DNA of 64,000 bases from Magnetospirillum sp. WYHS-4 (GTDB lineage: Bacteria > Pseudomonadota > Alphaproteobacteria > Rhodospirillales > GLO-3), in contig JAMOBD010000004.1 of assembly GCA_039908345.1 (NCBI GenBank), positions 1 to 64,000 of the forward strand, in the 5' to 3' direction. Position numbers and translations under genes: made by a program. Below are positions 1 to 64,000 of the stretch, one piece after another. The notes under the pieces are model-generated. The model did no database searches, was not told the origin of the DNA, and saw only the letters and a program-made list of their open reading frames with translations. Each line of letters opens with the position of its first letter. Position 1 is the stretch's first letter.

Positions 1-213
1 GGGCGCTTCCGGCGGCGCCCCCTCGGCGGCGGGAGAGGCGGCGATCAACGATACCTCCAGGACTTCCACGGACGTCTCGGACGTCCCAGGCAGCCAGACC
101 ATGGCGACCAGCGCCCCGACATGCAGCAGGACGGCCAGCGCCGTCGCAGCGGCATCGAGTGCCGGCGTCGCGGTAGCGACGGTTGGATCCGGCAAGCGAC
201 CGATAACCGTCAT
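1..213 (-). CDS. TonB-like energy transducer, N-terminal part (runs off left edge)
   Basis: Only the first 71 codons are in the window. A single hydrophobic segment (LAVLLHVGALVAMVWLP, residues about 25-41) is followed by VEVLEVSLIAASP and then an Ala/Glu/Pro-rich run. This is the layout of TonB: an inner-membrane anchor, then a periplasmic linker. TonB passes ExbB/ExbD proton-motive energy to outer-membrane receptors. The gene lies 97 bases after a TonB-dependent receptor on the same strand, so it is probably co-transcribed with it. The diagnostic C-terminal TonB domain is outside the window, so the call rests on the N-terminus and context. Confidence 0.65.
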   Translation of the reverse strand, partial: MTVIGRLPDPTVATATPALDAAATALAVLLHVGALVAMVWLPGTSETSVEVLEVSLIAASPAAEGAPPEAP

Positions 214-310
214 GGCGGGACACCCCCCGGACGGGATATCCGCCGGGCCCCGGCGCAGAACACCCAAGGCACCGGCGGGAGATCGGTCCGGCAAGCGCCC
301 GGATACGTCA

Positions 311-2326
311 TCAGAACTTCACGCTGCCCCGCAGCCAGAACGTCTGCCCCGGCTCGTAGACGCGGACGTTGTCGGCGTATTCGGCCAAGTTCGACATGCC
401 GGTCAGGTTACCGGTCTTGCTGACATGTTCGGCGTAGCCCTTGTCGAAGATATTGTCGACGCCGGCCGTGAGGGCGACGCCCTCGAAAGGCCGCCACCCG
501 GCGTTGGCGGAAAAGACGGTGAAGCCGCCGGTCTGGCCGATGTCGGTGCTGATGACGTTGCCCCAGCCGGAATCGTACCGGTCCTGGCGCAGCGCGGCAC
601 GCATCAGCAGGCCGCCGAAGAAGGTCCGGTCGTCGTACTTGACCCCGAGCGTCGTGTTGAGCGGCGGCATCTGGGCCAGCGGCTTGCCGTCGGTCTCGTT
701 GGTGCCGCGCACATAGGCGAGGGTGCCCTCGACGGTCCAGTCCGTCAGGAATTTGTAGGACAACTCCGCCTCGCCGCCGACCGTGAAAGCATCGACGTTC
801 TTGCTCATGGCGCTGGAAACCAGGATGTAGTCTTCGGTGCGGGCGTAGAAGGCGGAAACCGATCCATGCCAAGTGGGCGTGGTGAACAGAGCCCCGATAT
901 CGACCTGATCCGTTTTTTCGGTGGCGACCGAGAAGGAAGCGATCGACTTGTTGCGCTCCCAGAAGTCGGGGGCTCGTTCCGCATGCCCGACCCCGACGTA
1001 GGCGGTCACAGGCAGGCCGAGGTCGACGTCTCGTTCATAGCGAACGAAGCCGGCGTGCAGCGAACGGTCATCGGTCAGGTTGGGGCCAACGTCGTGCTTG
1101 GTCGCATCGATGTGAGTAAGGCGGTAGCCGCCGATCACCCGGTCGACGTCGGTCAGGTCGTACTTGGCCTCGCCGAAGCCGGCAACCGTCTCGAAGCTCA
1201 GGTCGCGGACCCGCATCTTGCTGTCCAGCCCGACCCCGGTGAGATATTGGGTTCGCGTCTGGCTGCGCTTGGTGTGGTCGTCCGAGATGTAATCGGCGCC
1301 GAAGGTCAGCTTGAGATCGTCCACGGGTTTCATCTCGACGGACGCCTTGGCACCCTGCATAAGGTGATCCACTTGGGAAGCCGCCGTCGCCATGGTGCTC
1401 AGGGGCCGCAGCGAGTAGGTGTCCATGATGTGGTCGGCGTAGTTGTAGAAGGCCATCACGTTCACCTTGGCGAACAGGGGCGTCAGGTCCTTGCGGGTGA
1501 AGCGTAGGGTGTAGCCTTCGCGGTCGAACTGGGAGCCGTCCATACCGCCGGCGGCAGAGGCGGCTTCCGCCTCGCTGCGGTCGGCGACGGCCTCGAGGGT
1601 GGTCGACTTGTCCGGAGTCCAGCCGAGGATGGCCGAGCCGCTCTTGCGGTCGTAGAGCGAATGAACGGGGGTGCCATGACCGTCATGGTAGTCGTCGCTG
1701 AAGGAGCGGGTCCCGATCACCCGGATATAGCCCGGCTGGGCACCTCCGGTCAGGTCGAGGACTTGGTCGTTACGGTTACGGCTGCCGTAAAGGCCGGTGG
1801 CGTTGCCCCGGACCCCCAGCTTGTCGAACGGCTTGGTCTCGCGCTCGACGAGAACCGTGCCAAGCGCGGTGCCGCCATGGACGACGCTTTGCGGCCCTTT
1901 CAGCACCGTCAGCTTGTCGAAGGATTCGGGAAAGATGTAGGCCGTCGGTGGGTCCATGCGGTTCGGGCAACCCCCGAACAGCGGCGCGTCGTCGAGCAGT
2001 ACGTTGAGCCGCGATCCCCCCTGGCCGCGCAGCAGCGGCTCGCCGTCGATGCCGCCCTGGCGCACCACGGTGAAGCCGGGGATGTTCTTCAGGTACCCGG
2101 CACCGTCGGCCGGCGGCACCGGCTGGCGGGGGTTCTTCGAATCGGTCTCGACGACCAGCGGCTCGGTTACCTTGGGCGCGGTGACCACGACTTCGTCCAT
2201 GATGGTTGGGGCGGGCTCGTTGGCGGGCGGCGTCTGGGATTCGTCGGCGCGGACCGCGGACCCGCAGGCCACCGCGGCGGCCGCCAGGGCGGCCAGAGCG
2301 GCCCGGCTGCGATAGATGGGAGACAT
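311..2326 (-). CDS. TonB-dependent outer-membrane receptor, copper-receptor (OprC/NosA) type
   Basis: A 671-residue outer-membrane receptor. It has a signal peptide to about residue 27 (ALAALAAAAVACGSAVRA), a TonB-box-like DEVVVTAP at 44-51, a plug with IPGFTVVRQGG and LLRGQGG, then a long beta-barrel ending in a terminal Phe (GSVKF). GGCPNRMDPPTAYIFPES (residues 118-135) is the motif I associate with TonB-dependent copper receptors such as OprC/NosA. It would bind copper or a copper complex and import it with TonB. I start at the ATG that gives the signal peptide; the open frame extends upstream but has no signal there. A DUF2946 gene precedes it and a tonB-like gene follows. The copper specificity comes from family resemblance only. 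Confidence 0.88.
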   Translation of the reverse strand: MSPIYRSRAALAALAAAAVACGSAVRADESQTPPANEPAPTIMDEVVVTAPKVTEPLVVETDSKNPRQPVPPADGAGYLKNIPGFTVVRQGGIDGEPLLRGQGGSRLNVLLDDAPLFGGCPNRMDPPTAYIFPESFDKLTVLKGPQSVVHGGTALGTVLVERETKPFDKLGVRGNATGLYGSRNRNDQVLDLTGGAQPGYIRVIGTRSFSDDYHDGHGTPVHSLYDRKSGSAILGWTPDKSTTLEAVADRSEAEAASAAGGMDGSQFDREGYTLRFTRKDLTPLFAKVNVMAFYNYADHIMDTYSLRPLSTMATAASQVDHLMQGAKASVEMKPVDDLKLTFGADYISDDHTKRSQTRTQYLTGVGLDSKMRVRDLSFETVAGFGEAKYDLTDVDRVIGGYRLTHIDATKHDVGPNLTDDRSLHAGFVRYERDVDLGLPVTAYVGVGHAERAPDFWERNKSIASFSVATEKTDQVDIGALFTTPTWHGSVSAFYARTEDYILVSSAMSKNVDAFTVGGEAELSYKFLTDWTVEGTLAYVRGTNETDGKPLAQMPPLNTTLGVKYDDRTFFGGLLMRAALRQDRYDSGWGNVISTDIGQTGGFTVFSANAGWRPFEGVALTAGVDNIFDKGYAEHVSKTGNLTGMSNLAEYADNVRVYEPGQTFWLRGSVKF

Positions 2327-2415
2327 GGGACTTCCTTCTGTCCAATGGAGCTGGAACCGCGACGACACCGCAGCCCCAGCGCAAGGGCGACGAAAGCCGC
2401 GGAAGACCGGATGGA

Positions 2416-2862
2416 TCAGACGGAAGTGGGCGGAGCCTGGGACCGGATCGGCAGGCAGGAGGCGGCGGGCGGGGCGCGATCGGCTCCCGTGCCTTTTTGG
2501 ACGCTGGGAATGGCCGCCGTCGTCGGTGCGACCAGGATTCCCACCAGCACCAGCAGGACCGGCGCGGTCCCGGCCGACAGTTGGACGGGGCAAACCGGGC
2601 AGGCCGGGCAATAGCCCTTCCCGGCGCCGCCGCCGGACTCGTCCGGAACCTGGACGGGCATGGCCTGCAAGCCGTGGGCGGTGCAGATCTCGACCCATTC
2701 GACCCGGGTGAATCCGGCCGCCTGCAAGCTGGGAGCATAGAGAATGTTGGCCGCCAAGTTGAGCACGACGGCCAGCAACGTCAGCCAAGCGCCGACGCGA
2801 CGCCGACGCGGCAGAACGCTAACCAAACCCGGCAATGCGCGAAACCGCGCCACCCTCGTCAC
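2416..2862 (-). CDS. DUF2946-type small Cys-rich protein upstream of the copper receptor
   Basis: A 148-residue protein with a GTG start directly behind a GGAGGGGG ribosome-binding site. It has an N-terminal hydrophobic segment (LTLLAVVLNLAANIL), an ICTAHG motif, a CPACPVCP cysteine cluster and a second hydrophobic stretch (APVLLVLVGILVAP). CTAHG followed by a CP-x-CP cluster is what I know from DUF2946, which is often encoded next to TonB copper receptors; its biochemical role is unknown. It is 89 bases upstream of the receptor on the same strand, consistent with one operon. The cysteine and histidine motifs suggest metal binding in or at the membrane, which is inference. Confidence 0.75.
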   Translation of the reverse strand: MTRVARFRALPGLVSVLPRRRRVGAWLTLLAVVLNLAANILYAPSLQAAGFTRVEWVEICTAHGLQAMPVQVPDESGGGAGKGYCPACPVCPVQLSAGTAPVLLVLVGILVAPTTAAIPSVQKGTGADRAPPAASCLPIRSQAPPTSV

Positions 2863-2957
2863 GCCCCCTCCGATACCCCTACCCCCGGTAGTTTTCCCGA
2901 GGGCCGGCCATGGTTATCGAAATCGCCAGTCGTTTGCAAGTCGATTCACAAATACGA

Positions 2958-2983
2958 AAGCCCCGGCCGTGGGGCCGGGGCTT
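2958..2983 (-). terminator. Terminator of the first cold-shock gene
   Basis: A perfect 11-bp inverted repeat (AAGCCCCGGCC / GGCCGGGGCTT) with a 4-base loop sits 34 bases after the stop of the cold-shock gene. In the minus direction it is followed by a short T-rich stretch (TTTCGTATTTG). Confidence 0.7.
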
Positions 2984-3017
2984 GGAGGTACCTTAGCGGT
3001 GCCCGCCGGAAGTCCGG

Positions 3018-3221
3018 TCAGGCGAGCTTGAGGTTACCAGCGGCGGTCTTGCCGCGCTCGGTGAGGAGGTCGTAGGACACGGCCTGCCCCTCGTTGAGGG
3101 CTCGCAGCCCTGCGCGCTCGACAGCGCTGATATGGACGAACACGTCCTTGGACCCGTCGGAGGGCTGGATGAAGCCATAGCCCTTCTGGGTATTGAACCA
3201 CTTTACGGTACCGGTAGCCAT
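3018..3221 (-). CDS. Cold-shock protein (CspA family), copy 1
   Basis: A 67-residue single cold-shock domain with RNP1 KGYGFIQ and RNP2 DVFVHISAV, the nucleic-acid binding motifs of CspA-family RNA chaperones. The chosen ATG begins [10 protein letters not shown], the usual start of alphaproteobacterial Csp proteins, with AGGAGA nine bases upstream. It differs from the copy about 450 bases away at only four of 67 residues (Tyr/Phe, Ala/Ser, Tyr/Phe, Leu/Val), so the two are a recent tandem duplication. It has its own terminator and a conserved upstream leader, so it is probably a separate transcription unit. Confidence 0.95.
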   Translation of the reverse strand: MATGTVKWFNTQKGYGFIQPSDGSKDVFVHISAVERAGLRALNEGQAVSYDLLTERGKTAAGNLKLA

Positions 3222-3295
3222 CGTCTCTCGTCTCCTGAACACGCCTCAGCACAGCTTCGGCTGCCACGCGACCATCGCATGGCTTGGTAAAGCCT

Positions 3296-3355
3296 GGATT
3301 TTTGGGGGAGTGTCAGTCGTGGCCCCCGGAGGGCCGAACAAGCACGCGCGCCAAA
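3296..3355 (-). promoter_or_regulatory. Conserved leader block upstream of csp copy 1
   Basis: This 60-base block, 75-134 bases before the csp start, is closely repeated at the same distance before csp copy 2. The shared core is CCGAACAAGCACGCG plus a GGATTTT-G-rich-GTGTC part. It probably holds the promoter or the structured cold-shock 5' leader. No clear sigma-70 boxes were picked out. Confidence 0.5.
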
Positions 3356-3428
3356 AACGCCATGGCGCCGACAGCAAACACCATCGCCGCATGTCTGTCA
3401 ACGGGAAACGATAAGGAGCGGACCGGTA

Positions 3429-3457
3429 CGGCGCGGCCCCCGTTGGGAGCCGCGCCG
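3429..3457 (-). terminator. Terminator-like hairpin after csp copy 2
   Basis: A 9-bp perfect stem (CGGCGCGGC / GCCGCGCCG) with an 11-base loop lies 17 bases after the stop of csp copy 2 in the minus direction. There is no clear T-run after it, so the efficiency is uncertain. Confidence 0.5.
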
Positions 3458-3473
3458 CGAGCCGGAAATCCGG

Positions 3474-3677
3474 TTAGGCGAGCTTCAGGTTACCGGCGGC
3501 GGTCTTGCCGCGCTCGGTCACCAGATCGAAGGACACGGCCTGCCCCTCGTTGAGGGAACGCAGACCAGCGCGCTCGACGGCGCTGATGTGGACGAACACG
3601 TCCTTGGAGCCATCCGAAGGCTGGATGAAGCCGAAACCCTTCTGGGTGTTGAACCACTTTACGGTACCGGTAGCCAT
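3474..3677 (-). CDS. Cold-shock protein (CspA family), copy 2
   Basis: A 67-residue cold-shock domain with RNP1 KGFGFIQ and RNP2 DVFVHISAV, 63/67 identical to copy 1. It starts [10 protein letters not shown], and the ribosome-binding block (TTCAGGAGACGAGA) is shared with copy 1. The duplication therefore covers the gene, the ribosome-binding region and the upstream leader. Expected role: an RNA chaperone that melts mRNA structure at low temperature or during growth transitions. Which copy is cold-induced cannot be seen. Confidence 0.95.
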
Positions 3678-3748
3678 AGTATCTCGTCTCCTGAACAGGC
3701 ATCTGCATGCGTTAGCGGCCCCGCTGAGGTGCGGGACCCGTTGAATCC

Positions 3749-3808
3749 GGATTTTGGGGAGTGTCTCGATCAAGGGCCCCGAAGGACCGAACAAGCACGC
3801 GAGCCAAA
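3749..3808 (-). promoter_or_regulatory. Conserved leader block upstream of csp copy 2
   Basis: Second copy of the block found before csp copy 1, at 72-131 bases from the start codon. CCGAACAAGCACGCG is identical in both. Preservation of sequence and spacing suggests a shared promoter or cold-responsive leader. Confidence 0.5.
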
Positions 3809-3879
3809 TTCCTAGACCCCCCAAGGGAACGCCATTGCATCGCGAGTGTCAATGGAAATCGCCAATAAAAATGAAATCA

Positions 3880-4725
3880 TCATTCCGGAACCAACCAATC
3901 GAGCCGGAATCCGCCCCCCGGCTCCTGGGCCAGAGCCTCGGCCAGCCAGGGCAGCAAGCCGGCCAAGGCTTCCTCCATCTTCCACGGCGGGTTGACCAGA
4001 ACGAGGCCGGAACCGCTCAATACCGTAACGTCCTTGTCGGAACGCACCCGCAGTTCGACCGCCAGGATGCGGCGGATATCGCCGGCCCGCAGGTCGCGAT
4101 GGAAGGCTTCCACCTCGCGCCGGTCCTTGATCGGATACCAAAGAAGGAACTGTCCGGTGGCGAATCGCCGATGTCCCTCCCTCAGCGCGCGATGCAGGCG
4201 CTGGAACTCTCCGGGCGCCTCGAACGGCGGATCGACCAGCGCCAAGCCCCGCCGCTCCGCGGGCGGCAACTGGGCCCTGATCTCCGTCCAGCCGTCGCCC
4301 TCGCGCACACGGACCTGGGGATCGCCGCGGAATTCGGCGGTCAGCGTCGCCGCGTCGACCGGATGCAGCTCGCAAACCGTCAACCGGTCGCCGGGACGCA
4401 ATAGCGCCCGCACCAGACGGGGTGAGCCGGGATAGAAGCGAGGAGGTCCATCCCCTCCCTCGTTGGCCGACGCCACAGCCGCCAAATAGGGTGCCAACGC
4501 GGGATGGGGAGCCGGGTGGGCGAGCAGGCGCCGGATACCGGACTCCGCCTCGCCGGTCTTCAGCGCCTCGGCGGCGAACAGATCGTAGAGTCCCAGGCCG
4601 CCATGAGTATCCAGCACGGCGAAGGGCTTGTCCTTTTCCTTCAGCCGCTCGATCAGCAGCGCCAGCACCGCGTGCTTGAGAACATCGGCGAAATTTCCGG
4701 CATGGAAGGCATGGCGGTAGTTCAT
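3880..4725 (-). CDS. rlmJ: 23S rRNA (adenine2030-N6)-methyltransferase
   Basis: A 281-residue protein beginning MNYRHAFHAGNFADVLKH, the typical RlmJ start, with the catalytic LVDPPFE (DPPF) motif of N6-adenine methyltransferases and a DTHGGLGLYDL segment near the SAM site. RlmJ methylates A2030 of 23S rRNA before the ribosome is fully assembled. The length matches the E. coli family (about 280). It follows a small hypothetical gene on the same strand with a 115-base gap. The start is fixed by the conserved N-terminus. Confidence 0.95.
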   Translation of the reverse strand: MNYRHAFHAGNFADVLKHAVLALLIERLKEKDKPFAVLDTHGGLGLYDLFAAEALKTGEAESGIRRLLAHPAPHPALAPYLAAVASANEGGDGPPRFYPGSPRLVRALLRPGDRLTVCELHPVDAATLTAEFRGDPQVRVREGDGWTEIRAQLPPAERRGLALVDPPFEAPGEFQRLHRALREGHRRFATGQFLLWYPIKDRREVEAFHRDLRAGDIRRILAVELRVRSDKDVTVLSGSGLVLVNPPWKMEEALAGLLPWLAEALAQEPGGGFRLDWLVPE

Positions 4726-4840
4726 GGCTGTCCCCAGGACACCGACAGTGTCCCCTTTCCTGGCGAGAAGTGACGTCGCCCCGCCGAATATTCAATCGAA
4801 ATCGGGGTTGTACCGCAACAGCGCCTGGCCGAGGGGCCGA

Positions 4841-5050
4841 TCAACGGCCGTGCAGGGCTTTCGCGTCGGCTTCCAGGCGGCGGGCCGCCGTCATCAGTTC
4901 GTCATCATGGGTCGAATGGCAGAGAGCCGCGTATCGCAGTCGGGCCGCGATCAAGCCCCAGAGGCACATCACATTGCCGCAGTACCTGCGGTTCCGTACC
5001 GCCGCGCCGCAGGCGTCGGCCATAACCTGTCGCATCGTTTCGCCGCTCAT
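4841..5050 (-). CDS. Small hypothetical protein, paralogue A (69 aa)
   Basis: Family not recognised. The 69-residue protein aligns end to end with the gene 120 bases upstream (paralogue B), with about 34 identical positions and the same length. Conserved features are VRNRR-x-C, a later Cys-Leu-x-Gly-Leu, and AARLRY, followed by a Glu/Asp/Ala-rich helix. Two conserved cysteines and many arginines could suit nucleic-acid binding or a membrane-surface helix; this is speculative. A TTGACG/TATGAC promoter lies just upstream. Conservation between the copies supports both being real genes. Confidence 0.75.
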   Translation of the reverse strand: MSGETMRQVMADACGAAVRNRRYCGNVMCLWGLIAARLRYAALCHSTHDDELMTAARRLEADAKALHGR

Positions 5051-5083
5051 GACGCACCCGTCGCCGCCTCGCCGGCATTGCGA

Positions 5084-5111
5084 GTCATAATTATTCTTGA
5101 ATTTACGTCAA
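5084..5111 (-). promoter_or_regulatory. Sigma-70-like promoter of small paralogue A
   Basis: Minus-strand TTGACG, 16-base AT-rich spacer, TATGAC, in an AT-rich pocket of a GC-rich window. The predicted start site is about 25 bases before the start codon. Confidence 0.55.
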
Positions 5112-5171
5112 GGGATAATTCCTGCGGCCACGGGAATATCGCGGGGCTTTACCGTAACCCGATCGGGCGGA

Positions 5172-5381
5172 TCAAAGGGTTCCCATGGCCTCCGCATCGG
5201 CATCCACCCGGCGTGCCGCCGCCTCAAGGCCTGGAGCGAGCGTCCGATTCCTGAGCGCCAGGTAACGCAGTCTTGCGGCCAACAAGCCGGAAAGACATTT
5301 CAAATCGCTGCAAAGTCTCCGGTTCCGTACCATCCAGGTCGCCGCTTCCGCCATCACGCGCCGGAAATCGCTGCTTTGCAT
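5172..5381 (-). CDS. Small hypothetical protein, paralogue B (69 aa)
   Basis: This 69-residue protein matches paralogue A along its full length: VMA-E-A, VRNRRLC, CLSGLLAARLRY, AARR-x-DADA. The open frame runs further upstream, but the start used here gives the same N-terminus and length as the paralogue. Function unknown. The pair with an AT-rich intergenic region is a local tandem duplication. Confidence 0.72.
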   Translation of the reverse strand: MQSSDFRRVMAEAATWMVRNRRLCSDLKCLSGLLAARLRYLALRNRTLAPGLEAAARRVDADAEAMGTL

Positions 5382-5521
5382 GACCGCCCCCTTTTCTTCC
5401 GTCGTCGGGCCCCGATCTAAGGTGATTCGCCCTGCCGGTCTAGATGAAGTCCGTGAATTTTGTGTGAATATGACGGCTCCGCAGCCGTCATCGGCATCCC
5501 GGCATGGCCGCGGCGGCCCGC

Positions 5522-6106
5522 TCATTCATCGGCGGTGGAATCGGGGCTGGAGCCCTTGCGCATTTCGTCGGAATAGCCGAAGCGCGACAGGTCCTTGATC
5601 CGCATGGGATAGAGGATCCCGTCCAGGTGGTCGCATTCATGTTGCACGACCCGGGCGTGGAAACCGCGGGCGATCCGGTCAACCGTCCGCCCTTCGAGAT
5701 CCAACCCCCGGTAGCGGATACGCATGTAGCGCGGCACGGGCCCGCTCATCCCCGGCAGGGACAGGCACCCCTCGTAGGCTTCCGCCATTTCCTCGCCCAG
5801 GGGTTCTATGACGGGATTGATCAGGGCGGTGAGCGGCACCGGCCCTCCCTCCGGGTCGGGATCGTCGCCTAGCCCGGCCGCCCGGTAGCGCTCGGCGGCC
5901 GCGCGCGCCTCGGGGACGAAGAAGATGACCAGACGCAGGGGAATATGGACCTGCGGCGCCGCCAGGCCCACCCCACCGGCATCCCTCAGCGTATCCACCA
6001 TATCGACGACCAGCGCGGCGATCTCGGGTGCGGTGGGATCGGCCACCGGCTGGGCGGGGGCTGCCAGGACCGGGTGTCCCATGCGGGCGATCTTCAGAAT
6101 GGACAT
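5522..6106 (-). CDS. def: Peptide deformylase
   Basis: A 194-residue metalloenzyme that removes the N-terminal formyl group from new proteins. All three family motifs are present: GVGLAAPQV (GxGLAAxQ, residues 45-53), EGCLSLP (metal-ligand Cys) and QHECDHLDG (HExxDH with the catalytic Glu and two His ligands). The start MSILKIARMGHPVL is typical; a Met seven codons upstream is less likely. No fmt gene is adjacent, unlike the usual def-fmt pair, so this may be a second, separately placed copy. The insertion around DDPDPEGGPVP between motifs 1 and 2 suggests a type-3-like alphaproteobacterial deformylase. Confidence 0.95.
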   Translation of the reverse strand: MSILKIARMGHPVLAAPAQPVADPTAPEIAALVVDMVDTLRDAGGVGLAAPQVHIPLRLVIFFVPEARAAAERYRAAGLGDDPDPEGGPVPLTALINPVIEPLGEEMAEAYEGCLSLPGMSGPVPRYMRIRYRGLDLEGRTVDRIARGFHARVVQHECDHLDGILYPMRIKDLSRFGYSDEMRKGSSPDSTADE

Positions 6107-6264
6107 GCTCCGATAATGGCGCGGCATCCGGGGTTTTCCAAGCCCTTCGCTTCAGCCCCCTTCTCGGCCCTTCACAGCCGCTTCGGGATATGCTAGAAGC
6201 CCCTCCCTCCGGAGCGTAAGGGCGTTCCGGCAGATATCTTGTTGGCAAAGGAAGGTCGTTCAAC

Positions 6265-6468
6265 GTGCAGGTCATTGTCCGCGACAACAATGTCGATCAG
6301 GCCCTCAAGGCGCTCAAGAAGAAGATGCAGCGCGAGGGTATCTTCCGCGAGATGAAGCTCCGCCGCTCTTTCGAGAAGCCCTCCGAGCGCAAGGCGCGCG
6401 AAAAGGCCGAGGCCGTCCGCCGCGCCCGCAAGCTGGAACGCAAGCGCCTCGAACGCGAAGGCTTCTGA
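6265..6468 (+). CDS. rpsU: 30S ribosomal protein bS21
   Basis: A 67-residue basic protein, [20 protein letters not shown], with the Arg/Lys-rich C-terminal helix typical of bS21, which sits near the anti-Shine-Dalgarno end of 16S rRNA. It uses a GTG start behind AAAGGAAGG. The length matches alphaproteobacterial bS21. It is monocistronic, diverging from def and followed by a terminator-like hairpin. Confidence 0.97.
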
Positions 6469-6500
6469 GCCTTTCGCCACCCTCTCGACCCGCCTTGAAG

Positions 6501-6530
6501 CGCACTCGCGGCGATCGCCGGGGTGCGTTT
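6501..6530 (+). terminator. Terminator of rpsU
   Basis: An imperfect hairpin whose arms are CGCAC / GTGCG with an inner CGGC / GCCG is followed by TTTTCG, 32 bases after the rpsU stop. Confidence 0.6.
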
Positions 6531-6658
6531 TCGCTTGGCTGATGAACTTCCTTCTCGAAGCGGCGCCCGGCCCCCAAGCCTTGGCGAACAGGCCTTCCCC
6601 CGACTTTTGAATCGGACTAAGGTGTCCAGCCCGCGCGATCAAGGACAGGGAGCCCGCA

Positions 6659-7093
6659 ATGAAGATCCGCACCATCATGGCCCGCAAGCACCGCGACCTG
6701 CTGACGCTCCGGCCCGAAGACACCATCCAGACGGCCTGCACGCTGCTGACCACCAACAAGATCGGCGCTCTGCCGGTGCGGGATTCCGACGGCCATCTGG
6801 TGGGCATCCTGTCCGAACGCGACATCGTCAAGGGTATCTACAAGAAGGGCAATCTCGTCCCCGGCCTGCTGGTCGGCGAACTGATGACCCGCAATGTGCG
6901 CACCTGCGCCCCCGACGACGACGTGAAGGCGGTGATGGAATCCATGCATGCCAACCGTTTCCGCCACATGCCGGTGGTCGACGATGGGGAACTGGTCGGC
7001 ATGGTGAGCCAGGGCGACGTGGTCCAGCTCCGCCTGGAACAATCGGAAATGGAAGCCGGCCTGATGCGCGACATCGCCATCGCCCGCCGATAG
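6659..7093 (+). CDS. Two-CBS-domain protein
   Basis: 144 residues made almost wholly of two CBS domains. The first covers about residues 6-62 (TIMARKHRDLLTL to GILSERDIVKGI) and the second 73-135 (LMTRNVRTCAPDDDVKAV to GMVSQGDVVQL). Paired CBS domains form a Bateman module that binds adenine nucleotides or similar ligands and usually senses energy state. There is no attached effector domain, so it would act through a partner. AGGGAGCCCGC precedes the ATG. Confidence 0.9.
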   Translation: MKIRTIMARKHRDLLTLRPEDTIQTACTLLTTNKIGALPVRDSDGHLVGILSERDIVKGIYKKGNLVPGLLVGELMTRNVRTCAPDDDVKAVMESMHANRFRHMPVVDDGELVGMVSQGDVVQLRLEQSEMEAGLMRDIAIARR

Positions 7094-7100
7094 GCCGGCG

Positions 7101-7310
7101 ATGGGCGAAGGGCACGGCGGCTGGGGCTGCCCGCACGAACGTGGCGGCCGATGCGCCAAGGTCGCAGGACGGGCCTGCGATCCCGGCATGAAGGGCTGCG
7201 TCCTGCACGGCCGCTTCCGCTTCGCCAACAGCACGGAAAAGAACGCGGGCATCGCCGTCCGGACGCGTGCCGAGCGGCACAAGGCCTTGAAGGACAGCCC
7301 GGCCGGTTGA
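7101..7310 (+). CDS. Small Cys-rich conserved protein
   Basis: 69 residues, seven bases after the CBS gene. The N-terminal half carries four cysteines in GCPHERGGRCAKV and ACDPGMKGCVLHGRF, a spacing suggestive of a small metal site. GMKGCVL-x-GRF-x-FAN resembles a short conserved protein of alphaproteobacteria, but I cannot name the family. The start lacks a strong ribosome-binding site, so translation may be coupled to the CBS gene. Confidence 0.55.
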   Translation: MGEGHGGWGCPHERGGRCAKVAGRACDPGMKGCVLHGRFRFANSTEKNAGIAVRTRAERHKALKDSPAG

Positions 7311-7341
7311 CGGCCAAACGGCCGGGGCGCATAGTCTAGCC

Positions 7342-7608
7342 ATGACGACGATCACCTTCGACACGTTGAAATTCGTCCACAGGCTGCGGGATGGGGGATT
7401 TCCCGAACCCCAGGCGGAAGCCATTGCCGAGGCCTTCAAGGACGCCACGGGCGACGCCGAACTGGCGACCAGGCGGGACGTCGAACGCCTCGAAGCCCGG
7501 ATGGATGCCCGTTTCGAGCGGATCGATGGCGAATTGAAGCTCAACCGCTGGATGACCGGCCTGCTTTTGGCCGGGGTGATGTCGCTGATCCTCAAGGCCT
7601 TCTTCTAG
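7342..7608 (+). CDS. DUF1640-like coiled-coil membrane-anchored small protein
   Basis: 88 residues. The start MTTITFDTLKFVHRLRDGGF and a predicted helical coiled coil (RRDVERLEARMDARFERIDGELKL, cut here in sense only as a long charged heptad region, residues 44-67) are followed by one C-terminal membrane segment (WMTGLLLAGVMSLIL). This is the layout of short bacterial DUF1640/CCDC90-like proteins. Function unknown. It is 10 bases upstream of thpR and probably co-transcribed. Confidence 0.75.
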   Translation: MTTITFDTLKFVHRLRDGGFPEPQAEAIAEAFKDATGDAELATRRDVERLEARMDARFERIDGELKLNRWMTGLLLAGVMSLILKAFF

Positions 7609-7618
7609 GGCCAACCCC

Positions 7619-8158
7619 ATGCTCCGCCTGTTCGTCGGCCTTGCCCTACCCGCGGAAGCGCGCCAGCGGTTGGCCTTTCTTTGTGCCGGGGTGCCCAAGG
7701 CCCGTTGGGTAGCGCCCGAAAGTCTGCACTTGGCGCTGCGCTTCATCGGCGAGGTGGACGAAATCCAGGCCGAAGCCATCGACGCCAATCTTCTCGCCGT
7801 TCGCGCGCCTGCCTTCGACTTGGCCTTGAGCGGCGTCGGAACCTTCGAGCAGGGACGGCGGATGCGGGTGCTGTGGGCGGGCATCGAGCACCAGCCGGTC
7901 CTGGACCACCTGCAGGCCAAGGTGGAATCGGCGGCGGTGCGGGCCGGTCTGGCGCCGGAGGGCCGCAAGTTCTCCGCCCACGTCACCCTGGCCCGCTTCA
8001 AGGAAAACCCGCCCCGAGACCGCCTGGCCGCCTTCGTCCTGCACAACGCGTCCTTTCGCGCCGGGCCCTTCGCGGTACGCGAATTCATCCTCTATCGCAG
8101 CCACCTGGGCCGCGAAGGCGCCCATTACGAGGCGCTGGCCGAATATCCGCTACAGTAG
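7619..8158 (+). CDS. thpR: RNA 2',3'-cyclic phosphodiesterase (2'-5' RNA ligase family)
   Basis: A 179-residue 2H phosphoesterase. It has two internal repeats, each with a catalytic His: SLHLALRF (residues about 35-42) and SAHVTLARF (about 119-127). The first motif reads H-L-A-L where the family norm is H-x-T/S-x, so its Thr is replaced by Ala; the second, HVTL, is canonical. ThpR hydrolyses 2',3'-cyclic phosphate RNA ends and can ligate tRNA halves 2'-5' in vitro. Its 3' end overlaps the convergent HAD gene by nine bases. Confidence 0.9.
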   Translation: MLRLFVGLALPAEARQRLAFLCAGVPKARWVAPESLHLALRFIGEVDEIQAEAIDANLLAVRAPAFDLALSGVGTFEQGRRMRVLWAGIEHQPVLDHLQAKVESAAVRAGLAPEGRKFSAHVTLARFKENPPRDRLAAFVLHNASFRAGPFAVREFILYRSHLGREGAHYEALAEYPLQ

Positions 8159-8800
8159 CCCCGCCAAGTCGCGCATGTCGGCGAAGACCGCCGAGGCGCC
8201 GGCGGCACGGAGCATGTCGCCGTAACCAGGACCGCAGTGGCCGCCGCCGGCGAAGCCCAGCACCCGCATGCCGGCGGCGAGGCCGGCCTCGATCCCGGCG
8301 CGGGCGTCCTCGACGACGACGCAGCGGTCCGGTGCCGCCCCCATGGTCCGGGCGGCGTGGAGGAACAGATCGGGCGCCGGCTTGCCGCGCGCCACCTGGG
8401 AAGCGCTGAAAAGATGGCCGTCGAAATGGGCGATCAGGCCGGTGAGCGTCAGGGAATGGCGGATCTTTTCCGGCGCCCCCGACGAGGCCACGCACTTGGC
8501 GAAGGCGAGCGCCGGCACCGCTTCGGCCACGCCGGGACAGGGCGTCAGTTCGGCGGCGAAGGCCTCGAAGTCCTTGCGCCGCATTTCCGCTTCGAAGTCC
8601 GCGGGCAGGGGCCGGCCCCTGTCGGCCTCGATCATCGCCATCACCCGGCGCATGCTGATGCCGGTGAAGCGGGCCCGGCAGTCTTCGGGCTTCATGGGAT
8701 AGCCCAAGGCCGTCAGTTCGCGGGCCAGCAGGCGGCTGGCGATGGGCTCGCTGTCCACCAGCACGCCGTCGCAGTCGAAGATAATCAGGTCGATGTCCAT
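8150..8800 (-). CDS. HAD-superfamily phosphatase (phosphoglycolate phosphatase/beta-phosphoglucomutase-like)
   Basis: 216 residues with all HAD motifs: FDCDGVLVDSE (nucleophile Asp9 and acid/base Asp11), SSGAPEK (motif II Ser), RGKPAPD (motif III Lys) and VVVEDARAGIEAG (motif IV). The helical cap between motifs I and II is of the subclass I type, suggesting a small phosphorylated sugar or acid as substrate. I chose the start giving MDIDLIIF; a Met three codons earlier would overlap the upstream kinase gene. It is the last gene of a phosphatase-kinase-HAD group on the minus strand. Confidence 0.88.
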   Translation of the reverse strand: MDIDLIIFDCDGVLVDSEPIASRLLARELTALGYPMKPEDCRARFTGISMRRVMAMIEADRGRPLPADFEAEMRRKDFEAFAAELTPCPGVAEAVPALAFAKCVASSGAPEKIRHSLTLTGLIAHFDGHLFSASQVARGKPAPDLFLHAARTMGAAPDRCVVVEDARAGIEAGLAAGMRVLGFAGGGHCGPGYGDMLRAAGASAVFADMRDLAGLL

Positions 8801-8802
8801 GG

Positions 8803-9642
8803 TCAGCATCCGAACCGGGAAAGAATCCGTTCCACCGATCCCAGGTAGGAACCGCCGAACAGCCGGACATGTACCAGCAAGGGATAGAGATTGTAGATGT
8901 CGCGCCGTTCCTCGAAAAAGCCGGGCCTGAGCGGCCGCAGTTCCCCGTAGCGGCGGAAGAAGGCTTCGCCGAAGGTGCCGAACAGGGTGGAAAAGGCCAG
9001 TTCGATCTCGGGATCGCCGTAGTAGATGGCCGGGTCGATGAAGCCGGCGATGCGTCCCTTGCGGCACAGCACGTTGCCGCCCCACATGTCGCCGTGCAGC
9101 AGGGCGGGGGCGGCCGGTTCGGCGATCCAGGTGCCCAGACGGGCGCAGAAGGTTTCCAGCCGGGCCAGGGTGCGGGCCGGCAGGCCCGCCCGGTGCCCCA
9201 TGTGCAACAGCCGACGGTCGCGGAAGAACTCGACCCAGGACCCCGTCCAGGGATTGGGCTGGGGCAGGCCGCCGATCAGGGTGTCGCGGTCCAGCCCGAA
9301 GCGGGGCGCCGCGATGCCGTGCAGATCGGCCAGCAGTTCGGCCGCGTGGCTTTCAGCGCTATCGTCCAGGCTGCCCGAGGTTTCGATCCAGGTCATCAGC
9401 AGCAGGCCGTCGTCGGCATGCAGGACCTGAGGCACCGGCAAGCGGCTGTGGGCGGCCAGGTAGGACAGCATGTAGCCTTCGATGCCAAGCCCGCTGCCCG
9501 CGTCCCCGGCCTTGGCGACCAGCCGGCGGCCGTCTTCCAACTCGACGCGATAGACGTCGCCGACGCAGCCGCCCGACAAGGGCGTCAGCTTCAGCGGCCG
9601 GACCCCGACGGCCTCCCCGATGGCCGTCCGGAGGTCGCTCAC
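8803..9642 (-). CDS. Fructosamine kinase family protein
   Basis: 279 residues of the fructosamine-3-kinase/aminoglycoside phosphotransferase fold. The ATP-binding N-lobe has LSGGCVGDVYRVELEDGRRLVAK, the catalytic loop is LLHGDMWGGN and the metal-binding motif is FIDPAIYYGDPE. The family phosphorylates sugar adducts on proteins (deglycation); bacterial members may use ribulosamines. It starts with GTG and shares a 4-base GTGA overlap with the stop of the upstream phosphatase, so the two are translationally coupled. The pairing with a low-MW phosphatase is a recurring gene order. Confidence 0.9.
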   Translation of the reverse strand: MSDLRTAIGEAVGVRPLKLTPLSGGCVGDVYRVELEDGRRLVAKAGDAGSGLGIEGYMLSYLAAHSRLPVPQVLHADDGLLLMTWIETSGSLDDSAESHAAELLADLHGIAAPRFGLDRDTLIGGLPQPNPWTGSWVEFFRDRRLLHMGHRAGLPARTLARLETFCARLGTWIAEPAAPALLHGDMWGGNVLCRKGRIAGFIDPAIYYGDPEIELAFSTLFGTFGEAFFRRYGELRPLRPGFFEERRDIYNLYPLLVHVRLFGGSYLGSVERILSRFGC

Positions 9643-10112
9643 CGATGGTTCTCCCGGATATGGGCGAGCAGGCCCCGGGAAGCCGCTTCCGCGAGATCGA
9701 GCACCGTATCGAAGCCTTGCGGCCCGCCATAGTAGGGATCGGGCACTTCCCGACGGCCCGCCTGGGGCGCGAAGTCGAGGAACAGGCGCAAGCGGTGTTC
9801 CTCCCCCTTCGGGCAGAGCGCCTGCAGGTTGCGCAGGTTGTCGCGGTCCATGGCCAGCACGTAGTCGAACCGGTGGAAGTCCTCGCGCACCGCCTGACGG
9901 GCCCGCAGGGGGCTGAGATCGACGCCGCGCCGGGCGGCGGCGGCCTGGCTGCGGGCATCGGGCGGCTCGCCCACGTGGTAGGCGCCGGTGCCGGCGGAAT
10001 CCACGTGGATATGCCCGGCCAGCCCCTCCTTTTCAACCAGGGCGCGGAACACGCCCTCGGCGGTGGGGGAACGGCAGATGTTGCCCAGACAGACGAACAG
10101 GACGCGGACCAT
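9639..10112 (-). CDS. Low-molecular-weight protein-tyrosine phosphatase
   Basis: 157 residues. The P-loop CLGNICRS near the N-terminus supplies the catalytic Cys and Arg (C-x5-R-S), and DPYYGG at the C-terminal side supplies the general-acid Asp. I start at MVRVLFVCLGN, preceded by a strong GGAGGAG; an upstream Met has no ribosome-binding site. Substrates may be phosphotyrosine proteins or small phosphosugars. Coupling to the fructosamine-kinase-like gene hints that it acts in the same deglycation step, as has been suggested for this pair; this is inference. Confidence 0.93.
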   Translation of the reverse strand: MVRVLFVCLGNICRSPTAEGVFRALVEKEGLAGHIHVDSAGTGAYHVGEPPDARSQAAAARRGVDLSPLRARQAVREDFHRFDYVLAMDRDNLRNLQALCPKGEEHRLRLFLDFAPQAGRREVPDPYYGGPQGFDTVLDLAEAASRGLLAHIRENHR

Positions 10113-10184
10113 GGGCGGCTCCTCCGGTTGCCTTCGGCGTCGGATACCATGGCGCTCCATGGCCGACAAGAACGGAAGAAGGGC

Positions 10185-10913
10185 TCAGAAGCGGATCAGG
10201 CTCACCGTGCCGCCCTGGCGGGCGGTCAGGATCGTCTGCTCCCAGGAACGGCCGGGGAAGTCCCGGATTTCCGAGACTCCCGGCACGGAGAACAGGATGC
10301 GCAGGCACAATCCCTTCGCGGTCGCGCCGTCCGCGTTGCGGGCGAGGAAAAAGGTCGGATAGCGCTCCGCGGACAAGGCCAGGAAAGCCCAACCCTGGGT
10401 TCGAACGAATTCGTCCACAGCTTCGACCACCCCGAACCCCATGGCCTGGGCCTCTTCATGCTTGGCATAGTCGTGGCCAAGGATGAAACCGTCCGGCTTG
10501 ATCTTGGGCGCGAAGGCGTCAAGGTCCGCCTTGACGCCTTCGTAGCTATGCAGGCCGTCGATGTAGATCCAGTCCAGCGACCCGTCCGGAAACCGGGAGA
10601 CGACATCGCCCGAGAATCCCCGGTGCACCGCCACTTGGCCGGCGCCGACCTCCTTGGCGAAACGTACCTGGATGCTGCGGTGGAGGGCGTCGCCTTCCTC
10701 CTCGCTCCAATTGGAGGGATCGTTGCGATAGTCCTCGCGGTCCTGGTGGGTCCAGGGATCGATCAAATGCAGGCGACCAGGTTCGGCGGCATCGAGGATG
10801 CGCCGGGAGAAATCGCCTCGGGCTACTCCGATCTCCGCCACCTGCCCACCCTTGGGCATCAGGAACATCAGGTCTTCGCGCGAAGCGGGGACATAAAGCA
10901 TGGGGCTTTCCAT
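10185..10913 (-). CDS. Class I SAM-dependent methyltransferase (Methyltransf_24-like)
   Basis: 242 residues. QVAEIGVARGDFSRRIL is the glycine-rich SAM loop (motif I), DWIYIDGLHSYEGVKADL is the motif IV region with the IDGLHSYE signature of Methyltransf_24, and GGFILGHDY-type strands follow (here PDGFILGHDYAKHEE). Such proteins often methylate sugars or small molecules, but the substrate is unknown. It is divergent from the uracil-DNA glycosylase gene, separated by about 50 bases. A start four codons in (MLYVP) is also possible. Confidence 0.8.
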   Translation of the reverse strand: MESPMLYVPASREDLMFLMPKGGQVAEIGVARGDFSRRILDAAEPGRLHLIDPWTHQDREDYRNDPSNWSEEEGDALHRSIQVRFAKEVGAGQVAVHRGFSGDVVSRFPDGSLDWIYIDGLHSYEGVKADLDAFAPKIKPDGFILGHDYAKHEEAQAMGFGVVEAVDEFVRTQGWAFLALSAERYPTFFLARNADGATAKGLCLRILFSVPGVSEIRDFPGRSWEQTILTARQGGTVSLIRF

Positions 10914-10966
10914 CGGACTGGGGCAAGGTCATGCTGGCACAAACGCCCCCTCCTCGCAAAGCAGGA

Positions 10967-11554
10967 ATGAGTATCGAGCCCCTCGCCACAGCCCTCGCCG
11001 AAGCCCGCGCCTGCATCCTGTGCCGGGACCGCCTGCCCTTGGGCCCGCGGCCGGTGCTGCGGGCGGAAGCGGGCGCCCGCCTGCTGATCGTCGGCCAGGC
11101 GCCCGGTACCCGCGTGCACGAAACCGGCATTCCCTGGAACGATCCGTCGGGCGACCGCCTGCGGGACTGGATGGGAGTGGACCGCGAAACCTTCTACGAC
11201 GCCACCCGCATCGCCATCGTCCCCATGGGGCTCTGCTATCCGGGCCGCGACGCCAAAGGAGGCGACAATCCGCCGTGTCCCGAATGCGCCCCCCTTTGGC
11301 ACCCCCGTATCCGGCCGCTGCTGCCCGATATCCGCCTGACCTTGCTGGTCGGCCGATATGCCCAGGCCTTCTACCTGGGAACTAGGCGGCACAATGACCT
11401 GACCGGAACCGTGGCCGCCTGGCGGGACTACCTGCCGGACTTCCTGCCCCTGCCTCATCCCAGCTGGCGCAACACCGCCTGGCTGAAGCGTCATCCCTGG
11501 TTCACCGAAGAGTTACTGCCGGAACTGCGTCGACGGGTGACCGGGCTGTCGTGA
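10967..11554 (+). CDS. Uracil-DNA glycosylase family protein (Fe-S type)
   Basis: 195 residues. RLLIVGQAPGTRVHETG holds the GQAPG catalytic loop of family-4-like uracil-DNA glycosylases, and LPHPSWRN is the second DNA-binding loop. Cysteines ACILC near the N-terminus and PPCPEC in the middle are placed to bind a 4Fe-4S cluster. It removes deaminated or damaged bases from DNA. I start at MSIEPL, where family similarity begins; an in-frame Met 12 codons earlier is possible. Confidence 0.85.
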   Translation: MSIEPLATALAEARACILCRDRLPLGPRPVLRAEAGARLLIVGQAPGTRVHETGIPWNDPSGDRLRDWMGVDRETFYDATRIAIVPMGLCYPGRDAKGGDNPPCPECAPLWHPRIRPLLPDIRLTLLVGRYAQAFYLGTRRHNDLTGTVAAWRDYLPDFLPLPHPSWRNTAWLKRHPWFTEELLPELRRRVTGLS

Positions 11555-11560
11555 GCCGCT

Positions 11561-13636
11561 ATGATCCGCGCCATGCCGCGCCTCGTTCTCGCCTTGCTGG
11601 TCTTTCTGCTGTCCGCCCCGCCGGTGCGGGCCGATACCGTTTCGCCCTGGGTTCCGGGCGGCGAGACGGCGGTCCGCCTCGTCGCTGCGACCGAGGCGGT
11701 GGGCGACGGCCGTACCGCCACCCTGGGCCTGCAGTTCCGCCTGGGCGGGGACTGGAAGATCTATTGGCGTTCGCCGGGCGACGCCGGCTATCCGCCGCGG
11801 CCCGACTGGAGCGGCTCGGAGAACGTCGACGAGATCGACGTCCGCTGGCCGGCGCCCCACCGCTTTTCCATCCTGGGTATCGAGACCCTGGGCTACAAGA
11901 CCGAGGTCGTTCTGCCGCTTCATGTCACCCTGAAGGAGCCGGGACGGCCGCTGGTCCTCAAGGGAAGCGTCGACTATCTGGCCTGCGCCGACATCTGCGT
12001 GCCCTTCGCCGCCCAGGTGGCCCTCGACCTGCCGGCTGGTCCGGCCCGCCCCAGCCCGCAGGCCCCTTTGATCGGGCGGTTCCTGGCCCAGGTGCCGGGC
12101 GACGGCACCGCCGCCGGCATGACCATCGAGGCGGCGAAGGCCACGCCCGACGGCCGGACGCTACGCATCGCCGCCCGTTCCACATCGCCTTTCGTGGCGC
12201 CCGATATCTACTTGGAAGGGCCCGAGTCCCTGAGCTTCTCCGCACCCAAGGTCGCCCTGACGGAAGGCAATTCCCGCGCCCTGCTGGAGGTAGAGGTCTC
12301 AGGCGCGAAAGGACCCTTGGCGGGCACGCCCCTGATCCTCACCCTGGTGGACGGCGACCGTTCCGCCGAGACCCGGACGGTCGTGGCGGCAGGCGGCACG
12401 ACCACGGTAGACGGCCCATCGCTGCTGTCCATCCTGGGCCTGGCCCTGTTGGGCGGGCTGGTGCTCAACCTGATGCCCTGCGTACTGCCGGTGCTGTCCC
12501 TGAAATTGCTGGGCGCGGTCAAGCACGGCGGCGCGGAACGGCGTCTGGTGCGCTACAGCTTCATCGCCTCCGCCCTCGGCATCGTCGCCGCCTTCCTGAT
12601 GCTGGCCGGCGCCTTGGCCGCGCTCAAGGGGGCGGGCGCCTCGGTGGGCTGGGGCATCCAGTTCCAGCAGCCCTGGTTCCTGGCCGCCATGACGGTGATC
12701 GTCGCCCTGTTCGCCTGCAATCTCTGGGGATTCTTCGAACTGCGCCTGCCGGAATGGGTCTCCGACCTGGGCGAGCATGCCAGTCATGTGCACGGCCTGG
12801 GCGGCCATTTCCTCACCGGCATGCTGGCGACGCTGCTGGCCACGCCCTGCTCGGCCCCCTTCCTGGGAACCGCCGTGGGCTTTTCCCTCGCGCGCGGGTC
12901 CATGGAGATCTTCGCCGTCTTCGCCGCCCTGGGGGTGGGGCTGGCGGCCCCCTACCTGCTGGTGGCCACCGCGCCCGGGCTCGCCACCCGCATGCCCCGG
13001 CCAGGCCGCTGGATGGTCATCCTCAAGCAGGTGCTGGGCGTCGCCCTGGCCGGCACGGGGCTTTGGCTGCTGGCGGTGCTGGCGGCCGAAGTGGGAGCCC
13101 TGGGAGCCACGGCGGTAGGCGTGCTGGTGTTGGGCCTCGGCATGGCCTTATACGTCCGCCACCGCTGGCAAAAGAGCCTGGGCGGCCGGGCGGCCGGAAT
13201 CGCCCTGCTCTGCGCCGTCCTGGCGGTGGCGGCCGCCTTGGGCCTGGACAACGGCGGAACCGGCAAGGCCGCCGATCCCATGCAAGGGCTGTGGAAGCCC
13301 TTCGACGAGGCGGCCATCCCGGCCCTGGTGGCCCAGGGCCGGACCGTCTTCGTCGACGTCACGGCCGAATGGTGCATCACCTGCCGGGTCAACAAGTCCC
13401 TTGTCCTGTCCCAGGACGAGGTGCGCCAACGCTTGGCGGTCCCCGGCGTCATCGCCATGCAGGCGGACTGGACGCGGCCCGACGAGGCCATTTCCCGCTA
13501 TCTGGCGCGCTTCGGGCGTTATGGCATCCCTTTCAACGCGGTCTATGGGCCCGGCCTGCCCGAAGGCCTCGCCTTGCCGGAACTGCTGACCCGCGACAAA
13601 GTCCTGGAGGCCCTGGCGCGAGCGGCGGAGAAATAG
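11561..13636 (+). CDS. dsbD: Thiol:disulfide interchange protein, DsbD/ScsB type
   Basis: 691 residues. A signal peptide (LVLALLVFLLSAPPVRA) precedes a long periplasmic DsbD-alpha-like domain with two cysteines in YLACADICVP. Next comes the eight-helix membrane domain with the paired cysteines LMPCVLPVLSLKLLG and TPCSAPFLG. A C-terminal thioredoxin domain has DVTAEWCITCRVNK. It carries electrons from cytoplasmic thioredoxin across the inner membrane to periplasmic thiol proteins. Length and N-domain size fit the longer ScsB-like branch. The gene may start at Met1 or Met5. It is followed by a hairpin and then a peroxiredoxin gene. Confidence 0.93.
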   Translation: MIRAMPRLVLALLVFLLSAPPVRADTVSPWVPGGETAVRLVAATEAVGDGRTATLGLQFRLGGDWKIYWRSPGDAGYPPRPDWSGSENVDEIDVRWPAPHRFSILGIETLGYKTEVVLPLHVTLKEPGRPLVLKGSVDYLACADICVPFAAQVALDLPAGPARPSPQAPLIGRFLAQVPGDGTAAGMTIEAAKATPDGRTLRIAARSTSPFVAPDIYLEGPESLSFSAPKVALTEGNSRALLEVEVSGAKGPLAGTPLILTLVDGDRSAETRTVVAAGGTTTVDGPSLLSILGLALLGGLVLNLMPCVLPVLSLKLLGAVKHGGAERRLVRYSFIASALGIVAAFLMLAGALAALKGAGASVGWGIQFQQPWFLAAMTVIVALFACNLWGFFELRLPEWVSDLGEHASHVHGLGGHFLTGMLATLLATPCSAPFLGTAVGFSLARGSMEIFAVFAALGVGLAAPYLLVATAPGLATRMPRPGRWMVILKQVLGVALAGTGLWLLAVLAAEVGALGATAVGVLVLGLGMALYVRHRWQKSLGGRAAGIALLCAVLAVAAALGLDNGGTGKAADPMQGLWKPFDEAAIPALVAQGRTVFVDVTAEWCITCRVNKSLVLSQDEVRQRLAVPGVIAMQADWTRPDEAISRYLARFGRYGIPFNAVYGPGLPEGLALPELLTRDKVLEALARAAEK

Positions 13637-13645
13637 CGCAAGGAG

Positions 13646-13666
13646 GGCTTGGAATCGTTCCAAGCC
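13646..13666 (+). terminator. Hairpin after dsbD
   Basis: A perfect 9-bp stem (GGCTTGGAA / TTCCAAGCC) with a TCG loop starts 10 bases after the dsbD stop. It is followed by TTCCCTATCT rather than a full T-run, so it may attenuate rather than terminate. Confidence 0.5.
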
Positions 13667-13749
13667 TTCCCTATCTAAGTGCGATACCGGCCCCGGCCTT
13701 CGCCGGTGCGGGGGAGTTCGTCAATAATCGGAAAGAGGTTCGTACAGCC

Positions 13750-14232
13750 ATGATCAAGGTCGGCGATCGCATTCCGTCCGGGACCTTCAAGGAACTGGGC
13801 GACGAGGGCTTCAACGACGTCTCCACGGACGCCGTGTTCAAGGGACGCAAGGTGGTGATGTTCGGCATCCCCGGCGCCTTCACCCCCACCTGTTCGCAGC
13901 AGCACCTGCCGGGCTACGTTTCCAAGGCCGGCGACCTGAAATCCAAGGGCATCGACGAAATCGTCTGCATGGCGGTCAACGACGCCTTCGTGATGAAGGC
14001 CTGGGGCGACGCCCAGGGCGCGGCGGGCAAGGTGCGCATGCTGGCCGACGGCAACGGCACCCTGACCAAGGCCATGGGGCTGGATCTGGACGCGTCGGGC
14101 TTCGGCATGGGCCTGCGCTGCCATCGCTTTTCCATGATGGTGGAAGACGGGGTGGTGAAGACCCTGCACGTGGAACCCAACCCCGGCGCGCTGGACCAAG
14201 CCGCCTGCGAGGTGATCCTGAAGGAAGTCTGA
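13750..14232 (+). CDS. Peroxiredoxin, Prx5/hybrid-Prx type
   Basis: 160 residues, beginning MIKVGDRIPSGTF. The peroxidatic Cys is Cys48 in IPGAFTPTCSQ, the P-G-A-F-T-P-x-C-S signature of the Prx5 branch. A further Cys lies in GLRCHRF in the C-terminal part. It reduces hydrogen peroxide and alkyl peroxides, using glutathione/glutaredoxin or thioredoxin. GAAAGAGG precedes the ATG. Lying behind dsbD, it may belong to a redox-defence unit. A strong terminator follows. Confidence 0.95.
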   Translation: MIKVGDRIPSGTFKELGDEGFNDVSTDAVFKGRKVVMFGIPGAFTPTCSQQHLPGYVSKAGDLKSKGIDEIVCMAVNDAFVMKAWGDAQGAAGKVRMLADGNGTLTKAMGLDLDASGFGMGLRCHRFSMMVEDGVVKTLHVEPNPGALDQAACEVILKEV

Positions 14233-14258
14233 GTTTTATCCGCAATCGCGGCGATCCG

Positions 14259-14283
14259 GCGGGGCCTTCGGGCCCCGCTTTTC
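14259..14283 (+). terminator. Rho-independent terminator of the peroxiredoxin gene
   Basis: GCGGGGCC-TTCG-GGCCCCGC, a UUCG tetraloop hairpin, followed directly by TTTTCGTTT. This is a textbook terminator 26 bases after the stop. Confidence 0.88.
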
Positions 14284-14354
14284 GTTTGGAGCGGATTCCG
14301 AGAAGAGAGATGAGGCTCTCGAGTCCGCCTCTGGCCGCCCGCCCTCCGGGCGGA

Positions 14355-14491
14355 GCGATGAGCAATTCCGTCAAAGCCGGAATTGCTCTAGGGGCCGGCC
14401 GAAGGAGATCCCCTCCCGGCCTTGCGGCCGGGAGGGTCACCCTTCTATGTATTTTACCGTGGAATCGCCCACGGCCTTTCCCTTGCTAAGC
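14355..14491 (-). ncRNA. tracrRNA of the type II-C CRISPR system
   Basis: Bases 14457-14491 form an anti-repeat. On the minus strand it begins GCTTAGCAAGGGAAAGGCC, which pairs with the 3' half of the repeat over 19 positions (one mismatch, one wobble), and it ends CCACGG(T), which pairs with the repeat's 5' GCCGTGG. The parts between form the usual internal bulge. The tail then folds into GGG-TGA-CCC (a possible nexus), an 11-bp hairpin (CCCTCCCGGCC/GGCCGGGAGGG, 14411-14436) and a 10-bp hairpin (GAGCAATTCC/GGAATTGCTC, 14360-14388). A -10/-35 pair places the 5' end at about 14491. The 3' end is uncertain because no U-tract follows the last hairpin. It is transcribed away from cas9. Confidence 0.82.
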
Positions 14492-14497
14492 GAGACG

Positions 14498-14525
14498 ATT
14501 TTAGCGACGATCATCAAAGATGCAA
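14498..14525 (-). promoter_or_regulatory. Promoter of the tracrRNA
   Basis: Minus-strand TTGCAT, 16-base spacer, TAAAAT. The TAAAAT ends seven bases before the first anti-repeat base, so the predicted start coincides with the anti-repeat 5' end. The -35 is a weak match. Confidence 0.6.
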
Positions 14526-14553
14526 GCGTTTATTCATGACAAAGGATTTGGTT

Positions 14554-17500
14554 ATGTCGCGGATTCTGGGTCTGGATGTGGGAATCGGTTCGGTGGGCTG
14601 GGCGATCGTGGATTTGCCCGATATCGAACGGGAAACCGGGGAAATCGTCGGCGACTTCGCCATCCTGGAAGCCGGAAGCCGCTGCTTTCCGGTGCCCGAG
14701 GACGCGAAGACCAAGGAACTGAGCAACAAGAAGCGCCGCCAGTTCCGCGGCCAGCGCAAGGTGATCCGCCGCCGCCGGGGCCGCATGAAGGAAATCCGGG
14801 CCCTGCTTGCCGCGCAGGGCCTGCCCGCCGATCCCGGACCGGTCCGGGAGACGGAGGGCGACGCGGCCCGCCGGGCCGGCTTGGTCTGGCATCTGCGGGC
14901 CGAAGGGCTGGAACGCGAGTTGACATCCGATGAATGGGCGCGCGTCCTCATCCATCTGGCGAAACACCGGGGCTTCAAGTCGACCAGCAAACGCGACCAC
15001 GGCGACAACAACAGCGATTCCGGCAAGATGCTGTCCGCCATCAAGGCCATGGAGGGCCGCATGGTCGGCGGTACGACCGTCGGAGCGCTGCTCGCCCGCG
15101 ATCCCGACTTCGCCGACCGCAAGCGCAACCGTTCCGGCGACTACAGCCACACGCTGCCGCGCTGGCTGCTGGAGGAGGAAACGGCGAAGCTGTTCTCCGC
15201 CCAGGCCGCCCACGGCAATCCGGCCGTCGGCGAAGGGTTCGCGGCGGCCTATCTGAAGGTGGCCTTCGACCAGCGCAAGCCGCGGCATGACACCGACTCC
15301 TTAGGCGAGTGCGCCTTCGTCAAAGGCGAGAAGCGCGCCCCCCGGCAGGCGCCGTCCTTCGAACGTTTCCGCTTCCTGTCCAAGCTCAACAGCCTGCGCC
15401 TCGTGGCGCCGGGCATCCGGCCGCGCGCCTTCTCGCCGGACGAGTTGCGCAAAGCCCAAGGGCTGTTCGCCAGCCACAAGGAGATCACCTACAAGACCCT
15501 GCGCGGCAAGCTGAAGCTTCCCGAAGCCGTCCGCTTCGAAGGGGTGGTGAAGGAAAAGGAGAACAAGGACCCCGAAACCCGCAAGATCGCCTCGTTCGAA
15601 GGGACCATCGCCCTGAAGGATGCCCTGGGCGAGGCTCGCTTCTCCGCCCTGTCGCCGGAGACCCTGGACGCGGCGGCCGGGATTCTGCGCTTCGTCGACG
15701 ACCTGGATTGCCTCCGCGAAAGGCTCGCCCTCGCCGGCCTGGACGAAGGGGACGTCAAGGCCCTGACCGAACCGGCGTCGCTCAAGGCCTGGTCGGGCTT
15801 CACCGGCATCGGGCATCTGTCGACCGCCGCCTGCCGCCGTCTGCGCCCCCACCTGGAAGAAGGCCTGGTCTACAGCGACGCCTGCAACCGCGAAGGCTGG
15901 GATCACCGCGAGACCCTGGACGGCGGTCTCGACAAGGTGAACAACCCGGTGGTCGCCAAGTCGGTGCGCGAGGCCATGGGTCAGGTCAGGGTCGCGATGG
16001 CTGCGTTCAAGCCCGACTTGGTGCATCTGGAAATGGCCCGCGACCTGGGCAAGAGCCCGGAGGAACGGGACAAGATCACCAAGGGCCTGAACGAACGGAC
16101 CGCCGAACGCGAGAAGATCCGCGAGACGCTGCGCGAACTTCTGAAGAAGGAACCGAACGGCGAGGAGATGGAACGCTACGAACTGTGGTGCGAACAGAAC
16201 CATCGCTGCCCCTACACCGACGAAGCGATTCCGCCCGGCCGCTTCCTGGACGACGCCTTCCAGGTGGACCACATCCTGCCCTACTCGCGTTCGGGCGACG
16301 ATTCGTTCCGCAACAAGGTGCTCTGCACGACAAAGGCCAACCAGGAAAAGAGGAACCGCTCCGCCTGGGAATGGTTCGGCGAATCCGATCCGGAACGCTG
16401 GGCCCTGTTCGAGGCCCGCGTCGACGGCTGCAAGTCCATGCACAAGGAAAAGCGCCGCAAGCTGTTGATGCGGACCTTCGCCGACCGGGAGAAGGACTAC
16501 CGCGCCCGGCACATGAACGACACCCGCTACGCCATGCGGGTGCTGAAACGCGAGATCGAAACCCTTTGCCCGCAGTTGGAGACGAAAGAGGACGAAAAGC
16601 GCCGCCTGTTCACCCGCCCCGGCGCCGTCACCGCCTTGGCCCGTAAGGCCTGGGGCCTGAACGGCCTGAAGGCGGACGGCATCCTGGGGGATCGCGACCA
16701 CGCCCTGGATGCCATCGTGCTGGCCTGCATCAGCGAGGCCTGGCTGCAGCACCTGACCAAGCTGGCCCAGGTCAGCGAGGAAATCCGCTACGGCAAGGTG
16801 ACGGCCCGGCTGCCTACGCCGCTGGGCGCGGGGAAGGAAAACAAGGAACGCTTCCGCCAGATGGTCAAGGCCGCCGCCGAAGGCGTCTTCGTCTCGCGCT
16901 CGGAGACGCGGCGCGGGCGGGGTGGCTTTCACAACGCGACCCATTACGGATTCTCTCGGAATGACGATGGCCAGGAAGTCCAGTATGAGCGGGTTGCGGT
17001 GGTCGACCTGAAGCCGGAGGACCTGGATCGGCTCAAGGGCGATCCGGAACGCATCCGGCCCCTGCGGGAAGTCCTGACCGCCTGGCTGGCCAAGGCCGCC
17101 GACCTCAAGGTCAAGCCGGAAAAGCTGTTCAAGGACGATCCGCCGCGCATGCCGGGGGTCAACGGCCCGGTACTGCGCCGGGTGCGGCTGGAACGCAAGA
17201 AGGCCCAGAGCGGCATCAAGATCCCGCGCGGCGATGCCCAGGTCCATGTGGACATGGATTCCCTGGTCCGCACCGACGTCTTCGAGAAGGGCGGGAAATA
17301 CTACCTGGTGCCGGTCTACGCCTGGCAGGTCGCCACGATGGCGGAACCGCCCATGCGGGCGATCGTCGCCGCCAAACCGGAAGACCAGTGGGAGACGCTG
17401 GACAAAGCCCATGTCTTCCACTTCAGCCTGCATCCGGATGCCTATGTCAAAGCTCGCAACAGGACGGGCGAGGTCTTCGAGGGATACTACGTTGGGGTCG

Positions 17501-17670
17501 ACCGGGCCACGGGAGGCTTGACGCTTCGCCCCCATGACGGAAACGGAAAGCCGGCCCGTCCTGGAACCCGGCTCCTCGCCGAATTCAAGAAGTTCCACGT
17601 CGACCGCTTCGGCCGCCTGCACGAAATCGAGAAGGAGCCCCGGATATGGCGTGGCGCGGTGTGGTCCTGA
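14554..17670 (+). CDS. cas9: CRISPR-associated endonuclease Cas9, type II-C
   Basis: 1038 residues, the compact II-C size. RuvC-I is ILGLDVGIGSVGWAIVD with Asp8. The arginine-rich bridge helix (KKRRQFRGQRKVIRRRRGR) covers residues 59-78. RuvC-II is HLEMARD with Glu493. The HNH domain starts at CPYTDEAI and has VDHILPYSRSG with His573 and RNKVLC with Asn587. RuvC-III is RDHALDAIVLA with His716 and Asp719. All catalytic residues are intact, so both strands should be cut. The remaining 300 residues are the PAM-interacting region. I chose the ATG with AAAGGA seven bases upstream; an ATG six codons earlier is possible. It overlaps cas1 by 25 bases. The PAM cannot be read from the sequence. Confidence 0.97.
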   Translation: MSRILGLDVGIGSVGWAIVDLPDIERETGEIVGDFAILEAGSRCFPVPEDAKTKELSNKKRRQFRGQRKVIRRRRGRMKEIRALLAAQGLPADPGPVRETEGDAARRAGLVWHLRAEGLERELTSDEWARVLIHLAKHRGFKSTSKRDHGDNNSDSGKMLSAIKAMEGRMVGGTTVGALLARDPDFADRKRNRSGDYSHTLPRWLLEEETAKLFSAQAAHGNPAVGEGFAAAYLKVAFDQRKPRHDTDSLGECAFVKGEKRAPRQAPSFERFRFLSKLNSLRLVAPGIRPRAFSPDELRKAQGLFASHKEITYKTLRGKLKLPEAVRFEGVVKEKENKDPETRKIASFEGTIALKDALGEARFSALSPETLDAAAGILRFVDDLDCLRERLALAGLDEGDVKALTEPASLKAWSGFTGIGHLSTAACRRLRPHLEEGLVYSDACNREGWDHRETLDGGLDKVNNPVVAKSVREAMGQVRVAMAAFKPDLVHLEMARDLGKSPEERDKITKGLNERTAEREKIRETLRELLKKEPNGEEMERYELWCEQNHRCPYTDEAIPPGRFLDDAFQVDHILPYSRSGDDSFRNKVLCTTKANQEKRNRSAWEWFGESDPERWALFEARVDGCKSMHKEKRRKLLMRTFADREKDYRARHMNDTRYAMRVLKREIETLCPQLETKEDEKRRLFTRPGAVTALARKAWGLNGLKADGILGDRDHALDAIVLACISEAWLQHLTKLAQVSEEIRYGKVTARLPTPLGAGKENKERFRQMVKAAAEGVFVSRSETRRGRGGFHNATHYGFSRNDDGQEVQYERVAVVDLKPEDLDRLKGDPERIRPLREVLTAWLAKAADLKVKPEKLFKDDPPRMPGVNGPVLRRVRLERKKAQSGIKIPRGDAQVHVDMDSLVRTDVFEKGGKYYLVPVYAWQVATMAEPPMRAIVAAKPEDQWETLDKAHVFHFSLHPDAYVKARNRTGEVFEGYYVGVDRATGGLTLRPHDGNGKPARPGTRLLAEFKKFHVDRFGRLHEIEKEPRIWRGAVWS

Positions 17671-18548
17671 CCCGGCCGGCCGCCCTGTCCCTGGACGGCG
17701 GCTGTTGCCTGGTGGACAGCGAGGACGGGGCGATCCGCCTGGCCTTCGAGGACATCTCCTACCTGGTGCTCGACACCCAGCGGGTGAGCTTGACCGGCGC
17801 CCTGCTGGCCCGCTTTGCGGAAGAGAAGGTGCTGCTTGTCGCCTGTGACGGCAGCCACCTTCCCACGGGTGCCTTGTTGCCCCTGCAAGGACACCATCGC
17901 CAGACCGAATCCTTGCGCCTGCAACTGGCGGCGCCTGAGGGGCTCAAGGGAAAGCTCTGGCAACGTCTGATCCGCGCCAAGATTCTCAACCAGGGCCGCG
18001 TGCTGGAAGCGGTGAAGGGCGACGGGGCGGGACGGGCCTTCCGGGCCATGGCGGAACGGGTCCAACCGGGCGATCCCGACAACGTGGAAGCCCGGGCCGC
18101 CCGCGACCACTTCGGCGGCCTGTTCGACGACTTCCGCCGCCAGCCTCAGGACGGCGATCCGCGCAATTCCATGCTGAACTACGCCTACGCCATCTTGCGG
18201 GCCGGCATCGCCCGCGGCCTGGCGGCGCAGGGCTTCCACCCGGCGCTGGGCATCCATCACGACGGCGTCGGCAACGCCTTCAACCTCGCCGACGACCTGA
18301 TCGAGCCCTGGCGCCCTTTGGCCGACTTGCATGTGGTCCGCCACCTGGAACGGCGCGCGGACGAAGGGGAGGATCTGACGGTCGCCGACCGGCGCGAACT
18401 GGCTCGCCTGTTGGTCGCGGAGGCCCGCTTCGGTGACGAAACGACATCGGTCGTCACCGGCATCGAACGCATGGCGGACGGCCTGGCGGCGGCCTTCCGG
18501 CGCAAGAACCCGGCCCTGCTGCCCCTGCCGGAGCCGGTGGTTCCGTGA
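17646..18548 (+). CDS. cas1: CRISPR-associated endonuclease Cas1
   Basis: 300 residues of the type II Cas1 family. The metal-binding catalytic residues are visible: Glu148 in NVEARAARDHF, His205 in GIHHDGVGNAFNLADDLIEPWRP (cited by position), and Glu220 in DLIEPWRP. With Cas2 it forms the integrase that inserts new spacers. Its start lies inside the cas9 3' end and its stop overlaps an alternative cas2 GTG, so the three genes are one tightly coupled operon. No csn2 or cas4 is present, which defines subtype II-C. Confidence 0.97.
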   Translation: MAWRGVVLTRPAALSLDGGCCLVDSEDGAIRLAFEDISYLVLDTQRVSLTGALLARFAEEKVLLVACDGSHLPTGALLPLQGHHRQTESLRLQLAAPEGLKGKLWQRLIRAKILNQGRVLEAVKGDGAGRAFRAMAERVQPGDPDNVEARAARDHFGGLFDDFRRQPQDGDPRNSMLNYAYAILRAGIARGLAAQGFHPALGIHHDGVGNAFNLADDLIEPWRPLADLHVVRHLERRADEGEDLTVADRRELARLLVAEARFGDETTSVVTGIERMADGLAAAFRRKNPALLPLPEPVVP

Positions 18549-18568
18549 GCGTCGAGGAGGCCCGCTTC

Positions 18569-18874
18569 ATGTGGCTGTTCTGTTTCTTCGACCTTCCGGT
18601 GAAGATGAAGGAGGAGCGGCGCGCCGCCACCCGCTTCCGCAACTACCTGCTGGGCGATGGATTCAACATGCTGCAGTACTCGGTCTACGTCCGGGTGGTC
18701 CGAGACCAGGATGGCGCCGACAAGCACATGGCCCGGCTGACCCGCAACATGCCGAGGAAGGGTAGCGTGCGCGCCCTCATCGTCACCGAACGCCAGTACG
18801 CCCGCATGAAGACCCTGCTGGGCGAGAAGAAAGCACACGAGAAACCAGCCGGGGATCAGTTGCTGCTGTTGTGA
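18569..18874 (+). CDS. cas2: CRISPR-associated protein Cas2
   Basis: 101 residues beginning MWLFCFFDLPVKMKEERRAA, the standard type II Cas2 start with the conserved FFDLP and Asp8. The ferredoxin-like fold continues through MLQYSVYVRVV and KGSVRALIVTERQY. It is the structural partner of Cas1 in spacer integration. I prefer this ATG because GAGGAGG lies nine bases upstream. An in-frame GTG eight codons earlier overlaps the cas1 stop by four bases and is the alternative. It is the last cas gene before the array. Confidence 0.95.
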   Translation: MWLFCFFDLPVKMKEERRAATRFRNYLLGDGFNMLQYSVYVRVVRDQDGADKHMARLTRNMPRKGSVRALIVTERQYARMKTLLGEKKAHEKPAGDQLLLL

Positions 18875-18890
18875 AGCTCCACCCCTCGAG

Positions 18891-18933
18891 AAAAATTCCC
18901 CCTGAGACCGGTTATATCCGGTTTCTCAGGGGG
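18891..18933 (-). terminator. Terminator of the leftward pre-crRNA transcript
   Basis: A 10-bp stem (CCCCCTGAGA / TCTCAGGGGG) with an inner CCGG/CCGG stem and a TTATAT loop lies between cas2 and the first repeat. On the minus strand it is followed by GGGAATTTTTCTC, a U-tract. On the plus strand it is followed by TTATAGAGAAAGG. The U-tract makes it a better terminator for transcription coming from the array, though it may also stop the cas operon. Confidence 0.72.
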
Positions 18934-18946
18934 TTATAGAGAAAGG

Positions 18947-21245
18947 AGCTTAGCAAAGGGAAGGCCGGGGGGAAACCACGGCCAAAGGGAAGGCCGGGGG
19001 GAAACCACGGCCAGATGACCGATGCGCTGCTCGTATTCGAGAGCTTAGCAAAGGGAAGGCCGGGGGGAAACCACGGCAGATTGCGTCAGGGCCGCAGAGA
19101 TGTCATCAGCTTAGCAAAGGGAAGGCCGGGGGGAAACCACGGCCGAGATGGTCAAGGGGCCGCCGATCAGGTCAGCTTAGCAAAGGGAAGGCCGGGGGGA
19201 AACCACGGCGGGCATCTCCGAATGGCGCAGGGCGTAGAAAGCTTAGCAAAGGGAAGGCCGGGGGGAAACCACGGCGGACGCAAAAGGCGCGGCCCGCATC
19301 GCCGGAGCTTAGCAAAGGGAAGGCCGGGGGGAAACCACGGCGCTCGGCCTCGTGACGGCCAACTAACCCCAAGCTTAGCAAAGGGAAGGCCGGGGGGAAA
19401 CCACGGCCTTCATTCGTCGATCCATGCCAGGGTCGACAGCTTAGCAAAGGGAAGGCCGGGGGGAAACCACGGCCGTTGGAGATCAGCATCGTTTCCGTCC
19501 CGGAGCTTAGCAAAGGGAAGGCCGGGGGGAAACCACGGCCGTCCTGGTATTGGGAACACGTGATCGACGAGCTTAGCAAAGGGAAGGCCGGGGGGAAACC
19601 ACGGCCCCGTCCCAATTGACCGTGTCGTTGGTAAGAGCTTAGCAAAGGGAAGGCCGGGGGGAAACCACGGCGGACGGTGAGGGCGCCAATGAGCTTAGCA
19701 AAGGGAAGGCCGGGGGGAAACCACGGCTCGAACAGGTCGAACATGGCATGGCCCGCAAGCTTAGCAAAGGGAAGGCCGGGGGGAAACCACGGCGCGGGTC
19801 GCCGCCCAAGTGACGGTGGTGGCAGCTTAGCAAAGGGAAGGCCGGGGGGAAACCACGGCTCACTTCGGGCGCGGCTATCACGCCGTCATAGCTTAGCAAA
19901 GGGAAGGCCGGGGGGAAACCACGGCGGGCGGGGATCGGCGCCCCGCTAGGCAATGAGCTTAGCAAAGGGAAGGCCGGGGGGAAACCACGGCCGCGGCCGT
20001 AACGGGGCCGTCTACTGGTATAGCTTAGCAAAGGGAAGGCCGGGGGGAAACCACGGCACAAAGGGCTGTACGGTGGGCGAGGATCAGAGCTTAGCAAAGG
20101 GAAGGCCGGGGGGAAACCACGGCGCAGCGCGAGGAGACGCGGGAAACCCTCATAGCTTAGCAAAGGGAAGGCCGGGGGGAAACCACGGCGGTTTGGACGA
20201 TACCTTGCAGCTTGGCTTGAGCTTAGCAAAGGGAAGGCCGGGGGGAAACCACGGCCTGGCTCCTCCCCCCTTCGGCCTTGTGTTCAGCTTAGCAAAGGGA
20301 AGGCCGGGGGGAAACCACGGCGCATGGCCGAACCTCCCGGCGGGGACGCGGAGCTTAGCAAAGGGAAGGCCGGGGGGAAACCACGGCCCTGCGCCTCAAG
20401 CCCTACCACGACCCCGTAGCTTAGCAAAGGGAAGGCCGGGGGGAAACCACGGCCATGGCGCGGGCCACAGATCGTCGGCGCCGAGCTTAGCAAAGGGAAG
20501 GCCGGGGGGAAACCACGGCTCGCGGACGCACAGGGCCCGCAACCCCGGCAGCTTAGCAAAGGGAAGGCCGGGGGGAAACCACGGCACACAGCCTGCAAGG
20601 GCATCCTCCGCCGCGAGCTTAGCAAAGGGAAGGCCGGGGGGAAACCACGGCCCTGATCATTGAGCGGAAATGCCGGCGTCCAGCTTAGCAAAGGGAAGGC
20701 CGGGGGGAAACCACGGCTCGATGGCACCAACGGGGCCACCGACACCGAGCTTAGCAAAGGGAAGGCCGGGGGGAAACCACGGCTGATGGTGATCTCGGCC
20801 GAAGCAAGCTTGCAGCTTAGCAAAGGGAAGGCCGGGGGGAAACCACGGCCGAAATCACCAGCCCGATCATGTCGACCGGAGCTTAGCAAAGGGAAGGCCG
20901 GGGGGAAACCACGGCCCGCTGCCGCCCATCGTCGCGTCGGTCATAAGCTTAGCAAAGGGAAGGCCGGGGGGAAACCACGGCGCGGCGGAGGATGCCCTTG
21001 CAGGCCGTGTTAGCTTAGCAAAGGGAAGGCCGGGGGGAAACCACGGCCAACTTGTCCCGAGCCATTCGATACTGCGGAGCTTAGCAAAGGGAAGGCCGGG
21101 GGGAAACCACGGCCGGCCTGGAAGGATGGGAAGTGATGGCTTCAGCTTAGCAAAGGGAAGGCCGGGGGGAAACCACGGCTGACCCACCCCCTACCGGCAG
21201 CCCGTCGTCAGCTTAGCAAAGGGAAGGCCGGGGGGAAACCACGGC
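18947..21245 (-). CRISPR. Type II-C CRISPR array, 35 full repeats + 1 truncated repeat, 34 spacers
   Basis: The repeat is 36 nt. Its crRNA-sense (minus strand) form begins GCCGTGGTTTCCCCCCGGCC and ends TTTGCTAAGCT. No base differences were seen among the full copies. Full copies start at 18947, then at 19042 and every 66 bases to 19636, then at 19692 and every 66 bases to 21210. Spacers are 30 nt except one of 20 nt (19672-19691). A 29-nt truncated repeat directly follows the first copy with no spacer. The minus strand is taken as crRNA sense because the tracrRNA anti-repeat, the U-tract terminator on the cas2 side and the TGCTA motif at the repeat end agree. The spacer at 20586-20615 is nearly the reverse complement of the one at 20982-21011. 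Confidence 0.98.
18983..19011 (-). repeat. Truncated, spacer-less CRISPR repeat copy
   Basis: 29 nt identical to positions 8-36 of the plus-strand repeat, abutting the preceding full repeat with no spacer between. In crRNA sense it lacks the last seven bases (CTAAGCT), that is, the end carrying the extended -10. It lies at the cas2-proximal end, probably the leader-distal end. Confidence 0.9.
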
Positions 21246-21341
21246 GGCAAGGCGCTGCAGGGCCATCGCGCCTCTGTTGACAGGGCCGGCGCACGGGCCC
21301 ATCATCCGGCCAGACTATCTCCACCGCTCTTGCCCGCCGCC

Positions 21342-21914
21342 ATGGCGGCCCTGCTTCTGGCCTCGCCCTTCGCCTTCGCCCAGGAAGTGGGACAGGGGAC
21401 CTTGAATGCCATGGTTTATAAGCCCGTGCCCGAAAGCCGGACCGTCAGTGTCCGCCCGATGGATAATTCGGACGAGAACCTGGTTCTGCAAGCCGAACTG
21501 GTGAGGGTGCTGCAGGCCAAGGGCTACACGGTGGTCAAGGATGCTCCCCTGGTTCTCGTCTTCGAGACGCGCGACGAAGCCGGTTCCTGGTCGGACGGCG
21601 GCCGCCGCACCTTGCTGGAACTGCAGGCTTCCGGCGGCGGCATCGGCGGGGACACTCAGCGCGCCCGCATCAACGTCTTCGACAGCCAAGCCGGCGGCCT
21701 GTTCAATGAAGGCCAGGGCGGCACCCGGGTTGTGACTCCGGACCGTTACCGGCTCGACCTGACGCTGGAGGAAAAGGGGCAGCGCCTCTGGCAGGGCTGG
21801 GCCACCGCGGAAACCCGCCTGGGATCGTCGGTCGCCGCCAGCAAGCCCATGATCGGTCCTCTGGTCGACAACATCGGCCGCACGGTCCGCCGCCAAGCCA
21901 TCACCATTCCTTGA
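21342..21914 (+). CDS. Predicted periplasmic protein, DUF4136-like character
   Basis: 190 residues. A short signal peptide (MAALLLASPFAFAQ) is followed by a mature part with MVYKPVPESRTVSV, then LVLQAELVRVLQAKGYTVV, LVLVFETR and RLWQGWATAET. A variable-domain lipoprotein-like fold with 'RG(Y)' in the middle and LW-x-GWA near the end resembles DUF4136 proteins, but this is a loose match. There is no lipobox Cys. A TTG four codons earlier is an alternative start. It begins 96 bases after the last CRISPR repeat; a TTGACA (21277-21282) in the gap may be its -35. It is followed by hisZ. Confidence 0.65.
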   Translation: MAALLLASPFAFAQEVGQGTLNAMVYKPVPESRTVSVRPMDNSDENLVLQAELVRVLQAKGYTVVKDAPLVLVFETRDEAGSWSDGGRRTLLELQASGGGIGGDTQRARINVFDSQAGGLFNEGQGGTRVVTPDRYRLDLTLEEKGQRLWQGWATAETRLGSSVAASKPMIGPLVDNIGRTVRRQAITIP

Positions 21915-21956
21915 CCTCTTGAAGGTAGGTGGCGTTCGCCGCCCCATCGAGTGACC

Positions 21957-24432
<2,476 letters not shown>

Positions 24433-24511
24433 GGCCGGGCCCCAGGCCGCCGTCGAGGCGGCCGTCTCGGGCATGCTGACCGGGCCCCTTGGTCATTCCT
24501 TTTTCCGGGTT

Positions 24512-24706
24512 CTAGACCAGGGCCCGGACCTCGTCCTGTTTGGCCATCAGCCCCGCCCGGACCGCCAACAGCATCTCATGCAGAGCGTCTCGCTGAACGT
24601 GATCGCTTGCCATCACGGCATGGGTGGTCGGATCGCGCAACAGGTCGTCCAGGGCCGGCTCGCGGCCCGCACGGCACAGCAGATACTCCGGGGTTCCGTA
24701 AGCCAT
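24512..24706 (-). CDS. Small hypothetical protein (64 aa)
   Basis: The protein begins MAYGTPEYLLCRAGREPALD and continues with DLLRDPTTHAVMASD, then a helical C-terminus ending ALV. GGAAGG lies nine bases before the ATG, and the frame is clean. I do not recognise a family. Composition suggests a small soluble helical protein. It is monocistronic, facing purA. Confidence 0.65.
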   Translation of the reverse strand: MAYGTPEYLLCRAGREPALDDLLRDPTTHAVMASDHVQRDALHEMLLAVRAGLMAKQDEVRALV

Positions 24707-24819
24707 CTTGTTGTCCTTCCCTGTCCCTGTCCCAATTCATGGCGCCGCGAGGGCCCGCCTTCCCGATATGGGGCCCGACGAAGGGATGGCAACCGCCTCC
24801 GGGAATTAGTTTTCCGGGA

Positions 24820-25557
24820 TCACGGCTTCGTGACTGGGTCAAGGCGGCCGACGGCCTCGATACGGCCGGTCTCCCGATCCTGGACCAGAAGCGCCAGCCC
24901 TGCCGAGGGAGACCTCGGCGACACGATTCGGCGCTCGCCCGCGCCACCCTCCCAGCTTCCCAGGAAATCCACCCCCCGAACCACGTTGCGGTTGCGGATC
25001 GTCCGCCCCTGATTTTCGCCGCGTCGGACCTGGGTAAGGTGTTCGTCGTCGTAGGCGACCAGCCAGAGATCCCAGCCGGCACCGCTTCCCGTCAGCGCGG
25101 GAAGCCGGGCGATGACCTCTTCGGGTCCCTGGCGACGCAATTCCACCGCCGGCGACCGGGCTTCCCGCTCACGGCGCCGGAGAAGAGCCTCGTCAACCGT
25201 CGTCCGGTCGGTTCCGGCCGTCTGCACGGCCCCCGCCACCACCATTTGCGGGGTATAGACATAGGGCAGATTGAAGAGTTTCGCGTAGTTCCTTTGTCGA
25301 TGGGTGTTGTCGGGTGTCGCGTAGGGGTCCTTCCATCCCAAGTAGTCCCAATAGTCGACGTGAAAGGAGAGGGCGAGGACCTCGGGACGGCCGGCCAATT
25401 CGGAGAGGTAGGCGTCGGCAGGCGGACAGGAGGAACAGCCCTGGGAGGTGAAGAGTTCCACCACCGTAGCCGAACGTTCTTCAGCGCGCAGTCCGGACAA
25501 GGGACTCCACGGCATGAGCAGCAGCGCGGCAACGATGATCTCGGTTCGCGTTCCCAT
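24820..25557 (-). CDS. DUF1223 secreted thioredoxin-like protein
   Basis: 245 residues. Signal peptide MGTRTEIIVAALLLMPWSPLSG, then VVELFTSQGCSSCPPADAYLSEL with a CxxC (GCSSCPP), the hallmark of DUF1223. It continues with SFHVDYWDYLGWKDPYA and RQRNYAKLFNLPYVYTPQMVV (cited by content), which match the family. The fold is thioredoxin-like; the role is unknown, possibly periplasmic redox. I start where the signal peptide begins; a Met 12 codons earlier is less likely. It ends facing the small hypothetical gene on the same strand. Confidence 0.88.
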   Translation of the reverse strand: MGTRTEIIVAALLLMPWSPLSGLRAEERSATVVELFTSQGCSSCPPADAYLSELAGRPEVLALSFHVDYWDYLGWKDPYATPDNTHRQRNYAKLFNLPYVYTPQMVVAGAVQTAGTDRTTVDEALLRRREREARSPAVELRRQGPEEVIARLPALTGSGAGWDLWLVAYDDEHLTQVRRGENQGRTIRNRNVVRGVDFLGSWEGGAGERRIVSPRSPSAGLALLVQDRETGRIEAVGRLDPVTKP

Positions 25558-25692
25558 GCCTCCAAGGTGGCAGGGACCGGAGATGGCCGCCAATCACATG
25601 GTGGTGACCGGAGCACGCCGGGGGAAAGCGGGGTTTCCCCTTTGCATCGTCGACAGGTTTCCGCTAACTTGCCGTCGTCCTCGATGGACTTG

Positions 25693-25769
<77 letters not shown>

Positions 25770-25780
25770 TTAGATTCAAT

Positions 25781-25807
25781 GGGTTAGGCCGAAGGGCCTA
25801 GCCCCTT
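25781..25807 (+). terminator. Terminator of tRNA-Arg
   Basis: GGGTTAGGCC-GAAG-GGCCTAGCCC, a 10-bp stem with one G-T pair, followed by CTTTCGG, 12 bases after the tRNA. Confidence 0.75.
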
Positions 25808-25896
25808 TCGGCTTGCTGGACCTTCAATTCACGGTACTACCGGAAGCCAAAGGCAGTTCTGGCGCCCGCAAGGGAATGGCGGTCCTTGAACTCGCC

Positions 25897-25926
25897 TTAA
25901 TGACGTCTTCATGATGTATTTATAAT
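25897..25926 (+). promoter_or_regulatory. Candidate promoter of the molybdoenzyme operon
   Basis: A perfect TATAAT (25921-25926) lies in an AT-rich stretch about 90 bases before the first operon start. TTAATG at 18-base spacing is a weak -35, which would suit an activator-dependent promoter. No FNR-type palindrome was found. Confidence 0.4.
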
Positions 25927-26013
25927 CTATTACCCATGTTAATCGTGTGGACTTTTCATGTTTCCCTGGGGTACCCTCTCCCAAACATGGCCCATGGGAG
26001 GGGAGCGCCGAAG

Positions 26014-28593
26014 ATGTTCTCGACACGCCGGGATTTTCTCAAGGGAATGGGCTCATTGGCCGCCGTCGCTTCGGGGGCCGGAATCGTACCGGCCTTTCCC
26101 AAGGTCGGAGTGGCGGCGCCGGGCCCCGTCATCGAAGAGTCCGTCAAGACCGTCTGCGTCCACTGCGTCAACTTCTGCGCCCTGGAGGTGAAGAAGGCGG
26201 GAGGCGTCATCCAGGCGATCCAGCCCGACGCCGCGCGGCGGGATATCTATAACCACGGCATCTGTCCCAAGGGCGTGGCCGGCGCCTTCACTGCTTACAA
26301 TCCGTACCGGGTCAAGACCCCCCTCAAGCGGACCAATCCCAAGAAGGGCCTGAACGAGGACCCGAAGTGGGTGGAAATCTCCTGGGACGAGGCCTTCAAC
26401 ACGATCACGGAGCGCCTGGCCAAGATCAAGGCCGACAATCCCTCCAAGCTGATCTGGCAGCACGGCCACGGCAAATACCTGATCGGCGACAATTTCCCCA
26501 AGGCCTTCTGCAAGGCCTTCGGCACGCCCAACGTCATCCATCGCACCACCACCTGCGAGTCGGCTCGCCACGTGGCGGACGACATCACCTGGGGCTATCA
26601 CGGCTTCCTGCCGGACATCGAGAATTGCAACCTGTTCGTGGTGTTCGGCTCCAACTACTTCGAGGCGGAGCAGTTCGCCCGCTGGATGGACCATGCCGTC
26701 ACCCGCGCCAAGGAGCGCGGCATGAAGGTGGTGGTGGTGGAACCGCGCCTGTCCCATCCCGCCGCCAAGGCCGACATGTGGATTCCCATCCGTCCCGGCA
26801 AGGACGTGGTCCTGGTGCTGGCGCTGACCAAGCTGCTGATCGACGACGGCAAGGTGGACGAGCCGTTCCTCGTCACCTACACCAACGCTCCGCAACTGGT
26901 GGGGGCCGACGGTCTGGTGTTGCGCGACGGCGAGGGCAAGCCCCTGGTCTGGGATACCGCCAGCAAATCCGCCAAGCCCTTCACCGAGGGTGTGACGCCG
27001 GCCCTGCGCGGCGCCTTCACCGTGGACGGCAAGCCGGTCCGGACCGGTTTCGACGTCTACGCCGACAGCTTGAAGGACATGACGCCCGAGGCGGCGGGCG
27101 AGATCGCTGGTGTTCCGGCCGAGACCATCCGCGAGCTGGCGGCCATGATCGCCCGCGAAATCCGCCTTGGCACCACCACCAATCTGGGTGATTTCAGCCA
27201 CCGCTACCGTCCGGTCTCCCTGCACACCTGGCGCGGCATGTCGGCGCGCGAGCACGGTGTGCAGACTTGGCGTTCCGCCCTGATGCTGCAGATGATCCTT
27301 GGCATTCCCGATGCCATCGGCGGCCACAAATTGGGCCGGGTGTTCAACAGCCCGGCCTACATGGAACCCTCCAAGTGCGAATACCCGCCGAAGCGGGTGG
27401 ACCTGGCCAAGAGCGTCTACTTCCCCAACGGCCATCACGACGTCTGCCAGCAGGTCGCCCTGACGGTTCTCGATCCGAAGGCCTACGGCCTCAAGTACGA
27501 ACCGGAGATGCAGATCTTCTATGCGACCAACCGGCCGGCATCGACGTCGGATACCGACGTCCAGTACCGCTCCCTGGAAAAGACCTTCAACGTCACCATC
27601 GAAGTGCACATGAGCGAGACGGCCTGGATGTCCGACATCATCCTGCCGGACCTCAACTACCTGGAATCCTGGCACTTCGCCCCGGTCCGTGCCAATCCGC
27701 ACGCCAAGCACACGGGTATCCGCCAGCCGGTGGTCAATGCCTACAACCTGAAGCACGACGGCTTCACCATCCTCTGGGAACTGGCCAAGCGCCTGGACCT
27801 CCGGGACAAGTACGTGGACGCCATCAACGAAACCTGGAAGCTCAAGGAACATACCTTCCAGAAGGGTCGCGACTACACGCCCAAGGAATCCGTCGAGGTC
27901 CTCTGGCTGAACGCCACGAAGGGCAAGCCCTTCGAAGTCGCTCTGAAGGACGGTTTCGTCGGCGGGCAGCAAAAGCCTGCCGATGTCTACACCAAGGGCA
28001 TCGAGGACAAGTTCAAGGGGCCCGGCAAGCCGAAGATGCAGTTCTATGCCGATTCTATGGTCGGCACCTTCGCCAAGCTGAAGAAAACGGTCGAGAAGGA
28101 AGGCATCAAGAATATCGACCTGGAGCGTTACCTGATCGCCTATTCGCCTTTCCCCCTGAAGGATCACGCCTTCCCGGTACCGCATCGGGAGGCGGGCCAT
28201 CTGCCCTTCTACCTGATCACCTTCAAGCGGATGTACCGCAACCAGACGGCTTGTTCGAACACCAATCCGATCCTGAACTTCGCCCTGGGCAAGGATACCC
28301 AGGAGAATCACGTCATGATGAACGGCTCGGCGGCGGCCAAGCTGGGCATCAAGGACGGCGACATGGTCACGGTCGAAAGCCGCATCGGCAAGGTGACGGG
28401 AAAGTGCAAGCTCACCGAGGGCATCCGTCCCGACACCATCGGCATCTCCTACCATTACGGCCATGCCATCGCCGGCTGGCCCGAGTATTCCCGCAAGGGT
28501 ATCGACGTGAACCGCATCCTGGAGCTTCACCCCGACCTCATCTCGGGCATGAACTCCTTCAACGACACCAAGTGCAACGTCACGAAGGCATAG
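26014..28593 (+). CDS. Molybdopterin-dependent oxidoreductase, catalytic subunit (PsrA/PhsA/ArrA-like)
   Basis: 859 residues of the DMSO-reductase superfamily. TAT signal RRDFLKG at residues 5-11, followed by a hydrophobic stretch, so it is exported folded with cofactor to the periplasm. Cys48, Cys51, Cys55 and Cys84 (CVHCVNFC, GICPKG) would bind a 4Fe-4S cluster. Cys181 (TTTCESARH) is at the molybdenum-ligand position, as in thiosulfate, polysulfide and arsenate reductases. The C-terminal pterin-binding domain is present. The neighbours are an Fe-S subunit, two cytochromes c, a TorD chaperone and a cytochrome b, giving a complete quinol-linked respiratory enzyme. The substrate is unknown; a sulfur oxyanion or polysulfide is favoured by the nearby aprBA, arsenate or selenate is possible. 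Confidence 0.9.
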   Translation: MFSTRRDFLKGMGSLAAVASGAGIVPAFPKVGVAAPGPVIEESVKTVCVHCVNFCALEVKKAGGVIQAIQPDAARRDIYNHGICPKGVAGAFTAYNPYRVKTPLKRTNPKKGLNEDPKWVEISWDEAFNTITERLAKIKADNPSKLIWQHGHGKYLIGDNFPKAFCKAFGTPNVIHRTTTCESARHVADDITWGYHGFLPDIENCNLFVVFGSNYFEAEQFARWMDHAVTRAKERGMKVVVVEPRLSHPAAKADMWIPIRPGKDVVLVLALTKLLIDDGKVDEPFLVTYTNAPQLVGADGLVLRDGEGKPLVWDTASKSAKPFTEGVTPALRGAFTVDGKPVRTGFDVYADSLKDMTPEAAGEIAGVPAETIRELAAMIAREIRLGTTTNLGDFSHRYRPVSLHTWRGMSAREHGVQTWRSALMLQMILGIPDAIGGHKLGRVFNSPAYMEPSKCEYPPKRVDLAKSVYFPNGHHDVCQQVALTVLDPKAYGLKYEPEMQIFYATNRPASTSDTDVQYRSLEKTFNVTIEVHMSETAWMSDIILPDLNYLESWHFAPVRANPHAKHTGIRQPVVNAYNLKHDGFTILWELAKRLDLRDKYVDAINETWKLKEHTFQKGRDYTPKESVEVLWLNATKGKPFEVALKDGFVGGQQKPADVYTKGIEDKFKGPGKPKMQFYADSMVGTFAKLKKTVEKEGIKNIDLERYLIAYSPFPLKDHAFPVPHREAGHLPFYLITFKRMYRNQTACSNTNPILNFALGKDTQENHVMMNGSAAAKLGIKDGDMVTVESRIGKVTGKCKLTEGIRPDTIGISYHYGHAIAGWPEYSRKGIDVNRILELHPDLISGMNSFNDTKCNVTKA

Positions 28594-28606
28594 GGGGGCC
28601 ACGGTC

Positions 28607-29296
28607 ATGAAGCTGGTTCGGGTGATCGATACCAAGCGCTGCATGGGATGCCGGGCCTGCGTGGCCGCCTGCGCGGTGGAAAACCACTTCACGCCGGGGG
28701 CGCCCTGGAACGTGATGATCGAGTCCGAGGGCGGGACGTTCCCCAACGTCTACCGCACCTTCGTCACCATGAACTGCATGCACTGCGAGAATCCGTCTTG
28801 CAAGCTGGCCTGCGACAAGGCCGGCTTCAAGGCCATCTCCAAGAATGCCCAGGGCGTGGTGCTGATCGATTACGAGAAGTGTTCCGGATGCGGCTACTGC
28901 GCGGCCGTCTGTCCCTACGGCGTGCCCCAGGTCAACGGCGCCAAGCTGGGAGCCCTCTATCCCGGACAGGGGCCGACCCCGCCCGAGGCATTGCCCGCGG
29001 AAGGGCGCCATCCCACCCACCGCAAGAAACCCAATGTCGCGGAGAAATGTACCTTCTGCTGGCACAAGCTGGAAAAGGCGATCCAGGCGGGCAAGGCCGA
29101 TCGCATCGGCAAGGACCCGGAATTCACGCCGGCCTGCGACATCGTCTGCCCCGTGGACGCCCGCGTCTTTGGGGACATCGAGGACCCGAACTCCAACGTC
29201 GCCCGCCAGATCGGCGCGCGCAAGGCGGCCCAGATCAAGCGGGATTACGGTACCCGGCCTCAAGTCTACTACGTGCTGGAAGCGGGAGAAGTGTGA
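28607..29296 (+). CDS. Four-cluster ferredoxin-like electron-transfer subunit (DmsB/PhsB-like)
   Basis: 229 residues with the cysteine groups of a four 4Fe-4S iron-sulfur subunit: CMGCRACVAAC, CMHCENPSCKLAC, CSGCGYCAAVCPYG and CTFCWHKLE with CDIVCPVDA. It shuttles electrons between the molybdoenzyme and the cytochromes. It has no signal peptide, so it is expected to be co-exported with the TAT-tagged catalytic subunit. It starts 13 bases after that gene, and its TGA overlaps the next ATG by one base. Confidence 0.95.
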   Translation: MKLVRVIDTKRCMGCRACVAACAVENHFTPGAPWNVMIESEGGTFPNVYRTFVTMNCMHCENPSCKLACDKAGFKAISKNAQGVVLIDYEKCSGCGYCAAVCPYGVPQVNGAKLGALYPGQGPTPPEALPAEGRHPTHRKKPNVAEKCTFCWHKLEKAIQAGKADRIGKDPEFTPACDIVCPVDARVFGDIEDPNSNVARQIGARKAAQIKRDYGTRPQVYYVLEAGEV

Positions 29297-29667
29297 TGAG
29301 AACTCTGGTTCTGCTCGCCGCCTTCGTGCTTTCCCTCTCCACGGCCTTCGCCCAGGAGGCCGCGCCGCCCAAGCCGGAAGGCGCCGGCATCCTGGCGGTC
29401 AAGCTGCGCGAGGGGGACATTAATCCCGGCGACAAGTACAATCTGGAAGTGGGGAGCCGCTTCCACAGCATCCACACCAAGTACATGGCCATCGGCTGCC
29501 AGACCTGCCATGCCGGAGTGAAGTTCCCCGAGAACGTCCAGTTCCTGCGCCGCGAGGAATTCCCCCTAGCCGCCTACCCCGGTGCCGTGGATCGCGGAAC
29601 TTGCCTGGGCTGCCATCGCGGCAAGGACAACATGGCTACCCAATTCTACGAAGCGACGGTGAAGTGA
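29296..29667 (+). CDS. Periplasmic di-haem cytochrome c
   Basis: 123 residues. Signal peptide MRTLVLLAAFVLSLSTAFA with cleavage before QEA. There are two CxxCH haem sites, CQTCH (68-72) and CLGCH (103-107), plus extra His residues (FHSIH) that could be distal ligands. It resembles the short cytochrome c7/c3-type proteins. It starts in the TGATG overlap with the ferredoxin gene. It probably links the ferredoxin or catalytic subunit with the hepta-haem protein. Confidence 0.9.
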   Translation: MRTLVLLAAFVLSLSTAFAQEAAPPKPEGAGILAVKLREGDINPGDKYNLEVGSRFHSIHTKYMAIGCQTCHAGVKFPENVQFLRREEFPLAAYPGAVDRGTCLGCHRGKDNMATQFYEATVK

Positions 29668-30296
29668 TGGGGGCGGAACGGTCCCCGGAAAGCCGGCAGC
29701 GGGCCGAGGCCTACTGGTTCCTGGCCTCCCTGTTCGCCGGCCCGCCGGAAGCCAACCAACTGGTCCGGCTGACGGCCCTGGACGTCCAGTCGGATGGACC
29801 GGCCGGCGAAATCGTCGCTACCTTACGGAGCGAGTCCCCAGCCGAATTGGCGGATCGCTTGGCGGTCGAGCACATCCGGCTGTTCGGAGGTCTGCGCGAG
29901 GGGTATGGCCCCCCGCCCCCGTATGAATCCCTGTGGCGCGAAGGGCGCATGATGGGCGAGGCCGCCGCCGCCGCCATGCGGGCCTATGGGGAGGCCGGCT
30001 TCCAGCCCGAGGGGCGCTGGGGTCCGCCGGACCATCTGGCCGAGGAACTGCGCTTCGTCGCCGCTCTGGCCAATGGCGAGGGCGATGCCCGGGAGGCAGG
30101 GCGGAAGGACGAGGCTTGGTGGGCGCGGGAACGTCAGGCCGATTTCGTCGAACGCCACCTGATGGGCTGGGTTCCCGATTATTGCCGCGCCCTGGAAAGC
30201 CAAGCGAGGGAGCCGCTGTACCAGGCACTCGCCAGGATCACCGTGGAAACCGTGGCGGGAGACGCCCGTTATCTGCGCGAGGATGGCCTCGACTGA
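29667..30296 (+). CDS. TorD/DmsD-family maturation chaperone
   Basis: 209 residues, mostly helical, with EHIRLFGG and PPPYESLWREG, typical of the TorD family (the Y-E-S motif). These chaperones bind the TAT signal and the apoenzyme of molybdoenzymes until the cofactor is inserted. Start and previous stop overlap as TGATG, and it sits inside the operon, so it is dedicated to the catalytic subunit. An open frame extends 22 codons upstream but without a start signal. Confidence 0.9.
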   Translation: MGAERSPESRQRAEAYWFLASLFAGPPEANQLVRLTALDVQSDGPAGEIVATLRSESPAELADRLAVEHIRLFGGLREGYGPPPPYESLWREGRMMGEAAAAAMRAYGEAGFQPEGRWGPPDHLAEELRFVAALANGEGDAREAGRKDEAWWARERQADFVERHLMGWVPDYCRALESQAREPLYQALARITVETVAGDARYLREDGLD

Positions 30297-30343
30297 GGAT
30301 GAGAGAGATTGATCGGAGCCGCGAACGGCTCCAAGGGGGAGAG

Positions 30344-31342
30344 ATGATCACCGCTCTGCACCATCGCCCGGTCGGGGTCGCGCTGCTTCTTCTGGCCGCC
30401 TTGCTGCTGGCGGGGCCGGCCTGGGCACAGACCCTGGGCGCCGCACCCAAGGACCCGGAAACCATCGAGCAGGTCCGCAAATGGAACGCGGAATGCCTGG
30501 AATGCCATGTCGAGGCCGCGTTGCGCCGGCCGCCCCGTGAGGGCATGGATTTGGTCAAGCTTGGCCAAGCTCTGACCGATCCCGAGGCTTACGCCAAGTC
30601 CAATCACGCCGGCATGGCCTGCAAGACCTGCCATCTGGGCGCCTATCGGGAATATCCCCACGCCGGAGCCGTGAAGGAAAAGGCCAGGACCCTGGAGTGC
30701 AACGAGTGCCACGCCCAGCAGACTTGGCGGGTCGAGGAGCAGGTGGCGAAAAGTACCCACGCCAAGAAGCTGAAGGACAAGTTCACCTGCAACACCTGCC
30801 ACAACGCCCACGTCTACGCCAAGGCGGAGATCCTGAAAGATTCGGCGAAGATCGTCGCCCAGGACAACGGCATGTGCATGGGCTGCCACGACTCCGACAA
30901 GAAATTCGTCGAATTCGGCGGCATCCTGATTCCAGGCAAGAAGCGACCCGACATCGACGCCATCCACAAGTGGCTGCCCAACACCAAGCGGCACTGGCAG
31001 GCGGTGCGCTGCATCGAATGCCATACGCCCAAGGCCACCACCCGGACCCTGGCCATGTCCCATGAGGTTCTGAACAAGGAGAAGGCGCAGAAGGATTGCG
31101 TCGTCTGCCATACCAAGGACACCGCGCTCCGGACCAGCCTCTACCGCTGGACCGCCGAGGAAGAGGCCTCCAAGCTCGGCTTCCTGAATAGCGCCATCCT
31201 GGGCGAGTCCTACGTCATCGGCGCCACCCGCAACGCCTATCTCGATTTCTTCGGCCTGGGACTGGTGGGGTTGACCTTCGCCGGTGTGGTGGGCCACGGC
31301 ATCATCCGCATCCTGGTCGGGCGGAAGAGGAGGGATCCATGA
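30344..31342 (+). CDS. Membrane-anchored hepta-haem cytochrome c
   Basis: 332 residues. Signal peptide (VGVALLLLAALLLAGPAWA) and seven CxxCH sites with Cys51, 93, 119, 149, 178, 223 and 252 as first cysteines (CLECH, CKTCH, CNECH, CNTCH, CMGCH, CIECH, CVVCH). One C-terminal membrane segment (FFGLGLVGLTFAGVVGHGII) is followed by an Arg/Lys anchor. Seven haems on a tail-anchored periplasmic protein is an unusual partner for a PsrA-type enzyme. It overlaps the cytochrome b gene by four bases (ATGA). GGGGGAGAG precedes the start. It likely takes electrons from the cytochrome b. Confidence 0.92.
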   Translation: MITALHHRPVGVALLLLAALLLAGPAWAQTLGAAPKDPETIEQVRKWNAECLECHVEAALRRPPREGMDLVKLGQALTDPEAYAKSNHAGMACKTCHLGAYREYPHAGAVKEKARTLECNECHAQQTWRVEEQVAKSTHAKKLKDKFTCNTCHNAHVYAKAEILKDSAKIVAQDNGMCMGCHDSDKKFVEFGGILIPGKKRPDIDAIHKWLPNTKRHWQAVRCIECHTPKATTRTLAMSHEVLNKEKAQKDCVVCHTKDTALRTSLYRWTAEEEASKLGFLNSAILGESYVIGATRNAYLDFFGLGLVGLTFAGVVGHGIIRILVGRKRRDP

Positions 31343-31953
31343 GCCATCGCATCTTCATCCTGCCGCTGTGGATCCGGCTTTGGCACTGGACCAATGCCCT
31401 GCTGATCATCACCCTGACGGTCACCGGGGCCAGCCTCCACTTCGCCGATCCCACACTTCCGCTGGTTCCCTTCGCCACGGCGGCGCGGGTCCATGACGTC
31501 GCCGGATTGTCCCTGGCCGGCCTATACGGCTTCTTCGTGATCGCCAACATCGTCAGCGGCAACTGGTGGCAGTACGTTCCCAAGCCCGGAGGGTTCGTGG
31601 AACGCTGCGCCCGCCAGACCCGGTTCTACCTGTTCGGCATCTTCAAGGGCGAGGTCCACCCATATCCGCCGACCAAGGAGGCGAACTTCAATTCGCTGCA
31701 GCAGATCGTCTACTGGATCATCATGTATTTCTTCATGCCGCTGCTGGTGCTGACGGGGCTCATCTTCCAGTGGCCCGACCTGGCCCCGAAGCGCATCTTC
31801 GGCATGGATGGCCTGGTGCCGGTGGCGGTGCTTCACTACTTGGTCGGCATCGTCATCGTCAGTTTTATGGTCGCCCACATCTACCTGGGTACCACCGGCG
31901 TCAAGGTCACCAGCCTGTTCAAGATGATGATCACCGGCTGGCACGAGGAATAG
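31339..31953 (+). CDS. Cytochrome b (b561/FdhI/PhsC-like), quinone-linked membrane subunit
   Basis: 204 residues with four membrane segments: LLIITLTVTGASLHF, VAGLSLAGLYGFFVIANIV, IVYWIIMYFFMPLLVLTGLI and VAVLHYLVGIVIVSFMVAH. Candidate haem-b histidines are WIRLWHW, VHDVAGL, AVLHYLVG and FMVAHIY, as in formate dehydrogenase gamma and thiosulfate reductase cytochrome b. It exchanges electrons with the quinone pool. It is the last gene of the operon and overlaps the hepta-haem gene by four bases. Confidence 0.92.
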   Translation: MSHRIFILPLWIRLWHWTNALLIITLTVTGASLHFADPTLPLVPFATAARVHDVAGLSLAGLYGFFVIANIVSGNWWQYVPKPGGFVERCARQTRFYLFGIFKGEVHPYPPTKEANFNSLQQIVYWIIMYFFMPLLVLTGLIFQWPDLAPKRIFGMDGLVPVAVLHYLVGIVIVSFMVAHIYLGTTGVKVTSLFKMMITGWHEE

Positions 31954-32013
31954 GCTCTCTCCTCGTTCAGGCAAAGGAATCCTGATTTTCCAGTGACCAT
32001 CTTCATTCCGTCC

Positions 32014-32039
32014 GGTGCGCCATTCTTTCAATGACTTAG
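32014..32039 (+). other. Second att-like copy of the tRNA-Arg 3' end
   Basis: GGTGCGCCATT repeats the tRNA-Arg 3' end exactly; after three divergent bases the copy continues TCAATG-AC-TTAG against TCAATG-GG-TTAG at the tRNA. It lies 61 bases after the cytochrome b stop and about 80 bases before an integrase remnant, as expected for one end of a tRNA-targeted element. Confidence 0.6.
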
Positions 32040-32067
32040 AAAGAATCCCTTCCCCGCCAGACCGTGA

Positions 32068-32087
32068 TTTGGGACAATTTTGGGACA
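32068..32087 (+). repeat. Short direct repeat next to the att-like site
   Basis: TTTGGGACA occurs twice with two bases between. Such GGGACA repeats often lie near integrase genes and may be arm-type recombinase binding sites. Confidence 0.4.
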
Positions 32088-32118
32088 GTCGGCTCCCAAA
32101 GTTCCCCGGAGGTTGGCG

Positions 32119-32343
32119 ATGGCGACCCTCATGTAGCGCGGCAAGGCCTGGCAGGCGAAGGTCCGCAAGGTCGGCTACGCCGTCCAGACGGCGACCTTCG
32201 ACACCAAGCCCGAGGCCGAGGCCTGGGCGGCGGTCATCGAATCCGAGATGGCGCGGTCGGTTTTCGTGGATCGTTCGGCAGCCGAAAAGACGTCCCTCGG
32301 GGAAGGCCGAAGGCATGCAGATGGGGGCAGGGGCGAAGCATGA
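32119..32343 (+). pseudogene. Tyrosine-recombinase (phage integrase) N-terminal remnant
   Basis: MATLM is followed by an in-frame TAG, then RGKAWQAKVRKVGY, TFDTKPEAEAWA and ESEMARSVFVDRSAAEKTSLGE. This is the N-terminal DNA-binding domain typical of integrases (QAKVR, ETKAEAEAWA, DRSEAE). The reading ends at a TGA after about 73 codons, and the catalytic domain is missing. The start region and the loss of the C-terminus show decay. Confidence 0.8.
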
Positions 32344-32434
32344 AGACATACAGCGTTTATCGGAATGATAAAATCGGCAAGGCGGTCGCCGTTGGCCCAT
32401 GGCTTCAACTGGTTTGCGATTTTTTGCCTAAATC
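32340..32434 (+). pseudogene. DUF2628-like gene fragment with frameshift
   Basis: MKTYSVYRNDKIGKAVAV matches the DUF2628 N-terminus. The family's next block (GFSWPAFFF-like) appears as AHGFNWFAIFCL in the next frame, so one base has been gained or lost near 32396. Nothing downstream continues the protein. It is a truncated remnant joined to the integrase debris. Confidence 0.5.
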
Positions 32435-32438
32435 GCGC

Positions 32439-32993
32439 TCAGGCGACATGCTCAAGGGTCTCGGCGACGAAGCCGTTGAGGCTCTTTCCCTTCCGTGCCG
32501 CTGCATCGGCGATGCGGCGATGTAGCTCCGGGCCAATCCGCACCGTGAAGCTTCCCGAATACGGCTTCTCCGGCTCCTTCCCCCTTTCCCGGCACCACTC
32601 CCTATAGTCCGCGATAGTGTCGGCAAAGGCAGTTTTCAGTTCAATGATGGTTCGTCCCTGAAAGGTCAACACGTCACGGGTGTTGACCACCTCCCCGTGG
32701 AACAACCCGGCCTCTTCGTCCAATTCGACCGTGGCGATATAGCGCCGCGTCACGCTGCCGGTGGAATGGCCCAACAGGGCGACGACGGTGGGCTCGGTAC
32801 GGCCCTTTTCATTCGCAAGCGAGGCAAAGCCATGCCGCCCGGCTGATCTAATGAATACCTTCCGTTTGTCGGATCGGCGGGAAGGATGCATGACGCTTCC
32901 AGTTCGGCCAGATTTTCCAGACGGTGCGGTGCAGGACCCTTTGATATCTTGCGTGAAGGCGTCGGGCCCTTGCCAGATGGAACCGGATGGCAC
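32439..32993 (-). pseudogene. Chimaera: integrase C-terminal fragment fused to HicB-type antitoxin
   Basis: The first half (about residues 52-92) reads RHGFASLANEKGRTEP and TVVALLGHSTGSVTRRY, the end of a tyrosine recombinase (R-H-x-x-x, GH). From IATVELDEEAGLFHGEVV onward it is a HicB-like antitoxin, ending with the ribbon-helix-helix-like FTVRIGPELHRRIADAAA and KSLNGFVAETLEHVA. The join at RRY-IATVELDEE falls where a HicB protein would read YxATVEFDEE, so the two genes have recombined in frame. No HicA toxin was found beside it. It may still make a protein, but neither domain is complete at its N-terminus. Confidence 0.65.
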
Positions 32994-33022
32994 ACCCTGG
33001 GGACGAGGTAAAGGAGCCGTCC

Positions 33023-33601
33023 ATGCCCGTCGACTTTTCGAAGATCCTCGACAAGCTCAATGAATTGGAGGAGACCTTCGAGCGCGAGCTTGAGGAAGGT
33101 CGCCGCCGCTTCCACTACCAAGTCGTCGCCAAGAAGGTCCGCTTCGAACAGCAGAGGATCGATCTGCACCGCCGGCTACGGAAGGGGCCGGGGCGGTTCC
33201 TTGCCGAGTCCGGGGTATTGGCTCTTTTGGCCTCGCCCTTGGTTTACGCGCTCTTCCTGCCGCTGGCGTTGCTCGACCTGCTGGTCCTGATGTTCGTCCA
33301 CCTGGGCTTTCCGGTTTACGGCATCGCCAAGGTACGACGCGCCGACTACGTGGTTTTCGACCGCCATCAACTGGCCTATCTCAACCTGATCGAGAAGCTG
33401 AACTGCGTCTACTGCGGGTACGCCAACGGAGTGATCGCTTATGCTCGCGAGGTCGCCAGCCGTTCCGAAGCGCACTGGTGCCCGATCAAGCACGCCCGTC
33501 GCACCCGGGACCCGCACCGCCGCTACTGGCGGTTCGCCGAGTTTGGTGACGGCGAGGCCTACCGTCGGATCTCCGGCAACGATCCCGTTCGCCCCGACTA
33601 G
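33023..33601 (+). CDS. Conserved hypothetical membrane protein
   Basis: 192 residues. An N-terminal charged coiled coil (FSKILDKLNELEETFERELE) is followed by two membrane segments (LALLASPLVYALFLPLALL and LLVLMFVHLGFPVYGI). A cytoplasmic or periplasmic tail follows with CVYCGYANG, REVASRSEAHWCPIKHA, which could bind a metal through three Cys and a His. I do not know a named family. AAAGGAG precedes the ATG. It precedes the FkbM gene by 16 bases. Confidence 0.8.
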   Translation: MPVDFSKILDKLNELEETFERELEEGRRRFHYQVVAKKVRFEQQRIDLHRRLRKGPGRFLAESGVLALLASPLVYALFLPLALLDLLVLMFVHLGFPVYGIAKVRRADYVVFDRHQLAYLNLIEKLNCVYCGYANGVIAYAREVASRSEAHWCPIKHARRTRDPHRRYWRFAEFGDGEAYRRISGNDPVRPD

Positions 33602-33617
33602 AAAGGAATATCCCTCC

Positions 33618-34490
33618 ATGAACAAGGCCCCCGCCGCCGAAGCCTCCGTCGCCATTCGCCGGGGCCGGCATGGTCATTTCATGTATCTCCGCGGCGATGC
33701 CTATGTTGGGCGCAGCCTGGAACTCTACGGCGAATATTCCGAGGATGAGGTCCTGCTGTTTCGCCAGTTCGTCAAGCCCGGCGCCGTGGTGGTCGAAGCG
33801 GGCGCCAACATCGGCGCCCTTACGATCCCCCTGGCCCGCTTGGCGGGGCCCACCGGAAGGGTGGTGGCGATCGAGCCCCAACGTGCCCTGTTCAACGTCC
33901 TTTGCGGTAATCTGGCCCTCAACGGCCTGCTCAACGTCGTGCCCCTGCGCGCCGCCGCCGGCCGTGTCGCCGGCCAGACGATTCTTCCCGTCTTTCCCTA
34001 CCACGGAAAGGGTAATTACGGCGGGGTTTCGGTGGGCGATATCCAGGGCGCCGAAGCCAGGGAGGCCATTGCCGTAATCGCTCTCGACGACCTCAAGCTG
34101 CCCAGACTCGACCTGCTCAAGATCGACGTTGAAGGCAGCGAGTCGGAGGTCCTTGTCGGGACTGCCGAGACCATCCGCCGCCTGCGCCCCGCCCTGTACG
34201 TCGAAAACGACCGTCGCGAGAAGTCGGCGGCCCTCATCGCCCTCTTGCAAGAGATGGACTACGCCCTCTGGTGGCATCTGCCCCCCCTGTTCCGGGTCGA
34301 CAATTTCCACCGCAATCCGGACAACATTTTCGGCGTCATCGTATCGATCAACCTACTGGCACTGCCGCGCGAGAAAGGCCCCTCGGTCCAGGGCCTGCGC
34401 CCGGTGGCAGGGGCCGAGGACTGGTGGCGCGTCCCGGAAACGATCGAGCCCTCGGCACCGACGCCAAAAAAGAGAAAGAGAAAGAAGTAG
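33618..34490 (+). CDS. FkbM-family methyltransferase
   Basis: 290 residues. VVVEAGANIGALTIPLARL is the SAM-binding motif I, VVAIEPQRALFNVLCGNL motif II and DLLKIDVEGSE the FkbM signature. FkbM enzymes O-methylate sugars, polyketides or other small molecules. The C-terminal part ends in a lysine/arginine-rich tail (KKRKRKK). GAAAGGAA lies before the ATG. The target is unknown. Confidence 0.88.
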   Translation: MNKAPAAEASVAIRRGRHGHFMYLRGDAYVGRSLELYGEYSEDEVLLFRQFVKPGAVVVEAGANIGALTIPLARLAGPTGRVVAIEPQRALFNVLCGNLALNGLLNVVPLRAAAGRVAGQTILPVFPYHGKGNYGGVSVGDIQGAEAREAIAVIALDDLKLPRLDLLKIDVEGSESEVLVGTAETIRRLRPALYVENDRREKSAALIALLQEMDYALWWHLPPLFRVDNFHRNPDNIFGVIVSINLLALPREKGPSVQGLRPVAGAEDWWRVPETIEPSAPTPKKRKRKK

Positions 34491-34494
34491 GCGC

Positions 34495-35787
34495 TCAGCC
34501 GTCGCCCTCGCGCCGCGAGCGGCCACGCACCACGGTTCCGTCCGGCAGTCCGCTGCCCAGGCGCTCGTCCGGAGCGCCACCATAGAGAAAATCGATGCCG
34601 ATCCCCCCCCGCCGCGCCGTTTCCATATCGGGAGCCAGGAAGTAGCGTATCTCCCTCCGAGGCGCGGGCCCCAACGAACCTGCCACAGGAACAGGGCCTT
34701 GAACCGGTGGGGGAGCCGGCTTGGGTGCGGGCTGCGGTGCCGGCTTGGGTGCGGGCTGCGGTGCAGGCTTGGCACTGATGGCCGCCTTGATGACCGCCTT
34801 CGGAGACTCGACGGCGGAATGTTCCGGCTTGGCGGGTTCGACCTCCGGTCCGGACTTCGGTGCGACGTTGCCTTTGACTGCCTCCGCCACCGTTCCCAAG
34901 GCTTGCCTTAGGGGTTCCTTGGCCTCGCCCGCCGGCCCCTGAGGTGCCGATTTCGCCGCCCCCTCCAACATCCCCATTGCGCCCAGGGGCGCCTCGAACA
35001 GGTGATTGGCATCGTCCTTTTCCATGACGCCGACCGACGAAGCCTCCAAACCAAAGGAGGTTACGGTGGTAAAGGTGCCCGGCGCCTTCAGGGCGCGGGT
35101 TCCCCGTCCATTGACGATGGAGGCCTCGCCCTTGCCGCCCATGTGCACCGCCGTCAGGTTGCGGCCGTCGGGCAGGTCCAGGCCGCAACGCAAGCCCTGC
35201 AGCCGCAGGGTCGCGACCGGGGTGTCGACGCTCAAGCCCGGGTCCGCCGTCGTCTGGAAAACCATGTTGCCTTTAAGCATCGATAGGGTGGACCCGTCGA
35301 CCACATACAAGGCGAGCCGCGAAGCCTCCCCCAGTACCACCACCCCGCCCTTGCGCAGCAGCAGCGCAAGCACGGCCGCCTCGCCCGTGTCCAGGATGTC
35401 GCCCGCCATCAGCACCGAACCAGGCCCGGCCGCCTCCGACTTTCCGGCGCGATGAATAAAGGTCTCGCCACCGGTCAGGGCGACCTTAGCCACCGACTCG
35501 CCGGCGGTCGGCTGCGGATCTCCCAGATGGCGGGCCAGGGAACCGGGAACCCGGCAGCCGTCGTCGCCCTGCAGGTCGGGAGGCTCCGCGGCCATGAAGA
35601 AGCCCGCGACCGACAAGGCGCTCCCATCCCGCCAAGTCAGCACCAAATTGCCTTCCTCGCGAGAATAGGCGGCCAGGGCCGGCGGCCGATCCGCCGGCAG
35701 GCGCACCCGTCCCGACGGGTCGATGGCCAGCGCCTGCGGCGCCGGCTCGTCGTCGGTCAACTCCCAGCGTCCCAGCCCCAGGGCCAT
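34495..35787 (-). CDS. FecR-like domain protein with Pro/Ala-rich linker
   Basis: 430 residues, no signal peptide or membrane segment seen. The middle (about 95-270) resembles a FecR/iron-dicitrate type beta-helix: TGGETFIHRAGK, ILDTGEAAVLALLLRKGGVVVLGE, NMVFQTTADPGLSVDTPVATLRLQG (cited by content). A PAPQPAPKPAPQPAPKPAPP repeat follows near residue 340, then a globular end. FecR folds sense ligand or present sigma regulators, but no sigma gene is adjacent. It converges with the FkbM gene. Confidence 0.6.
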   Translation of the reverse strand: MALGLGRWELTDDEPAPQALAIDPSGRVRLPADRPPALAAYSREEGNLVLTWRDGSALSVAGFFMAAEPPDLQGDDGCRVPGSLARHLGDPQPTAGESVAKVALTGGETFIHRAGKSEAAGPGSVLMAGDILDTGEAAVLALLLRKGGVVVLGEASRLALYVVDGSTLSMLKGNMVFQTTADPGLSVDTPVATLRLQGLRCGLDLPDGRNLTAVHMGGKGEASIVNGRGTRALKAPGTFTTVTSFGLEASSVGVMEKDDANHLFEAPLGAMGMLEGAAKSAPQGPAGEAKEPLRQALGTVAEAVKGNVAPKSGPEVEPAKPEHSAVESPKAVIKAAISAKPAPQPAPKPAPQPAPKPAPPPVQGPVPVAGSLGPAPRREIRYFLAPDMETARRGGIGIDFLYGGAPDERLGSGLPDGTVVRGRSRREGDG

Positions 35788-35813
35788 GCCCTTTCCGCCC
35801 CCCTAAATGCCGA

Positions 35814-36716
35814 TCAGCAGGCTCCCATGTCTTGACGGGCCTTGACGATCGCTCTCTGCAGGACTTCCTGCTTGAGATTAATCGTCGGATCGTTAAAAAT
35901 CACATTCTTCATCCAGTCGAATCCCAGACGGACCAGCGCCTCGTCGTCGGTCTTCAGGGTTTCGAGCGCCTCCGCGTCGATGTCGTAGGTCTCCAGGAAC
36001 TTGCTGCCAAACACGAAACGGCGGAAGGAATCGACGTCCGTCGATACCATGAAGAACATCTTTTTGGTCTGGGCCGTGAGGTCCTGGCCGAAAGGCCCGC
36101 CGACCACCTTCCAGGAGGCCATCTTCATCAGGATGTCGATCCAGCCGCGGTTGACGTCGTCGTAATGGGGAACGCCCTGTTCCTCGCGGAAGGCGCTGAC
36201 AGACAATTCCTTGGTTTTGGTGTGGCCTTCGCAATGGTCTTCCTTCACCAGGAAAAAGAAATCCTCCTTTTCCTCGCTGCCCTTCATTTTCACGCTGGCC
36301 AAGCCCAGCGGATAATAGCGGCAGGTGGCGGGTCGGTCCTCGTAAACGGAACAGCCGTTCTCGCGCATGAAGGGACAGGCCCCCTTGCCGTCCTCACCGG
36401 CCATCTTGAGCTTGGCGACCGGAAGATCGGCCTTGTCCCAGAGCGCCGGAAAGGTGTGTTCGAGCAGAAACTCGGCCGGACGGACACCCAGGTTTCTGGA
36501 CAACCGCAGGATATCGTAGGGTGTCAACGTAATGTCGGCGCCATGGCAGCACTTGTTCCAGCAGGAATTTTCGCGCTTGCAGGAAAAGCAGAAGGAATCC
36601 GCGGCCGTGAGGCGGACCGGCATCACCGGGTTCTTCTGTGTCTTGACGCGCGTGGCATCGAGGATATCGACCTCGATCTCGCGGTCGAGGTAGTTCCGTT
36701 CGTAGCCTTCGGTCAT
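35814..36716 (-). CDS. YkgJ-family cysteine cluster protein
   Basis: 300 residues. Cysteines are arranged as FCFSCKRENSCWNKCCHG, then ACPFMRENGCSVYEDRPATCRYYP, the YkgJ motif (here cited in parts: CPF-x5-GC-x-VYEDRPATCR). YkgJ proteins bind Fe-S or zinc, and the function is unknown. I chose MTEGYERN as start; a further Met 15 codons upstream is possible. It follows aprA on the same strand with a hairpin between them, so it may be partly uncoupled. Confidence 0.85.
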   Translation of the reverse strand: MTEGYERNYLDREIEVDILDATRVKTQKNPVMPVRLTAADSFCFSCKRENSCWNKCCHGADITLTPYDILRLSRNLGVRPAEFLLEHTFPALWDKADLPVAKLKMAGEDGKGACPFMRENGCSVYEDRPATCRYYPLGLASVKMKGSEEKEDFFFLVKEDHCEGHTKTKELSVSAFREEQGVPHYDDVNRGWIDILMKMASWKVVGGPFGQDLTAQTKKMFFMVSTDVDSFRRFVFGSKFLETYDIDAEALETLKTDDEALVRLGFDWMKNVIFNDPTINLKQEVLQRAIVKARQDMGAC

Positions 36717-36770
36717 CGCGTATCTTCCTTCCTGGTCCTGGCGGCGCGGCATCTTATTCAAGAACGGAAA

Positions 36771-36795
36771 GGGGCGCCGGTCAAGCCGGCGCCCC
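36771..36795 (-). terminator. Terminator after aprA
   Basis: GGGGCGCCGG-TCAAG-CCGGCGCCCC is a perfect 10-bp hairpin 33 bases after the aprA stop. On the minus strand it is followed by TTTCCGTTCTTG, a weak U-tract. Confidence 0.6.
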
Positions 36796-36827
36796 CCCGA
36801 TTTCCGGAATTCCCCGGCAGTCGAAGC

Positions 36828-38744
36828 TTAGTGCTTCTGGCCGCCGTAGAACTTCTCGACGATGTCGATGTGCGGAATCTTCTTCATCTCCCACTCGCCC
36901 GTATCCGGGTTGTGGCGGGAGTTGACGAAGCACTTCCAGTTGTTGTTGTCCAGCTTCGGGAAGTCGGTGCGATAGTAGAAGCCCGGATACCGGGTTTCCT
37001 CGCGGAACATGATGTGGCGCAGGTGAGCTTCCGCCGCCCACAGGCGGTGGTAGTTCTCCCAGGCGCGCATCAGTTCGTGCAGGTCCTTCGCACGCAGGTT
37101 CTTGGAGTCTTCCTTCAGCCAAGTCAGCTGCTGCAGGCCGATTTCCAGCATCTTCGCATTGGTCTGGTAGTAGGTGGACACGCCGGCCACATACTCGTCC
37201 ATGTACTTCTGCAGACGCTTCTGGAACATGGCCGGGGTGATGTAGAACGGGTTGACGTCCTCGGCGGTCGTCTTGTCCTTGTGCTGGAAGTAGTTGCGCA
37301 CAGGCAGGTAGATTTCCTCGGCGATGGCCTTGATGTCGCCCTTGAGCGAGGGCTTGAAGCCCTTGTGGTCGCGGACGAAGCGGACCATTTCCTTGCCGGC
37401 GATGCGGCCTTCGGTGTGGGAGCCCGAAGAGAACTTGTGGCCGGAAGCGCCCACGCCGTCACCGGCGGTGAACATGCCCTTGACGGTGGTCATGCGGTTG
37501 TAGCCCCACTGCCACTCCTTCGGAGCGATGTCGGTGGGACCGGACACCCAGATGCCGGAGCAACCGGAGTGCGAACCCAGCAGGTACGGCTCGGTCGGCA
37601 TCAGTTCGGACGGAGTCTCTTCCGGACGGATGTTCATACCGGCCCACACGCCGGCCTGACCGATGCACATATCCAGGAAGTCTTCCCAAGCCTCGGCTTC
37701 GAGGTGCTTGATTTCCTGCGGGGTCATGGTCTCGGCCAGCTTCTTCATGGCCGTGTGGGTGTTCATGAGGATGGGGCCGCGCCCTTCCTTCATTTCCTTC
37801 AGCATGGCGTGGTTACGCAGGCAGGTCGGGACCACGGCGGCCGTATCGTAGGGAGCGAACTCCTTCAGCATGTCGGCGTTCTTGATCACGTAGTTCTCGC
37901 CCGCGCCGTTGGTGGCCTGCGACTTGAACAGCAGGAACCAAGCGCCCACCGGGCCGTAACCGTCCTTGAAGCGGGCGGGCACGAAGCGGTTTTCCATCAT
38001 GGTCAGCTCGGCGCCGACTTCCGCCGCCATGGCGTAGGTCGAACCGGCATTCCACACCGGGTACCAGGTGCGGCCGTTGCCTTCGCCGTTGGACCGCGGA
38101 CGGAAGATGTTCACCGCGCCGCCGCAGACGTTCAGGATGGTGTTGGCGCGGAAGACGAACAGCTTGTGCTCGCGGACGCTGAGGCCGACGGCACCGGCGA
38201 TGCGGTTGGGCTCGTTGGTGTCGAGCAGGTACTTCACGATGAAGCAACGCTCGATGATGTTCTCGATACCGAGCGCCTTCTTGGCGGCTTCGGCGACGAT
38301 GGGCTTGTAGCTTTCGCCGTTGATCATGATCTGCCAGCGGCCGGAACGGACCGGCTTGCCGCCGTCCTTCAGGGGCACGCCTTCGCTGCCCTTTTCCTTC
38401 CACACGGGCAGGCCCCACTCTTCGAAGAGCTGCACGGTGGCATCCACATGACGGCCCACGTCGAAGACCAAGTCGTCGCGGGTCAAACCCATCAGGTCGG
38501 CGCTGACCATGCGGACGTAGTCCTTCGGGTCCTGGTCGCCCAGGTAGGTGTTGATGGCGGACAGGCCCATGGCGACCGCGCCGGAGCGGTCCATGGCAGC
38601 CTTGTCGACCAGGGTGATCTTGACGTCGTCGCCGGCCCAGCGCTTCGCCTCGAAGGCCGCGCCGCAAGCCGCCATACCGCCGCCGACGATCAGGATGTCG
38701 GTTTCGACGTCGATGATTTCGGGATCCCCGAAAGTACCAGCCAT
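36828..38744 (-). CDS. aprA: Adenylylsulfate (APS) reductase alpha subunit
   Basis: 638 residues. The FAD-binding fold begins ILIVGGGMAACGAAFEAK, and the sequence follows the AprA family through INTYLGDQDPKDY, WYPVWNAGSTYAMAAEVGAE and HSGCSGIWVSGPTD. It converts APS to sulfite and AMP, or the reverse in sulfur oxidisers, in the cytoplasm. aprB lies 83 bases upstream. No qmoABC, aprM or sat gene is in the window, so the membrane electron partner and the direction cannot be read here. GGAGAATGAG-like sequence precedes the start. Confidence 0.97.
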   Translation of the reverse strand: MAGTFGDPEIIDVETDILIVGGGMAACGAAFEAKRWAGDDVKITLVDKAAMDRSGAVAMGLSAINTYLGDQDPKDYVRMVSADLMGLTRDDLVFDVGRHVDATVQLFEEWGLPVWKEKGSEGVPLKDGGKPVRSGRWQIMINGESYKPIVAEAAKKALGIENIIERCFIVKYLLDTNEPNRIAGAVGLSVREHKLFVFRANTILNVCGGAVNIFRPRSNGEGNGRTWYPVWNAGSTYAMAAEVGAELTMMENRFVPARFKDGYGPVGAWFLLFKSQATNGAGENYVIKNADMLKEFAPYDTAAVVPTCLRNHAMLKEMKEGRGPILMNTHTAMKKLAETMTPQEIKHLEAEAWEDFLDMCIGQAGVWAGMNIRPEETPSELMPTEPYLLGSHSGCSGIWVSGPTDIAPKEWQWGYNRMTTVKGMFTAGDGVGASGHKFSSGSHTEGRIAGKEMVRFVRDHKGFKPSLKGDIKAIAEEIYLPVRNYFQHKDKTTAEDVNPFYITPAMFQKRLQKYMDEYVAGVSTYYQTNAKMLEIGLQQLTWLKEDSKNLRAKDLHELMRAWENYHRLWAAEAHLRHIMFREETRYPGFYYRTDFPKLDNNNWKCFVNSRHNPDTGEWEMKKIPHIDIVEKFYGGQKH

Positions 38745-38827
38745 TGTCTCATTCTCCTGTCTGCGCGGTTACCCGTCGTCCCGACGGGCCTCCCGCGTGT
38801 GGAAATATGTCTCGGAACGGTCCCGTG

Positions 38828-39250
38828 TCAGGGAGTCGGCAGGGTCTTGCCGGTCTCGGTGAACAGCAGGTTGTCGTCCAGGCTGCCGGGTGCCGGCTTG
38901 TTGCCGTACGGGTCGATGGAACCGACCGGCGTGGTGCGGACCGGGAACTTGAAGCGCTTCACTTCACCGTCGCGGAACTTGATGGTCCACATGATGGCGG
39001 TATCGGTACGCAGCGGGATGCAGGCGCCGCCCATCGGCACCACGTCCTGGTAGGCGCGAACCTCGATGGCCTGCTGCGGGCAAGCCTTCACGCAGCACTG
39101 GCATTCCCAGCACTGGTCGGGCTCCTGATTGAAGGCCTTCATGCGCTCGGTATCGAGCTTCATGAGGTTGTTCGGGCAGATGTACATGCAAGCGGTCACC
39201 TGACCGCCCTTGCAGCCATCGCACTTCTCGGTGTGCACGAAGGTGGGCAT
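38828..39250 (-). CDS. aprB: Adenylylsulfate (APS) reductase beta subunit
   Basis: 140 residues with two 4Fe-4S clusters: CDGCKGG ... CMYICP and CWECQCCVKACP. The C-terminal tail (VRTTPVGSIDPYG, LLFTETGKTLPTP) wraps around AprA in this family. It passes electrons to and from the FAD of AprA. It is the first gene of the aprBA pair, preceded by a long leader. Confidence 0.97.
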   Translation of the reverse strand: MPTFVHTEKCDGCKGGQVTACMYICPNNLMKLDTERMKAFNQEPDQCWECQCCVKACPQQAIEVRAYQDVVPMGGACIPLRTDTAIMWTIKFRDGEVKRFKFPVRTTPVGSIDPYGNKPAPGSLDDNLLFTETGKTLPTP

Positions 39251-39274
39251 TGAGCGTTTCCCCTGATTTCCTCA

Positions 39275-39306
39275 GTTGAGATGACATCCGGGTTGAGATG
39301 ACATCC
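39275..39306 (-). repeat. Tandem 15-bp repeat in the aprBA leader
   Basis: GTTGAGATGACATCC occurs at 39275-39289 and 39292-39306, a 17-base period, 25-56 bases before the aprB start and inside the predicted 5' untranslated region. The regular spacing suggests a binding site for a dimeric regulator or an RNA element. Confidence 0.8.
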
Positions 39307-39429
39307 AGAAGCGGGGAACTTCTCCGCCCCCACCCATATAGCGACCGCACGACGCAACCCCGTTGCGCCATCCGGAAAGCCAAATGGCCGCTCCCAGACT
39401 TCGGTGACCCGAATATATTATGGTTTATT

Positions 39430-39458
39430 CATATACGCGGGTCCGCGAAGGCTGTCAA
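39430..39458 (-). promoter_or_regulatory. Sigma-70-like promoter for aprBA
   Basis: A perfect minus-strand TTGACA (-35), a 17-base spacer and TATATG (-10) in an AT-rich pocket. The predicted start near 39423 gives a leader of about 170 bases. The rest of the 39251-39615 gap holds the direct repeat; no gene was seen. Confidence 0.65.
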
Positions 39459-39615
39459 ATGACTTGGATCGATGTCCGCGCCGCCTGGCGCACGATCCTT
39501 TCAAGGTATTGGCGAACAAGGGTAATTTTTTGGTAGCCCGAGCCCCCCGGCAAGCAATCGCGTTGCCATCCGAGGGCGGCTGTGCTCCCATGGAGCCCGA
39601 CAGGGAGGACCGAGG

Positions 39616-39972
39616 ATGCCCGAGACCATCGCCCATTTGACGCGCCGCCTGGTGGAATTCCGCGAAGAGCGGGACTGGGCCCAGTTCCACAGCCTGAAGA
39701 ACCTGCTGATGTCGCTGACCATCGAATCGGCCGAGCTTCTGGAACTGGCGCAATGGAAGGAAGACGGCGCCCTGGAGGCCGACCTGCACCGTCCCGAGGT
39801 CAAGGCCCGCCTCGAGGAAGAGGTGGCGGATGTCTTTCTCTATTTGCTGCTGGTCTGCGAGCGGGCAGGCATCGACCTCGCCCGGGCGGCGGAACGCAAG
39901 ATCGACCTCAACGCCGCCAAGTACCCGGCCCACAAGGCGCGAGGTTCGGCGCGGAAGTACACCGAGCTATAA
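39616..39972 (+). CDS. MazG-like nucleotide pyrophosphohydrolase
   Basis: 118 residues of the MazG/RS21-C6 all-alpha fold. The Mg-binding acids are in ESAELLEL (E-x3-E-like) and EEEVADVFLYLL (E-x2-D). It would hydrolyse non-canonical or surplus dNTPs, dCTP-like in the RS21-C6 branch, to the monophosphate. One gene, overlapping the convergent response regulator by six bases. Confidence 0.88.
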   Translation: MPETIAHLTRRLVEFREERDWAQFHSLKNLLMSLTIESAELLELAQWKEDGALEADLHRPEVKARLEEEVADVFLYLLLVCERAGIDLARAAERKIDLNAAKYPAHKARGSARKYTEL

Positions 39973-40536
39973 GCCGGCCAGCATCTTGTCGATATCGTCC
40001 TGCGATACATCGACGCCGCTTTCCTTGACGGCGACTTGGTCCTCCTGCCGGCGGGCCTTGCCGGCCTGGTAAGGATCGCGCCGCCGCCGTCGGTCGGGAC
40101 CGACGAAGGATTTGGCCCGAATGAAGGGGCGCGGCCGGTTGATCACGGCACAGATTCGGGCATAGAGCGTGGTGGCCGATATCGGCTTGGCGAGGAATTC
40201 CGTAATTCCTGAATCGCGAGCCGTGCATACTCTGCCCACTTCGGTATGGGCGGTGATCATGATCAGCGGCACGAAGGCGCCCGAGCTATCCGCGTTGCCC
40301 CGAATTCGCCGCGTGAAGGCCAGCCCGTCCATGGGCCCCATCTGCCAGTCGCAGAACACGATATCGGGAGAGAAATCCTTGAGCCGCTCGAACGCGCTTT
40401 CGCCGTCCTCGGCCTCCTCGATCTCGCGAACGCCGAAGGAACGCAAAATGTTAATGACCATGGACCGCATGTGCGGGTCGTCGTCGATGACCATGAAACG
40501 CAGGCGCGTCAGGACATACTCGGGCAGCTTCGCCAT
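39967..40536 (-). CDS. Response regulator, CheY-like receiver with short C-terminal tail
   Basis: 189 residues. The receiver domain (about 10-130) has VIDDDPHMRS acidic pocket, phospho-Asp63 in VFCDWQMGPMDG, Thr in MITAHT, and Lys in FLAKPIS. The rest is a basic linker (FVGPDRRRRRDPY) and a helix ending VSQDDIDKMLAGL, which resembles a motif found in alphaproteobacterial flagellar or chemotaxis regulators. There is no output domain. It is a stand-alone gene. Confidence 0.9.
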   Translation of the reverse strand: MAKLPEYVLTRLRFMVIDDDPHMRSMVINILRSFGVREIEEAEDGESAFERLKDFSPDIVFCDWQMGPMDGLAFTRRIRGNADSSGAFVPLIMITAHTEVGRVCTARDSGITEFLAKPISATTLYARICAVINRPRPFIRAKSFVGPDRRRRRDPYQAGKARRQEDQVAVKESGVDVSQDDIDKMLAGL

Positions 40537-40608
40537 GTCTGGCCCCCCAAGGGCATGACTGGCCGTTTAATTCACTTGGCCGAAAAGATCAATACGGGTC
40601 GCCAGTCG

Positions 40609-42426
40609 TCACTGCCCGCTTTTGCGGCGTTCCTCCAGGGACTTCTCCTTGGCCGGGTCGATCCACCAAGTGGTGAACTGGGCACCGCGCCGGGGCGTGA
40701 CCTTGGGCATGCCGAACTTGTCCCAGTAGGCCATGCGGTCGTAGTCCAGGTGCCAATGGGGGATGACGTAGAATCCCCATTGCAGCACTCGGTCCAGGGC
40801 CCGCGTGCGGGTCACCAGGGACTGGCGATCCGGGGCGGCGATCAGCCGGTCGACCAACTCGTCGACCACCGGGTCCTTGATGCCCGGAAAGTTTCGGCTG
40901 CCCGGCTGGTCGGCGGCGGCCGCGGTCCAGTAGTTGCGCTGCTCGTTCCCCGGCGATTCCGACTGGCCCCAGGTCATCACCACCATGTCGTAGTCGAAGG
41001 TCTCGGCGCGCCGGACGTACTGGGCGGAATCGATGGTTCGCACGCGGGCCTTGACGCCCAGGCGTTCCAGGTTCCCGACGAAGGGCAGCGCGATGCGTTC
41101 GAACAGCGGGCTGACCAGCAGGATCTCGAACTCGAAGGGCTTGCCGGCGGCATTCGCCCGGACGCCATCCTTGATGGTCCAGCCAGCTTCCTTGAGCAAC
41201 CGGTCGGCTTCCTTCAGGTTGGTTCGGATCTGGCCGGAGCCGTCGGTGCCGGGCGGAGCGTATGCCTTGGCGAAGACCTCGTCCGGCACCCGGCCGCGGA
41301 ACTTCTCCAGAATACTCATCTCGTCGGGCGACGGCAGGCCGGTGGCGGCCAGCTCCGAATTGTCGAAGTAACTGCGGCTGCGGCGGTACTGGCCGTGGAA
41401 CAGGTTCTTGTTTGACCATTCGAAGTCGAAGGCGTAGGCGAGAGCCTCGCGCACGCGCCGGTCCTTGAACAGGTCGCGGCGCAGGTTGTAGACGAAGCCC
41501 TGCATGCCGGCGGGGCGGTCGTGCTTGATTTCGCTCTTCTTGATCCAGCCCTTCTTGACCGCGGGAACGTCGTAGCCGGTCGCCCAGTCCTTGGATGAGT
41601 TCTCGGCCCGGTAGTCGAATTCGCCGGCTTTGAAGGCTTCCAGCGCCACCGTGCCGTCGCGGTAGTAGTCGTAGCGGATGGTATCGAAGTTGTGGCTGCC
41701 CTTGTTGACCGGCAGGTCCTTGCCCCAGTAGTCGGCCACCCGCTCGTAGGCGACGGAGCGCCCGGCATCGACCGATTTGATGCGATAGGGCCCGCTGCCC
41801 AAAGGTGGTTCCAGCGTCGTCCTGGAAAAGTCCCGCCCTTCCCACCAGTGCTTGGGCAGGATCTCGATCTGGCCCAGGATGAGGGGAAGTTCCCGGTTTT
41901 CGCCCGGCTTGAAGGAGAATTTGACCTTATGGGGGCCCAGCTTTTCCGTCCTGGCGACGCCGGCGTAATAAAGCCGGTAGTGGGGCTGGCCCTTTTCCAT
42001 CAAGGTGGCGAAGGTGAAGATCACGTCATCGGCGGTGACCGGCCGGCCGTCGTGCCAGCGGGCCTCCTTGCGCAGGTTGAAGACGACCCAGGACCGGTCC
42101 TCGGGAACCTCGACCGATTCCGCCAGGAGGCCGTATTCGGTGAAGGCCTCGTCGGCCGAGGAAACCAGCAGCGAGTCGTATATCTGTCCCAGCCCGTCGG
42201 CCGCATCGCCCTTGACGATGAAGCCGTTCAGGTCGTCGAAGCTGCCGACCGAGCCCAGGCGCACGCTCCCGCCCTTCGGTGCCGCCGGATCGACATAGTC
42301 GAAATGGGCGAAGCCGGCCTGGTACTTGGGTTCGCCGTGCATGGCGAGCCCGTGGCGCGGCGCCGGATCGGCGGCTAAGGCCGGGGCGGCCACCAGGACG
42401 GCCAGCAGAGCGGGGAACAGGCGCAT
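40609..42426 (-). CDS. ABC transporter substrate-binding protein, family 5 (YejA-like)
   Basis: 605 residues. Signal peptide MRLFPALLAVLVAAPALA, then an SBP_bac_5 fold: HGLAMHGEPKYQAGFAHFDY, ARWHDGRPVTADDVIFT, and FVYNLRRDLFKDRRVREAL. YejA-type proteins bind oligopeptides or microcin C-like peptides for the YejBEF transporter. No permease genes are in the window, so the partner is elsewhere. AGGAGG precedes the ATG. It follows the diguanylate cyclase by 20 bases on the same strand. Confidence 0.9.
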   Translation of the reverse strand: MRLFPALLAVLVAAPALAADPAPRHGLAMHGEPKYQAGFAHFDYVDPAAPKGGSVRLGSVGSFDDLNGFIVKGDAADGLGQIYDSLLVSSADEAFTEYGLLAESVEVPEDRSWVVFNLRKEARWHDGRPVTADDVIFTFATLMEKGQPHYRLYYAGVARTEKLGPHKVKFSFKPGENRELPLILGQIEILPKHWWEGRDFSRTTLEPPLGSGPYRIKSVDAGRSVAYERVADYWGKDLPVNKGSHNFDTIRYDYYRDGTVALEAFKAGEFDYRAENSSKDWATGYDVPAVKKGWIKKSEIKHDRPAGMQGFVYNLRRDLFKDRRVREALAYAFDFEWSNKNLFHGQYRRSRSYFDNSELAATGLPSPDEMSILEKFRGRVPDEVFAKAYAPPGTDGSGQIRTNLKEADRLLKEAGWTIKDGVRANAAGKPFEFEILLVSPLFERIALPFVGNLERLGVKARVRTIDSAQYVRRAETFDYDMVVMTWGQSESPGNEQRNYWTAAAADQPGSRNFPGIKDPVVDELVDRLIAAPDRQSLVTRTRALDRVLQWGFYVIPHWHLDYDRMAYWDKFGMPKVTPRRGAQFTTWWIDPAKEKSLEERRKSGQ

Positions 42427-42446
42427 GGGGGGCCTCCTTCGGATGG

Positions 42447-43733
42447 TCAGTCGCCGTAGAAGCGGTAGTGGTTGCGGCCCGCGTCCTTGACCTTGTACAT
42501 GGCTTCGTCGGCGCATTTGGTCAGGCTTTCGGCATCCTTGCCGTCGTCGGGGTAGAGGGCGATGCCGATGCTGGCCCCGACGGTCAGCGAGACGCCGTTG
42601 AAGTCCAGGGAGCTGGTGAGAGAGGTGATCAGCGTGCCGGCGACCCGGGCGGCATCTTGCTTGCCGTGGATGCTTTCCAGGATGACCACGAATTCGTCGC
42701 CGCCGACCCGGGCGATGGTGTCGGAACCACGCAGGTGCTGGCGCAGGCGGTGGGCGACGCCCTTCAGCACGAAATCGCCGGCGTCGTGGCCGTAGGTGTC
42801 GTTGATCGGCTTGAATTTGTCCAGGTCGATGAACATCAGGGCGAACATCGCCTGGCTGCGGTAGGAACGGGCCAGGCAGCCCGCCAGGCGGTCGTTGTAG
42901 AGATTGCGGTTGGGCAGCCCGGTCAGGGTGTCGTGATGGGCCATCTTCTTGATCTGGGCTTCGTACTCCCTGCGTTTGGTGACGTCGCGCATGGCGCCGA
43001 TGAAGGCCCGAGAGCGGCCCTCGCGCAGTTCCGAAACGCTCATCTCCATGGGGAAATGGGTGCCATCCTTGCGCTGGCCGTCCATCTCGACCAAGCGGCC
43101 GATCACCTTGGGTTGGCGGGTTTCCAGGTAGCGGGCGATATAGCCGTCGTGCTGGCCGCGATGGGGCTCGGGCATCAGGATCGAGACATTCTGGTTGATC
43201 ACCTCGCGTGCCTTGTAGCCGAACAGACGTTCGGCCGCCGGATTGAAGGCGAGGATCTGGCCCTGTTCGTTGATGGCGACAATGCCTTCGGCCACCGTGT
43301 CCAGGATGCCCTTGAGCCGCTGTTCGCGCAGCTTGGTGGCCTCGGCGGCGCGGATGAATTCGGTGATGTCGAGCGCCTCGACCATGAACACCGGTTCGTC
43401 GGCCAGTTCCAGCCGGGTGACGAACAGCTTGACGTCGCGCGGCTCTCCCTTCAGCGGCAGCATCTTGAGCGGGACGCCGTTTTCTTCCTCGGCGAAGGTG
43501 TCGAGCCCGGCGGCCATCAGCTCCGCATAGTCGGGATCGATGAAGTCGGGCAAGGTGCGGCCGATCAGGTGGGCCGCGCCTTCCGCTCCCAACATCCGCG
43601 CGCCCGCCGGATTGATGTAGACGATGCGATCGCCGTGGCACAGGCAGACCAGATTGACGACGGACTTGACCAGGCGCAGCCCGACGTCTTCGTCATCGTT
43701 CCTTGCCACGCTGCCGACCCAGCCGTCGTTCAC
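42447..43733 (-). CDS. PAS-PAS-GGDEF diguanylate cyclase
   Basis: 428 residues. Two PAS domains (about 20-130 and 140-255), the second with NQNVSILMPEPHRGQHDGYI, typical of haem- or FAD-binding FixL-like PAS; PAC follows. The GGDEF domain has RVGGDEFVV, with an allosteric I-site RGSD five residues earlier. It makes cyclic di-GMP. No EAL domain. It overlaps hisN by four bases at the start. Confidence 0.92.
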   Translation of the reverse strand: MNDGWVGSVARNDDEDVGLRLVKSVVNLVCLCHGDRIVYINPAGARMLGAEGAAHLIGRTLPDFIDPDYAELMAAGLDTFAEEENGVPLKMLPLKGEPRDVKLFVTRLELADEPVFMVEALDITEFIRAAEATKLREQRLKGILDTVAEGIVAINEQGQILAFNPAAERLFGYKAREVINQNVSILMPEPHRGQHDGYIARYLETRQPKVIGRLVEMDGQRKDGTHFPMEMSVSELREGRSRAFIGAMRDVTKRREYEAQIKKMAHHDTLTGLPNRNLYNDRLAGCLARSYRSQAMFALMFIDLDKFKPINDTYGHDAGDFVLKGVAHRLRQHLRGSDTIARVGGDEFVVILESIHGKQDAARVAGTLITSLTSSLDFNGVSLTVGASIGIALYPDDGKDAESLTKCADEAMYKVKDAGRNHYRFYGD

Positions 43734-44527
43734 CCGCTTTCCCCCGCCAGCGCGGTCAGAGCCGCGCGGTGGGCGGCCGCGTCGCCGGCCGCAAGCACGC
43801 GGCTGCCGGAGGCGACGGTCAAGGGCCGACCCTCCCAGTCGCTGATGACGCCACCGGCGCCTTCCACCACCGGCACCAGGGCGCAGTAGTCGTAAGGCTT
43901 CAGGGACGCCTCGCAGACCAGGTCCACGGTGCCGTTGGCCAGCAGGCCGTAGGCGTAGCAGTCGGCCCCATAGAGGGATTTCTTGACCCGGCCGCGCAGG
44001 CGGTCGAAGGCTTCCGCCTCGGCCCCCGCGAACATGTGGGGCGTGGTGGCGTAGAGCCAGCCCCGCGCGAGGTCGGCGCAGGCCCGGACCCGGACTTCCC
44101 GCCCATCGAAGAGGGTGGGGCGGCCCTTGACGCCGACCCAGCGCTCGCCGGTCGCCGGGGTCTCGATGACGCCGACCACCGGCCGGCCCTTGTAGGTCAG
44201 GGCGATCAGGCTACCGAACAAGGGCTTGCCGGTGACGAAGCCCTGGGTGCCGTCGATGGGGTCGATCACCCAGATGTAATCGGCTTCCATGCGGGTGCGG
44301 CCGTGTTCCTCGCCGAAGATGCCGTGGTCGGGGAAGGCCTGTTCGATCAGGGCGCGCAACGCCGCTTCGATTTCCCGGTCGGCGATGGTGACCGGCGAGG
44401 AATCGGCCTTGTCGTCCACGGCAAAAGCGCCGCGGAAGTACTTCCTGGCGATGGGACGGGCGGCGTCCGCCAGCCGGATGGCCAGCGCGGCGAAGACGTC
44501 GAGGTCGCGGCCGGTGGGCTCACTCAT
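43730..44527 (-). CDS. hisN: Histidinol-phosphatase (inositol monophosphatase family)
   Basis: 265 residues. Lithium-sensitive phosphatase motifs: GEEHG (metal Glu), WVIDPIDGTQGF (DPIDGT) and the C-terminal KPYDYCALVPVVEGAGG, typical of the HisN branch, as opposed to the D-x-A of inositol phosphatases. It removes phosphate from histidinol-phosphate. It starts inside the 55-residue ORF upstream and overlaps the cyclase gene by four bases. Confidence 0.88.
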   Translation of the reverse strand: MSEPTGRDLDVFAALAIRLADAARPIARKYFRGAFAVDDKADSSPVTIADREIEAALRALIEQAFPDHGIFGEEHGRTRMEADYIWVIDPIDGTQGFVTGKPLFGSLIALTYKGRPVVGVIETPATGERWVGVKGRPTLFDGREVRVRACADLARGWLYATTPHMFAGAEAEAFDRLRGRVKKSLYGADCYAYGLLANGTVDLVCEASLKPYDYCALVPVVEGAGGVISDWEGRPLTVASGSRVLAAGDAAAHRAALTALAGESG

Positions 44528-44687
44528 GCTGCGGCTTGATCCGGTAGATGGGCGTGAGCGGCACCTCCATGGGCGCCCCGGCGAATTCGGGGCGCGGCAC
44601 CAGCAGGTTGCCGGTCATGCTGACGGCCCACAACAACCACGTGACCAAGGTCGCCACGCCGATCAACTTCAGAAACAAATCGAACAT
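44520..44687 (-). CDS. 55-residue small membrane protein upstream of hisN
   Basis: Short ORF: MFDLFLKLIGVATLVTWLLW, then AVSMTGNLLVPRPEFAGAP and VPLTPIYRIKPQHE. One membrane helix (residues about 5-26) and a short polar tail. It overlaps the hisN start by eight bases, typical of coupled translation. Family not recognised. Confidence 0.6.
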   Translation of the reverse strand: MFDLFLKLIGVATLVTWLLWAVSMTGNLLVPRPEFAGAPMEVPLTPIYRIKPQHE

Positions 44688-44939
44688 CCGTTGGCCCAAT
44701 CCCCATGAAGCCCATGCGCTTTGCGGCGCAGTCTACCGCCAAGCCCCGGCCGGTTCAACGGCGGCGGATACGAGTGTCGCCAGCACACGATATGACCGGA
44801 TTTTGCAGCCTGCGATCCGTTCGGTTCGATTTGGCCTATCCCCGTTTGCCGGTGGGGCCGATATCCTTCTGATTTCCAGGGATTTTCCGGTCCCCTCCCG
44901 TTCCGGGTGACGCCAGGTAACCCCCTGGCAAAAAAGGAC

Positions 44940-44968
44940 TTGACCTTCGCGTGGAACTAAAATAGAAC
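44940..44968 (+). promoter_or_regulatory. lexA promoter
   Basis: TTGACC, 17-base spacer, TAGAAC. The -10 lies within the SOS box, so LexA binding would block it. The 371-base gap before lexA holds this promoter and the two LexA sites and no gene. Confidence 0.55.
44954..44968 (+). promoter_or_regulatory. LexA-binding SOS box 1
   Basis: GAAC-TAAAATA-GAAC is a perfect alphaproteobacterial LexA direct repeat (GAAC-N7-GAAC, the complement of GTTC-N7-GTTC). Confidence 0.88.
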
Positions 44969-44976
44969 AGTGTTGC

Positions 44977-44991
44977 GTTTGTTGTTTGTTC
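44977..44991 (+). promoter_or_regulatory. Possible second LexA-binding site
   Basis: GTTT-GTTGTTT-GTTC matches GTTC-N7-GTTC with one mismatch. It lies eight bases after box 1, downstream of the predicted -10. Confidence 0.5.
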
Positions 44992-45058
44992 GGGCTGGAA
45001 GGTTGCGCGGCCCGTTCGGAGCCGTCATCCGAAGAACAAGAGAATCGAGGGACGCCCC

Positions 45059-45793
45059 ATGCTGACCAAGAAGCAATACGATTTGCTGATCTTCATCGAC
45101 CAGCGCCTGCGCGACACCGGCATCTCGCCGTCCTTCGAGGAAATGAAGGAGGCTCTGCAGCTCAAGTCCAAGTCGGGCATCCACCGCCTGATCACCGGGC
45201 TGGAGGAACGGGGTTTCCTGCGCCGCCTCGCCCACCGGGCGCGGGCCTTGGAAGTCATCCGCCTGCCGGAAAACATGGGGGCCGGGGTCAGCTTGCCAAC
45301 CCGTGCGCCCTATACCCGACGCATGGCCCGCGGCCGCAGTGTCCCCTCGCTGTTCCATCGCGGCGAATTCCGTTTGGCCGGCATCAACACCCAGGCACGG
45401 CCGCGCGGGGCCTCGGTCGAACTTCCGCTGTGGGGCAAGATCGCCGCCGGCACGCCCATCGAGGCGTTGCGCGACAATACCGAATTCGTCGAAATCCCGG
45501 CCAGCCTGCTTGGGGCTGGCGAACACTACGCCCTGGAAGTGGAAGGCGACTCGATGATCGAAGCCGGAATCCACGATGGCGACGTGGTGGTCGTCCGCTA
45601 CGCCGAGAATGCGGAGAACGGCACCATCGTGGTGGCCTTGGTCAACAATGAAGAAGTGACCCTGAAGCGCATGCGCCGAAAAGGCCATGCCGTCGCCCTG
45701 GAACCGGCCAACAAAGACTACGAGGTCCGCGTCTTCGGGCCCGATCAGGTCCGCGTCCAGGGTACCCTGGTGGGACTGATCCGCAAGTATTGA
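45059..45793 (+). CDS. lexA: SOS-response repressor LexA
   Basis: 244 residues. An N-terminal winged helix starts MLTKKQYDLLIFIDQRL. The cleavage site is probably Ala130-Gly131 in KIAAGTPIEA. The Ser-Lys dyad is Ser165 (EGDSMIEAG) and Lys203 (VTLKRMRR). The extended linker is usual for alphaproteobacteria. It represses DNA-damage genes and cuts itself when RecA is activated. Two SOS boxes upstream suggest autorepression. Confidence 0.97.
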   Translation: MLTKKQYDLLIFIDQRLRDTGISPSFEEMKEALQLKSKSGIHRLITGLEERGFLRRLAHRARALEVIRLPENMGAGVSLPTRAPYTRRMARGRSVPSLFHRGEFRLAGINTQARPRGASVELPLWGKIAAGTPIEALRDNTEFVEIPASLLGAGEHYALEVEGDSMIEAGIHDGDVVVVRYAENAENGTIVVALVNNEEVTLKRMRRKGHAVALEPANKDYEVRVFGPDQVRVQGTLVGLIRKY

Positions 45794-45882
45794 TGCGGGC
45801 CAACACACGAACTGATTCGTTGGCCGGTATCGAGCGGCCGTTGAGGAGGCGGCGCCCGGCGCGGGTGGTTTCCTTCTAGTTC

Positions 45883-48042
45883 CTACAACCCCTTGTCGCG
45901 GCTGCGGGGCCGGATCACCCAGGGGCGGTTCCCCCGGTTGCCGTTGACGCTTTCCACCCGGATGCGCCCATCGCCTTCCACCCAGAGGGCATGGGCGCCT
46001 TCGCGCCAAAGGTCGAAGCGGTCGATGACCACCTGCGGCCCCCGGCAGGTCCTTCGGATCGGCACCAAGCTGATTACAGCGTCTGCCATCCGGCAATCTT
46101 CCAGCAGCGCCCCCGGCTGGCGGACCAGGGCCAGGCTGCGGCCTCCGGTGCGCAGCACACAGCCCAGGGAATCGCAACGCAGGCGGTCTCCTCCCTCCTC
46201 TTCCTCGGCCTCATCCCAGGGCGTCTCGTCCTCCAGGCCGGCGCGTTGCAACCAAGCCTCGCGCTCGAACCGCCCTGCCGCCAGGCTGGAAACGGATAGG
46301 CCGCCATCGGCGGTGCGTACCGCCAGCAGCTTGCCCTGGCCATCCACCAGGACATCGGGCAGGCGGCCGGAAAGGCTCAACAGGATACCCGCCGCGACTC
46401 CCGCCAATCCCCAAAGGCGCACGGGGCGCCGCCACAAGGAGAGCCACAGCCCGCCGGCCGTCATGGCGGTCAGGGCGGCCACGGGCATGGTCGGCAGAAC
46501 GACGGCGGCACCGGGCCAGGCGGCAACGGTCTCCGCTCCCCAGATCACCAGGTCGACGCCCCAGCCCAGCGGCACCAGGGCCCAATCCTCCAGGCCGAAG
46601 GGCATGAGCAGGAAGGCCAGGACCGCCCAAGGCATGATCCAGAACGAGGTCGCCGGGATGGCGATCAGATTGCCGGCGATGCCGTAGAGCGCCAGCCGGT
46701 TGAAGTGGTAGACGCCATAGGGCGTGGTGGCCAGCGTCGCGATCAGGGTGGTGAGCAGGATGCCGGCCGGATAGGCGACCAGACGCCAAGCCAGAGGCCG
46801 CGTCTCGGCAGGTCGCTCGCGCCGCCGGTCGGCCAACCACTCGTAGGCGGCAATCAACGCCACCACGGCCCCAAAGGACATCTGGAAGCTGGCTTCCAGG
46901 AGGCTTTCCGGACGGAACAGCAGAATGGCCGCCGCCGCCCAAGCAACCAAGCGCATGGACAGGACGCGCCGGTCCAGCAGCACGCCGGCCAGGACCAGCA
47001 GGATCATCAGGAAGGAACGGACCGTCGGGACCGTCGCCCCGGCCAGCAGGGAATAGAACAAGGCGCCGCCGATGGCCGCCGCCGCCGCCCACTTCTTGAT
47101 CGGATGGCGCAAGGCGATGAAGGGGATCAGGGCCAGCAGGCCGCGCAGGCCGACAAACAGGATGCCCGCCACCAGCCCGATATGCAGGCCGGAAATGGAC
47201 AGCAGGTGGGCAAGCCCGGAATCCCGGATGGCGTCCATGAGGTCTTCCGGGATGGCGCCCCGCTCGCCCGACATCAGAGCCGCCGCGATGGCGCCGCGCG
47301 GCCCTTCCAGGGTGGCGAGGATGCGTTGGGTGATGCGATGGCGCAGGTCGGCCATGGCCTCGGCGAAATCGTCGATACCGCGCCGCCCGGCCTCGCGGGG
47401 GGCCACCACTTCGGCCTTGCCCACCGCGTAGCCCACCCCGCCCAGTTCCATGAAATAGGCCATGCGCTGGAAATCGAAGGCGCCGGGCGCGTTGGGCGCC
47501 CGGGGCGGCGCCAGCACGGCCTTCACCCGGAGCCAGTCCCCGGCGGAAAAGTCCGGCTGTTCCCCCTTCAGGGTCAAGCGCACCCTTTCAGGCGTCCGTT
47601 CCGGCCCCAGACCGGCGACCTGAAGCCGTTCCAGCAGAGCGCGCCGCCCCTTTTCCAGGCTTTCCACCAGCACCACCCGCCCGGCGACCTGGGCCGGCCC
47701 CAGCCGTTCGTCGAGACTGGGCGCCGCCACCAGGGCCGTTCGCCATTCGGCCACCGCGAACCCAAGTGCCACCGTCCCCAGGGCGGTGGCCAATAGGAAA
47801 AGCCGTTCCACCCGCGCCGCCAGCAGCGCGACGCCCACCAATGCCGGCCCAACCCAAAGGACCGGTTCGGCCGGCAAGGCGAAGTAGAGGCCGATCCCCA
47901 CCCCCAGCAACGCCGGCAGCCAGAGCACCCAACGGTCGGCGTCCGCGGTCATCTGAGCCCTGGGACCCCGCAATGCAGCACGAAGCCACTCGCAACCGGA
48001 GGCCCAAGGATTGCCAGGATGTGAGTTAACCGGTAGGTTCAT
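45883..48042 (-). CDS. comEC: ComEC/Rec2-family DNA-uptake channel protein
   Basis: 719 residues. About ten membrane segments, the DUF4131-like N-terminal part (MTADADRWVLWLPALLG onwards) and the competence core with AALMSGERGAIPE and LLSISGLHIGLVAG. The C-terminal 130 residues lack the HxHxDH metallo-beta-lactamase motif of the Bacillus form, so this is the short form. ComEC forms the inner-membrane channel for single-stranded DNA. The start MNLPVNSHPGN is the first Met after the divergent gltX region. It converges with lexA. Confidence 0.9.
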   Translation of the reverse strand: MNLPVNSHPGNPWASGCEWLRAALRGPRAQMTADADRWVLWLPALLGVGIGLYFALPAEPVLWVGPALVGVALLAARVERLFLLATALGTVALGFAVAEWRTALVAAPSLDERLGPAQVAGRVVLVESLEKGRRALLERLQVAGLGPERTPERVRLTLKGEQPDFSAGDWLRVKAVLAPPRAPNAPGAFDFQRMAYFMELGGVGYAVGKAEVVAPREAGRRGIDDFAEAMADLRHRITQRILATLEGPRGAIAAALMSGERGAIPEDLMDAIRDSGLAHLLSISGLHIGLVAGILFVGLRGLLALIPFIALRHPIKKWAAAAAIGGALFYSLLAGATVPTVRSFLMILLVLAGVLLDRRVLSMRLVAWAAAAILLFRPESLLEASFQMSFGAVVALIAAYEWLADRRRERPAETRPLAWRLVAYPAGILLTTLIATLATTPYGVYHFNRLALYGIAGNLIAIPATSFWIMPWAVLAFLLMPFGLEDWALVPLGWGVDLVIWGAETVAAWPGAAVVLPTMPVAALTAMTAGGLWLSLWRRPVRLWGLAGVAAGILLSLSGRLPDVLVDGQGKLLAVRTADGGLSVSSLAAGRFEREAWLQRAGLEDETPWDEAEEEEGGDRLRCDSLGCVLRTGGRSLALVRQPGALLEDCRMADAVISLVPIRRTCRGPQVVIDRFDLWREGAHALWVEGDGRIRVESVNGNRGNRPWVIRPRSRDKGL

Positions 48043-48123
48043 ATCCGCATTCTGGTTGCTGCGCCTGCGAACGGGATGTAATGTGGTGTACATCCGACGC
48101 GAACTACTGTACCAAATCGCGCC

Positions 48124-49533
48124 ATGACAGTCGTTACCCGCTTTGCCCCCTCGCCCACCGGCTTCCTCCATATCGGGGGCGCCCGGACTGCGCTGTTCAA
48201 CTGGCTGTTCGCCAAGCACCATGGCGGAAAGTTCCTGCTGCGCATCGAAGACACCGACCGCGCCCGCTCCACCCAGGCGGCGGTGGACGCCATCCTGGAC
48301 GGCCTGAAGTGGCTGGGGCTGGACTGGGACGGCGAAGCCATATCGCAGTTCGCCCGTGCCGAGCGCCATGCCGAGGCGGCCCGGCGCCTGGTCGCCGAGG
48401 GCAAGGCCTATCACTGCTACTGCTCTCCCGAGGAACTCCAGGCGATGCGCGATGCGGCCATCGCCGAGAAGCGGCCGGCGCGCTACGATGGCCGCTGGCG
48501 CGACCGCGATCCCTCCGAAGCCCCGGCCGGCGTCAAGCCGGTGATCCGCCTCAAGGCGCCGCTCTCCGGCGAGACGGTCATCCAGGACGCCATCCAGGGC
48601 GAGGTCAAGGTCGCCAACGACCAGTTGGACGACATGATCCTGCTGCGCGCCGACGGCACGCCCACCTACATGCTGGCGGTGGTGGTCGACGACCACGACA
48701 TGGGCGTCACCCACATCGTGCGCGGCGACGACCACTTGACCAACGCCTTCCGCCAGTACCAGCTTTACCAGGCGCTGGGCTGGGAGCATCCGCTGTTCGC
48801 CCACATGCCGCTGATGCACGGGGCCGACGGCGCCAAACTGTCCAAACGCCACGGCGCGGTGGGCATCGAATGGTACCGTGACCAGGGCTTCCTGCCGGAA
48901 GCCATGCGCAACTACCTGCTGCGTATCGGCTGGAGCCACGGCAACGACGAGATCATCTCCACCGAACAAGCCATCGAATGGTTCGACCTGGACGGCGTCG
49001 GCCGGGCGGCGGCCCGCTTCGACCTGGCCAAGCTGACCAACCTGAATGCCCACTATATCCGCCAGGCGGACGACGCCCGCCTTGCCGACCTGATCCTGGC
49101 CAAGGTCCGGGAACGGGTCGGTGGCCCCGTGGCGCCGGAGGCGGAATCGCGCCTCGCGGCCGGCATGAAGGGCCTCAAGGAACGGGCCAAGACCTTGGTG
49201 GAACTGGCGGACAGTGCGGCTTTCTACGCCCGCGTCCGGCCGCTCGTCCTCAACGACAAGGCGGCCAAGCTCCTGGAAGGCGAAGGAGCCGCCCGCTTGG
49301 CGGCGCTCCGCGACCGTTTGAGCGGCTTGGGCGACTGGAAGGAAGCGGCCCTTGAAGAGGAGGCACGAGGCTTCGCGGAAGCCGCCGGGCTCAAGCTGGG
49401 AGACGTGGCGCAGCCCTTGCGGGCGGCGCTATCGGGTTCCAACGTCTCGCCGCCGGTCTTCGCGGTGGCGGCGATCCTGGGACGCGACGAGACCTTGGGG
49501 CGGATCGGGGACGCCCTCGGGGGGAATGGTTGA
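48124..49533 (+). CDS. gltX: Glutamyl-tRNA synthetase
   Basis: 469 residues. Class I motifs HIGG ([14 protein letters not shown]) and KLSKRHG are both intact. It charges tRNA-Glu, and in organisms without GlnRS also tRNA-Gln for later amidation. It is divergent from comEC and precedes gltA with an 80-base gap. The short spacing from comEC leaves about 80 bases for two promoters. Confidence 0.97.
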
Positions 49534-49612
49534 AGAGGCGGGGCTACCTGCCCAAGTACCGATCAGATGCAACGGATCGTCTCAACGGGATAGACATGGG
49601 GATATGGCGGCC

Positions 49613-50926
49613 ATGACCGACACCACCGACACCAAGCGGGAAACCGTGACGCTCACCGACAACCGGTCGGGCAAGGCGTGGGAGTTCCCGATCCTCAAGG
49701 GGTCGACCGGCCCCGAAGTGATCGACGTACGGCGTCTCTATCAGGATACCGGCTTTTTCACCTACGACCCCGGCTTCACCTCGACGGGCAGTTGCGAATC
49801 CAAGATCACCTATATCGACGGCGACGTCGGCATCCTGCGCTACCGCGGCTACCCCATCGAGCAGTTGGCGGAACATTCCAACTTCCTGGAAACCTGCTAC
49901 CTGCTGCTATACGGCCACCTGCCGACGCCCGACGAATGGGCGCACTTCGAGCACGACATCCGCTACCACACCATGATGCACGAGCAGATGCAGTTCTTCT
50001 TCCGCGGGTTCCGCCGCGACTCGCATCCCATGGCGGTGATGGTGGGCATCGTGGGCGCGCTGTCGGCCTTCTACCACGACAGCCTGGACATCAATAATCC
50101 CAACCACCGCATGATCGCCTCCTACCGCATGATCGCGAAGATGCCGACCATCGCGGCGGCAGCCTACAAGTATTCGATCGGCCAACCCTTCGTCTATCCG
50201 TGCAACAAGCTTGGCTATGCGGCCAACTTCCTGCACATGATGTTCTCCAACCCCTGCGAGCCCTACGAGGTCGATCCCATCATCGCCCGCGCCATGGATC
50301 GCATCCTGATCCTGCATGCGGACCACGAGCAGAATGCCTCCACCTCGACGGTGCGCCTGGCCGGCTCCTCGGGCGCCAATCCGTTCGCCTGCATCGCGGC
50401 CGGCATCGCCTCGCTCTGGGGGCCGGCGCACGGCGGCGCCAACGAGGCCGTGCTGACCATGCTCACCGAAATCGGCAGCGTGGATCGTGTCCCCGAATAT
50501 ATCAAGCGGGCCAAGGACAAGAACGATTCCTTCCGCCTGATGGGCTTCGGCCACCGGGTCTACAAGAACTACGACCCGCGCGCCAAGATCATGCGCCAGA
50601 CCTGCCACGAGGTGCTGGACGTGCTGGGCAAGCGGGACGAGCCCCTGCTCAAACTGGCCATGGAACTGGAGCGCATCGCGCTGGAAGACGAGTACTTCGT
50701 CGGGAAGAAGCTCTATCCCAACGTCGATTTCTACTCGGGCATCATCTTCCAGGCTCTCGGCATCCCGACATCGATGTTCACCGTGTTGTTCGCGGTGGCC
50801 CGTATTGTCGGCTGGGTCGCCCAGTGGAACGAGATGATCGAAGATCCCACTCAGAAGATCGGCCGCCCCCGTCAGCTCTACACCGGCGCCGTCGAACGGC
50901 CCTACCTGCCGATGGACAAGCGCTGA
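49613..50926 (+). CDS. gltA: Citrate synthase (type II)
   Basis: 437 residues with [20 protein letters not shown]-type core (here [19 protein letters not shown]), [10 protein letters not shown] (catalytic His), [13 protein letters not shown] and [15 protein letters not shown] (His and Asp region). It condenses oxaloacetate and acetyl-CoA. I start at the ATG giving [10 protein letters not shown], nine bases after a Met with a poorer ribosome-binding site. A terminator follows. Confidence 0.97.
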
Positions 50927-50936
50927 TAGAATCAAG

Positions 50937-50958
50937 AAGGGGGCCGCGAGGCCCCCTT
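50937..50958 (+). terminator. Terminator of gltA
   Basis: AAGGGGGCC-GCGA-GGCCCCCTT, a perfect 9-bp stem 10 bases after the stop. Confidence 0.78.
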
Positions 50959-51072
50959 CCCGCTTTCCGGGAAAGCTCTTGCCCCGATCTTTCCACATTT
51001 TCGGCGAAATTCCGCCACGATGGCGAGGTCATATCGTCCCCGACCGGCAAGCCCGCCGGAGGGGAGGAGAAA

Positions 51073-51402
51073 ATGTCGAAGCCGTTCCGCCATACCAGGA
51101 TCGCGATGCTTATCGGCCTGGGAAGCTTGGGTTTGTCGGCCTGCACCATGAACGATCTGGCTGGCCTCGCGGATGCCATGTACGGCGCCGGCCCTTACGG
51201 CGGCGTTTCCGGCTATCCCGCCCAGCCGGCTTACGCCGCGCCGCCCAGCCCCACCTATTATCCGGTCGTCGTGCAGGCACCGAACCCGGCTCATGCCTAT
51301 GACGTCCCCGCAAGGTCTCGGAACCCCTATGCCGCACCGGACCGCCGGGACGACCGAAGCCGGCGGGAGCACGGCCGGAACCGTGACCGGGGTTGGCGCT
51401 GA
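51073..51402 (+). CDS. Predicted lipoprotein with Pro/Tyr-rich tail
   Basis: 109 residues. Signal MSKPFRHTRIAMLIGLGSLG with lipobox LSAC, so Cys24 is lipidated. The mature part is rich in Pro, Ala, Tyr and Gly (YGAGPYGGVSGYPAQPAYAA) and ends with many Arg (DDRSRREHGRNRDRGWR). A strong GGGGAGGAG ribosome-binding site lies just before. No family recognised; probably a small envelope protein. Confidence 0.75.
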   Translation: MSKPFRHTRIAMLIGLGSLGLSACTMNDLAGLADAMYGAGPYGGVSGYPAQPAYAAPPSPTYYPVVVQAPNPAHAYDVPARSRNPYAAPDRRDDRSRREHGRNRDRGWR

Positions 51403-51468
51403 ACCCTATTTGCACGAATTTCCGCGATGGGCCGGCCGGAACCGCTGGGTTCGCCGTCTCGGGCGGCT

Positions 51469-52455
51469 TCATCCGGTGGCGAAGTCCTTGGTGGCGGTCC
51501 CATCCTTCTCGTAGCCCCGCACCCGCAGGGTTCCAAGTGCCGCGTTGGCAACCGCGGCCAGGCGGGTGGTGGGGTTGAGAATGGGCGGGGAGACCCAGTC
51601 GAAGCCGTCGGGGGCCCCGTTCGTCCGACAGGCTTCCATCCGCGCCAAGCGGCCGGGGCTGTCCCAGCCGCGGTCGTGGCCGGCTTGCGGCCATTTCAGC
51701 CAGCGATTGGCGATGCTGCCCGGTCCGTCGTGGACCCAGGCTTCGTCCTCGGTTCGTTCGATCACGCAGCATTCGCCCGGCTCCCGGCCGCTCAAGGTAT
51801 AGAAGACGGGGGCGCAGACCGGGGTGGACATCAGCATGTCGCGGGCGTCGTCGTAGGCGGCGCAGGTCTCGCAAACCTGGCGCAGCAGGTGACTGGGTGG
51901 CTGTTCGCGGCGCGACAGCACCCGCAGCCGATTGAGCAGCCAGTCGGCCGGCTTGACGAAGGTCAGGCGACGCATGGGCGGCACGTTGATGGCGGCGGAG
52001 AAGCGGCCGGGCGCCATGGCCGTCAACACCCCGGCATATCCGGGCCAAGTGACCGACAGGAAGCGACCCGCCGTGCCCTCCATGCCGGCCACCACCAAGC
52101 TGCGGCCCAGGCCGTCCAGCGGCCAGTCGAGGGTGCGGAGAAGCCGGTTGCCGACACCGCAGGGGTCGGCGACAACGCCGGTGGTGCAGGCCCATTCGAA
52201 GCTGAAGTTCAGCGCCCAGGCCCCGACCGGCGCCGCCAGTTCGGCGACGGCGGCGATCTCCGGCACGTAGGGCGTGGCGGCCTTGGCGAACCAGCGTCTG
52301 GCGAGGTGGTCGCCCAGGCGCAGCAGAGGCTCGGTATAAAGCTTGCGGGCGCCGTCCAGCAGCTCCTCCAGCCGTTCCGGCTCCTCCTCGATGAGCAGGA
52401 TGGGGCCGGCGCGGCCGACCTCGATCAGCGGGATGGTCGGCAGGTCAGTAGGCAT
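51469..52455 (-). CDS. Ntn-hydrolase-like protein (C45/acid-ceramidase-like)
   Basis: 328 residues. [11 protein letters not shown] and [14 protein letters not shown] resemble the nucleophile Cys and following Arg/Asp segment of acid-ceramidase/NAAA and C45 acyltransferase enzymes, where the first Cys becomes the N-terminal nucleophile after self-cleavage; [22 protein letters not shown] (cited by content) continues the core. The call is tentative. Its start overlaps the 3' end of gshA by 11 bases, so it is co-transcribed with it. It might act on a thiol-peptide amide. Confidence 0.55.
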
Positions 52456-53812
52456 ATTCGCGGAATACCGGATCGACGCTGCCCTTCCAGCGCCGTTCGT
52501 AGGCGAACAGCAGCTCCTCGGCCAGGGTGAAGCCGGAATCGGCGATCTGGAACAGGGGATTGAGAAAATGGGTCTCGTCCCGTCCCAAGGCGTCGAAGCG
52601 CTTGCGGTGGCAAAGCCCGCGGTGGGCCAATTCCAACACGTCGATGGCGATGTCGCCCACCGAAGTGCCGCGAAAGGGCGTGTTGAGCGCCAGATAGGGC
52701 ACTTCCCGGCGCAACTCCTGGATTTCGGCCGGAGTCCAGTCCTTGACCATCTGCCAGGCGGCATCCCGCGACACCGGGTCGTAGAGCAGCCCGGTCCAGA
52801 AGGCCGACAAGGCGCAAAGCCGGTTCCAGGGCCCGCCGTCGGCGCCCCGCATTTCCAGATAGCGCTTGAGCCGCACCTCGGGGAACAGGGTGCTCAGGTG
52901 GTTGGCCCAGTCGGCCAGGGTCGGCCGTTCGCCCGCCAAGGCGGGAAGCCTGGCGTCCATGAAGTCGCGGAACGACTGGCCGGAGGCGTCGATGTAGCGT
53001 CCGTCCCGGTAGACGAAGTACATGGGCACGTCGAGGGCGTAGTCCACGTAGCGCTCGAAGCCGAACCCGTCCTCGAAGACGAAGGCGGGGATGCCGCTAC
53101 GCGCCCCGTCCGTGTCGGTCCAGACGTGGCTGCGGTAGCTGAGGAACCCCGACGGCTTGCCCTCCTTGAAGGGCGAATTGGCCCACAACGCGGTGGCGAT
53201 GGGCTGCAGTGCCAGCGAGACGCGGAACATCTGTACCATGGTGGCCTCGCTGGAAAAGTCCAGGTTGACCTGCACGGTGCAGGTGGCCTGCATCATCTCC
53301 AGCCCCTTGCCGCCCACCTTGGGCATGTAGTCCCGCATGATCTTGTAGCGGCCCTTGGGCATCCAGGGCATTTCGGCCAAGGGCCACTTGGGCTGATAGC
53401 CCAGCCCCAAAAAGCCGATGCCCATCTCGCCGGCCAGGATCTTCACTTGGCGCAGGTGTTCCTGCAACTCGGTGCAGGTCTCGTGGATGTCCTGGACGGG
53501 GGCACCCGACAGTTCCACCTGTCCGGCCGGTTCCAGAGATACGAAACCGCCCCCGGCGTCCTTCAAGGCGATGACGTTCCCGCCTTCGAGGATGGGCTGC
53601 CAGCCAAAGCGGGAAAGCCCCGTCAGCAGCGCGCGGATGCCCCGCCCGCCCTCGTAGTCCAGCGGCCGCAGATCCTCCAGGCGGTAGGCGAACTTCTCAT
53701 GCTCGGTGCCGATGCGCCAGGCTTCGGGCGGCTTGCAGCCGGCCTCCATGTATTCGACCAGCGTCCGCTTGGAGGCGACGATCTCGCTCTGGCCCTCGAC
53801 GACACCCGACAT
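52445..53812 (-). CDS. gshA: Glutamate-cysteine ligase (GCS2, plant/EgtA type)
   Basis: 455 residues. [11 protein letters not shown] (active-site region), [26 protein letters not shown] and [16 protein letters not shown]-type segments match the GCS2 branch found in alphaproteobacteria and plants. It makes gamma-glutamylcysteine, the first step of glutathione. It starts just before rsmE's stop and overlaps the following Ntn-hydrolase-like gene. gshB is not in the window. Confidence 0.92.
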
Positions 53813-53816
53813 GGTT

Positions 53817-54569
53817 CTAGCTCCTTGGCTTCTTCGTCCAATCGCCCCGGAAGGCCTGACCGATGGCCAGGGCCGCCAGGGCCGCCGTTTCGGCGCGCAG
53901 GATGCGCGGCCCCAGGCCGATCTTGACAACAAGGGAATAACGGGCCAACCCGTCAAGCTCCATCGTGGCGAATCCCCCTTCCGGCCCGACCAGCAAGCCC
54001 CAGGAAGCCAAGTCCGGCCGCGCCGCCAGGGCGTCGGCCAAGGGGCCGCCGCCGCCCGTTTCGTCGGAGACGAAAAGCAGCCGGCTCGGCGGCCAGGATT
54101 CCAGGAGCCGATCAAGGGAGCACGGCTCCGCCACATCGGGCACCGACAAGCGTTCGCATTGTTCCGCCGCTTCCACGGCCTGCGCCGCCAGGCGGTCCCG
54201 GTTCACCCGTCCGGCGGCGGTATGGCGGGTGAAGACCGGCAGCAGGCGGGCGACGCCCAATTCGGTCGCCTTTTCCACCAGGAAGTCGGTGCGATCCTTC
54301 TTGAGCGGCGCGAAGGCCAGCCAGATGTCGGGCTCGGAAACCTGGGGCCGAAACTGGGTCTCGACCCGCAACAGCGCTTTGTTCTTGCCGAACGAAATGG
54401 CGGTCGCCCGCCATTCGCCGTCGCGGCCGTTGAACAGGGCGACGGCGTCTCCGGTGGCGAGACGCAGGACGTGGGCGAGGTAATGCGCCTGGTTGGGCGC
54501 GGGCGCGATTTCGGCGCCTTCGGCCAGCGGGGCGGAGACGAACAGCCGTGCCTTGGTGTCGGAAGCCAT
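53817..54569 (-). CDS. rsmE: 16S rRNA (uracil1498-N3)-methyltransferase
   Basis: 250 residues. SPOUT-type knot motifs [11 protein letters not shown] and [16 protein letters not shown] are typical of RsmE, with an N-terminal PUA-like domain ([26 protein letters not shown]). It methylates U1498 of 16S rRNA. The start [10 protein letters not shown] is chosen over a Met 12 codons earlier. It precedes gshA by four bases and is divergent from ubiA. Confidence 0.92.
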
Positions 54570-54588
54570 GGATGGTATTAGTTCAGCC

Positions 54589-55497
54589 ATGACGGAAGCG
54601 GTCAAGAGTGCGGCGAGCGATATTCCAAGCGGCCACTGGGTGGACCGCCTGGTGCCGCGTCCCCTGCGGCCCTATCTGCGCTTGGCGCGCGTCGATAGGC
54701 CCATCGGCACCTGGCTGCTGCTTTTCCCCGGCTGGTGGAGTTTGGCCCTGGCTGCCGACGGCCGCCCCGACCTGCGGCTGTTCGGCCTGTTCGCCTTGGG
54801 GGCGCTGGTCATGCGCGGCGCCGGTTGCACGGTCAACGACATCGCCGACCGCGACGTGGACGGCCGGGTGGCCCGCACCGCCACCCGCCCCATTCCGGCC
54901 GGCGAGGTGACGGTATTCCAGGCCTTGCTGTTCCTGGTCGTCCTATGTTCCGTCGGCTTGGCGGTGCTGCTTCAATTCAATCCGATCGCCATCATGGTCG
55001 GCGGCTCGTCCCTGGTGCTGATCGCCGTCTATCCCTTGATGAAGCGCGTCACCTACTGGCCGCAGGCGGTGCTGGGGCTGGCCTTCAACTGGGGCGCCCT
55101 GCTGGGCTGGGCTGCGGTGCGGGGCGAACTGGACTGGCCGGCCCTGGCGCTCTATGCGGGCGGCATCTTCTGGACGCTGGGCTACGACACCATCTACGCC
55201 CACCAGGACAAGGAAGACGACATCCTGATCGGCGTGAAGTCCACCGCGCTACGCCTGGGCGCCGCGACCCGGACTTGGCTGTACGGTTTCTACGGTGCGG
55301 CGCTCGCCTTCTTCGGGCTGGCCGGAGGCTTGGCCGGCCTCGCTTGGCCCTTCTACCTGGGTCTCGCCGTGGCCGGCCTTCATTTGGGTTGGCAGGCCGC
55401 CAAGGTCGACACCGACGATCCTCGCGACTGCCTCGACAAATTCAAGTCCAACCGCTATTTCGGCTGGCTCCTGCTGGGGGCGGTGTTGGCCGGGTGA
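54589..55497 (+). CDS. ubiA: 4-hydroxybenzoate octaprenyltransferase
   Basis: 302 residues with about nine membrane helices. The two prenyl-diphosphate motifs are NDIADRDVDGRVART and YDTIYAHQDKEDD. It attaches the polyprenyl chain to 4-hydroxybenzoate in ubiquinone synthesis. The start MTEAVKSAASD follows 20 bases after the rsmE start on the other strand. Confidence 0.93.
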   Translation: MTEAVKSAASDIPSGHWVDRLVPRPLRPYLRLARVDRPIGTWLLLFPGWWSLALAADGRPDLRLFGLFALGALVMRGAGCTVNDIADRDVDGRVARTATRPIPAGEVTVFQALLFLVVLCSVGLAVLLQFNPIAIMVGGSSLVLIAVYPLMKRVTYWPQAVLGLAFNWGALLGWAAVRGELDWPALALYAGGIFWTLGYDTIYAHQDKEDDILIGVKSTALRLGAATRTWLYGFYGAALAFFGLAGGLAGLAWPFYLGLAVAGLHLGWQAAKVDTDDPRDCLDKFKSNRYFGWLLLGAVLAG

Positions 55498-55505
55498 CGG
55501 TCCGA

Positions 55506-56834
55506 CTATTCGACGATGCCGAGGAAACGGGGACTGAGGCGGCCCATGGCCAGCAGGACCTGGAACACGGCGACGCGTTCGTCGTAGGCGGCGGCCGTGT
55601 AGTTGATCTGAGCGTTGCTGACTTCGTTCTCGGCGTCCAGCACGTTGATCACGGTCTCCTTGCCCGACTCGCGCAGCTTCTGGCGTGAAATCCAGACTTC
55701 GTGGGCGATGTTGACCGCATTTTCCAGCAACTGGACGCGTTCGCGGGCGGTCAGCAGGGCCTGCCATGCCAGCCGCGTCTGTTCGGTCACCTTGCGGCCC
55801 ATGTGCAGGGCCGTGTCCTTGCTGGCCCCGTAGCTGAAAGCCGCCTGGCTCGCCGCATGTTGGGTCGAAAAGCCCGTGAACATGTCCCAGGTGGCCTGGA
55901 CGCCGACGAAATAGTCGCGCCTTGTCCCCAGGGTGGCGTTCTTATGCTTCTCGTAATTGGCCTTGCCCACCAGATCGATAGTCGGCAGGTACTGGGCGTC
56001 CACCACTTCGCGGGCCTCGCGCGCCACTTCGACAGCCACCGCGGCGTTATCCACCGCCGGGTTCTCCCTCAAGGCGATTTCGATGGCCTTGTCGAGGTCC
56101 GACGGCAGCAGTTCGATGGGCGGCGTCGGGTCGACCATCGCCTCGACATCGGGAGAATGGGCGAATATCTGATTGTACTTGCTGACGGCATCGGCCAGAG
56201 CGCCTTCGTAGGTGACCCGGCGCTCCTTGGCGGTCTGCAACCGGCGCTTGGCTTCCAGGACGTCCACCGCGACGCCCGAACCGCGCTGCACTCGTTCGTC
56301 TTCCAACTGGAGCTGCTTCTGGACGTTGTCCTCGGCTTGGCGCGAAAGCTGGATCAGCCGGCGTTGCCGAAGAACGTTGATATAGGCGTTGGTGCCTTCG
56401 AAAAGGGTGGCCTGCCGGGTCGCTTCCAGTGTCAGGTCGGCGACCTCGTGGTTCAGGCGTGCCGATTTGACGGCCGATGCCACCACGCCGCCGTCGAACA
56501 GGTTCTTGCTCACCGTCACTCCCGCCACATTGCGGGTCCGCCGCCATTCCCTGTCGAGCTGGGCGTCCGTGCGGGTGGTAGGATTGCTGACATACTCGGG
56601 ACCGGCGTCGCCGGTGGCGGACACGGTCGGCCAGAACTTGGATTCGGCCCTGTCGACGGCCTTGTTCTGGGCGGCGCGGGATTTCTCGGCGGCCTGGATC
56701 TGGGGATGGGTCTTGAGCAGGCCGGTCAGTTCGTCCATCAGCACCAGTTCGGCCGATGCCGCCAGCGCATGCAGGCACACGGCCGCGCCGACCGCCAAAC
56801 CTTTGCCGAACCGCCGGAACCTCCGATGACTCAC
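55506..56834 (-). CDS. TolC-family outer-membrane efflux protein
   Basis: 442 residues. GTG start gives a signal peptide (GLAVGAAVCLHALAASA); the open frame extends 20 codons further up. Two repeated helical hairpins with heptads (SRAAQNKAVDRAESKFWPTV and AVAVEVAREAREVVDAQYLPTI) and beta strands (VAGVTVSKNLFDGG, YFVGVQATWDMFTGF) are typical of TolC/AggA trimers in type I secretion. No ABC or membrane-fusion gene is adjacent. It converges with ubiA. Confidence 0.85.
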   Translation of the reverse strand: MSHRRFRRFGKGLAVGAAVCLHALAASAELVLMDELTGLLKTHPQIQAAEKSRAAQNKAVDRAESKFWPTVSATGDAGPEYVSNPTTRTDAQLDREWRRTRNVAGVTVSKNLFDGGVVASAVKSARLNHEVADLTLEATRQATLFEGTNAYINVLRQRRLIQLSRQAEDNVQKQLQLEDERVQRGSGVAVDVLEAKRRLQTAKERRVTYEGALADAVSKYNQIFAHSPDVEAMVDPTPPIELLPSDLDKAIEIALRENPAVDNAAVAVEVAREAREVVDAQYLPTIDLVGKANYEKHKNATLGTRRDYFVGVQATWDMFTGFSTQHAASQAAFSYGASKDTALHMGRKVTEQTRLAWQALLTARERVQLLENAVNIAHEVWISRQKLRESGKETVINVLDAENEVSNAQINYTAAAYDERVAVFQVLLAMGRLSPRFLGIVE

Positions 56835-56947
56835 AGAATCCCACCATTTAACCGAATCTCGGCCGAGTCTAACGGCGGGCCCGACTCCGGTCAAGGTTTC
56901 ACAAGATGTTGTGGTGGGGATTCGCGAGTCTCGCAGCGGATTGACGC

Positions 56948-57454
56948 TCAGGAAGTCCTGGGATCGATCACTCGTGTCGGCCAGGCAAGTAGGTCCAGCA
57001 TTTCCCGAAGGGCCCGTTGCCGGGGCTGGGGAATCACCCTGATGTCGGCTCGCACCCGGGAGAAGGCGTTGGCGGCGAAGAAGGTACCGCCTTCACCCAG
57101 ACCATGGGCCGCTCGATCGCCAACCACGATGAGTTCGGGTTGCCAACCGAGCGCCAAGGTGAAGACCTCCTGGCAAGGCCGGCCACAGGCGATGAGGCGG
57201 GAGGCGTCCGGAATCCCCAGTCCCAAAGCCAACTGCGCCATGCGGAGATTGACCTCGGCACGCAGCCTTTTTTCCGTCTCGTCCGGTGTCAGGAAGGGGG
57301 CGTGGTCGCAGTCCAGCCCACGGCCGTAGTCGATGACATGGGCCAGGGCCAAGGCAGCTCCCTGGGCGCGGGCCAACTTGGCGGCCTCGCGCGCCACGTC
57401 GCTTCCGAACCGGTCGATATCGATGGCCGCCAGGATGCGTCGATAGACCTTCAT
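56948..57454 (-). CDS. Universal stress protein (UspA family)
   Basis: 168 residues. It starts MKVYRRILAAIDIDRFG and keeps the Usp fold with PELIVVGDRAAHG in place of the usual G-x2-G-x9-G(S/T) ATP motif, so nucleotide binding is uncertain. GGGGGCGGGG lies before the ATG. It overlaps the SulP stop by four bases, so the two are coupled; Usp-SulP pairs suggest a regulatory role for the transporter, an inference. Confidence 0.8.
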   Translation of the reverse strand: MKVYRRILAAIDIDRFGSDVAREAAKLARAQGAALALAHVIDYGRGLDCDHAPFLTPDETEKRLRAEVNLRMAQLALGLGIPDASRLIACGRPCQEVFTLALGWQPELIVVGDRAAHGLGEGGTFFAANAFSRVRADIRVIPQPRQRALREMLDLLAWPTRVIDPRTS

Positions 57455-59268
57455 CGGGTCCCCGCCCCCTCGGCGGCGTTGGAAGGACAAGCGATGCAGC
57501 CGCGCAGGGCATCGCATTCAAGAAACACACTGCGATCACAGGTCTTGCAGATGCTCCGCTCGAAGCGGGCCTGGATGGCGGCCAGAGCCTCGGTTTTCGA
57601 ACGGAATGCGTTGTTGTCCCCGATTTCTTCGAGATGCCCGCCGCGGTGCAGGGAATGGCGGGCCGCTTCCTTGAGTCCGATCAGATAGAGTCCGCCGCCC
57701 GCGTCGCGTCGCCGCCGGGCTTCCTGGACAAGGGCCTCGGCGCCGGCGATATCGATGAAGTTGATTCCCGACGCCACCATCGCCAAATGCTTCTGCCCCG
57801 GATCAACGCTTCTCAGGCGCGCAAGAACATAAGGCACCGCTCCGAAGAACAGGGAGCCGTCGAGACGGACGATCTTGATCTGCGGGCATTCAGGCAGCAG
57901 CGGGTCGGTGGTGAACTTGCGCTTTGGATTGGCCGGATCGGGAACGCGCGCCAAGATCTGCGGGCGCGAGGTGCGATTGAGGTAAAGCAGCAAGGACAGG
58001 ATGACGCCAGCCAGGATGGCGACCTCCAGTTCGGCGAGGATGGCGCCGAAGAAAGTCACGGCGAGGATCGCCGTCTCGGCGCGGCTGCTTTTCAGTATCT
58101 GGCGGATGTGATGAAAGTCGATTAGGCCCCAGGCTACAAGGAAAAGAACGCCGGCCATTGCTGCGGTGGGAAGATAGGCTGCGAGGGGGGTAAGCAGCAC
58201 AACGGCCACCGCCAGCAACAGGCCGGCGAACACGGCGGCCAGCGGCGTCTTTGCGCCGGCCTGATAGTTGAGCCCGCTGCGATTGAACGAGCCGGTGGCC
58301 ACGTAGGCGGAAAAGAAGCTTCCTACGATATTCGACAGTCCCTGGCCGATGAATTCTCGGTTGCCGTTGATCTGCTGGCCGCTACGTACCGCGAGCGCTC
58401 GGGAGATAGATACCGCCTCGGTCAGGGCGAAGAGAGTCATGGCCAGCGCGCCGGGCGCCAACTGCCGAAAGGTATCGAACGACAAGGACGGCGCCGACAG
58501 GGGCGGCAGCGCGGACGGCAGGGCACCGATGGCCGGAACCGAAGCGCCCAGCCGGTTGGCGGCATAGGCGGCGCCGCTGCCAGCCAGGATCGCCACGATC
58601 ATGTAGGGAATCTTAGGCACGAAGCGTTTCACCAGCACGCCGGTCAAAAGGGTAAGGAGCGCCACTCCGGTGATTGCCGGATCGATCTCGGGGATGCGGG
58701 TGACTAGGTGGACCACCACTTCGTGAAAATGGCTCCCACGCGGAATAGGTAAGCCGAAGAAGTTCGTCACTTGGTTGGCGGCGATCAACACCGCGGCGCC
58801 GGCAGTGAAGCCGATCACCACCGAATGGGAAATGAAATCGACCAGCGTTCCAAGGCGGAAGGCACCCATCGTCAACTGCAGTAGGCCGACCATGAAGGTT
58901 AGTGTCAGAGCGAGTTGGACATAGTGGGCGCTGCCCGGTTCGGCAAACGGGCTGAGAGCCGAGAGCAGCACGATGGAAGCTGCGGTCGTCGGTCCGGAAA
59001 CCAAGTGCCAGGACGATCCGCAGAGCGCGGCGATGATGGCCGGCACGATGCCGGCGTAGAGCCCATATTCGGGAGGCATGCCGGCGATGGTAGCGAAGGC
59101 GACGCCTTGAGGTAGGGCGACGACGGCGCCGGTCAGCCCGGCCACGGCGTCGGCCGCCAGGGTACGGCGGCCGACCAGCGGCAACCAAGCGGGAAAGGGC
59201 ATGCGGAAATTGAGGGAGGGGAGGTCAAGGCCGGGGGAGCCGGCCCTGGGCAGCAGCGGTATCGTCAT
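57451..59268 (-). CDS. SulP-family anion transporter with STAS domain and Cys-rich tail
   Basis: 605 residues with 10-12 membrane helices: GLTGAVVALPQGVAFATIAG, MPPEYGLYAGIVPAII (the SulP signature) and GNREFIGQGLSNIVGSFF. A cytoplasmic STAS domain follows from about residue 450 (QIKIVRLDGSLFFGA, INFIDIAGAEAL). It ends with CKTCDRSVFLECDALRGCIAC, a five-Cys tail not usual in SulP, which might sense metal or redox. It moves sulfate, bicarbonate or another anion. It is coupled to a Usp gene. Confidence 0.9.
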   Translation of the reverse strand: MTIPLLPRAGSPGLDLPSLNFRMPFPAWLPLVGRRTLAADAVAGLTGAVVALPQGVAFATIAGMPPEYGLYAGIVPAIIAALCGSSWHLVSGPTTAASIVLLSALSPFAEPGSAHYVQLALTLTFMVGLLQLTMGAFRLGTLVDFISHSVVIGFTAGAAVLIAANQVTNFFGLPIPRGSHFHEVVVHLVTRIPEIDPAITGVALLTLLTGVLVKRFVPKIPYMIVAILAGSGAAYAANRLGASVPAIGALPSALPPLSAPSLSFDTFRQLAPGALAMTLFALTEAVSISRALAVRSGQQINGNREFIGQGLSNIVGSFFSAYVATGSFNRSGLNYQAGAKTPLAAVFAGLLLAVAVVLLTPLAAYLPTAAMAGVLFLVAWGLIDFHHIRQILKSSRAETAILAVTFFGAILAELEVAILAGVILSLLLYLNRTSRPQILARVPDPANPKRKFTTDPLLPECPQIKIVRLDGSLFFGAVPYVLARLRSVDPGQKHLAMVASGINFIDIAGAEALVQEARRRRDAGGGLYLIGLKEAARHSLHRGGHLEEIGDNNAFRSKTEALAAIQARFERSICKTCDRSVFLECDALRGCIACPSNAAEGAGTR

Positions 59269-59344
59269 CGGTCCTCGCGGAGCTGGGCTTGCATGTCCCT
59301 GAGTCTGGACTCGTCGGGCCCGAGGCCGATATTGGTAGATTTGC

Positions 59345-59941
59345 TTACTCCGTCTCGCAAGCCAGTCGCACCAGATCGACGATGCTGTTCGCCTTGGCCT
59401 TGTCCATGATGTGGGCACGATGGACGTCCACGGTGCGCGGACTGATGTCCAGGATGGCGCCGATGGCCTTGCTGGAATGGCCGGCGACCAGCAGGTCCAG
59501 GATTTCCCGCTCACGCGCCGTCAAGGCGGTGAAACGCGCACCCTGCGACGAGAAGCGTGCCAGGGTGGCGGGGCCGCGGGCCAGGGCATCCCCAAGGCTG
59601 GCTATCAGCACCTCGTCGCGGAAAGGCTTCTCGATGAAATCGACGGCGCCCGCCTTCAACGCCGCCACCGCCATGGGAACGTCGGCATGTCCGGTGATGA
59701 TGACCACTGGCAGGGGAATGCCGCGCCGGGCCAGTTCATGCTGGAGTTCGATGCCACTCATGCCCGGCATGCGGACGTCGGCGACGATGCAGCCTCGCCA
59801 AGCCGGCTCGTAGGCTTCCAGGAAAGCCAGCGCCGACGCGAAAGTGGACACCAAGTAGCCGGCTGCGCTCAGTTGCATGTCCAGGGCGTCGCGGACCGCC
59901 TCGTTGTCGTCGATGACGAAGATCATCTCCTCGGCCGGCAT
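59345..59941 (-). CDS. FixJ/TtrR-like response regulator
   Basis: 198 residues. The receiver has IDDNEAV, phospho-Asp55 in IVADVRMPGMSG, Thr in IITGHAD and Lys in FIEKPFRD. A LuxR-type helix-turn-helix follows (FTALTAREREILDLLVAG, SSKAIGAILDISPRTVDVHR). It is one base downstream of the kinase gene, a cognate pair. Its targets may include the SulP gene, which follows after 76 bases. Confidence 0.93.
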   Translation of the reverse strand: MPAEEMIFVIDDNEAVRDALDMQLSAAGYLVSTFASALAFLEAYEPAWRGCIVADVRMPGMSGIELQHELARRGIPLPVVIITGHADVPMAVAALKAGAVDFIEKPFRDEVLIASLGDALARGPATLARFSSQGARFTALTAREREILDLLVAGHSSKAIGAILDISPRTVDVHRAHIMDKAKANSIVDLVRLACETE

Positions 59942-59942
59942 G

Positions 59943-61475
59943 TCAATCTTCCTTTCCTTCCGCCTGCGGCAGTGTGAACTTGAAGATAGCCCCGCGGTGC
60001 GGGTTGGATTCGGCCCAAAGGCGTCCGTCATGGGCCTCGATTATTGACTTGCTCAGCGACAACCCCAGTCCCATGCCGGCCGCCTTGGTGGTGACGAAGG
60101 GTTTGAAGAGATGCGGCAGGATTTCCGGAGCGATTCCGGGACCATTGTCGCGCAGGCCGAATTCGATCCGGTCGCCGGCCGGTGCCGCCGAGACCTCGAT
60201 CATTCCACCGGCGACACCCGATCCCAGGATCGCCTGGTGGGCATTGCGCAGCAGGTTGAGGATCACCTGGACGATCTGGGTCTTGTCGCAGAGTACCCGA
60301 GGCAGGGCCGGCGGCACCAGGGCGTGGATGACCACGCCACTGGCCGTGATCTCGGCGCCGGCCAGACGGATCGCGTCGTCTACCAGTTCCTCCACCGCCA
60401 CCGTCTCGACCCGGATATCGCCCTTCTTCATGAAATCCCGCAGGCGGCGAATGATATCCCCGGCTTGCTCGATTTGGTCCAGGCCCTTGGTGAACGCGAC
60501 GACGGCCTTGTCGGTGTTGGGCTTGGCGCCGCCCAACAGCCGCAGGCCCGCCTCGCCATAACTCATAGCCGCGGTCAGGGGTTGATTGAGTTCGTGAGCA
60601 AGACCGGAGGCCATCTCCCAGCCAATGTTCAGCCGGAGCACATGGGCCAGTTCGGTCTGGCGGGCCTTCAACTTCTCCTCGGTGGCCCGTCGCTCGCTGA
60701 CGATGGCACCCAGGGCAAGGCCGGTGGCCGCCAGGGCGAGCATCCGCACCTGCAGTTCGATGATCGCATCAGCCCGGTGCACGACGATCAGATGGGACAC
60801 CATCAATCCGACGAAAGTTGCAGCCAAGGCGGCTGCGGCACCTGCCACGCCGTGACGAGCGGCGATCCAGGCGAAAGGCAGGAACAGCAGGTAGAAGAAG
60901 CGGATCTCCTCGTTGACGAATTGGCCGAAGACTTCCCATCCGAGCAACACCAGGCTGGCTACCTGGGCCACCGTCTCCAGGGACGGCCATCTCCGCCAGG
61001 GGGCGATGCCCTGGCGCAGGAGGATCGGGATCAGCGGGAACACCGCTACTCCGGCCACCGTCTGGGAAAAGAACAGGCCCGTCATGGCCGCCATGCGGTC
61101 CGCCGGCAGGAGAAAGAGGCCCTGGGCAAGCGCCGCCAATGCGGAGGCGCTCGCGACGATTCCAAACAGCGTCAGCACGTCGCGAGGGCGGTCGAGGCCG
61201 CCGTTGAAGCGGCGGCGCCGCATCGCGAGTCCCGCGGCACCGAACGACAGGGCCTGCAAGGCCCCTTCCGCCGAGGCTCCTCCCAGCCCGACCAAGTTCG
61301 CCAGGAAGGGGGCCGCCAAGGCGATGGGCAGGACCATCGTGCCCAGGCGATGCGTTGCGGCCAGAACCAGGGCGGGCAACAGGCTCCACGGCGCGGCCGG
61401 CGAGGAACCGATGCCGGCGGCCAAAAGATAGATGGCGAGGAAAATGGCACTGCCGACCAAGTCGTTCCGCTTCAT
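59943..61475 (-). CDS. MASE1-type membrane sensor histidine kinase
   Basis: 510 residues. The N-terminal 270 residues form about eight membrane helices, MASE1-like. HisKA: GLAHELNQPLTAAMSY with His294. HATPase: NLLRNAHQAIL, LRDNGPGIAPE and GMGLGLSLSKSIIEAHDG. The NQPLTA motif and FixJ-like partner place it in the FixL/TtrS/DctB-like group. The signal is unknown. It starts in an ATGA overlap with a short upstream ORF. Confidence 0.92.
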   Translation of the reverse strand: MKRNDLVGSAIFLAIYLLAAGIGSSPAAPWSLLPALVLAATHRLGTMVLPIALAAPFLANLVGLGGASAEGALQALSFGAAGLAMRRRRFNGGLDRPRDVLTLFGIVASASALAALAQGLFLLPADRMAAMTGLFFSQTVAGVAVFPLIPILLRQGIAPWRRWPSLETVAQVASLVLLGWEVFGQFVNEEIRFFYLLFLPFAWIAARHGVAGAAAALAATFVGLMVSHLIVVHRADAIIELQVRMLALAATGLALGAIVSERRATEEKLKARQTELAHVLRLNIGWEMASGLAHELNQPLTAAMSYGEAGLRLLGGAKPNTDKAVVAFTKGLDQIEQAGDIIRRLRDFMKKGDIRVETVAVEELVDDAIRLAGAEITASGVVIHALVPPALPRVLCDKTQIVQVILNLLRNAHQAILGSGVAGGMIEVSAAPAGDRIEFGLRDNGPGIAPEILPHLFKPFVTTKAAGMGLGLSLSKSIIEAHDGRLWAESNPHRGAIFKFTLPQAEGKED

Positions 61476-61579
61476 CGCAACGCCTCCCCGAAGCGGCCGT
61501 CGGGCCGGCGCCAGATGGCGTCGGTGAAGGTACCGCCCCGGTCGATCCAGAACCGCCAGCCGCCGGGTTGTCCGTTCAT
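61472..61579 (-). pseudogene. 5-oxoprolinase/hydantoinase-A N-terminal fragment (35 aa)
   Basis: A short ORF, MNGQPGGWRFWIDRGGTFTD, continues AIWRRPDGRFGEALR and stops. WRFWIDRGGTFTD is the N-terminal signature of 5-oxoprolinase/HyuA proteins of over 600 residues. Only 35 codons remain, then the kinase gene starts in a 4-base overlap. It is either a leftover of a lost oxoprolinase gene or a short leader peptide. Confidence 0.65.
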
Positions 61580-61596
61580 GGCCGGAACGCAGATAT

Positions 61597-63090
61597 CTAA
61601 CCTGCCGCTTCCCGCCACCGCAGCACCGGATTCCTCGCGGCGGCGATTTCGTCCAGGCGGCGGCGGGGCGCCAGGCGGGGGGAATCCTTGAAGGCCTGAG
61701 TCTCGCCCTTCCTGGCGCGGCGGGCCAGTTCCTTCACCACCCCGGCGAACTGGTCGATGCCTTCCTTGGTCTCGGTCTCGGTAGGCTCCATCAGCAGGGC
61801 GCCGTGCACCACCAGGGGGAAGTACATGGTCATGGGATGGAAGCCCTCGTCGATCAACGCCTTGGCGAAATCGAGGGTGGAAACTCCGGTGTCCTTGAGG
61901 AACCGGTCGTCGAACAGGGCCTCGTGCATGCAGGGCCCCGCGAAGGACGGCGACAGGTCGTCTTTCAGCAGCGCCAGCAGGTAGTTGGCGTTCAGCACCG
62001 CGTCTTCCGCCACCTGCTTCAGGCCGTCGCCGCCCATGCTCATCATGTAGGCGAGCGCGCGGACGATCACCCCGAACTGGCCGTGAAAGCCCTTCACCCG
62101 GCCGAGCGGCGCGCCGGCGGCGTCTTCCGCCCGCTCGATCAGGCGATAACTGCCGTCCGCTTGGCGCACCACGTGGGGCAGCGGCGCGAAGGGCGCCAGT
62201 TCGGCCGACAGCGCCACCGGTCCGGCCCCCGGACCGCCGCCGCCGTGAGGCGTCGAGAAGGTCTTATGCAGATTGAGGTGCATGCAGTCGACGCCCAGGT
62301 CGCCCGGCCGCACCTTGCCGACGATGGCGTTCATGTTGGCGCCGTCGCAATAGAAGAAGGCGCCGGCCCCATGGGTGGCCGCGGCGATTTCCAGGATCTC
62401 GTCTTCGAACAGGCCGCAGGTGTTGGGATTGGTGACCATGATGGCGGCCACCCCTTCGTCCAGTTCGGCCTTCAGGGCGGCCAGGTCGACGCGGCCCCGC
62501 GCGTTGGCCGGAATCGACTGGATGCCGTAGCCGCAAAGATGGGCGCTGGACGGATTGGTGCCGTGGGCCGATTCCGGCACCAGCACCCGGCGGCGGGCGT
62601 CGCCGCGCGCTTCCTGCGCGGCGCGGATGGTCATCAGGCCGGCCAGTTCGCCATGCGCGCCGGCCGCCGGCGACAGGCAGAGGCCGGGCAGGCCCACGAT
62701 CGCCGCCAGCCAGCGCGCCCCGGTCTCCAACAGTTCCAAGGCGCCCTGTACGGTGCTTTGCGGCTGCAGGGGATGAAGCTGGGCGAGGCCCGGCAGGCGG
62801 GCCAGCTTCTCGCCCATCCGCGGGTTGTGCTTCATGGTGCAGGACCCCAGCGGATAGAAGCCGGCATCGATGGCATAGTTCTTCTGCGACAGGCGGGTGT
62901 AATGGCGCACCGCCTGCGGCTCGGACAGGCCGGGCAGGCCGACGGGGGCCTTGCGGGCCTTGCCGCCTAAGCGGTCGGCGATGGCGGGCGGCTCGGGCAG
63001 GTCGACTCCGGTGCGGCCTTCGTGGCCTTGCTCGAAGATCAGCGGCTCTTCCATCTGGAGGCCGCGGTTGCCGGTCAAAGTTCCGGGCAT
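61597..63090 (-). CDS. gcvPB: Glycine decarboxylase (glycine cleavage P protein), subunit 2
   Basis: 497 residues. PLP-dependent fold with HLNLHKTFSTPHGGGGPG (PLP lysine), SCTMKHNPR and ESAHGTNPSSA. It makes the P protein together with subunit 1, decarboxylating glycine and passing the aminomethyl group to lipoyl-H protein. Its start overlaps the gcvPA stop (TGATG). The stop leaves about 17 bases to the oxoprolinase remnant. Confidence 0.97.
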   Translation of the reverse strand: MPGTLTGNRGLQMEEPLIFEQGHEGRTGVDLPEPPAIADRLGGKARKAPVGLPGLSEPQAVRHYTRLSQKNYAIDAGFYPLGSCTMKHNPRMGEKLARLPGLAQLHPLQPQSTVQGALELLETGARWLAAIVGLPGLCLSPAAGAHGELAGLMTIRAAQEARGDARRRVLVPESAHGTNPSSAHLCGYGIQSIPANARGRVDLAALKAELDEGVAAIMVTNPNTCGLFEDEILEIAAATHGAGAFFYCDGANMNAIVGKVRPGDLGVDCMHLNLHKTFSTPHGGGGPGAGPVALSAELAPFAPLPHVVRQADGSYRLIERAEDAAGAPLGRVKGFHGQFGVIVRALAYMMSMGGDGLKQVAEDAVLNANYLLALLKDDLSPSFAGPCMHEALFDDRFLKDTGVSTLDFAKALIDEGFHPMTMYFPLVVHGALLMEPTETETKEGIDQFAGVVKELARRARKGETQAFKDSPRLAPRRRLDEIAAARNPVLRWREAAG

Positions 63091-64000
63091 CACAGCACCT
63101 CCTTCAAGGCGGCGGCGAAGGCGTCCATGTCGGCTTCCGAATTGGTTTCCGTGGCGGCCACCAGCAGCAGGTCGTCCAGGCCGGGCAGCAGACGGGACAC
63201 GGGCACGCCGCCCAGGATTCCCCTGGCCGCCAGGGCCTCGACCGCCGGCGCCGCGGGCCTGGGCAGGCGGAGGGTGAATTCGTTGAAGAAGGTCCGGTTG
63301 ACCACCTGGACGCCCGGCACGGCCGCCAGCCGGTCGGCCAGGGCGATGGCGGCGGCATGGTTCAGGCGGGCCAGGCGGGCCAGGCCCGCTTCGCCCAGGA
63401 GGGTCAGGTGCATGGTGAAGGCGAGCGCGCAAAGCCCCGAGTTGGTGCAGATGTTGCTGGTCGCCTTCTCGCGCCGGATGTGCTGTTCGCGGGTGGACAG
63501 CGTCAGCACGTAGCCGCGCCGGCCGTCGGAGTCCGCCGTCTGGCCGACCAGGCGGCCGGGCATCTGGCGCACATAGGATTCCCGGGTCGCCATCAGGCCC
63601 ACGTAAGGACCGCCGAAGTTCAAGGGATTGCCCAGCGACTGGCCCTCGGCGACCACGATGTCGGCGCCCATGGCGCCCGGCGGTTCCAAGGCCCCCAGGG
63701 CGACGATCTCGGCCACCGCCACCACCAGCAGCGCTCCCCGGGCGTGGCAGGCTTCGGCCAGGGCCGCATAGTCGCGGATGTGGCCGAAGAAGGAAGGATA
63801 CTGCACCACCACGCAGGCGGTGGTCTCGTCGATGCGCCCCGCCAGGTCCTCGGCGCCCTGCCAGTCGGGCGGGGCGGCATCGAGGACGAGGCCGATGAAG
63901 CGGCCGTTGGTCGCCATCGTCTCGCGCCAGTGGGGATGCAGGCCGCCGGAAACGACGACCTTGTTCCGCTTGGCGATGCGTGCCGCCATGGTCATCGCTT
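63090..64000 (-). CDS. gcvPA: Glycine decarboxylase, subunit 1 (5' end outside window)
   Basis: About 302 C-terminal codons are visible. The frame is open to the window edge, and the full protein is about 450 residues, so the N-terminal third is missing. [36 protein letters not shown] and [11 protein letters not shown] are typical of GcvPA. It pairs with gcvPB through a one-base stop/start overlap. Confidence 0.96.

Follow-up and report, generated by a model that had tools for sequence, protein, structure and literature searches.

An intact tRNA-Arg(CCG) gene, a putative respiratory operon of six genes, a second copy of the end of this tRNA and the debris of a tyrosine integrase lie side by side in the window, the 64,000-nucleotide stretch of Magnetospirillum sp. 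WYHS-4 DNA analysed here (Table 1). The operon is located 25 kb inside a 100-kb contig and is flanked by core genes, with purA to the left and aprAB-mazG, ordered as in the only other member of the family compared (G001), to the right; this setting argues against a binning error. As had been predicted, all six genes of the operon sit between the two copies of the tRNA end.

Table 1. Features of the tRNA-Arg(CCG) locus (positions in the window)
Feature	Position	Strand	Evidence or remark
tRNA-Arg(CCG), intact; putative attachment gene	25693..25769	+	ARAGORN
First putative attachment-site copy: GGTGCGCCATT of the tRNA 3' end and motif TCAATGGGTTAG; without arm repeats	25761..25787	+	
Operon-bearing segment, CIME-like	25772..32013		between the two attachment-site copies; no recombinase found inside
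Tat-exported molybdoenzyme catalytic subunit, PhsA/PsrA/ArrA clade	26014..28593	+	Pfam and PDB matches; NCBIfam matches all below family cut-offs
4Fe-4S electron-transfer subunit, ArrB/QrcC/NrfC-like	28607..29296	+	
Di-haem c-type cytochrome	29296..29667	+	two CXXCH; weak Cytochrome_C7 match
TorD/NarJ-type maturation chaperone	29667..30296	+	PF02613, 5.7e-23
Hepta-haem c-type cytochrome with C-terminal hydrophobic segment	30344..31342	+	seven CXXCH; Cytochrome_C7, 8.4e-14
b-type cytochrome quinone subunit, PhsC-like	31339..31953	+	PF01292, 1.2e-22; thiosulfate reductase cytochrome B, 7e-52, below cut-off
Second putative attachment-site copy: GGTGCGCCATT, CTT and TCAATGACTTAG	32014..32039	+	matches G050 and prophage integrase ends
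Arm-type direct repeat TTTGGGACA, period 11	32068..32087	+	same position and period after intact tRNA-Arg in relatives and prophages
Tyrosine-integrase N-terminal pseudogene	32119..32304	+	TAG at codon 6; truncated after ~62 codons
Truncated gene fragment	32340..32429	+	longer copy on contig C58; 85% DNA identity over 127 bp
HicB antitoxin, part of remnant ORF 32439-32993	32442..32741	-	PF05534, 4.5e-22
Tyrosine-integrase C-terminal remnant, in frame with HicB	32739..32879	-	weak integrase-HMM match, E=0.008; RHGFASL...GHS...RRY pattern

The architecture of the operon implies that a periplasmic substrate would exchange electrons with the quinone pool, and its product is most likely a periplasmic quinone-linked oxidoreductase of the PhsA/PsrA/ArrA clade. 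In common with PhsABC/PsrABC and ArrAB, it comprises a Tat-exported molybdenum subunit, a multi-cluster Fe-S subunit and a PhsC-like cytochrome b. It differs from these systems in adding the di-haem and hepta-haem cytochromes and in scoring far below the cut-offs of the corresponding equivalogs: the catalytic subunit reaches 252.6 bits against a cut-off of 694 for PhsA and 196.7 bits against 1600 for ArrA, and the ArrB score is 133.7 bits against 450. The nearest solved structures of the catalytic subunit are those of ArrA and polysulfide/thiosulfate reductase, matched in parts only. The family to which this molybdoenzyme belongs is widely scattered, and no assigned substrate for it was found in the libraries searched.

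Distribution and composition of the cassette

Among 60 genomes of the order, the catalytic gene occurs in the present one only, the other 59 being without the operon. Complete six-gene cassettes are found in an uncultured member of the Rhodospirillaceae (84%), Accumulibacter (78%), Rhodoplanes (75%), Tropicimonas (72%) and a Rhodobacteraceae bin in which the catalytic gene is incomplete, and Thiobacillus, other Betaproteobacteria and Aquificaceae carry a three- or four-gene core. The closest of the cassettes, the 84% copy (L040), is on a contig of just 7.8 kb; cultured carriers are Rhodoplanes elegans DSM 11907 and Tropicimonas sp. IMCC6043. The cargo is thus sporadically distributed over scattered alphaproteobacterial, betaproteobacterial and Aquificota hosts. 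In addition, the copy from the betaproteobacterium Accumulibacter is nested within an alphaproteobacterial clade with support of 100/100. Because the operon is missing from 59 of the 60 genomes of the order, alpha- and betaproteobacteria that are only distantly related possess the cassette and the phylogeny crosses classes in this way, the gain of the operon by transfer, which the original prediction had considered probable, is supported. The Tropicimonas cassette has a tyrosine integrase 1.6 kb downstream.

A comparison of codon use between operon and genome, which had been suggested as a check, offered no support for a recent transfer. In both codon use and dinucleotide signature the operon resembles its host, the dinucleotide distance being at the 76th percentile, and the GC content of the segment is low (6th percentile); the atypical composition and codon use associated with islands are not seen. 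These codon statistics, like those on motifs below, are based on ~0.4-0.5 Mb of the genome. Host-like codon use would mean that the acquisition is old, or at least not recent, or that the donor was similar to the present host. It also fits a different history, in which the lineage inherited the operon from its ancestors while others lost it, with the tRNA-end copy and the debris as unrelated neighbours, and just one other family member was available to contradict it. Set against this history are the absence of the operon from 59 of the 60 genomes of the order, the betaproteobacterial copy inside the alphaproteobacterial clade and the close framing of the operon by the attachment-site copies, and we consider it highly improbable.

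The surroundings of the operon do not point to a conserved arrangement. Synteny of the tRNA, the operon and the downstream genes, whose conservation throughout the family had been named in advance as the finding that would speak against an island, is broken in G001, where neither the left nor the right neighbours of the window adjoin tRNA-Arg. In none of the relatives examined does DUF1223-purA adjoin tRNA-Arg, and no match to DUF1223 was found in G001. The FecR-YkgJ-aprA-aprB-mazG block is located elsewhere in that genome, and the block to the right of its tRNA corresponds to contig C41 in the present one. No empty tRNA-Arg site was found, synteny being broken on both sides in G001, the single family relative compared.

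The original prediction had also proposed a search for the operon as a unit at other tRNAs; no tRNA was found beside the complete cassettes in other genomes. A tRNA-Leu lies within a four-gene Aquificaceae locus (L049). In Accumulibacter and Rhodoplanes, genes for a PhnD-like binding protein, a histidine kinase and a response regulator adjoin the cassette. These are not present in the window, and the PhnD-like sensor has just a distant match in the present genome.

Two copies of the tRNA end and a dead integrase

The island had originally been proposed from the recurrence of GGTGCGCCATT at 32014-32024, followed in both places by TCAATG-NN-TTAG. This match is exact. The 11-mer, which consists of the final nine bases of tRNA-Arg(CCG) and TT, lies at 25761-25771 and at 32014-32024, with an expectation in the window of 0.07, and TCAATG-NN-TTAG follows it at both sites. 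TCAATGNNTTAG occurs only twice in the 82 kb of contig and 512 kb of genome scanned, each time directly 3' of GGTGCGCCATT. The identity of the two copies is restricted to the 11 bp and the motif, similarity 5' of the 11-mer being at approximately chance level. The operon therefore has an intact tRNA at one end and, at the other, a direct repeat of its 3' end that is short and decayed 5' of the 11-mer. No longer tRNA-Arg half copies were found in the contig, and the remaining matches to tRNA-Arg(CCG) in the genome are just ~76% alike. A third copy of GGTGCGCCATT on the minus strand (62901-62911), absent from the original prediction, is taken as chance since its reading frame, as we read it, encodes glycine-dehydrogenase-like sequence; a two-mismatch copy on contig C6 was rejected, as it is not located at a tRNA.

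Next to the second copy, the GGGACA direct repeat and the integrase N-terminal remnant that had been noted there are both borne out. The repeat takes the form of two TTTGGGACA units, at 32068-32076 and 32079-32087. The remnant aligns from residue 1 with annotated site-specific integrases, at up to 53% identity, and shares 60% and 49% identity with the integrase N-termini of G049 and G030, both of which adjoin tRNA-Arg. It is situated on the plus strand, rightward of the second copy and outside the operon interval, so that no integrase gene or remnant is found inside the supposed island. An integrase-HMM scan of the window detected only a remnant at 32.4-33.1 kb, with no recombinase in 25772-32013; a tblastx search of the debris against the genome returned largely compositional noise. 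The claim that the recombinase is dead is upheld by the stop codon and truncation listed in Table 1, but its position and orientation indicate that it was not the recombinase of the operon segment itself.

The context of this remnant becomes clearer when the sequence 3' of tRNA-Arg(CCG) is compared among relatives of the order. A common layout is observed, in which the CCA is followed by a TCAATGACTTA-like motif at +5 to +7, or at a greater distance in G049 and G021, and then by a direct repeat of at least 7 bp with a period of exactly 11 bp, situated mostly at +45 to +50 and at +66/67 in G030 and G049. The repeat unit varies, being GGGACA in G050 and G030, GCAATCA in G005 and G025, CCCCACT in G003, AGGGCAC in G037, TGGGTCA in G026 and TTGCGCT in G049. 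The integrases of G030 and G049 begin ~100-130 bp past the tRNA and read away from it. Within the 24 relatives whose locus is readable, a partial tRNA-Arg copy is found nearby in nine and an integrase no more than ~1.2 kb downstream of the tRNA in five. The comparison marks tRNA-Arg as an integration hotspot throughout the order. In G001, a stretch of 111 identical bases is common to two tRNA copies and takes in the TTTTTTCAATGGGTTAG motif; the motif is thus part of the putative attachment core there, which would account for its presence in both copies in the window. Several relatives retain a tRNA half of 20-50 bp, for which the window has no equivalent, and partial copies as short as that of the window also exist, those of G009 and G007 starting at tRNA position 65-68.

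The copy at 32014 reproduces this layout, with the motif at +5, the period-11 repeat at +45 and the start of the dead integrase at +96. Since the motif and arm repeats of the relatives are located on the element side, directly to the right of an intact tRNA, the interval 32014-32304 probably belongs to an older tRNA-Arg element that extends rightward, of which it forms the tRNA-side end, and the dead integrase for this reason falls outside the operon interval. The alternative implied by the original prediction is a single element with the operon between attL (the tRNA) and attR (32014), the debris being derived from its own recombinase. The operon is indeed bracketed by two attachment-site copies with integrase debris adjacent, and in G005 and G027 the integrase is likewise situated beside the partial tRNA copy and not beside the tRNA. 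However, the integrase of G005 and G027 is inside the element and on the minus strand, with the partial copy to its right, whereas that of the window is on the plus strand and outside, to the right of the copy. Furthermore, it is preceded by a motif and arm repeats of the kind found elsewhere on the element side, after an intact tRNA. We therefore consider a single element very unlikely.

Probable tandem accretion at the tRNA-Arg hotspot

These features suggest a history in which tyrosine-integrase elements would have used the tRNA-Arg(CCG) gene as their chromosomal attachment site, and two of them came to lie there in tandem. The outer element, extending from 32014 rightward, would have retained its tRNA end, motif, arm repeats and dead integrase start. 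The 6.2-kb operon segment between this element and the intact tRNA would then be an island bounded by attachment sites and free of recombinase, resembling a CIME. Site-specific recombination at the 3' end of the tRNA would have inserted the segment, leaving a complete tRNA in place and pushing the old 3' end to 32014, using an integrase that either acted in trans or was encoded by the segment and subsequently lost. Later decay of both elements would have left the operon immobile. We regard this account as a whole, from tRNA-Arg elements through the CIME-like segment to later decay, as probable; the recombination event, the order of events and the transfer of the operon together with the segment are steps that we infer. 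The originally proposed genomic island at tRNA-Arg is supported: the hotspot, the integrase-end signature, the patchy operon and the cross-class phylogeny favour it, but the layout as one element gives way to what appears to be a tandem.

A different route to the same arrangement would begin with the old element marked by the second tRNA-end copy and have the operon segment enter by illegitimate recombination or rearrangement instead of site-specific integration. The shortness of the repeat, the lack of a recombinase inside the segment and the rearrangement of both tRNA flanks relative to G001 are all compatible with such an entry. Nevertheless, an intact tRNA accompanied by a displaced 3' end and motif is left behind by tRNA-targeted integration, and a duplication of ~25 bp covering exactly the tRNA end and the motif core would not result from a simple insertion. 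We consider illegitimate entry unlikely, though not negligibly so.

The tandem account corresponds to a described process, the tandem accretion of elements that keep their attachment sites and are without recombination genes, for which a definition of the CIME and a three-step scenario have been set out (PMC5704250). As in that process, the segment is flanked by attachment sites and devoid of integration and transfer genes, it has a neighbour of the same attachment specificity and accretion would have occurred in the 3' end of the attachment gene. In the window, putative attL and attR sites are kept while recombination and transfer genes are lost, only the six operon genes being recognised between them, and the tRNA-Arg integrase-end signature at 32014-32304 marks the neighbour. 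The differences are that this neighbour is dead, that the attachment-site copies are decayed and short, that cis mobilisation is putative and that the tandem has no third attachment site at its far end. A third copy marking the right end of the outer element was found neither within 50 kb nor to 82 kb of the contig, and it may have decayed or been lost. As this site is expected of accretion and was looked for in vain, the segment is termed CIME-like and not a CIME.

The end at 32014 also resembles the tRNA-Arg elements and prophages of G030, G049, G050 and viral contigs L172-L181, with which it shares the tRNA 3' end, the TCAATGACTTA-type motif and the 11-bp-period repeats, and in the case of G030 and G049 an integrase within ~100-130 bp. 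In contrast to these, the window carries 6.2 kb of cargo between this end and the intact tRNA, and its integrase is a pseudogene.

Islands at tRNA genes are a kind of event that is already well known, and a literature search on the combination of tRNA and island, the motif and the hosts of the operon found nothing relevant. The locus would provide an example of an entire respiratory trait added beside a tRNA and stranded there once the recombinases died. We propose more tentatively, and with some doubt, that the operon is an uncharacterised respiratory molybdoenzyme cassette, distinct from thiosulfate, polysulfide and arsenate reductases, which has spread as a unit among alpha- and betaproteobacteria and arrived here through accretion at the tRNA-Arg hotspot, and that the signature may locate dead or integrase-less elements from DNA alone. 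This signature, consisting of the tRNA-Arg 3' end, the TCAATGACTTA motif, the 11-bp-period repeat and often an integrase, could serve in the search for comparable stranded cargo. When viral contigs from IMG/VR were scanned for the pattern, ten matches were obtained (L172-L181), with the tRNA-Arg 3' end preceding all ten and the period-11 repeat present in seven; in L181, just ~16 bases of the tRNA are present.

tRNA-Arg elements in viruses and relatives

Ten viral contigs from IMG/VR (L172-L181) have in common a tRNA-Arg 3' end and the motif TCAATGACTTAG, with direct repeats of 11-bp period in seven of them, and the isoacceptors used among them are CCG and ACG. In the family relative G001, tRNA-Arg(CCG) is present as two full copies (L063 and L064) sharing 111 identical bases, one at either end of an apparent element. 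In two other relatives, G010 (L109) and G050 (L101), it is the 5' half of this tRNA-Arg(CCG) that the elements duplicate, and an integrase lies upstream of the tRNA.

Possible regulators beside the cassette in other hosts

Three cassette-bearing loci in other hosts adjoin regulatory genes (see table), and the pairing of a PhnD-like binding protein with a histidine kinase suggests that the cassette is regulated there by a small oxyanion. The window operon has no such set of binding protein, histidine kinase and response regulator.

Neighbouring loci in the window

To the right of the operon lies the FecR-to-mazG block, a conserved sulfur-oxidation neighbourhood, the gene order of which is kept in G001 (contig C203) and, in part, in other relatives. 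The single ORF that joins integrase and HicB sequences in the same frame looks like a deletion fusion. The window also holds a type II-like CRISPR-Cas locus.

Features of the window and of cassette-bearing loci in other hosts
Feature	Locus	Position
CRISPR-Cas locus, type II-like	window	14422-21200
1043-aa protein with HNH + RuvC domains of Cas9	window, CRISPR-Cas locus	
Cas1	window, CRISPR-Cas locus	17646-18548
Cas2-like small ORF	window, CRISPR-Cas locus	
CRISPR repeat array	window	~19.2-21.2 kb
Integrase C-terminal remnant + HicB antitoxin	window	32439-32993 (-)
FecR-YkgJ-aprA-aprB-mazG	window	34495-39972
PhnD-like binding protein, histidine kinase, response regulator	L041	6093-9692
PhnD-like binding protein, histidine kinase, response regulator	L042	6663-9482
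PhnD-like binding protein, histidine kinase	L046	6849-9175
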